From positions 1 to 27,322 of the IMG/VR virus record IMGVR_UViG_3300042549_002188: 27,322 bases of DNA. The stretch is one strand, 5' to 3'. The notes beneath the pieces are model-generated. The model was not told where the DNA came from, made no database searches, and worked only from the letters and a program-made list of their open reading frames with translations. Every line of letters starts with the position of its first letter. Position 1 is the stretch's first letter. The translations under genes and the position numbers were made by a program. This document shows positions 1 through 27,322 of the stretch, in pieces. The stretch comes from a virus.

Positions 1-2
1 TT

Positions 3-1211
3 ATCGGCACGTTTTTGATGGACAAAAACACACACGTATTTTTACCTAAAATAAATCACAAATGGTTTGATGGTTGGAATGCAGAAATTATTGATTTTAT
101 GCAGATATGTTATTTAAACAATCAACCAATTGACTTACTTAATTTATCACGTAAGTTTAAAGGCAAGGCATTTGAGTTATCACAATTTACTAATTCTTAC
201 GCACACAGCACGTATTTAAAGCATTATCTATTTGAATTGGATATAATGTACAAGAAAAATAAGTTAGTGCAACAGATAGCAAATTTAGACGTTCACAAAG
301 AATTAGATTTAATACTAAAAGATTTGAGTTTAATTACAACCGAAGCACAAATAACTTTAGAACGTGAACCATTACCAATGTCAAAAGTAACTGGTAAGGT
401 AATTGACGATTTAGAAGAACAAATGCAACGTGGTAATAAACTGATGGGACTTACTACGGGATGGCAAATGTTAGATAAATATATCGGTGGTTGGAATAAA
501 GGCAATTTAATTATCATTGCTGGTAGACCAGGTTCAGGGAAAACTGCAATTGCATTATCACTTACAATTGGCGCATCACAACTTTCTAAGGTTTTATTTA
601 TGTCACTTGAAATGAGTAGCGAAGAACTTGCTAAACGTTATATAAGTTATTTTGCAAATATTGAAAACTTTAAAATTCGTAGTGGCAATTTAAAGGTAAA
701 TGAACACCAACACATAGCAAATAGCTTGTACGAATTAACAACTGATTTCTACGTTGACGATGATGCAAAAAGTAGCATTAACGATATACGTGCAAAAGCA
801 CAACTACACAAAGCAAAGCACGGGCTAAACATTGTTATCATAGATTACTTGCAATTGGTAAAAGGGACAAAGGCAAATCGTGAACAAGAAATTGCAGAGA
901 TTTCACGCAACTTGAAAATAATGGCAAAGGAATTAGGCATAACAGTTATTTGTTTGGCGCAGTTAAATCGTAATAGCGAACAACGTGCAGATAAAAGACC
1001 AATGCTATCCGACTTGAGAGAATCAGGTTCTATTGAACAAGATGCAGACGTTGTAATGTTTCCATTTAGACCACAATATTATATGGCAGAACAAACCGAT
1101 ATTGAAAGTGATGCAGAATTAATCATTGCAAAAAATAGACACGGCAGTACAGTAACTATACCAGTTGTTTTTGAAGGCAAGTACACAAAGTATTACGAAA
1201 AGATAAATTAA
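3..1211 (+). CDS. DnaB-like replicative helicase, 5' end cut by window edge
   Basis: Replicative DNA helicase of the DnaB/RecA-fold family, which unwinds DNA at the phage replication fork using ATP. Counting from the TTG at 15, Walker A (GRPGSGKT) is near residues 170-177, a LFMSLEMS motif follows, Walker B is IVIIDYLQL near 275-283, and an AQLNRNSEQR-type motif followed by SDLRESGSIEQDAD gives the usual DnaB C-terminal core. The frame stays open to position 3, and the residues encoded before the in-frame ATG at 18 (IGTFLM) align in character with the LGALLLD-type start of DnaB N-terminal domains. I therefore think the true start lies upstream of the window and that ATG 18 is internal. No primase domain is visible. 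Identity is very likely; the 5' truncation is inferred. Confidence 0.93.
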   Translation: MGTFLMDKNTHVFLPKINHKWFDGWNAEIIDFMQICYLNNQPIDLLNLSRKFKGKAFELSQFTNSYAHSTYLKHYLFELDIMYKKNKLVQQIANLDVHKELDLILKDLSLITTEAQITLEREPLPMSKVTGKVIDDLEEQMQRGNKLMGLTTGWQMLDKYIGGWNKGNLIIIAGRPGSGKTAIALSLTIGASQLSKVLFMSLEMSSEELAKRYISYFANIENFKIRSGNLKVNEHQHIANSLYELTTDFYVDDDAKSSINDIRAKAQLHKAKHGLNIVIIDYLQLVKGTKANREQEIAEISRNLKIMAKELGITVICLAQLNRNSEQRADKRPMLSDLRESGSIEQDADVVMFPFRPQYYMAEQTDIESDAELIIAKNRHGSTVTIPVVFEGKYTKYYEKIN

Positions 1212-1213
1212 AC

Positions 1214-1243
1214 TTTTAATATTGAAAAATAATATTATATTTG
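1214..1243 (+). promoter_or_regulatory. Host-type promoter (TAnnTTTG) giving a leaderless start
   Basis: TATATTTG at 1236-1243 matches the Bacteroidota -7 consensus TAnnTTTG. The last G is 5 nt before the A of ATG 1248, so the transcription start should fall on or next to the start codon. The -33 element is weak (TTTT at 1214-1217). ATATTGAAAA and TGC plus ATGGA around the box are shared with the promoter at 25562. The box overlaps a TAATATT-N7-AATATTA inverted repeat at 1217-1237. Confidence 0.7.
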
Positions 1244-1247
1244 TGCA

Positions 1248-1706
1248 ATGGAAGATATAAAAGAAATTAACTATTTAACACGTTATTTAGATACAAAACA
1301 AAAGCATAGGAACTTGCTTTTAAAACACGAAGCAACTATTGTAAAATACGACAAAGAAATTGCACGTTTAAAATACTTACTAACAAAACCAATTCGCAGA
1401 GAAAACGAAGATGTAGAATTAACAACTATTCTTGAGGCAGTATGTAGTGTGACTGAAATAATACCACACGATATTTTAGCACAGAACAGACAACGACATA
1501 TAAGCATAGCAAGGCATTTGTTTTCTTATGTGGCATACACACACTACGGATATACTTTAGTTGCAATAGGTAGGTTTTTAATCAAAGACCATAGCACGGT
1601 TATACATTCAATCAATACCTATCAAAACTTTTTGGACTGCAATTATAAACTTGAAGCAAAATACTATGCACAATGTAAAAGAATCCTATCAATTGGTACT
1701 GAATAA
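1248..1706 (+). CDS. DnaA domain IV-like DNA-binding protein
   Basis: Small protein (152 aa) whose C-terminal half resembles the DNA-binding domain IV of DnaA. The segment around residues 78-125 reads like the DnaA helix-turn-helix: an R-Q-R-H-I-S-I-A-R-H block, then LVAIGRFLIKDHSTVIHSI, which carries the DHSTV signature that contacts DnaA boxes. No AAA+ ATPase domain is present; residues 1-50 are a charged, probably coiled-coil helix. It follows the helicase directly, so a role in origin recognition or transcription control is plausible, but a protein with domain IV alone cannot replace DnaA as an initiator. I see no DnaA-box cluster nearby. The ATG is fixed by the promoter 5 nt upstream. 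Confidence 0.8.
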   Translation: MEDIKEINYLTRYLDTKQKHRNLLLKHEATIVKYDKEIARLKYLLTKPIRRENEDVELTTILEAVCSVTEIIPHDILAQNRQRHISIARHLFSYVAYTHYGYTLVAIGRFLIKDHSTVIHSINTYQNFLDCNYKLEAKYYAQCKRILSIGTE

Positions 1707-1818
1707 AGGCAAAGAAAGTGTAACCTGGTGTTTACATACTTTAGAAGAAGTAGAATACTATCGTAAAAAATACGAAAAAAAAGGATGGATATTTTTTAAT
1801 TTGAAAAAGATTTTATAA
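1666..1818 (+). CDS. Small hypothetical protein (50 aa)
   Basis: Short open frame starting at ATG 1666, overlapping the end of the DnaA-like gene by 41 nt. The product is lysine/glutamate rich, with a T-W-C-L-H-T-L-E-E-V-E core followed by YYRKKYEKKGWIFF. The pattern of a short strand, an amphipathic helix and a second strand is common in small phage proteins. No family was recognised. It fills an otherwise non-coding gap and its codons look like those of its neighbours, but the length is short enough for chance. Confidence 0.5.
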   Translation: MHNVKESYQLVLNKGKESVTWCLHTLEEVEYYRKKYEKKGWIFFNLKKIL

Positions 1819-1823
1819 TTTTG
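1801..1823 (+). promoter_or_regulatory. Host-type promoter before the sigma-like gene
   Basis: TAATTTTG at 1816-1823 fits TAnnTTTG, and TTGAAAA begins at 1801, 15 nt before the box; the same sequence lies 14 nt before the box in the promoters at 1236 and 25562. The box overlaps the stop of the small upstream frame. Position +5 from the final G is 1828, where an ATC codon opens the sigma-like frame. Confidence 0.55.
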
Positions 1824-1827
1824 ATAC

Positions 1828-2325
1828 ATCAAAGATAAAATATTAATAGAAGTTGCAACTGCTGACTGGTTAAAACAAGCAAGTAAAAACATTTGCCCAT
1901 TACACCACGAAGATTTGAAGCAACATCTACTTTTAATTTTATGTGAGATGCCTGAAAATAAACTTATAGATTTACAAAACAACGGATATTTAAAATACTT
2001 TTGCATCAAAGTTATGTTCAATCAAACCAACAGCCCACGACAAGCATTTAACAAGTTGTTTGCGACTATTGGAGAATATGATGTGTATGATTTAGAACTT
2101 GAAGCAAAGAGTACTTTAGATGACAAAATCACAAAGGAGATTCAGTTAACAACAATTGAAAAAGTAGTCAACAAAAATAACTGGTACGAACGGGAAATAT
2201 TTAGTCAATGGTCAAATGGAAGTTCAGCACGTGAAATCCACCGACAAACTAAAATATCATTACGTGAAGTACTACGGGTAATAAAAGAAGTAAAAGAACA
2301 AATAAAGAATGAATACAATAATTGA
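1828..2325 (+). CDS. Sigma-70-like / HTH transcription regulator, apparent ATC start
   Basis: 165-residue protein with the layout of a small ECF-type sigma factor. An N-terminal helical block resembles region 2 (around LKQHLLLILCEMPE, then NGYLKYFCIKVMFNQ), and a C-terminal HTH resembles region 4 (WYEREIFSQWSNGSSAREI, then a KISLREVLRVIKEVKEQIK recognition helix). The frame is closed by TGA at 1822, and no ATG, GTG or TTG occurs until a TTG at 1915, which would remove an N-terminus (DKILIEVATADWLKQ) that looks conserved. The only start consistent with the TAnnTTTG promoter is ATC at 1828, exactly 5 nt after the box. It could direct RNA polymerase to the phage late promoters described elsewhere in this record; that role is inference. 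A non-sigma HTH regulator is the alternative. Confidence 0.6.
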   Translation: MKDKILIEVATADWLKQASKNICPLHHEDLKQHLLLILCEMPENKLIDLQNNGYLKYFCIKVMFNQTNSPRQAFNKLFATIGEYDVYDLELEAKSTLDDKITKEIQLTTIEKVVNKNNWYEREIFSQWSNGSSAREIHRQTKISLREVLRVIKEVKEQIKNEYNN

Positions 2326-2533
2326 AATTTTAGGTATCTCAGCACTTGGCTTTATATTTTCAAGTGTAGTAACACCGATGCTACCACAAAAGATAAAAGT
2401 AAAACCATTCACTTGTGAAAGTTGTATGGCTTGGTGGATTGCAATAGGATATTTTAACATTGAATTTGGAATTTTAGCAATATTCCCAGCAGCAATATGC
2501 TATGTGGTTGCTTCATTAATATGGAAACTATGA
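2309..2533 (+). CDS. Small membrane protein with CxxC motif
   Basis: 74-residue protein with two hydrophobic stretches (about residues 5-25 and 45-72) separated by a polar loop holding KPFTCESCMAWW. The C-x-x-C followed by aromatic residues recalls small phage and plasmid membrane proteins of the DUF1360-like type, but I cannot assign it firmly. It overlaps the 3' end of the sigma-like gene by 17 nt and couples to the next gene through ATGA. It probably sits in the host inner membrane; its role is unknown. Confidence 0.65.
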   Translation: MNTIIEILGISALGFIFSSVVTPMLPQKIKVKPFTCESCMAWWIAIGYFNIEFGILAIFPAAICYVVASLIWKL

Positions 2534-2841
2534 CAAACGAACAAATAGAATTTACATTATCAGTAGAACACTATCTACACACATTTCGCAAAACACAAGT
2601 GATGCGAATGACAGCAGAAGAAACAATTAAGGTAAAAACAATTTACCACGAAGTAATGGGTTCACATATCCCAAATTGCAGCAGTTGTTTTATTGAACAC
2701 TTTACATCTTTAATCATTCGTGCAAAGGCATTGAAAGAACAACAGATTCCAACAATGGACGAAGTACAACAAAAGGCACTTGAACTTGCACAACTTGCCG
2801 ATGACGAACAAAAGATAACACCAATAAGGAAAAAGAAGTAA
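2530..2841 (+). CDS. Conserved-looking hypothetical phage protein
   Basis: 103 residues from the ATG at 2530, chosen because it overlaps the preceding stop as ATGA; an in-frame ATG at 2521 or 2497 would lengthen it. Mostly helical, with a C-S-S-C pair near residue 48 and a helix rich in Glu, Gln and Ala near the C-terminus, ending in RKKK. No enzyme motif is visible. It couples to the HNH gene by TAATG, so the two are probably translated together. Confidence 0.6.
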   Translation: MTNEQIEFTLSVEHYLHTFRKTQVMRMTAEETIKVKTIYHEVMGSHIPNCSSCFIEHFTSLIIRAKALKEQQIPTMDEVQQKALELAQLADDEQKITPIRKKK

Positions 2842-3101
2842 TGCAGAAACACACAAAGATTTATATGGAATATTTCGGTTATCATTTGAGTGACTGGATG
2901 CCGTGTGAAATTTGTGGATGTCAGGCAGTTGATTTACACCATATCGAAGCACGTGGTATGGGTGGTTCAAATGAACGTGATACAATAGACAATTTAATGG
3001 CACTTTGTCGTGGTCACCATTTACACTACGGTGATAAGAAACAACACAAACAAATGCTAAAAGAAGTACACAATAAATTTATGGAACAAAATGCAAAATA
3101 G
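2841..3101 (+). CDS. HNH endonuclease-like protein
   Basis: 86-residue HNH protein. CEICG near residues 22-26 gives the first zinc pair, VDLHHIEARGMGG carries the catalytic His-His, N-L-M-A-L-C-R-G-H-H supplies the Asn/His and the second zinc ligands, and HYGDK follows. This matches the compact C-x2-C ... HH ... N ... CxxHH layout of phage HNH nucleases and of the nuclease part of some phage recombination proteins. It lies inside the early gene run with TAATG coupling, so it looks like a resident phage gene and not an invading mobile one. A role in recombination or DNA processing is inferred. Confidence 0.8.
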   Translation: MQKHTKIYMEYFGYHLSDWMPCEICGCQAVDLHHIEARGMGGSNERDTIDNLMALCRGHHLHYGDKKQHKQMLKEVHNKFMEQNAK

Positions 3102-3657
3102 TTTTGGTGGATTATGGGATGATGCAAAATGCTTCGAGTACGAAATGCAAAATCAAATACGTTTAGACAATGAAGGGTTTGTAAATATGTTTAGGGCAAC
3201 GGCAAACAAAATAAACAGTCTAATAGATTTTAAGACTTTTGCAGATGTCGGTGGTGGTGTGGGTACATATTCACTGGTAATGAAAGAATTAGACAAAAAC
3301 GTAACGTATTACGATTTAAACAAACATCACTTTAACTATGCTATGTTACACAATGTCGCAAATACTTACATTAAATGCGACATCACAGAAGCAATAATAA
3401 GAGCAGATTTAGTTGCGTGTATTGAAGTTATGGAACACATCACCGATGAAAAACTACACAGTATGCTTGGCAACATAGAATGCAAGTACTTTCATTTTAG
3501 CAGTACACCACACACAACAAGTTGGGATGCAGAATGGGGACATATTAACATTAAACAAGAACGTGAATGGATTGAGTTATTTCAATCACACAACTACGAA
3601 TTAATGACACAAATTGAAGTGCCTACGCAATGGTCACTTTTATTCAAGAAAAAATGA
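3091..3657 (+). CDS. SAM-dependent methyltransferase (class I)
   Basis: 188-residue Rossmann-fold methyltransferase. Motif I is FADVGGGVGTYS near residues 49-60; the acidic end of strand 2 is YYDLN; motif IV is the A-C-I-E-V-M-E-H-I segment near 110-118, which resembles small-molecule or glycan methyltransferases of the UbiE/Methyltransf_11/23 type. There is no DPPY or PCQ motif, so it is probably not a DNA adenine or cytosine methylase. It overlaps the HNH gene by 11 nt. With the glycosyltransferase downstream, modification of a surface glycan or a nucleotide is possible, but the substrate cannot be deduced. Confidence 0.75.
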   Translation: MQNSFGGLWDDAKCFEYEMQNQIRLDNEGFVNMFRATANKINSLIDFKTFADVGGGVGTYSLVMKELDKNVTYYDLNKHHFNYAMLHNVANTYIKCDITEAIIRADLVACIEVMEHITDEKLHSMLGNIECKYFHFSSTPHTTSWDAEWGHINIKQEREWIELFQSHNYELMTQIEVPTQWSLLFKKK

Positions 3658-3674
3658 GATTAAAAAGAAACACT

Positions 3675-4037
3675 ATGAATAACGAGAATTTAAAACCGAT
3701 ACAAAAAGGTGAAGTTAGAAACCCTAATGGTAGACCAAAAAAGATAGTCACCCAATTAAAAGAATTGGGGTATTCAAAAGACGATATTAATCAAACGTAT
3801 ATGAATATGTGTGCAATGAATAGGCAAGAACTTGAAGGCATTGACAAAGACAAAACTGGTCAGTACACAATCATTGAACAAATCATTGCGGGATCACTTA
3901 CAAAAGCCCACGACAAAAATAGTCTTTACAACTTGGAAACATTGGTGACACGTGTACACGGCAAACCAAAAGAGACAGTTGACAACAACATCAAAACTGA
4001 TGAACCAATAACAATCACTTTAAACTTGAAGCAATGA
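3675..4037 (+). CDS. Small terminase subunit-like protein (DUF5681-type)
   Basis: 120 residues from ATG 3675; in-frame ATGs at 3654 and 3630 overlap the methyltransferase end. The N-terminus carries IQKGEVRNPNGRPKK, a signature common at the start of phage small-terminase-like and DUF5681 proteins. The middle is helical, and the C-terminal part includes LVTRVHGKPKETVDNN, another motif typical of these proteins. It lies about 1.8 kb upstream of the large terminase, with small genes and a glycosyltransferase between, so a DNA-recognition role in packaging is likely but unproven. Only the ATGA overlap at the 3' end is unambiguous. Confidence 0.62.
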   Translation: MNNENLKPIQKGEVRNPNGRPKKIVTQLKELGYSKDDINQTYMNMCAMNRQELEGIDKDKTGQYTIIEQIIAGSLTKAHDKNSLYNLETLVTRVHGKPKETVDNNIKTDEPITITLNLKQ

Positions 4038-4225
4038 AAACTTTTAAAGAACGATTAAGAGAAGAAATAGAACAAGGAAAAGAATTGGATGAAGCAGAAG
4101 CAATAATCTATTTAGTTTGGTATAATGAATGGCTAATTGGTGCAATAGATGAAAAACCAACACTACACATATTAACGGATGCAATTAACACAATAGTAAA
4201 AGAATATAAAAAAAGAAACTTATGA
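4034..4225 (+). CDS. Small hypothetical protein (63 aa)
   Basis: Acidic, helical 63-residue protein (KTFKERLREEIEQ at the start, a hydrophobic IIYLVWYNEW helix in the middle, KEYKKRNL at the end). It overlaps the preceding stop by ATGA and the next start by four bases, so it belongs to one translational chain. No family was recognised. Confidence 0.6.
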   Translation: MKTFKERLREEIEQGKELDEAEAIIYLVWYNEWLIGAIDEKPTLHILTDAINTIVKEYKKRNL

Positions 4226-4449
4226 CAGAAACAATTTATTTAGGGAACGGATGGGAAAATCAATACGGGTTAAACGTATCAATCAACATCGAGAAATTAA
4301 ACCAAGCAATTGCAACGGGCAAACTTGAAGTAAACAAATACGGAGATGTCAAAATCAACGTGGGTAAACTTAAGCAAGTAAATGAGAAATCAAAGGCAAC
4401 GCATTTTGTTGCAGTACCAAAACCTAAAAACGATAACTTGCCATTCTAA
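4222..4449 (+). CDS. Small protein with SSB-like C-terminal tip
   Basis: 75-residue protein. Short beta-type segments (ETIYLGNGW, LNVSINIEKLN, DVKINVGKLKQV, THFVAVPKP) suggest a small beta fold. The C-terminus ends in N-D-N-L-P-F, resembling the acidic DDDLPF tip with which single-stranded DNA-binding proteins recruit partners. It is shorter than a usual SSB (about 110 aa or more), and no complete OB fold is evident. It overlaps both neighbours by a few bases. A single-stranded DNA or replication accessory role is a guess based on the tip alone. Confidence 0.62.
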   Translation: MTETIYLGNGWENQYGLNVSINIEKLNQAIATGKLEVNKYGDVKINVGKLKQVNEKSKATHFVAVPKPKNDNLPF

Positions 4450-4670
4450 TGGAAGCAATATTAAAATTTAATCTACCTGAAGACCAAGAAGATTTCAACA
4501 TTGCATTGGATGGTAGCAAATGGGCATTATCAATGTTTGAATTAAACAACTGGCTAAGGTCACAAATAAAACACCCACCCGAAGCAATGAGTGATGACAC
4601 GTACAAAGCATTTGAAGATACACGTGACAAACTATACGAAATCCTAAACGAAAACCAATTAAAACTATGA
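4449..4670 (+). CDS. Conserved Bacteroidota-phage hypothetical protein
   Basis: 73-residue protein of a type I recognise from many Bacteroidota phages and prophages: MEAILKFNLPEDQEDF at the start, then G-S-K-W-A-L-S-M-F-E-L-N-NWLRSQIKH, and DDTYKAFEDTRDKLYEI near the C-terminus. Predicted largely alpha-helical after the first strand. Function unknown. TAATG coupling to the upstream gene and ATGA overlap downstream. Confidence 0.72.
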   Translation: MEAILKFNLPEDQEDFNIALDGSKWALSMFELNNWLRSQIKHPPEAMSDDTYKAFEDTRDKLYEILNENQLKL

Positions 4671-4843
4671 AAGTATCTTGGAGATTAACAACAGAACAAC
4701 GACCAAGCGATGACCGAGCAGTATTGACAAGTGACAATATAGTTGCCTATTTTGACGATGGTATTTGGTACGATTACAATAGCGACATAGTAATTAAAAA
4801 ACCTTTGTATTGGATGGAAATACCATTACTACCAGGCGAATGA
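4667..4843 (+). CDS. DUF551-like small protein (58 aa)
   Basis: 58 residues from ATG 4667 to TGA 4843. The product starts MKVSWRLTTEQRPSDD, has VAYFDDGIWYDYN in the middle, and ends LYWMEIPLLPGE. This resembles the DUF551 layout (W..V.E.LP, then a V.YYDGG.W segment, then T-HWMPLPEPP), a small family found in phages. It is joined to both neighbours by ATGA overlaps, which supports it as a real gene despite its size. Function unknown. Confidence 0.7.
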   Translation: MKVSWRLTTEQRPSDDRAVLTSDNIVAYFDDGIWYDYNSDIVIKKPLYWMEIPLLPGE

Positions 4844-5862
4844 AGATATTAGTATTAATGGATAACACAAGTGGGGTAAGTTTTCATAGACTATTTACAC
4901 CCTATGCTAAAATGCAGCAAGATTACGACATAGTTGTTGACGTTAGCCAAACCCCTACCGATTGGATAAACATAGACTACACCGAATACGATGCAGTTAT
5001 CTTTAACCGATGGCTTGGAATTTATCAATACAACGTGTTTGAAGCAATATTAAAGGCAAAGTGTAAACTTGTATGTGACATAGATGATTATTGGGTAATA
5101 CCACGTTCAAACCCAGCATTCAAGTTCTACAAGAAAGTCATAAAGAACTGCGTAAAAGATGCAATGTCACTTGCAGATATAGTAACTTGTTCAACCGACC
5201 ACCTTGCAAACAAAGTAAAAGAGTTTAACGAAAATACAATCACGTTTAGAAATGCTTTAGACTTGACTGGTGAGCAATGGAACTTACCAAAACAAAAAGG
5301 TGATAAACTTCGTGTTGGATGGGTAGGTGGTATTTCACATTTAGAAGATTTGAAGTGTGTAGGTGATAGTGTAAAAAGATTCTGTGAAGACTTTGATGCA
5401 GAATTTTATATGTGTGGTTACCATAGTGATTCCGTAGAATGGCATCAATGCGAAAAAGCGATTACGGGTGTAGGTTTAGACAAACGACCTGAATGGTTTA
5501 AAACTGTATTAGGTACACGTGCAGATTTATACGGACAATCATATGCGTTATTTGACTTTTGTATAGCACCATTGCGTGAAGACAATTTCAATCAGTATAA
5601 ATCGGAATTGAAGATTGTAGAAGCAGCAGCATACAAATTGCCTATTATTTGTAGCAATGTCAAACCATATAATTTTCATTGGGGTAACGAAGGCATATTG
5701 CTTTGCCCTAATACTTTCGATGACTGGTATGAGCATTTGAATTATATGAAAGAACATACAGTTGAACGTGGACAATGTAATTTTGAATATTGCAATGAAC
5801 ACCACAACTTAAAAACCATAAACGAGCAGAGATATAAAATGCTCGTAGAACTATGCAAATAA
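4840..5862 (+). CDS. Glycosyltransferase (GT-B, GT4-like)
   Basis: 340 residues from ATG 4840, which overlaps the previous stop. The fold looks like a two-domain GT-B transferase: an N-terminal MKILVLMDN strand, the LVCDIDDYW segment near residues 77-85, a TCSTDHLANKV segment near 125-135, then a second domain opening with KLRVGWVGGISHLEDL, and late conserved residues FCIAPLREDNFNQYKSELKI and EAAAYKLPIIC typical of the donor-nucleotide site of GT4-type enzymes. It would transfer a sugar from a nucleotide sugar. Possible targets are host surface glycan (superinfection exclusion), a virion protein or modified DNA; nothing here selects one. Its position directly before terL, overlapping it by 10 nt, means it is expressed with packaging genes. 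Confidence 0.85.
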   Translation: MKILVLMDNTSGVSFHRLFTPYAKMQQDYDIVVDVSQTPTDWINIDYTEYDAVIFNRWLGIYQYNVFEAILKAKCKLVCDIDDYWVIPRSNPAFKFYKKVIKNCVKDAMSLADIVTCSTDHLANKVKEFNENTITFRNALDLTGEQWNLPKQKGDKLRVGWVGGISHLEDLKCVGDSVKRFCEDFDAEFYMCGYHSDSVEWHQCEKAITGVGLDKRPEWFKTVLGTRADLYGQSYALFDFCIAPLREDNFNQYKSELKIVEAAAYKLPIICSNVKPYNFHWGNEGILLCPNTFDDWYEHLNYMKEHTVERGQCNFEYCNEHHNLKTINEQRYKMLVELCK

Positions 5863-7040
5863 ACTATCAAAGACCATTTTTAACAACTTACCAAGAAGCA
5901 ATATTGGATGCACCTGAACGTTACACAATAACGGCAGCAGCAACAAAGTGTGGCAAAACGGCAAGTCATATTATATGGATTTTTGAACAAGCATTGCAGT
6001 TAAAAGACAATCAATCGGTATGGTGGATTGCACCAGTTTACCAACAAGCTGAAATTGCATTTCGTAGAATGAAATCACAAGTGAGTGCAAAAGACTTCTT
6101 TATTTCAAACGAGAGTAAACTAACTTTGATTTTACCTAATGGTGCAAGAATAGAATTTAAGAGTGCAGAAAAACCCGATAATCTTTATGGTGATGACGTT
6201 TATGCAGCAGTAGTAGATGAAGCATCACGTATGCGTGAAGAAAGTTGGTATGCGCTACGTTCTACACTCACAGCCACCAAAGGCAAGTGCAAACTAATCG
6301 GTAACGTAAAAGGTAAAAAGAATTGGTTCTACAAATTAGGTGAACGGGCAAGACTTGGTGAAGCTGATTACAAGTTTTTCAAGATAACGGCATACGATGC
6401 TGCAAAAGAAGGCATATTAGACATTGAAGAAATAGAACAAGCAAAGAGAGATTTACCCGAATTTGTATTCAAAGAACTTTATTTAGCAGAACCTGGTGAC
6501 GATAATTCAAATCCATTCGGAATAGACAATATTCGTAAATGCTATGCACCAATTTCAAACGGAACACCAATTGCTTTTGGAATAGATTTAGCAAAGTACA
6601 CAGATTGGACTGTCATTACGGGGTTAGATAATCAAAATAGGGTGTGTTATACTGAAAGATTTCAACAAGACTGGCAACAAACAAAAGAACGTATTATAAA
6701 AGTTGTAGGGAGAACCCCCGCATTTGTGGATAGTACTGGAATAGGCGACCCAGTTGTGGAGGACTTACAAAGAATATTACCAAATATAAAAGGTGTAAAA
6801 TTTACATCACAAAGTAAACAACAATTAATTGAAGGATTAGTTATAGAAATACAACAATTTTCAGTTAGATTTATGGAAGAACCATATGGTAATGAATTAG
6901 AAAATTTTGAATACGAATATACAAGAACTGGTGTAAAATATTCTGCACCAAGTGGATTGAATGATGATTGTGTTGTAAGTTTAGCATTAGCAGTTGATTG
7001 TAAAAAAAATAATAGAAAAGGTACATTTGCATTTTCTTAA
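5853..7040 (+). CDS. terL: Terminase large subunit
   Basis: Packaging motor ATPase and nuclease, 395 residues, normal length. Walker A is AAATKCGKT (about residues 28-37), Walker B with catalytic Glu is AAVVDEAS (about 118-125), and a coupling motif follows in KCKLIGNVKGKKNW. The C-terminal RNase H-like nuclease has its acidic residues in FGIDLAKYTDWTVI (about 240), FVDSTGIGDPV (about 290) and GLNDDCVVSLALA (about 367-380). Base composition changes sharply near 6780: the last 260 nt are about 25% GC against roughly 40-48% upstream, matching the adjacent homing endonuclease gene and suggesting replacement of the nuclease-domain end. The product still looks intact. Confidence 0.95.
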   Translation: MQINYQRPFLTTYQEAILDAPERYTITAAATKCGKTASHIIWIFEQALQLKDNQSVWWIAPVYQQAEIAFRRMKSQVSAKDFFISNESKLTLILPNGARIEFKSAEKPDNLYGDDVYAAVVDEASRMREESWYALRSTLTATKGKCKLIGNVKGKKNWFYKLGERARLGEADYKFFKITAYDAAKEGILDIEEIEQAKRDLPEFVFKELYLAEPGDDNSNPFGIDNIRKCYAPISNGTPIAFGIDLAKYTDWTVITGLDNQNRVCYTERFQQDWQQTKERIIKVVGRTPAFVDSTGIGDPVVEDLQRILPNIKGVKFTSQSKQQLIEGLVIEIQQFSVRFMEEPYGNELENFEYEYTRTGVKYSAPSGLNDDCVVSLALAVDCKKNNRKGTFAFS

Positions 7041-7055
7041 TAGATTAGAATAGTG

Positions 7056-7063
7056 TATATTTG
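7056..7063 (+). promoter_or_regulatory. Host-type promoter (TATATTTG) of the HNH gene
   Basis: TATATTTG matches TAnnTTTG and ends 4 nt before the ATG at 7067 (7 nt before the second ATG at 7070), so the mRNA should be leaderless or nearly so. No clear -33 TTG at the usual distance. This would let the homing endonuclease be expressed independently of terL. Confidence 0.55.
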
Positions 7064-7066
7064 TAT

Positions 7067-7555
7067 ATGATGAAAAATATAAAAGATTTTGAAGATTATT
7101 TAGTTGATGAAAATGGTAATATATTTTCAAATAAATATGACAAATTAAAACCTATTAAACAACAATATCATACTAAAGGATATAAAGTTGTAACATTAGT
7201 TCAAGGTAATTTAAAAAAGACTTTAAAGGTTCATAGATTAGTTGCTATTGCATTTATTGAAAATCCATTAAACAAAAAACAAGTCAATCATATTAATGGC
7301 AATAAAGAAGATAATAATATTTTAAATTTAGAATGGGCAACACAATCTGAAAATCAATTACACGCACATAAAATTGGGCTAATGGATAATAAAATAAATT
7401 TAGTAACATTAAGGTCTTCAAAACAAGTATATGACCCAATTACAAATAAATATTTTGTTTCTTTAAAAGATGCTTGTAAAGAAAACAATATTAATTATAA
7501 AAGTGAATTTGCAAGAATAAAATATTATAATACTGGAAGATTTATTTTCTCATAA
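7067..7555 (+). CDS. HNH homing endonuclease (NUMOD4-HNH-NUMOD1)
   Basis: 162-residue free-standing homing endonuclease of the phage HNH type. An N-terminal NUMOD4-like part (FEDYLVDENGNIFSNKYDKL, about residues 7-26) is followed by the HNH core: VHRLVAIAFIENP, then QVNHINGNKEDNNILNLEW and ATQSENQLHAHK (about 65-108). The C-terminal part, KQVYDPITNKYFVSLKDACK, resembles the NUMOD1 DNA-binding repeat. Such enzymes cut related genomes lacking the gene and spread by repair. It has its own TATATTTG promoter, very low GC (about 17-25%), and lies against terL, a favoured insertion neighbourhood. Its stop overlaps the next ATG as TAATG. Starts at 7067 and 7070 are both possible. Confidence 0.88.
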   Translation: MMKNIKDFEDYLVDENGNIFSNKYDKLKPIKQQYHTKGYKVVTLVQGNLKKTLKVHRLVAIAFIENPLNKKQVNHINGNKEDNNILNLEWATQSENQLHAHKIGLMDNKINLVTLRSSKQVYDPITNKYFVSLKDACKENNINYKSEFARIKYYNTGRFIFS

Positions 7556-8112
7556 TGATAACAATACAACAATTACAAGAACTAAAAGAAATCGAGGATT
7601 ATAGTCCTTTGGAAAAAGCCATTCACACTATCTGCATAGTTGACAATAAGATTATTGACGATGTTGAAAATATGACTGTGAAAGATTTGTTTGCACGATT
7701 CAATGAGATAGTCGTAGAAATTACACCACGTGAAAATTTGAAGTTTACATTCAGGTTAAAAGGTAGACGTTTCAAAATGATTCCCAATGCAACCGAAATG
7801 CAAGGTCAACATTTTATTTCTTTGCAGCAATATAGTGGTGATGAGATAGTAAACAACTTACACAAAATTATGGCAATGCTAACTACCGAAGTCAACATAT
7901 TTGGTAAACCTAAAAAAATAAAAGACGTTGCAAAACATTTTGAAGAAGTTAGTGAGTTGTTTTTATCGATGCCATACGACATTGCAAACAGTTACTCGCT
8001 TTTTTTTTCGCAACTTTATCCCAAGTTGTTGGAAACTACACAAGTCTTTTTGACGGAGATGGTGACGGAACTGCAACAAAAGGCAACCCAATACAAAGCT
8101 GGTTTGAAATAG
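7555..8112 (+). CDS. Candidate tail assembly chaperone, zero-frame product
   Basis: 185-residue protein lying between terL/HNH and the tail genes. The first 140 residues are mixed alpha/beta, including ENLKFTFRLKGRRFKMIPNAT and a DVAKHFEEVSELFLSMPYD region, and resemble unnamed structural-module proteins of Bacteroidota siphophages. Near codon 150 the gene crosses a run of nine T; after it the zero frame continues for 34 codons to TAG at 8112. Codons in this zero-frame tail (CCC, ACG, GTG, CTG) are less typical of the genome than those in the -1 frame over the same stretch. By analogy with lambda G/GT, this would be the short form of a chaperone pair for tape-measure assembly. Location and frameshift support that; sequence similarity does not prove it. 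Confidence 0.65.
   Translation: MITIQQLQELKEIEDYSPLEKAIHTICIVDNKIIDDVENMTVKDLFARFNEIVVEITPRENLKFTFRLKGRRFKMIPNATEMQGQHFISLQQYSGDEIVNNLHKIMAMLTTEVNIFGKPKKIKDVAKHFEEVSELFLSMPYDIANSYSLFFSQLYPKLLETTQVFLTEMVTELQQKATQYKAGLK
8001..8007 (+). promoter_or_regulatory. Predicted -1 frameshift slippery site T-TTT-TTT
   Basis: Within T9 at 8000-8008 the zero-frame codons are CTT TTT TTT TCG. The heptamer at 8001-8007 therefore fits X-XXY-YYZ with both tRNAs re-pairing perfectly after a -1 slip. The next codon is then TTC at 8007 and the -1 frame is open to TAG 8286-8288. Transcript slippage on the U9 tract would give a similar result. Confidence 0.65.
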
Positions 8113-8288
8113 TAGATAAGATTTGTAGTGGTAGACGTGAACAATGGGATAGCATTTTAACTATGCAACTAATTGAATTTTTAAACACAGTAAGTTTTTA
8201 CACAACCCAATGGAACAATTTCAACAAAGAAATGAAACGAGTTACCACATTTGAGGGTGCAGTTATGTTGTACTTGTCAAAAATATAG
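8007..8288 (+). CDS. -1 frame extension of the tail chaperone (transframe GT-like part)
   Basis: Open -1 frame of 93 codons that continues the upstream gene after the T9 tract; the fusion would be about 244 residues. It reads FATLSQVVGNYTSLF, then a D-G-D-G-D-G linker, then NPIQSWFEIVDKICSGRREQW, an SILTMQLIEFLNTVSF helix, and ends VTTFEGAVMLYLSKI. Separate proteins with this WF-IV-I-G-W-I-EFLN pattern occur in Bacteroidota phage tail modules. No ATG, GTG or TTG lies near the beginning of this segment; the first internal ATG (about 8163) would lose most of the conserved part. Frameshifting is therefore the best explanation. A homopolymer sequencing error is the main alternative. Confidence 0.65.
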   Translation, partial: FATLSQVVGNYTSLFDGDGDGTATKGNPIQSWFEIVDKICSGRREQWDSILTMQLIEFLNTVSFYTTQWNNFNKEMKRVTTFEGAVMLYLSKI

Positions 8289-8296
8289 TATATTTG
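8268..8296 (+). promoter_or_regulatory. Host-type promoter upstream of a terminator
   Basis: TATATTTG at 8289-8296 matches TAnnTTTG, with TTG at 8268-8270 about 18 nt upstream as a -33 element. It overlaps the stop of the frameshift product. The expected start is near 8301, giving a transcript of only about 60 nt before the intrinsic terminator at 8329-8362 unless there is readthrough. Confidence 0.5.
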
Positions 8297-8328
8297 CATC
8301 GTTCTTTCTTTCATTATCTTGTTAATTG

Positions 8329-8362
8329 CCCCGACACCCTAAACCAAGTGTTGGGGTTTTTT
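8329..8362 (+). terminator. Intrinsic terminator after the chaperone gene
   Basis: CCCCGACAC (8329-8337) pairs with GTGTTGGGG (8348-8356), a 9-bp stem with one G-T pair and a 10-nt loop, followed by six T (8357-8362). It separates the packaging/chaperone transcript from the tail gene transcript that starts behind it. Confidence 0.88.
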
Positions 8363-8370
8363 GTATCAAA

Positions 8371-8398
8371 GCAACAAAAATCACATTTTGCTAATTTA
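8371..8398 (+). promoter_or_regulatory. Putative phage late promoter, copy 1
   Basis: GCAACAAA (8371-8378), 12 nt, CTAATTTA (8391-8398). One of four copies with identical spacing. It lies 8 nt after a terminator and 13 nt (from the C of CTAATTTA) before the GTG start of the first tail gene, so it probably opens the tail transcription unit. Confidence 0.72.
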
Positions 8399-8403
8399 TT
8401 AAT

Positions 8404-9543
8404 GTGAGTATAACAGTCAATCAAAAACCTGATAACAATAGTCCAGCATATAATGACTTGAATTTTGTCATTAGTGAAAGTTCAGGTGCAATTTATGGCA
8501 GCCCAAACTTCAAATACATTTGTGATGTATACAATAACACTACACTTTTAGCACGTTTAAAAGCACCTATTTATCCAAATAGCACAAACAAAGGTGTATT
8601 TAACATTTCAAGACTTATTGAAAACTTTGTCACCTACGATTGGAATATCAACGATGTTTCTGTAAGCGGATGTCCTAATAGTAACTTTTACTATAATGTG
8701 AAATTTGGGTATGAATATTCTACCGGTAGCACATCACCGATGATTACATCTTCCGGTCTAACAAATGTTACCGGTCTAACTGCTTACAATATGGCTTTGC
8801 ACCCTATTGACTTTGCAACCTTTGTAGAAAACGACTACAACGTAAACACGACAAAAAATGCAGAGTTTTTAACTACGATGCGAAATAAGACTATTCATAG
8901 AACACAAAAGGACTGGTTATATTTTTGGAAAGGCAATGCAAGTGCAGTACAAATCAAAACATATCCCGCAGCCACAACACAAAATATAGTGGTCACGGGA
9001 ATATTAGACCAGGTTATTCGCATACCAATTATACCAAGTAGTGGTGCTACATATTTAGAAGTCAAGGCAATTGGTACGGGTTCATCGAGTGAAACTTTTA
9101 CAATTTACATAAAAGACGAATGCAGCAAATATGATACAAATGACATTTATTTCCTCAATAGGTACGGAGCAGTCGAATCATTTCGTTTTGATAGGGTGCG
9201 AAGGGATAAATTTAATGTGGTACGGAAACAGTACAAACAAACACCTTACACTTTGTCGGGTAGTTCGTACACCTACGGAACAGACGCAAAGTCCAAAAGT
9301 AACTACGATACACAAGCAAATCAAATTATAACACTTAATTCAAATTGGATAACTGAAGAAGAAAGCACGTGGTTAAAGGAATTAATTATGTCACCTTATG
9401 TGTGGTTGTTAGATGGTGGAGTATTAAAAAGTGTGAACGTAATTAATAGCGATTACGAAAGCAAAAAGACAATAAACGACAAAGTATTTAATTTGACTAT
9501 TGACGTAGAATTATCATTTACTGATAAGGTACAACGCTTATGA
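8404..9543 (+). CDS. Tail structural protein (Bacteroidota siphophage type)
   Basis: 379-residue, beta-rich protein. It begins SITVNQKPDNNSPAYNDLNF, then has PNFKYICDVYNNTTLLARLK and GVFNISRLIENFVTYDW, a pattern shared by structural proteins that sit next to tail genes in many Bacteroidota phages. A later segment (YFLNRYGAVESFRF) supports the same family. A distal-tail or baseplate role is likely from its place before a large baseplate-like protein and the tape measure. The start is GTG at 8404; the ATG two bases earlier is followed at once by TGA. It follows the late promoter with almost no leader, and ends in ATGA overlap with the next gene. Confidence 0.68.
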   Translation: MSITVNQKPDNNSPAYNDLNFVISESSGAIYGSPNFKYICDVYNNTTLLARLKAPIYPNSTNKGVFNISRLIENFVTYDWNINDVSVSGCPNSNFYYNVKFGYEYSTGSTSPMITSSGLTNVTGLTAYNMALHPIDFATFVENDYNVNTTKNAEFLTTMRNKTIHRTQKDWLYFWKGNASAVQIKTYPAATTQNIVVTGILDQVIRIPIIPSSGATYLEVKAIGTGSSSETFTIYIKDECSKYDTNDIYFLNRYGAVESFRFDRVRRDKFNVVRKQYKQTPYTLSGSSYTYGTDAKSKSNYDTQANQIITLNSNWITEEESTWLKELIMSPYVWLLDGGVLKSVNVINSDYESKKTINDKVFNLTIDVELSFTDKVQRL

Positions 9544-12272
9544 TAAACTTATTTGTAAACACAGTCCTTATGGATTTGTCGGATGACTTCGACTTATTAA
9601 TTACAAGGTCAATTGCTGATATTAAAAACCCCGAACAACGTACAAGTGATTGGAGTAAAACAGTTGTGTTACCAGGTACAAAAGCAAACAATGTTTTGTT
9701 CGGTAATATATTTGAGGTAGATCACACAGTTTTGGGCAACGGACAATTCAGTCCAAACTTTAACCCTAACAAAAAAGCGGATGTACTTGTTTTAGTAGAT
9801 GGATTTGAGCAGTTAAGGGGATTTATACGACTCATTCAAATAAACGTTTTAGACAACGATACTATTGAATATGAATGTTCACTACACGGACAGACTGCTG
9901 ACTTATTTACAACACTTGGAAATGCAAAATTGAGTGAGTTATCGTTTGATGAATACAACCACATTTTAAATTTAGCCAATGTTACCAATTCTTGGGACAC
10001 TTCAATTGTAAAAAACAACACTTCACAAGCATTTGAACTAGGTGAAGGTTATGTTTACGCACAAATGTTGTCAAAGTATGGTAGCCAAAACAATAATACA
10101 AGTCAATGGCGAGTAGATGACCACGTACCAAGTTTATATGCGAAGACTATAATTGACAAAATAATGTCGAATACGGGGTATCAGTACACAAGTGATTCGT
10201 TTTTTAATACTGAAAGGTTTAAAAGATTAGTCATTCCGTATAATAACTTTGGATTTGAAGCAGATGAAACTGCATTAACTACACGTTTATTTCAGGCACA
10301 ATTGAGTAGTCCTATTGCATCACCTAGTGCAAAGTTAATTTTACCTTTTAACAATGATTCTACTGGTGGTAACTTTGACAATGGTACAAATTACAACACT
10401 ACTAATTACGAATACACAGTACCAGTAAGTGGAAACTATGAGTTTTTTCTAAATTTGGATGCAGTATTTACTGTTGCAACACCATTGCCGAATGCTGTAT
10501 TTATACAAGCTATTTTTAATGTGTTAAGAGATGGTGTAAATGTTGCTACAATTGAAATTAATTCCGATTTAAACACAAGTGTTTTTACTTTTAATGCAAT
10601 AGGTAGTGCAAGTATAAATTGTTTAAGTGGTAATAAAATAAAAATACAATATGAAACTTGCTATGTAAATGGAAAATATTCTTTATTTGGTAGATTTCCG
10701 ACAAATTTAACAACAATAAATAGTGGAACATATTTTTATAACCGAGTAGATTCATCAACATTTGCATACAATAATCCAATAGACTTTGGTTTGTTCTTTG
10801 CTGGTGATGACTTGCAAAAAGATATGCTATCAAACTTTGTCAAAATGTTCAACTTGTATATTGAACAAGATATTCTAAACCCTAAACTTTTAAGATTCGT
10901 ACCACGTGATGACTTTTACAATGGCTCAACAAAAGATTGGACAAAGAAACTTGACTACTCGCAAAATGTGACGATAGTTCCAATGGGTAATTTAGAAGCT
11001 AACCCGTACACATTCACATTTAAAGAAGGTCAAGACCAATACAATAAAGATTACAAACAAAGTACTGCAAGAATTTATGGTGATAGGATTGTACGTATTG
11101 ACAATGATTTTGTAAAAGAGGAAAAGAAAATAGAAGTAACTTTTGCACCTACTGTATTGTTTCAGGCAGACGATAGCAAAAGATACTATTCATATATTTT
11201 CAATAGCAATAACGACAAAGGACAATTAAGATGTCTTTATTTTGGTGGTGTAAAAACTACACCTATTTATGAAGTTTTTGAAACTAACCCAACCAACACA
11301 CCAAACTTCACAAAATATCCATTGGTGCTACACATTGACGATGTAGACAATATGCAATTTGACTTAAACTTTGGTATGCCATTAAATGTAATTAGTGGTA
11401 AGGGATTAAGTTACTCAAATCAAAATTTGGTCAATGTATATTGGTACAAAACAATTCGGGAAATTACCGATAAGAATAGTAAAATTTTACAAGCATATTT
11501 TAGGATTACACCATACGACTGGCATAATTTACAATTTAAAGACTTGTATTTTTTTGAAGGTCAATATTGGAGACTTAACAAAATAAGCGACTACAACCCA
11601 TTGCAAGATGGTGTGTATATGTGTGAGTTTCTTTTGGTGACTTATTACCAACCAACAACTGCAACTAAAAAGAATGTGGGTATTGGTAGTGTAGATGTAT
11701 TGAACGACAAATTCCCAAAAGGTATTCCAATTGGATTTACGGGTGTAGGTAGTGGTGGTATAAACATAGGTAATTCACATTTAGATAGTTTAGATACAGT
11801 TGTAATCGGAAACGATAATGTGAGTGGTGCAAGATATTCAACATTAATCGGTGAACGTATAAACATTCCAAGTGGTTTTGAATATGTAACTGCAATCAAT
11901 TGCAATGATTTTACAGCAATAGAAAGCAACAAAGTATACATTGATAATTTCCCACAGATAGGTGCTTATAGTTGTGGTGGTAATGTTATAGAAATCAACA
12001 ATACGAATAGCCCGTATACTTGCGTATATGATGACTATTTAATAGTGGGTACACCATCGAGTGCGGATATATTAGTTGCGTTACCAACACCATCTACTAA
12101 CAAAGGCAAAATATTTGTGGTTAAAAAAATAGGAAACCCACATAAAATAGTTGTAAGTGCTGGTGATGGTTCTATTTTAATAGACGGAGCAACAACACAC
12201 GACATTTCAAACGACAAAGAATCACATCAATTTATTTCCACAGGTACAAAATATTACGTAATAGTTCCATAA
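9540..12272 (+). CDS. Large tail/baseplate protein with jelly-roll insert and beta-roll tail
   Basis: 910-residue tail protein. Residues 1-270 are typical of a Bacteroidota phage tail-associated family (ITRSIADIKNPEQRTSDWSKT, then VLFGNIFEVD). Around 280-412 is a beta-rich block with YTVPVSGNYEFFLNLDA and VLRDGVNVATIEIN, similar in style to C1q/TNF-like jelly rolls; its DNA is markedly AT-rich (about 25% GC). Residues 430-700 return to the core (FVKMFNLYIEQDILNPKLLRF). About 720-790 carries YadA-like repeats (INIGNSHLD, TVVIGNDNV, STLIGERI), and the last 70 residues form a small beta domain. Probably a baseplate or tip protein that helps contact the host; the precise role is inferred. Confidence 0.75.
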   Translation: MINLFVNTVLMDLSDDFDLLITRSIADIKNPEQRTSDWSKTVVLPGTKANNVLFGNIFEVDHTVLGNGQFSPNFNPNKKADVLVLVDGFEQLRGFIRLIQINVLDNDTIEYECSLHGQTADLFTTLGNAKLSELSFDEYNHILNLANVTNSWDTSIVKNNTSQAFELGEGYVYAQMLSKYGSQNNNTSQWRVDDHVPSLYAKTIIDKIMSNTGYQYTSDSFFNTERFKRLVIPYNNFGFEADETALTTRLFQAQLSSPIASPSAKLILPFNNDSTGGNFDNGTNYNTTNYEYTVPVSGNYEFFLNLDAVFTVATPLPNAVFIQAIFNVLRDGVNVATIEINSDLNTSVFTFNAIGSASINCLSGNKIKIQYETCYVNGKYSLFGRFPTNLTTINSGTYFYNRVDSSTFAYNNPIDFGLFFAGDDLQKDMLSNFVKMFNLYIEQDILNPKLLRFVPRDDFYNGSTKDWTKKLDYSQNVTIVPMGNLEANPYTFTFKEGQDQYNKDYKQSTARIYGDRIVRIDNDFVKEEKKIEVTFAPTVLFQADDSKRYYSYIFNSNNDKGQLRCLYFGGVKTTPIYEVFETNPTNTPNFTKYPLVLHIDDVDNMQFDLNFGMPLNVISGKGLSYSNQNLVNVYWYKTIREITDKNSKILQAYFRITPYDWHNLQFKDLYFFEGQYWRLNKISDYNPLQDGVYMCEFLLVTYYQPTTATKKNVGIGSVDVLNDKFPKGIPIGFTGVGSGGINIGNSHLDSLDTVVIGNDNVSGARYSTLIGERINIPSGFEYVTAINCNDFTAIESNKVYIDNFPQIGAYSCGGNVIEINNTNSPYTCVYDDYLIVGTPSSADILVALPTPSTNKGKIFVVKKIGNPHKIVVSAGDGSILIDGATTHDISNDKESHQFISTGTKYYVIVP

Positions 12273-14372
12273 ATGGCAAAATCAACAGCAGCAATAGAAG
12301 TAGAAGTATTACCAAAAGGTAGTTCAGATACAGTAGTAAAGAATTTCAAAACGCAATTACGAGAAGCGAAACTTGAAGCACAGCAAATTGTAATCACGTT
12401 TGGTGAATTTTCCGATGAGGCAATAGCAGCACAAAAAAGAGTTGCAGAATTAGCCGATAAAATGGAAGACTTTAACGACCGAGTTAAAGCATTAAACCCT
12501 GATAAGTTTGCTAAAGTACAAACCATTGTACAAGGTGTATCACGTGGATTCCAGGCAGCACAAGGTGCAATGGCATTGTTTGGTAGTGAGAGTGAAGATT
12601 TGCAAAAGACACTTGTTAAAGTACAAGGCGCAATGGCACTTGCAGATGGTCTTGAAGGATTAGGAAAAATACAACAGCAATTTTTAGCAATTGGTAAATC
12701 AATTGTTGGACCAGTTGTTACAGCTTTTAAAACTTTCAGTACAGCAGCACGTACGGCAATTGCATCTACTGGTATTGGTATTTTGTTAGTTGCATTGGGT
12801 GGTATTGTCGCATATTGGGATGACATCAAAATGGCTTTAACTGGTGTAAATAAAGAAACCGAAAAGTTAAACAAAGCCACAAACGACAATCTAAAAAGTT
12901 CAAAAGAACAAACCGAACAATTCGAAACGCAAGTAAATAGTTTAAAACTACAAGGTAAAACTGAAAAAGAGATTGAACAATTACGCATAAAGGCATACGA
13001 CAATGAAATAACACGTAACATTGAACGATTAGATTTTCTTAAAACCACACAAAAAGCACAAGTTGATGCAGTACAAAGCAATTTTGATTTTGTAAATAAA
13101 GGTTTAAAAATATTTCAAGCACCATTAGTTGGATTGTTAAAAATTATTGATGTTGCACGTAAAGCATTAGGTCAAGAAAGTGATTTAGCAAATCAGGCAA
13201 CAGCAAGTGTAGCATCATTATTATTTGACCCAAAAGCAACAAAGGAAAAAAGTGATGCAGAAATAAAAGCAGTTGACAAAGCAATTAATGAATTAAAATC
13301 TAAACGAGATGCTTCACGTTTAAACTTAAAAAAGATTGACGAAGAAACAACCAAAACGGCTGTCGATAATTCAAACAATCGTAGAAAAGCAGAACAACAA
13401 ATACAAGCACAATTACTAACTGATAACGCAGTTACTTTACAACAAAAACTTGCAGCAGTTAAAGCAACGTTTGAAATTGAAAAAGCAGAATTAATAAAGC
13501 AAGGTGTAAGTAAAAAACTAATTAATGAAAAGTATAATGAGTTAGTTGAAAAAACTACAAAAGACTTTAACGATAAGCAAAAAGCAGATGCAGAAAAACT
13601 TGCAGCCGATACAAAAGCAAATCGTGAAAAGTTTATTGCAGCAGAGTTAAAAGAAGTACAAGATAGGTATCAAAAAGAAATTAATTTTATTAAAGTTCGA
13701 GATGCTGCGTTAAAAGACCAATCAAAAACTAATGAACAAATTGCTAATTTAGAAACAGAAAGTTTGCAAAAACAAATTGATGTTAAAGCAAAATACAAAG
13801 ATGATACAATAACACTTGAAACACAATTAGCAGATAAAAAACGTGAATTACGTGATAAAGATTTAGCCGAAGAAGAAGCAAAAGCAGCAAAAGAAAAAGA
13901 AATACAAACTGCAAAATTCCAAGCAATCAATGATTCATTAAGTGCAATAGGTGATATTTATAGTGCGTTTGCAAGTTCAAGTGAAGAAGACCAAAAGAAA
14001 GCATTTGAAGTAAACAAAGCAGCGCAAATAGCACAAGCAATCGTAAACACTTATCAAGGTGTAACGGCTGCATTGACTTCTGTTCCTTTGTTTCCTGGTC
14101 AACAATTTATAACTGCGGGGTTAGCACTTGCAACTGGTATTGCAGCAGTAAAGAAAATTAGCGATACAAGATTTGAAAGTAAAAGTGTAAACGGCAACGT
14201 TCCAAACCAAACAAGTGGTCAAGGCACTATGCAATCATTTGCGCCACGTCAAAGCAGTTTTAGTATGAATGATAGTCTTACCCAAACACAAAGAGTATAC
14301 GTTACTGAGGGGGATATAACACGTACACAACGTAGGGTAAGCAATAACAAAGCAATAAGTGTAGTCGAATAA
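12273..14372 (+). CDS. Tail tape measure protein
   Basis: 699-residue coiled-coil protein that sets tail length and later helps DNA entry. It is very rich in Lys, Glu, Ala and Gln. Residues 1-110 form an N-terminal coil typical of Bacteroidota tape measures; about 155-185 is hydrophobic (TAIASTGIGILLVALGGIVA); 190-560 is long coiled coil with EQTEQFETQVNSLK-type heptads; 585-645 is a second hydrophobic region with IAQAIVNTYQGVTAAL and ITAGLALATGIAAVKKI, the usual end of this family. At roughly 1.5 angstrom per residue it would fit a tail near 100 nm. It starts right after the preceding stop and is the last gene before the second late promoter. Confidence 0.88.
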   Translation: MAKSTAAIEVEVLPKGSSDTVVKNFKTQLREAKLEAQQIVITFGEFSDEAIAAQKRVAELADKMEDFNDRVKALNPDKFAKVQTIVQGVSRGFQAAQGAMALFGSESEDLQKTLVKVQGAMALADGLEGLGKIQQQFLAIGKSIVGPVVTAFKTFSTAARTAIASTGIGILLVALGGIVAYWDDIKMALTGVNKETEKLNKATNDNLKSSKEQTEQFETQVNSLKLQGKTEKEIEQLRIKAYDNEITRNIERLDFLKTTQKAQVDAVQSNFDFVNKGLKIFQAPLVGLLKIIDVARKALGQESDLANQATASVASLLFDPKATKEKSDAEIKAVDKAINELKSKRDASRLNLKKIDEETTKTAVDNSNNRRKAEQQIQAQLLTDNAVTLQQKLAAVKATFEIEKAELIKQGVSKKLINEKYNELVEKTTKDFNDKQKADAEKLAADTKANREKFIAAELKEVQDRYQKEINFIKVRDAALKDQSKTNEQIANLETESLQKQIDVKAKYKDDTITLETQLADKKRELRDKDLAEEEAKAAKEKEIQTAKFQAINDSLSAIGDIYSAFASSSEEDQKKAFEVNKAAQIAQAIVNTYQGVTAALTSVPLFPGQQFITAGLALATGIAAVKKISDTRFESKSVNGNVPNQTSGQGTMQSFAPRQSSFSMNDSLTQTQRVYVTEGDITRTQRRVSNNKAISVVE

Positions 14373-14373
14373 T

Positions 14374-14401
14374 GCAACAAATTAATAATAATACTAATTT
14401 A
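14374..14401 (+). promoter_or_regulatory. Putative phage late promoter, copy 2
   Basis: GCAACAAA (14374-14381), 12 nt, CTAATTTA (14394-14401), immediately after the tape-measure stop. The start codon of the protease gene lies 14 nt after the C of CTAATTTA. It occupies nearly the whole 35-nt gap. Confidence 0.72.
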
Positions 14402-14407
14402 TAGAAT

Positions 14408-15007
14408 ATGGATTTACCAATATACAAGTTATCAATAGACGAATTTGATTTTGAAAGTGGAATAGATTTCATTTCGCTTGTTGAAAATCCTGCAATCCAA
14501 AAGAATTTCATTGCTTTTAACGACATAAAGACAAAGTTTGCTATTCAAAACGAAGAAAAACGCATCATAACGGGTGCTGCTATGTATGCAGATTTACCTA
14601 TTTATCGCAGAGATGAAGAAAAAGGTGAGTATTATGTAGTATTTGACAAAGAAACTATCTTTAAAATTGCTAAAAAATGGGCTTTAAACAACAAATACAA
14701 TGCTGTAAACGTAGACCATAAAGAGGCAATAGACGGATGCACACTATTTGAAAGTTATTTACTTGACTTTGAACGTGGAATTATGCCACCAAAAGGATTT
14801 GAAGATGCAAAAGATGGTAGTTGGTTTGTATCTTATTTGGTAGAAGAAGACGGAACTTGGGAAAAATGCAAAGATGGTACTTGGAATGGCTTTAGTGTAG
14901 AAGGATTCTTCAATTTCCCTATCAATGCAGAGATACAATTTCTTTCACAATTGAAAGAGATTTTAGAAAATCATTTAAAAAATGCAACAAAAAATACAAA
15001 AAACTAA
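14408..15007 (+). CDS. Prohead protease (XkdF-like)
   Basis: 199-residue protein just upstream of scaffold and capsid genes. The N-terminal part ISLVENPAIQKNFIAF is the hallmark opening of XkdF-type proteins, followed by IITGAAMYADLPIYR, YYVVFDKETIFKIAKK and VNVDHKEAIDG. The His in VDHKE near residue 100 and the Ser in WNGFSVEGFF near 160 are in the positions expected for the phage prohead serine protease fold (EGFF is the ending seen in GxSVxG-type motifs). It would cleave the scaffold and capsid N-terminus during maturation. The last 20 residues are Lys/Asn-rich, and their DNA contains the next late promoter. Confidence 0.78.
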   Translation: MDLPIYKLSIDEFDFESGIDFISLVENPAIQKNFIAFNDIKTKFAIQNEEKRIITGAAMYADLPIYRRDEEKGEYYVVFDKETIFKIAKKWALNNKYNAVNVDHKEAIDGCTLFESYLLDFERGIMPPKGFEDAKDGSWFVSYLVEEDGTWEKCKDGTWNGFSVEGFFNFPINAEIQFLSQLKEILENHLKNATKNTKN

Positions 15008-15011
15008 TTTA
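14984..15011 (+). promoter_or_regulatory. Putative phage late promoter, copy 3
   Basis: GCAACAAA (14984-14991), 12 nt, CTAATTTA (15004-15011). It overlaps the last codons and stop of the protease gene and lies 15 nt before the scaffold ATG at 15019. An extra promoter for scaffold and capsid would explain high expression of these genes. Confidence 0.72.
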
Positions 15012-15018
15012 TATAAAA

Positions 15019-15570
15019 ATGAACACAAAAGATTTAATCAAAGACGTTAGAGAATTGATGTCGAAATTCAATTTCAAAGACGAAGAAGTTAAAATGGAAA
15101 GTGCCGTTTTGACTGATGGCACAGTAATCAAATGGGATGGCTCACTTGCAGTTGGTACTGCTATTTTAGTAGAAACTGCCGAAGGCGATATCCCAGCTCC
15201 TGATTCCACACACGAAATCGAGGGAGGTATGCTTGTTACTACTGTTGGTGGAATTGTTACTGAAATTGTAGAACCAGCAGAATCAGAAGTTGAAATTGAA
15301 ATCGAAGCAAAAGAATTTGCAACCGTTGAGAAGTTTGACGAAGTAGTTGCAAGTTTAGAAGGTAAAATTTCTACTTTAACTGAAGCATTGAACAAAGTAG
15401 TTTCAAGACTTGAAAACCAAAGCGAAGCATTTTCAAAAACTATTGATTTGGTAGAAAGAGTTGCAAACTTACCGAGTGAAGCACCTATGAATGTAGACCA
15501 AACTAAATTGTCTAAAAAAGACCAACAATTCGAGAACATCAAAAAATTTGCACAACAACTAAAAAAATAA
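15019..15570 (+). CDS. Scaffolding-like protein
   Basis: 183-residue acidic protein between protease and major capsid genes, the usual scaffold position. Residues 1-30 are helical; about 30-80 contain repeated short beta motifs (VLTDGTVIKWDGSLAVG, IPAPDSTHEIEGG, LVTTVGGIVTEIVEP) seen in phage scaffold and decoration proteins with L-x-DGT repeats; 100-140 is a coiled coil (FDEVVASLEGKISTLTEAL). It is expected to guide procapsid assembly and be removed by the protease. A head decoration role is the alternative. It has its own late promoter. Confidence 0.72.
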   Translation: MNTKDLIKDVRELMSKFNFKDEEVKMESAVLTDGTVIKWDGSLAVGTAILVETAEGDIPAPDSTHEIEGGMLVTTVGGIVTEIVEPAESEVEIEIEAKEFATVEKFDEVVASLEGKISTLTEALNKVVSRLENQSEAFSKTIDLVERVANLPSEAPMNVDQTKLSKKDQQFENIKKFAQQLKK

Positions 15571-15582
15571 AAAAATAAAATT

Positions 15583-16515
15583 ATGTCATTTAACGTAACT
15601 GGTTTAACTAACTATACCGACGAACAATCTACCGATTTGTTGGTAAAAGCATTATTTAGCGGTAAGACTGCTAAATTATTGTACGATGCTGGTCAAGTAC
15701 AAGTAGGTGTAAAATCTGCTTCTGCTTTGAACATTCTTTCTTCTGATGTTTACTTCCAAACTGATGGATGTGGATATTCTCCAAGTGGTGTAACAAACTT
15801 CACACAACGTGTTATCACAGTAGGTAAAATTAAAGTTGAAGAAACTTTATGCCCTAAAACACTTGAAGCAAAATGGATGCAAACACAAATTGCACCAGGT
15901 TCACCAACACAAGTACCTTTTGAAGTACAAATTGGTTTAGAAAAATCAAAAGTAATCGCTGAAAAATTAGAAATTGCTATGTGGCAAGGAACAACTGCAA
16001 CTGCTAACACTAACCCTAACACCAACAAATTTGATGGTTTGTTAAAGGTTATTACTGATAGTGCTGCATTTGTAAGTGGAAACACTGGTTCTGTAACTGC
16101 AGTAACTTCTACAAACATTGGTACTGTTATCGATGCAATCTACGCTGCTGTACCAGCACGTATTGCAGATAAGGAAAATGTAAAATTGTTTATGGGTATT
16201 GACAACTTCAAATTGGCTTTGTTAAACCTTAAAAATGCTAACTTGTTTAACTACGCATTTGATGCTACTACCGCTTTGAGTTTGGTTTATCCTGGTACTA
16301 ATATGGAAATTATTGGTGTAGGTGGTTTGAACGGAACAAACAAAATGGTTGCTACTAACTTGGATAATATCTTTGTTGGAACTGACCTTGCAAACGAAGA
16401 AGAAGACACCAAATTCTGGTATTCTGAAGACAACGATGAAGTTCGTTTCAGAATGACAATGAAGTATGGTACTCAAATTGCATTCCCTGACCAAGTAGTT
16501 TATTTCACACTTTAA
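15583..16515 (+). CDS. Major capsid protein
   Basis: 310-residue protein following protease and scaffold, consistent with an HK97-type major capsid protein. Features include an N-terminal arm (DEQSTDLLVKALFSGKT), KVEETLCPKTLEAKWMQ, EKSKVIAEKLEIAMWQG, and an A-domain-like end (FWYSEDNDEVRFRM, MKYGTQIAFPDQVVYF). Codon use differs from the neighbours, with many GCT, ACT, GGT and AAC codons, as expected for the most abundant phage protein. The leader is very A-rich (ten or more A in the 20 nt before ATG), a feature of strong translation in Bacteroidota. It has no late promoter copy of its own and is probably transcribed with the scaffold gene. Confidence 0.9.
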   Translation: MSFNVTGLTNYTDEQSTDLLVKALFSGKTAKLLYDAGQVQVGVKSASALNILSSDVYFQTDGCGYSPSGVTNFTQRVITVGKIKVEETLCPKTLEAKWMQTQIAPGSPTQVPFEVQIGLEKSKVIAEKLEIAMWQGTTATANTNPNTNKFDGLLKVITDSAAFVSGNTGSVTAVTSTNIGTVIDAIYAAVPARIADKENVKLFMGIDNFKLALLNLKNANLFNYAFDATTALSLVYPGTNMEIIGVGGLNGTNKMVATNLDNIFVGTDLANEEEDTKFWYSEDNDEVRFRMTMKYGTQIAFPDQVVYFTL

Positions 16516-16527
16516 TTTTATAGATAG

Positions 16528-17034
16528 ATGCCTTGTTTATTAACCCAAAGTATTGCCCTTGACTGCAAAGATGCAGTCGGGGGTATAAAGTCGATTCACT
16601 TGGTGAATTGGGCGAAGACTGGATTCACAGTTGCAAGTGGCGAGGTAACTGCTACAACTATTGTAAGTGGTGACGTTTACACCTACGACATCCCTAAAGC
16701 AACTGGTTCAATGGCAAACACTACAAACGTAAGTGTTGAAAATGGAACTGTGTATAATTCTACTGATGTAGTATTTAGATTGCGTAGAATGTCTACAACC
16801 AAAAGAAACGAAATGAAATTGTTAGCACAAGGTAGAACTTTCTGCATTGTAAAAAACAACAACGATGAGTATTGGTTAGTAGGTCGTGAAAGTGGATGTG
16901 AAGTTTCTGCTATGGTTGCTAACACTGGAACTGCTTTTGGTGATGCAAATGGTTATGAAATTACATTACAAGCTATGGATAGCGAAGCACCTTACAAATT
17001 GAGTGGTGCAGTAGTTACAAGTTTAGGAATTTAA
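16528..17034 (+). CDS. Major tail tube-like structural protein
   Basis: 168-residue protein directly after the capsid gene and the last gene before a terminator. It has an N-terminal L-T-Q-S-I-A-L-D-C-KDAVGG, a middle FRLRRMSTTKRNEMKLLAQ, then TFCIVKNNNDEYWLVG and GTAFGDANGYEITLQAMD. The NEMKLLAQ...WLVG...GTAFGDANGY pattern is one I associate with an abundant structural protein of Bacteroidota phages, probably the tail tube. A head completion protein is the main alternative. Codon use resembles that of the capsid gene, suggesting high expression. Confidence 0.68.
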   Translation: MPCLLTQSIALDCKDAVGGIKSIHLVNWAKTGFTVASGEVTATTIVSGDVYTYDIPKATGSMANTTNVSVENGTVYNSTDVVFRLRRMSTTKRNEMKLLAQGRTFCIVKNNNDEYWLVGRESGCEVSAMVANTGTAFGDANGYEITLQAMDSEAPYKLSGAVVTSLGI

Positions 17035-17060
17035 TTCTTGTTTTTCATATAGTTTAATTG

Positions 17061-17087
17061 GGGTAGCGTAATTGCTACCCTTTTTTT
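17061..17087 (+). terminator. Intrinsic terminator after the capsid unit
   Basis: GGGTAGC (17061-17067) and GCTACCC (17074-17080) form a perfect 7-bp stem with a 6-nt loop, followed by seven T (17081-17087). It closes the protease-scaffold-capsid-tube unit and is followed 4 nt later by late promoter copy 4. Confidence 0.92.
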
Positions 17088-17090
17088 ATT

Positions 17091-17118
17091 GTAACAAATT
17101 TGTAAAAATGCTAATTTA
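17091..17118 (+). promoter_or_regulatory. Putative phage late promoter, copy 4
   Basis: GTAACAAA (17091-17098), 12 nt, CTAATTTA (17111-17118), directly behind an intrinsic terminator. The ATG of the next gene is 14 nt after the C of CTAATTTA. The only difference in the upstream box from the other copies is T for C at the second base. Confidence 0.75.
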
Positions 17119-17124
17119 ATAATA

Positions 17125-17496
17125 ATGCTACTAATAACTAAAGGAGAATCTAAAAATTGGTATTTGACACTTACAGAAAAAGTGACAATTGCAAATCCTA
17201 AATTTCTATTTAGTTTTAAAAATCGTGTTACTGAACTTGAAACAAATGTATTGTTGACCGATATAAGTTCTTTCAAAGACCGATATAATAAATTTGCAGT
17301 AACAGAAGGCAGCACATTTACTTTAGATTGTGGTGAGTATAATTACTTTGTATATGCACAAACTTCAAGTGTTAACACAAATCCTTTATTAGCTGATGAA
17401 TTAGTTGAAGAAGGATTGCTTAAAGTTTTACTTGGTGCTTTAACAACCAAAGAATACGAAGTTGATTTACACGAAAAAATATATGAAATTGATTAA
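17125..17496 (+). CDS. Virion structural protein of Bacteroidota phage type
   Basis: 123-residue protein. It begins LLITKGESKNWYLTLTEKVT, then PKFLFSFKNRVTELETNVLL, and later CGEYNYFVYAQTSS and LVEEGLLKVLL. The pattern of LTLTEK-T...YLF-F...F-V-E...Y-Y-VY-Q...LVE-G-L is frequent next to tail and fibre genes of Bacteroidota phages. It is probably a beta-sandwich structural or tail-associated protein; the exact position in the virion is unknown. First gene behind late promoter copy 4. Confidence 0.65.
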   Translation: MLLITKGESKNWYLTLTEKVTIANPKFLFSFKNRVTELETNVLLTDISSFKDRYNKFAVTEGSTFTLDCGEYNYFVYAQTSSVNTNPLLADELVEEGLLKVLLGALTTKEYEVDLHEKIYEID

Positions 17497-17534
17497 CCTA
17501 ATAAATAATTGTAAAAAAAACTAAATAAAAAAAT

Positions 17535-17804
17535 ATGAGTAACTCAAACGAATTCGCAGCTGGTTTTACTGGTTGCAAAGTAATCAGTAACACGTCTGCA
17601 AATACTGGCAGATATAGAGGTTTTGTAGTTAATAGCGATGCGGTTGTTTCTGCTATATTAGACCAAAATGCTACATCTTTAATGACACAACTTGGTTTAA
17701 CTGGTGTAACTTTAAAGCAAGGTATTTTTATAACTTTGCCACAAGACAAAATTATTTCATCAATTACGCTTACAAGCGGTTCAGTTGTTCTTTACGCCGA
17801 ATAA
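17535..17804 (+). CDS. Small structural protein
   Basis: 89-residue protein, beta-rich and rich in Ser, Thr and Asn (FAAGFTGCKVISNTSANTG, FVVNSDAVVSAILDQN, TLPQDKIISSITLTSGSVV). Proteins of this kind sit between neck or tail proteins and lectin-like fibre proteins in Bacteroidota phages. The A-rich leader before the ATG suggests good translation. It ends at the base before the next start. A decoration or fibre-attachment role is possible but unsupported by motifs. Confidence 0.6.
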   Translation: MSNSNEFAAGFTGCKVISNTSANTGRYRGFVVNSDAVVSAILDQNATSLMTQLGLTGVTLKQGIFITLPQDKIISSITLTSGSVVLYAE

Positions 17805-19157
17805 ATGTTTGTAGGTATAGGTGTAGGAATAGGTAGGCAACGCTTTGCAAGTGGCATCTTTTCGGCATATGCTTCCCGTGTTGCTGCCGATGGTGGAGTA
17901 ACGGAAGCGGGTGCTTGTGTTGATGCGGTTAGTACTTTATTACAAACTGCGTCTTTATTATTAGTACCAAGTGGTTACAAGTCGGGCAAAGCATACTCGC
18001 AAATTCCCACAAACGGGAACGGTGATTTAACTTGGACACGGGCGAGTACGGCAAACCGAACAAATAGTTCGGGGAACATTGAATTGATGGCTACGGGTGT
18101 GCCACGCTTATCCTATATGTACGGCAGTTGCCCAGCGTTGTTGTTAGAACCACAAAGGACTAATTCAATTAGGAATAGCACAATGGTTGGCGCAAGTACA
18201 AGCCCATCTACATTGCCAACAAATTGGGTTAGACAAAATACAAGTGGGTTAACACAATCGGTAGTAGGGCTTGGTACTGAAAATGGAGTTGATTATATTG
18301 ATATAAATTTACAAGGGATTGCAGTTGGGGCGAATGATGCGTATTCTTTTGACCAGACTATTTCTGCAAGTATTGGGCAAAATTGGACAAATTCTTGGTA
18401 TTTTAAATTAATCAGTTCAACCCCAAATGCAGTTAGATTAGCAATTCAAGAATTTAATGGAGCTTCATTTTTAAATGTTGTTACTCAAGACATTACCCCA
18501 ACTACAACTTTAGCAAGATACTCACAAATAAAAACTCTTGTAGGGACGGGTGTTACAAATGTTCGTGCAATGATTTATTTTAACTTTGTTATTGGTCAAA
18601 CTTACAATACTACTATTAGGTTAGCTGCACCACAAATGGAACTTGGTGCATACCCCACAACCTACATACCAACAACAACGGCAACGGTTACCCGAATAGC
18701 GGATTCATTCTCACGCAATAACATCTACACCAATGGTTTGATAACATCAAGTGGGGGTACTTGGTTTGTGGAGTTGAGGAATAACATTGCATATACAAGA
18801 GATACAATAGGTGCTTTGTGGATCGGGGATAATTCAACATCATCAACACTTGGCAATGCATTTAATATTAGAAGTGGTGGAAGTGGTAGATTGCCCATAG
18901 GCAAAACAGTTAGTAGTTCATTTACATCCTTATATACTACATTAACTGATAATGTAAAAATTGCGATTAAATGGGACGGGACAACCGCTGACGTTTTTGT
19001 TAATGGTACAAAAGTAGTTTCTGCTACTGCGTTTACCGCTACTAATATGGAATTTTTATATGGTCAAGGTACTGACGTTCCCAAATTCATCCAAGCAATG
19101 GCACTCTATTCCACACCGCTATCGGACACCGATTGCACAACATTAACAACATTATGA
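17805..19157 (+). CDS. Lectin-like tail fibre / receptor-binding protein candidate
   Basis: 450-residue protein. The N-terminus is Gly/Ala-rich (FVGIGVGIGRQRFASGIF), followed by a linker containing GNGDLTWTRASTANRTNSSG, GVPRLSYMYGSCPALLLEPQ, the conserved joint of phage host-contact proteins. Residues about 146-278 form a beta-rich carbohydrate-binding-like module; a second conserved joint is AYPTTYIPTTTATVTRIADS; the end (FVELRNNI ... VKIAIKWDGTTADVFVNGTK) looks like a concanavalin A/LamG-type fold. The DNA of the 146-278 module is clearly lower in GC (about 32%) than the joints (about 48-50%), suggesting domain exchange. It is the best candidate here for binding a host glycan. It starts right after the previous stop. 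Confidence 0.75.
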   Translation: MFVGIGVGIGRQRFASGIFSAYASRVAADGGVTEAGACVDAVSTLLQTASLLLVPSGYKSGKAYSQIPTNGNGDLTWTRASTANRTNSSGNIELMATGVPRLSYMYGSCPALLLEPQRTNSIRNSTMVGASTSPSTLPTNWVRQNTSGLTQSVVGLGTENGVDYIDINLQGIAVGANDAYSFDQTISASIGQNWTNSWYFKLISSTPNAVRLAIQEFNGASFLNVVTQDITPTTTLARYSQIKTLVGTGVTNVRAMIYFNFVIGQTYNTTIRLAAPQMELGAYPTTYIPTTTATVTRIADSFSRNNIYTNGLITSSGGTWFVELRNNIAYTRDTIGALWIGDNSTSSTLGNAFNIRSGGSGRLPIGKTVSSSFTSLYTTLTDNVKIAIKWDGTTADVFVNGTKVVSATAFTATNMEFLYGQGTDVPKFIQAMALYSTPLSDTDCTTLTTL

Positions 19158-19498
19158 CCTTTTGTAAATACGAATTTTTAAACGCTAAAGATTGGGCAAA
19201 ATACCAATTACAAATCAGAACAATCCAAGAAGGTAGTGTTGTTTACAATAATTGTGCAGTACACGAAATAGGGCAAATCTGTTTAGCCACCGATAAAGAA
19301 GGTAACTGCACTAACTTATCCCCGTTATACGCCATTGACATTCTTTGGAACGATGAGCCATTGAAATCATTTGCAACTAAAGAAGTATTTCCAAATCCAA
19401 TTGGGGTGCATACATTTAGCGGATGCGAAGAAATGTACACACAAAGATTTTGTAATTTTAATCCTGATTCACCTTATTGCACAAATGAAACACTTTAA
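19154..19498 (+). CDS. Hypothetical phage protein near the fibre gene
   Basis: 114 residues from ATG 19154, which overlaps the preceding TGA as ATGA; an in-frame TTG at 19133 is less likely. Contains KYEFLNAKDWAKYQL, a central AVHEIGQICLATDKEGNC, ILWNDEPLKSF and GVHTFSGCEEMYTQRFC. The arrangement (strand, helix, then ...LG...D.EG...Y.VD.LW...GVH.F.G) recurs in small proteins next to fibre genes of Bacteroidota phages, where the function is unknown. Six cysteines are more than in its neighbours. A fibre chaperone is one possibility. Confidence 0.62.
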   Translation: MTFCKYEFLNAKDWAKYQLQIRTIQEGSVVYNNCAVHEIGQICLATDKEGNCTNLSPLYAIDILWNDEPLKSFATKEVFPNPIGVHTFSGCEEMYTQRFCNFNPDSPYCTNETL

Positions 19499-19658
19499 TG
19501 ATACCAATGCAGATGCAGTAATAACGGCAACTTTAATAAGTGCAGTAACCCACTATGCAACATTATTGCAACCTATATTATCATTTTGCGTGGGTGTTAT
19601 GAGTTTAATTTCGGCTGTATTTGCAATTCGTTACTACTATTTAAAAACTAAAAAATGA
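19485..19658 (+). CDS. Small membrane protein, holin-like candidate
   Basis: 57 residues from ATG 19485, overlapping the previous gene by 14 nt. After a polar N-terminus (KHFNDTNADAVITATLIS) there is one long hydrophobic stretch (LLQPILSFCVGVMSLISAVF) and a basic end, YYYLKTKK. One, possibly two, membrane helices and a positively charged tail fit small holins or pinholins. Another membrane protein follows at once, so the pair could be holin and antiholin; this is inferred from shape and position, not homology. Confidence 0.55.
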   Translation: MKHFNDTNADAVITATLISAVTHYATLLQPILSFCVGVMSLISAVFAIRYYYLKTKK

Positions 19659-19843
19659 AACTAAAAGGATATTTTCAACCAACACCAAAAAGATTTAGGG
19701 TACTCGGTGATTCACTTGCCGGTATGTCGTTATTTATTGCAAGTTTAAACGTAGACAATCCAAAGTTTATGTTAATTTGTGGTGTGTGTGGTGCAGTTGG
19801 GAAATTTATAACTAACTTCTTTACCGATGGAAAACAAATTTAA
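19655..19843 (+). CDS. Small membrane protein (holin-associated type)
   Basis: 62 residues: KLKGYFQPTPKRFRVLGDSL, a hydrophobic helix AGMSLFIASL, then PKFMLICGVCGAVGKFITNF. The K-D/G-YF-PTPK-R-GDSL start followed by a G-x-x-GKF-TNFF end is a pattern I know from small membrane proteins in Bacteroidota phages, often listed near lysis or structural genes. Two membrane helices are likely. It overlaps the membrane protein before it by ATGA and the portal gene by 17 nt. Confidence 0.62.
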   Translation: MKLKGYFQPTPKRFRVLGDSLAGMSLFIASLNVDNPKFMLICGVCGAVGKFITNFFTDGKQI

Positions 19844-21710
19844 TTTACACAGACTTTCGTTTTTAGACGATAGTTTACCAATATTTAAAGAGAATAAAAC
19901 AAAAGGATTTACGACTTATGGGTTAGATAACTTGTACCCACAAGAATTAATTCGTTTGTACAATAGTAGCCCTAAACATAATGCTATTATCAACCAAAAA
20001 GCAGCATACATTGTAGGTGCAGATACTGATATTAAAGGTAAAAACACACAAGATGTTGCAATTACCGAAGACTTTTTAGCAAACATAAACGCATATGATG
20101 ACTTTGAAAGTTTAAAAAGCAAGTTAGCACAAGATTTTGAGTTGTTTGATGGCTTTGCAGTTGAGGTTATTTGGAATAAAGCAAAAACAAAACCAAGTGA
20201 GTACTATCATTTGCCCTTTCAAAACGTGCGTATTGGCAAAAATTGTGCTTATTATAGTGAAGATTGGGGCAATCAAAAAGCAGAAATAACCGATTATCCT
20301 TATTTCAACGCAAACACACGTGAAAATAAACAAATATTTTACTATAAAGTTTATCGTGCTGGTCAAAAAGAATATCCTTTGCCATCATATATTGGTGCAT
20401 TAAGATATATTGAGATTGATAGCGAAATCCAAAACTGGCATTTTAATTCAATCAAAAACGGATTTTCTGCACAAACATTAATCCAATTCTTTAAAGGTAT
20501 TCCAACACCTGAAGAAATGCGTTTAACTGAACGTAGATTTAAATCACAAAAAACTGGCACTCACAATGCTGGTGGAATGATTATTGGATATAATGAACCA
20601 AGTGAACGTGCAGCAGAAATAACAAACTTACAACCGAGTGATTTTGACAAACAATTTTTACAACTAAACGATACAGTACGAGATGAAATATTTGTTGGTC
20701 ATCGTATATCTAACCCTGTGCTATTTGGTATATCTACTGCGGGTGCTTTGGGGCAACGTAACGAACTTATTGAAGCATATGAGTTGTTTCAACAAGCATA
20801 CATCGAACCACGACAAAAGCAATTTGATGCAGCATTAAATAGCATTTTAAAGTATGCTATACCTTGTCAAGTATTCACAGTTAACAAACCACCAATCGGA
20901 CAAGATTATATTGATTTATTTGTGAAGGGAATTATTACAAATGACGAAGCACGTGCAGAACTTGGTTTTGAAGTTTTGACAACTACAACTACTGCAAATA
21001 CTTTAAACGATTCTATTAATTCATTAAGTCCATTGGTTGCAAATAACGTACTTTCAAATATGACTGTGAACGAAAAACGTCAACTTGCTGGATTGCCACC
21101 TATACCAGGTGGTGATGTACTATCAAATGGTACAGTAGTTGAAATGTCTTCAAATTATAGTGAAGATGACGTTGTAAAAATGTTTATGGAATGTGGCGAA
21201 GACAAAGAAAACTTTGAAGACGTTAAGATGGAATTTGCATCTGCAACGGAAACTGCAATTTTGCAGCTCTTAAATGCAAACGAAGGCACAACAACGGGTG
21301 AACTTGCTAAATACTTAAAGGTAGATACACAAAAGATAGTCGATACTATTGCAGAAATGACTTCTAAGGGGCTTTTGAAAGATGTTGAAGGTAAACTATC
21401 AGTTACAAAAACGGGTTCAGCAGAACTTAAAAAAGTAGCAAGTGAACAAATTGAGATTAGATATGAATATGCACTTGACCCAGCATTTAGTGGTGAACGT
21501 AAATTGATAAAAACATCACGTGAATTTTGCCGTCAAATGGTAGGTGCAAATAGATTGTATTTACGTAGCGAAATTGATACAATTAGTTCACGTGTAGGTA
21601 GGGATATTTGGACAGAACGTGGTGGATGGTACACAATACCTGATACAACTGTACACATTCATCATTGCCGTCACATTTGGAATAGTAAATTAGTAAGGAA
21701 AAAAATATGA
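19827..21710 (+). CDS. Portal protein with winged-helix and C-terminal head-protein extension
   Basis: 627-residue portal. Residues 1-440 follow the PBSX-type portal pattern: TKGFTTYGLDNLYPQELIRL, IINQKAAYIVGADTD, LAQDFELFDGFAVEVIW, YHLPFQNVRIGKN, a wing/stem with IFVGHRISNPVLFGIS, then IDLFVKGIITNDEARAELGF and NEKRQLAGLPPIPGGD. About 470-535 adds a winged-helix-like block (AILQLLNANEGTTTGELAKY, then MTSKGLLKDVEGKLSVTKTG). The last 90 residues (FSGERKLIKTSREFCRQMV, DTISSRVGRDIWTERGGWYT, HHCRHIWNSKLVRK) match a conserved C-terminal domain of head/portal proteins in this phage group. The protein forms the DNA gateway at one capsid vertex. It lies 13 kb from terL, which is unusual. Confidence 0.85.
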   Translation: MENKFNLHRLSFLDDSLPIFKENKTKGFTTYGLDNLYPQELIRLYNSSPKHNAIINQKAAYIVGADTDIKGKNTQDVAITEDFLANINAYDDFESLKSKLAQDFELFDGFAVEVIWNKAKTKPSEYYHLPFQNVRIGKNCAYYSEDWGNQKAEITDYPYFNANTRENKQIFYYKVYRAGQKEYPLPSYIGALRYIEIDSEIQNWHFNSIKNGFSAQTLIQFFKGIPTPEEMRLTERRFKSQKTGTHNAGGMIIGYNEPSERAAEITNLQPSDFDKQFLQLNDTVRDEIFVGHRISNPVLFGISTAGALGQRNELIEAYELFQQAYIEPRQKQFDAALNSILKYAIPCQVFTVNKPPIGQDYIDLFVKGIITNDEARAELGFEVLTTTTTANTLNDSINSLSPLVANNVLSNMTVNEKRQLAGLPPIPGGDVLSNGTVVEMSSNYSEDDVVKMFMECGEDKENFEDVKMEFASATETAILQLLNANEGTTTGELAKYLKVDTQKIVDTIAEMTSKGLLKDVEGKLSVTKTGSAELKKVASEQIEIRYEYALDPAFSGERKLIKTSREFCRQMVGANRLYLRSEIDTISSRVGRDIWTERGGWYTIPDTTVHIHHCRHIWNSKLVRKKI

Positions 21711-22282
21711 GTAACTTTGTATATTTAATATCGACCACGTTTCTTAAGAACGAAACACCAATTAACGAAAATGTAGACGATAAATTGCTGAAATCTGCAA
21801 TTAAAGAAGCACAAGAAATCTACATTCGTGATGTTATTGGTAGTGGAATTTATAACGAGTTGCAAACACAAGCATTTAGTGGTACATTAACAACTGCAAA
21901 TACAACCCTTTTAGACAGTTATATTGCACCTTGTTTAAAATACTACACATTGACTGAATCTATGCTTCCTATGACCTTTAAAATGCTAAATAAAACATTA
22001 GGAACACGTACATCGGACAACACACAACCAGTAACAATTGATGAAATGACATTGGTTGAACGTAGATATAGGGATAAAGCCGAGTATTATGCTAATAGAT
22101 TGAGTGAATTTTTACAAGCTAATAGCACTATTTACCCGTTATTCTTTAATCCTGGTTCTACCATTGACACTATAAGACCACACAACACCCAAATATTTGG
22201 GGGAATATATTTACCACCTAACTATGACGAAGAATTTAGATACTACGATTTTCCCAAAGGGGAAGGTAAGAATCAAAAATGA
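21707..22282 (+). CDS. Head-tail connector-like protein (DUF6712-type)
   Basis: 191 residues, mostly helical, directly after the portal and overlapping it by ATGA, the place expected for a head completion or adaptor protein. It begins NFVYLISTTFLKNETPINEN, has LKSAIKEAQEIYIRDVIGSG, then LLDSYIAPCLKYYTLTESML, LVERRYRDKAEYYANRLSEF and FNPGSTIDTIRP near the end. This layout is common for connector proteins of Bacteroidota phages. I do not see an enzymatic motif. Confidence 0.72.
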   Translation: MSNFVYLISTTFLKNETPINENVDDKLLKSAIKEAQEIYIRDVIGSGIYNELQTQAFSGTLTTANTTLLDSYIAPCLKYYTLTESMLPMTFKMLNKTLGTRTSDNTQPVTIDEMTLVERRYRDKAEYYANRLSEFLQANSTIYPLFFNPGSTIDTIRPHNTQIFGGIYLPPNYDEEFRYYDFPKGEGKNQK

Positions 22283-22305
22283 AACTAAACTTTTAAACTT
22301 TTTAA

Positions 22306-22740
22306 ATGACATTAAACCAAATAATATCGACAATTCAAACTGCATCGGAAAGCCACAAGCAAGTAAATAAATTTATTGTTGGTGAACTTGACTTTACAGA
22401 GGAGAATTTAAAATACTACCCGTTAATATGGTTAGTTCCTAATGGTTTTAATTTTGATACCGAAGGCAAAAAAGTTACGTATAACTTTATGCTTATGGTT
22501 TTAGATAGACATTTTGAAAGCCAAACAAATATGATTGAAGTTTTGAGTGATACTGCCTTAATTCTTCAAGACATCATAACACTATGTAAACGCAACACCT
22601 ACCAAGATGACGTGTTTTTTAGTGTGAACGGAAACGCAGAAGCAATAATGGATAATAAAGCCGATATACTGGCTGGTTATGGAGTTGAAATCAATGTTGA
22701 AGTACCTTATAGCGAGTCTTATTGCGATATTCCTCTTTAG
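22306..22740 (+). CDS. Tail terminator / head completion-like protein
   Basis: 144-residue alpha/beta protein: NQIISTIQTASESHKQVNKF, YYPLIWLVPNGF, KVTYNFMLMVLDRHFESQT, EVLSDTALILQDIITLC, and a C-terminal GYGVEINVEVPY. The order (helix, YPL.W..P, strand, VLD....., helix, final strand with acidic residues) is seen in structural completion proteins of Bacteroidota phages and is comparable in size to tail terminators. It sits after the connector gene with a 23-nt gap that contains no terminator. Confidence 0.65.
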   Translation: MTLNQIISTIQTASESHKQVNKFIVGELDFTEENLKYYPLIWLVPNGFNFDTEGKKVTYNFMLMVLDRHFESQTNMIEVLSDTALILQDIITLCKRNTYQDDVFFSVNGNAEAIMDNKADILAGYGVEINVEVPYSESYCDIPL

Positions 22741-22978
22741 TATATTGTATTTCTATGCTGTCGGTGTTATTAATCATTATAATACCACTCGGAGTATTGA
22801 TACACTTTACAACTACAAAGAGAAAATCATCATCAAAGAAAAAGAAAAACTAAAAGTAAAATATGACACTATCGAAATACATTTGCGTGATTCTTTTTAC
22901 TCTACCGATTTTTTGCAAAGGGCAATCAATTTGCATAGATTCATCGACACTACGGAATGCAAACCTTTATTTGATTAA
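22694..22978 (+). CDS. Membrane-anchored protein, inner-spanin-like
   Basis: 94 residues from ATG 22694 (99 from ATG 22679), overlapping the previous gene by about 50 nt in another frame. The N-terminus is a single membrane helix (LIASLIAIFLFSILYFYAVG) followed by a charged helical region (YNYKEKIIIKEKEKLKVKYD) predicted to lie outside the cytoplasm. Type II anchoring plus a periplasmic coil is the architecture of Rz-type inner spanins. The next gene starts inside it out of frame. The sequence itself is not diagnostic, so the function is inferred from topology and arrangement. Confidence 0.55.
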   Translation: MLKYLIASLIAIFLFSILYFYAVGVINHYNTTRSIDTLYNYKEKIIIKEKEKLKVKYDTIEIHLRDSFYSTDFLQRAINLHRFIDTTECKPLFD

Positions 22979-23183
22979 AGGCGCAAAAGCACGTGAAGAA
23001 AATCGTATATTAAAAGCAAAAATACAAAACGATAGTAACCACATAGTTTTTTTAGATTCAACAATAACTGATTTGCAATTTGGTATTTGCGAAGTTGAAC
23101 AAGAAAATAGGGTAATCAAAGAACGTTTTTTAACTGTCACTTTTTATGCAATAATTGTGACAATATTTTACATCTTCAAATGA
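22863..23183 (+). CDS. Secreted coiled-coil protein with C-terminal membrane helix
   Basis: 106 residues. The N-terminus looks like a signal peptide (TLSKYICVILFTLPIFCKGQ); the residue before its Cys is Phe, so a lipobox is poor. The middle is a coil (ANLYLIKGAKAREENRILKA, then FLDSTITDLQF), and residues about 88-106 are a hydrophobic helix (FLTVTFYAIIVTIFYIF). The gene begins 116 nt inside the upstream frame, recalling nested Rz/Rz1 pairs, but it lacks the proline-rich lipoprotein character of Rz1. I call it a lysis-associated candidate, possibly a spanin partner. Confidence 0.58.
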   Translation: MTLSKYICVILFTLPIFCKGQSICIDSSTLRNANLYLIKGAKAREENRILKAKIQNDSNHIVFLDSTITDLQFGICEVEQENRVIKERFLTVTFYAIIVTIFYIFK

Positions 23184-24025
23184 AAAACAACGTACATAAA
23201 TTTGTAGTACCTTTTGAAAACAAAAAGATACTTTTGCTTTCCGATTTACATTGGGATAATCCTAAATGTGATAGGGTGCTATTAAAAAAACATTTAGATT
23301 TAGCACTTGCTGGTAATCACGATGTACATTTAAATGGTGATACGTTTTGTTTGATGCAAGGCGCATACGACCCACGTAAAAGCAAGGATGGAATAAGACC
23401 TGAACACAACGTTAACAACTATTTAGATGCTGTTGTAAACGATGCAATTGAATGGTTTAAACCATACGCACATTTAATTAAAGTTGTGGGTTATGGTAAC
23501 CACGAAACCAACATTATCAAACGGCAAGAAACAGACGTTATACAACGTTTTGTTTTTGGTTTGAATCGTGAATGTAAAACTGAAATAGAAGCTGGTGGTT
23601 ATGGTGGTTGGATAGTTTACAATTTTTTAGATGGCAAGGTAATTCGTAGAACGTTCAAAATAAAATACTTTCACGGTAGTGGGGGTGGTGGACCAGTAAC
23701 ACGTGGTGTAATTCAATTCAATAGGATGTCTTCATTTGTAGAAGGTGCAGATTTAATTTGGATGGGGCACGTTCACGAATGCAACGAGGTAATTTATACT
23801 AATGAATTTTTAAACAAACAATATACTATTGAACTTCGTAACATTTTAATGGTTCGTACTGCAACGTATAAAGAAGAATACAATAGTGGGCTTGGTGGTT
23901 GGCACGTAGAAAGAGGTGCAACCCCTAAACCTTTAGGTGGTCGTTGGTTAGAAATGTGTCCTGAACGTAAAATGGTAGATGGTATAGCAAGTTGTAAAAT
24001 AAACGCCTTTACATATCGTGCCTAA
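23180..24025 (+). CDS. Calcineurin-like metallophosphoesterase
   Basis: 281-residue metal-dependent phosphoesterase. All family motifs are present: SDLHWD (about residues 21-26), NGD (about 52-54) standing for GDxxD, GNHE (about 107-110), HGSGGGG (about 164-170) and GHVHE (about 196-200), giving the two-metal site. The substrate could be nucleic acid, nucleotide or phosphoprotein; phage members are often thought to act in DNA repair or nucleotide metabolism, but nothing here decides. It overlaps the previous gene by ATGA and the next by 8 nt. Finding it between lysis-type genes and the endolysin is unexpected. Confidence 0.88.
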   Translation: MKNNVHKFVVPFENKKILLLSDLHWDNPKCDRVLLKKHLDLALAGNHDVHLNGDTFCLMQGAYDPRKSKDGIRPEHNVNNYLDAVVNDAIEWFKPYAHLIKVVGYGNHETNIIKRQETDVIQRFVFGLNRECKTEIEAGGYGGWIVYNFLDGKVIRRTFKIKYFHGSGGGGPVTRGVIQFNRMSSFVEGADLIWMGHVHECNEVIYTNEFLNKQYTIELRNILMVRTATYKEEYNSGLGGWHVERGATPKPLGGRWLEMCPERKMVDGIASCKINAFTYRA

Positions 24026-24233
24026 AATTAAATGTCATATTGTTATACTTGCTGATTCTGTCTATGAGGATAAAGAACAATCGTGCGAGTTTTTAGAAGA
24101 AGCAATTTTAGACACGGGTTATATTATTGCAGCCAACCAACATTGGGATTACACAGAAGTACATTATATAAGTGGTCATACATTTGTAATTGATTTAGAT
24201 TTTAACGAGTTTTGTGACAAATGGATAAAGTAA
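24018..24233 (+). CDS. Small hypothetical protein (GTG start)
   Basis: 71 residues beginning at GTG 24018, overlapping the phosphoesterase end. It contains IKCHIVILADSVYEDKEQSC, GYIIAANQHWDYTEVHYI and HTFVIDLDFNEFC. Alternating strands suggest a small alpha/beta fold. No family was recognised. Overlap with both neighbours argues that it is real. Confidence 0.55.
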   Translation: MPKIKCHIVILADSVYEDKEQSCEFLEEAILDTGYIIAANQHWDYTEVHYISGHTFVIDLDFNEFCDKWIK

Positions 24234-24424
24234 ATAAACCAGCGCACTATCAGGGTGCTATTGAATGTGTAGCAGCAATTGAATCTGCAATGACAAAAGA
24301 AGCATTTCGTGGCTATTTGAAAGGCAATGTAATGAAATATATTTGGAGATATGACAGAAAGAATGGTGTTGAAGATTTGCAAAAAGCACAATGGTATTTA
24401 AACAAATTAATTGAATCTTTATGA
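24221..24424 (+). CDS. DUF3310 family protein
   Basis: 67-residue protein matching DUF3310, a small family widespread in phages: NKPAHYQGAIECVAAIES at the start, then GYLKGNVMKYIWRYDRKNG and EDLQKAQWYLNKLIE. The HY-x(4)-EC/EV, G-N-x-x-KY-x-WR and L-x-KA-x-WYL-x-KL positions are all present. Function is uncertain; some members are annotated as nucleotide kinase-like without clear proof. It overlaps the next gene by ATGA. Confidence 0.88.
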   Translation: MDKVNKPAHYQGAIECVAAIESAMTKEAFRGYLKGNVMKYIWRYDRKNGVEDLQKAQWYLNKLIESL

Positions 24425-25014
24425 AACAAGTACAACAATATTTAAATAGATTCGGGTGCAACTTAGTAGTTGACGGAATTATTGGAGATAAGACAAAAGT
24501 AGAAATCAAAAAGTATGTTTTTAGACAAACTAAAGGAATAACTTGGGTAAGATGTGACAAAAAACTAACCAATACTTTTGACGATTTTGGGGTATTGTGG
24601 GTAAACAATGAAGTTGCAGAAGTGTTCCCGTGTTCAACAACTGCTGGTAAGCATTACATACAAAATCCTATCACGTATGGTGGTGTAACGGGAACGGCAA
24701 TTGCTGCTGCACAATTTGTGCGTGGTTCACATCAATTCAAAACGTCTGCAAATTGGAAATCTTTGTGGTTAGGTATGCCATACTTTCAACAAATCCAACC
24801 TATTCAAATATTCCGTGATGGTAATAAAGATGGTAATTTAGACGAAAAAGTAATTCAAAAGGGATTGTTTGGTATAAACTTTCACCAAGCTGGTTTAGGT
24901 AATTTAATAGATAATTGGAGTGCTGGTTGTCCAGTAGTACCTAAAGCATATTGGTTAAAAGTTATTACCCATTTTAAAGATGGTGAAATTATAGATTTTA
25001 GTTTGCAATACTAA
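24421..25014 (+). CDS. Endolysin-like protein, PG-binding plus YkuD-like S-x-GC motif
   Basis: 197-residue candidate lysis enzyme. Residues 1-30 resemble the start of a peptidoglycan-binding domain (QQYLNRFGCNLVVDGIIGDK). The middle includes VFPCSTTAGKHYIQNPITYG. A D-G-N-K-D-G-N-L-D-E segment near 132-141 looks like a calcium-binding EF-hand loop. The C-terminal core FGINFHQAGLGNLIDNW-SAGCPVV has a His followed about 13 residues later by S-A-G-C, matching the H...S-x-GC catalytic pattern of L,D-transpeptidase/YkuD folds. It would act on cell-wall peptides during lysis. A related carboxypeptidase-type lysin is the alternative; no amidase or lysozyme motif is visible. Confidence 0.72.
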   Translation: MKQVQQYLNRFGCNLVVDGIIGDKTKVEIKKYVFRQTKGITWVRCDKKLTNTFDDFGVLWVNNEVAEVFPCSTTAGKHYIQNPITYGGVTGTAIAAAQFVRGSHQFKTSANWKSLWLGMPYFQQIQPIQIFRDGNKDGNLDEKVIQKGLFGINFHQAGLGNLIDNWSAGCPVVPKAYWLKVITHFKDGEIIDFSLQY

Positions 25015-25520
25015 TGGCTAAAGAACCCGACTTTTTAAAAGGACTTGGAGTACAAAACATCACCGAAGAAATACAAAGTGGTGGTGTTAATTCTATTATC
25101 CAAGATTGGGGTAACAAGTTAATTGAGGCATTACGTAGAAAGTTAAAATCTAACAAATCAAATGCAAGTGGTTCGTTAAGTGCCAACATAGAACCAAAAA
25201 TTGAACCAACATCTAAAGGCGAAAAACTGATAATCACAATGAATGAGTATTGGGTAGACGTTGAAGATGGGCAAGAACCTGGTACAATGGTATCTGCAAA
25301 ATCTTTGATTCAATGGATGAAAGAAAAACGCAGATATGGTTTGTTCAAAAGTGCATTTGATAAAAGAATTGAATCAGTAGTTGCACGAAAGATTAGTAAA
25401 AACATTTATGCTGGTGGTACAAAGGCACGACCATTCATAAAACCTACTTTAACACAAAAAAGAATTAACGAATTATCTCAAAACGTAGCAGATTATTTTG
25501 CTGCAAACTTATTTAAATAA
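25014..25520 (+). CDS. HK97 gp10-like structural / tail completion protein
   Basis: 168-residue protein: LIEALRRKLKSNKSNASGSL, then IEPTSKGEKLIITMNEYWVD, VEDGQEPGTMVSAKSLIQWM, a helical region, and a C-terminal GGTKARPFIKPTLTQKRINE. The A-S-G-x-L...Y-W-x-x-V-E-x-G-x-x-P and ARPFI-PTL motifs are typical of gp10-like neck or tail-completion proteins that act near the head-tail joint. It overlaps the endolysin stop by one base, so it is coexpressed with lysis and not with the connector genes, an uncommon position. Confidence 0.72.
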   Translation: MAKEPDFLKGLGVQNITEEIQSGGVNSIIQDWGNKLIEALRRKLKSNKSNASGSLSANIEPKIEPTSKGEKLIITMNEYWVDVEDGQEPGTMVSAKSLIQWMKEKRRYGLFKSAFDKRIESVVARKISKNIYAGGTKARPFIKPTLTQKRINELSQNVADYFAANLFK

Positions 25521-25521
25521 A

Positions 25522-25537
25522 TTATTTTGTAAAATAA
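25522..25537. repeat. Inverted repeat, candidate operator
   Basis: TTATTTT (25522-25528), GT, AAAATAA (25531-25537): a perfect 7-bp inverted repeat around a 2-bp centre. It lies directly upstream of the promoter of a small HTH protein and could be its autoregulatory site. In such AT-rich DNA chance is possible. Confidence 0.35.
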
Positions 25538-25538
25538 A

Positions 25539-25569
25539 TTTGTTATATTGAAAACTATTTGTATATTTG
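25539..25569 (+). promoter_or_regulatory. Host-type promoter giving a leaderless start
   Basis: TTTG at 25539-25542, 19 nt, TATATTTG at 25562-25569: close to the Bacteroidota consensus TTTG-N19-TAnnTTTG. The final G is 5 nt before ATG 25574. ATATTGAAAA before the box and TGC plus ATGGA after it match the promoter at 1236 at the same spacing. Confidence 0.75.
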
Positions 25570-25573
25570 TGCT

Positions 25574-25762
25574 ATGGATATACAAGAAGTTATCAAACAA
25601 ATCAAACTACACAAGAAGCACGGCATTGTTTCAAAGGTCGCTGCTCGTACTGGCATATCGATGCCAACAGTTAGAAAATACCTAAACGGGGATGTAATAC
25701 AACCAAAGGTATTAATCATTTTAAACACTGCTATTGACATTATCAATGAAGACTCTATATAA
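25574..25762 (+). CDS. Small HTH DNA-binding regulator
   Basis: 62-residue protein with a single helix-turn-helix: VSKVAARTGISMPTVRKYLN at about residues 19-38, resembling phage repressor or excisionase-type HTH proteins. Lys/His-rich helix before it, short helical end after it. ATG 25574 is chosen because it is exactly 5 nt after a TAnnTTTG box; an in-frame TTG at 25559 lies within the promoter. It is the first gene of the right-hand early run that leads to recombination genes, so it may regulate them or itself through the inverted repeat upstream. Confidence 0.78.
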   Translation: MDIQEVIKQIKLHKKHGIVSKVAARTGISMPTVRKYLNGDVIQPKVLIILNTAIDIINEDSI

Positions 25763-25766
25763 TCTT

Positions 25767-26051
25767 ATGGACGAAAACGTGGTGCGCTTAAAGAAGCTAC
25801 AAATGAGTGCAAATTTCTTTGAGGGTAAGTTACATTTCTTTGATGGTTTTAACGACTACGAGTTTGACGAAGAATTGGTAAAAGATTTACTAATAGAAAA
25901 CGATGAAGATTTAGTAAACGAGTTTACTCATTACGAAGTAGACGAAGATGGTATAAATTGCAATCATATTATGTGGGGTGTAATGGAAGACTTTGCACAA
26001 TTTTCTTTGTGTGATGCTATTGACAAATTAATAACAGATAAAAAACTATAA
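25767..26051 (+). CDS. Acidic hypothetical protein
   Basis: 94 residues from ATG 25767; an in-frame ATG at 25746 would add seven residues and overlap the HTH gene by 17 nt. Strongly acidic in the middle (GFNDYEFDEELVKDLLIEND, HYEVDEDGINCNHIMW). Such acidity is seen in DNA-mimic and anti-restriction proteins, but no known family was recognised. Early location behind the HTH gene is the only other clue. Confidence 0.58.
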   Translation: MDENVVRLKKLQMSANFFEGKLHFFDGFNDYEFDEELVKDLLIENDEDLVNEFTHYEVDEDGINCNHIMWGVMEDFAQFSLCDAIDKLITDKKL

Positions 26052-26054
26052 GAT

Positions 26055-26429
26055 ATGCCTTGCGAATCAGAACATAATACTCGAAATACTTCATATAGTG
26101 AGTGGAGTAAAATTAATAACGATTTCTTTTTAAAAGAACCACCAACAAATTTAGACAACATTACAAAAGATAATCTTTTAGATAAAATTGAAGTTAAAAA
26201 ATTAAAAGAACACAATGGATATTTAGAAGCTTGTTTGTGTGCTATTTTGACAGAACTTGAAATAAGAGAAATAGCCGAAGAAATAATTGATAATGCAACG
26301 GAAAATGGTCAAGTAAGTATGTTTGGTTTTTGGGAACAACACAAACAAAAAGATGAAGAACGTTTACAAAAAGAATTGCGTAAATTTTCACAACACGAAA
26401 AAGAAATTATAAAAAAACTATTACAATAA
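26055..26429 (+). CDS. Hypothetical early protein, helical
   Basis: 124 residues. It starts PCESEHNTRNTSYSEW, then helical and charged: LLDKIEVKKLKEHNGYLEAC, a short ILTELEIREIAEEIID helix, and a C-terminal QKDEERLQKELRKFSQHEKE coil. A C-E-S-E-H start followed by R-L/K-L-K helices is familiar from unnamed proteins near recombination genes in Bacteroidota phages. No catalytic motif. It lies 3 nt after the previous stop and 3 nt before the ERF gene. Confidence 0.6.
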   Translation: MPCESEHNTRNTSYSEWSKINNDFFLKEPPTNLDNITKDNLLDKIEVKKLKEHNGYLEACLCAILTELEIREIAEEIIDNATENGQVSMFGFWEQHKQKDEERLQKELRKFSQHEKEIIKKLLQ

Positions 26430-26432
26430 ACT

Positions 26433-26984
26433 ATGAAAGAACTATTTAACGCAGTAAGCAATTTTCAGGTGGAATGCCCGAAGATTTCAAAGGATTCTAA
26501 CAATCCATTTTTTAGTGATGCTAAACGCAAAGTAAACTATGCAAGTTTGCCACACATTTTGACAGTCATTACCCCTATACTTAAAAAGAATGGGTTGTTG
26601 ATTGTGCAACCAGTAGTAAACAATTGTGTTGTAACCAAATTGATTCACATAGAAACGGGGCAAATGTTAGAAAGTGTGTACGACATTGTATGCAAAGATT
26701 CTACCAACGCACAACAAATCGGATCGGGTGTTTCATACGCACGTAGATATAGTTTAACATCTATTTTGAATTTGAACATTGACGATGAATCCGATGACGA
26801 TGGTAATAGTGCAACCAATAATGTAGCCAAACCAACAACACCAAAGAAAGAAGAATTAAACCCAAAGCATTCTAATTGGAATAAGGCAAAAGAACATCTA
26901 CAAACGGGTGGACTTTTAGAAGACATCGAAAGAAAGTACACTATTAGTGCAGAAAACAAAAAGTTATTGATTGCAGCAAAATGA
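26433..26984 (+). CDS. ERF-type single-strand annealing protein
   Basis: 183-residue recombination protein of the ERF family, which anneals complementary single strands during phage recombination. The core is present: NYASLPHILTVITPILKKNG, then LLIVQPVVNN, VTKLIHIETGQMLESVYDI, a QIGSGVSYARRYSLTSIL helix that is the family hallmark, and an acidic NLNIDDESDDDGN segment. After a Pro/Thr/Lys linker (about 130-145) a short C-terminal helical region follows, as is common. It is paired with a YqaJ-like exonuclease next door, the expected partner. Confidence 0.9.
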   Translation: MKELFNAVSNFQVECPKISKDSNNPFFSDAKRKVNYASLPHILTVITPILKKNGLLIVQPVVNNCVVTKLIHIETGQMLESVYDIVCKDSTNAQQIGSGVSYARRYSLTSILNLNIDDESDDDGNSATNNVAKPTTPKKEELNPKHSNWNKAKEHLQTGGLLEDIERKYTISAENKKLLIAAK

Positions 26985-27001
26985 AATTTTGATTTAAACT
27001 T

Positions 27002-27322
27002 ATGGAAATTACAATAACGAATAACGAAAGCGAATGGTTAGCAGTCCGTGAAGGTAGATTCACGGCAAGTGACATACACAAACTTATGGGTACTCCGAGA
27101 AACAAATCGGAGTACTTAAGCGAAACGGCAAAGTCATTTGTCTACGAAAAAGCAAGTGAACTACTAACTGGTATTAGAAAGCCAATTTGGGGTGAAGCAT
27201 TGACGTGGGGAACTGAAAACGAAAAAGAAGCTTTTGAATATTTCCAACAACACCAGGATGATTTTTACACTTACTACGGTGGTGAAACTTACACGTTTAT
27301 TCCGTATGGTGAGTATTCAGGT
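27002..27322 (+). CDS. YqaJ-like viral exonuclease, 3' end cut by window edge
   Basis: First 107 codons of an exonuclease of the YqaJ / lambda Exo-like fold; the frame is still open at the window end. Visible parts are EWLAVREGRFTASDIHKLMG at about residues 11-30, the conserved W-x-x-R-x-GR-x-TAS start, then SETAKSFVYEKASELLTG and a GEALTWGTENEKEAFEYF helix that supplies the first active-site Glu region. The later D and E-x-K catalytic residues lie outside. It would resect double-stranded ends to feed the annealing protein encoded just upstream. The ATG lies 17 nt after the ERF stop. Confidence 0.88.
   Translation, partial: MEITITNNESEWLAVREGRFTASDIHKLMGTPRNKSEYLSETAKSFVYEKASELLTGIRKPIWGEALTWGTENEKEAFEYFQQHQDDFYTYYGGETYTFIPYGEYSG

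Follow-up and report, generated by a model that had tools for sequence, protein, structure and literature searches.

The window, the whole 27,322-nucleotide stretch of viral DNA analysed here, carries at 7555-8288 what comparison with its homologues strongly supports as a single recoded gene with two products, a protein of 185 residues and a fusion of 244 residues. From the sequences we lean towards the view that these products are a tail chaperone pair resembling G/GT of phage λ, and that the switch between them is made mainly by slippage of RNA polymerase on a run of nine Ts (T9).

The recoded gene and its two products

The original prediction placed a programmed -1 frameshift at this run, with CTT TTT TTT TCG in frame 0 and the heptamer T_TTT_TTT within it, and the sequence at 7999-8010 confirms both. 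Frame 0 continues for 34 residues past the tract to a stop at 8110-8112, and the -1 frame stays open through 8285, 93 codons past the junction, to a TAG at 8286-8288. Residues 1-151 are common to both products, so that the fusion has 151 + 93 = 244 residues, and 105 nt are dual-coding; on re-reading the sequence, these counts were right as first given. A run of nine Ts is not in itself rare in so AT-rich a window, as a first-order Markov model expects 1.25 per 27 kb. The long open -1 frame is unusual, because in the window's other genes stops make up 11.4% of -1-frame codons and the longest of 396 open runs is 50 codons; from that stop rate, at least 92 open -1 codons would arise by chance with a P of about 1e-5.

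Table 1. Features of the recoded gene and its landmarks in the window
Feature	Position	Strand	Remarks
0-frame gene, 185-residue short product (G-like)	7555..8112	+	Open frame; homologues at 268 loci; AlphaFold2 pLDDT 86
T9 run, putative slip site	8000..8008	+	Contains in-frame heptamer T_TTT_TTT (8001-8007)
Dual-coding overlap, frame 0 (34 residues and stop) and frame -1	8008..8112	+	Raised synonymous conservation in both frames
-1 extension, 93 codons and stop; T-like domain, helical	8007..8288	+	Own start codon absent upstream of or at the tract
Terminase large subunit	5853..7040	+	Upstream landmark, adjoining the pair in relatives
Tape measure gene	12273..14372	+	PHROG tape measure matches; two genes downstream of the pair; same order in loci L281 and L282

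Is this arrangement preserved among relatives? Neither the 0-frame protein nor the extension had a tblastn match among GenBank phages, and a first scan of genome contigs with the 0-frame alignment also gave none; the route through the terminase found more there. Scanning viral contigs brought up 24 close relatives, 61-88% identical; the 23 with the whole gene have T9 at the same codon and both frames intact, and the truncated one, L024, has the same T9. The full homologue set was built with the neighbouring terminase gene as a handle and one HMM for each part of the gene. It holds the 0-frame gene at 268 loci, 243 of which also carry the extension, and the 25 loci without it all end at a contig edge. 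Wherever both parts are present the extension lies in frame -1 (243 of 243). Some loci are overlapping pieces of one contig, and the distinct sequences number 138. An alignment of homologues had been proposed as the check on the prediction, and in it the T run is a conserved junction with the extension always in -1. The prediction had staked itself on read data showing neither eight nor ten Ts and on there being no independent start for the downstream frame in homologues; the close relatives all carry exactly nine Ts, and no conserved start exists.

Synonymous codon identity, computed over 18 representatives below 90% identity, bears on whether both frames are used. In frame 0 it climbs from 0.47 ahead of the tract to 0.71 within the overlap; in frame -1 it falls from 0.64 within the overlap to 0.45 downstream. 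Synonymous change is thus suppressed only where the frames overlap, which argues that both frames are translated into selected protein. Since the extension has this dual-coding signature and no conserved start of its own, it would be reached through the 0-frame gene. On this comparative evidence the frame transition is programmed and not an error.

One might still suppose that there are two separate genes, or that the T run hides a sequencing or assembly error. Homopolymers are error-prone, some homologues have a -1-frame start codon 9-19 codons before the tract, and a separate small gene is annotated there in the Nonlabens phage P12024S. These starts, however, are not conserved. We sought a start position common to all 125 distinct complete sequences and found none, and 68 of the 125, the window included, have no -1-frame start codon at all upstream of the tract, in keeping with the prediction that the frame lacks a usable start of its own. 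A separate gene was rejected on that ground, and sequencing error because the same T9 recurs across numerous separate assemblies as well as isolate genomes; selection on both frames within the overlap weighs against either. We regard this alternative as practically refuted and exceedingly improbable.

The nine-T run: RNA polymerase or ribosome?

In the window's group the tract takes three forms. It reads (C/G)TT TTT TTT followed by TCG, TCT or TTG, that is T9 or T10, in 116 of the 138 distinct sequences, TCT TTT TTC TTG in 19 and GTT TTT TCT TTG in 3. The last two types make up one clade of 22 distinct sequences (support 100/98), nested among T9 sequences, and in this T6 clade both frames are retained in the absence of nine Ts. 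After clustering at 75% identity, nine or ten Ts are found in 39 of 41 clusters, the other two being one clade with six; the cluster filter demanded T9 for loci like that of P12024S, and when the dropped loci were rechecked by HMM those that held the region had T9 or T10. Nine further homologues from bacterial genomes all have T9. Among intact homologues, therefore, nine or ten Ts are present in all but one clade, down to about 20% identity. We left L385 (T7) and L382 (T9) out of the counts because their 0 frame is broken upstream; L383 has no clear tract, and in L108 (T8) the tract is at a contig end.

The Ts do not always sit on the codons in the same way. Most tracts have the register NTT TTT TTT TNN; loci L375, L377, L380 and L381 have NNT TTT TTT TTG, and the L328 clade, L355 and L384 have TTT TTT TTT GNN. 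Each of the three registers totals nine Ts, and the fourth codon of the tract specifies S, L, Y, W, C, F, V or A. No intact complete homologue has a run of seven or eight Ts, whereas such runs are common at heptamers in other genes. Of in-frame NNT_TTT_TTY sites, 155 of 168 lie within runs of at least nine in the recoded gene, as against 2 of 65 in other genes of the same loci, a comparison whose Fisher value is overstated because the lineages are related.

What carries out the frame change? A ribosomal heptamer, T_TTT_TTT or T_TTT_TTC, requires seven or six Ts. Since nine are kept in three registers while a heptamer needs at most seven, slippage is favoured over the ribosome; that the junction keeps nine Ts in whichever codon register they lie points to RNA polymerase. 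In bacteria, nine is the run length for efficient slippage by RNA polymerase (PMC5009743), and the published test for purposeful transcriptional slippage is that homologues conserve the length of a 9-T run (PMC1088944). The window has a run of at least nine A/T residues in the coding strand, and its length is conserved among homologues. In the mechanism that we propose, RNA polymerase would add one U on the nine-T run, and the U10 mRNA, CUU UUU UUU UUC GCA, would give exactly the -1 product. Slippage would also give a U8 mRNA and from it a short +1 product, in the window ...LFFRNFIPSCWKLHKSF, which a ribosomal frameshift would not; the fusion peptide would be identical under either mechanism. 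Transcriptional slippage on U9, named in the original prediction as the alternative mechanism, is thus the one that we favour, as nine or more Ts are kept in all intact lineages but one clade; judged from the sequences, it is somewhat more likely than not to be the switch.

The frameshift at T_TTT_TTT that the prediction had put first retains its in-frame heptamer and is possible, but the comparative data favour polymerase slippage. One may imagine that the same gene pair relies in every lineage on classical ribosomal -1 frameshifting at U_UUU_UUU, the nine Ts being a by-product of the heptamer and its flanking codons. Each T9 tract does also hold a perfect heptamer; a site of the form X_XXY_YYZ is in frame as T_TTT_TTT in the window and all T9 tracts and as T_TTT_TTC in the T6 clade, and three sequences are the only exceptions. 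In the commonest register the flanking Ts are partly explained by hydrophobic residues at codon 1 of frame 0 and codon 4 of frame -1. Downstream stimulatory structures are not required by every ribosomal -1 site. The T6 clade has the heptamer U_UUU_UUC, at which a shift has been proposed for the SPP1 tail chaperone (PMC6316719); λ is known to use ribosomal frameshifting (PMC5009743), and in E. coli UUY codons are prone to shifting (PMC4066793). Set against this are the retention of nine Ts across three registers and the absence, in intact complete homologues, of the T7 and T8 runs that would suffice for a heptamer. We looked for a conserved downstream RNA structure as a stimulator and found no shared helix and modest z-scores across homologues. 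Moreover, the three GTT TTT TCT TTG sequences keep both frames with no heptamer. We consider a purely ribosomal switch in all lineages rather unlikely, though a serious rival.

Slippage by polymerase as the main agent leaves room for ribosomes. In the window's phage, ribosomal slippage on U_UUU_UUU may be a rival or a helper. Because both frames are kept there with U_UUU_UUC, ribosomes can serve in the T6 clade, and this derived clade has probably moved to ribosomal frameshifting. The GTT TTT TCT TTG sequences (L153, L155 and L158) have neither nine Ts nor a perfect in-frame heptamer, yet both frames are conserved; they do not suit either mechanism well.

Productive transcriptional slippage is known from Thermus dnaX, from Shigella mxiE and spa13 and from IS elements (PMC1088944, PMC5009743). 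These systems share with the window a conserved run of nine A/T within a gene and a second product made through the run; here we infer slippage from sequences. In the open-access journal papers searched, we found no description of a nine-T run or of transcriptional slippage for a phage tail chaperone.

Identity of the pair and its neighbourhood

By arrangement and neighbourhood the pair very probably encodes tail assembly chaperones. As in G/GT, one gene gives a short 0-frame product and a longer frame-shifted one (comparative evidence from 243 loci), and the sizes in homologues, mostly 177-187 residues for the short product and about 240 for the long, fit G/GT chaperones. No sequence match to a known chaperone was found in Pfam, PHROGs or the PDB, and Foldseek gave no match below E 0.5 against the PDB. 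The predicted structure of the 0-frame product (AlphaFold2, pLDDT 86) matches many uncharacterised viral proteins, and the HK97 chaperone 2ob9 matches weakly (Z 2.4 over 58 residues); the model of the extension is helical and of low confidence (pLDDT 67). Thus the earlier description of a tail chaperone-like fusion stands on architecture and neighbourhood, but not on sequence similarity or a convincing fold match. With no sequence match to known chaperone families and a weak structural one to HK97, we limit the claim to function by analogy with λ gpG/gpGT and claim no membership by homology. If the analogy holds, the short form would act on the tape measure protein and the rarer long form would bring in tail tube subunits.

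The pair lies upstream of the tape measure gene, as had been noted by comparison with λ, but does not adjoin it, as genes 8404-9543 and 9540-12272 intervene. The order terminase, pair, two genes, tape measure is found in the window, L281 and L282; in Mucilaginibacter the tape measure gene comes first and the pair follows a few genes later. Could the products of the same recoded gene be something else, such as a structural component of head or tail together with a minor, extended version? Frameshift-extended structural proteins exist, as with gp17.1 and gp17.1* of SPP1 (PMC6316719), and the distance from the tape measure gene and the want of a sequence match would suit such a role. Nevertheless, the extension is typical in place and size, the tape measure gene lies close to the pair in each of the differing gene orders of the window, P12024S and Mucilaginibacter, and the HK97 tail chaperone ranks second, though weakly, in a structural re-comparison. 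We think a role other than chaperone quite improbable.

Comparison of the candidate chaperone pair with known ones is instructive. The λ G/GT pair, made by ribosomal -1 frameshift (PMC5009743), is likewise encoded by one gene close to that for the tape measure and comprises a short protein and its -1-extended fusion. It has no detectable sequence similarity to the window's pair, its heptamer is mixed where the window has a homopolymer T9, the window has two genes before the tape measure gene, and the recoding machine is probably different. The SPP1 pair gp17.5/gp17.5*, with a proposed -1 shift at UUUUUUC (PMC6316719), is a tail chaperone pair of similar size whose heptamer is that of the T6 clade; there is no sequence match, and the window and nearly all its relatives have T9 rather than T6C.

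Several features of the surroundings deserve mention. Between terminase and pair, at 7061-7555, is an HNH homing endonuclease-like gene. A similar gene is present in L089, L092, L096, L098 and L099 and absent in L281 and L282, and it thus behaves like a mobile insertion. Within 8286-8404, just past the -1 stop, TATATTTGC resembles the Bacteroidetes promoter element TAnnTTTG; a GC hairpin with a T6 tail follows some 40 nt on, ahead of the next gene (GTG 8404). The two are possibly a promoter with an attenuator or terminator, and the arrangement is also found in L024. The gene order over 5853-21710 is unusual: terminase, a tail module with the tape measure gene, a likely capsid gene (15583-16515), a tube-like gene (16528-17034) and large late genes.

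Distant relatives and two proposed recoding machines

How far does the nine-T arrangement extend? In the cultured Nonlabens phage P12024S, gene 38 matches the fold of the 0-frame product (Foldseek E 1.2e-6) at 18% identity. Like the window's gene it follows the terminase gene and has T9, and its -1 frame runs into annotated gene 39, which is the end of the -1 extension. The annotation (JQ823122) treats genes 38 and 39 as separate and hypothetical, but most likely they form a single recoded gene with T9. The locus, L284 3137-3831, corresponds to JQ823122 23136-23830, and the same arrangement is found in P12024L. A scan with the P12024S terminase yielded 80 loci, with T9 or T10 wherever the region is included. 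A search of bacterial genomes, which brought in Bacteroidota prophages, found a homologue in Mucilaginibacter pedocola (ATT TTT TTT TGC, T9), another in a Bacteroidetes MAG (T9) and seven more intact ones at about 20% identity, all T9. Flavobacterium phage 6H was considered as a relative on a weak fold match; its gene ends TGT TTT TTC TAT and was not used, as its -1 frame stops at once. The +1 frame of that gene (L285 10352-10927, - strand) remains open, which may reflect a different kind of recoding.

Among ribosomal recoding events, the tail chaperone frameshift is a textbook case. We give about an even chance to the broader proposal that phages and prophages of Bacteroidota have long made their tail chaperone pair by transcriptional slippage, at an invariant run of nine Ts, in place of a ribosomal frameshift like that of λ, and that one clade later swapped to ribosomal U_UUU_UUC. 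Such a swap, if true, would resemble the difference between Thermus and E. coli for dnaX. Genes recoded in this way get annotated as two unrelated hypothetical proteins, as with genes 38 and 39 of P12024S. This large, mostly uncultured group of Bacteroidota phages would then offer a simple case, open to test, in which two recoding machines serve the same function.
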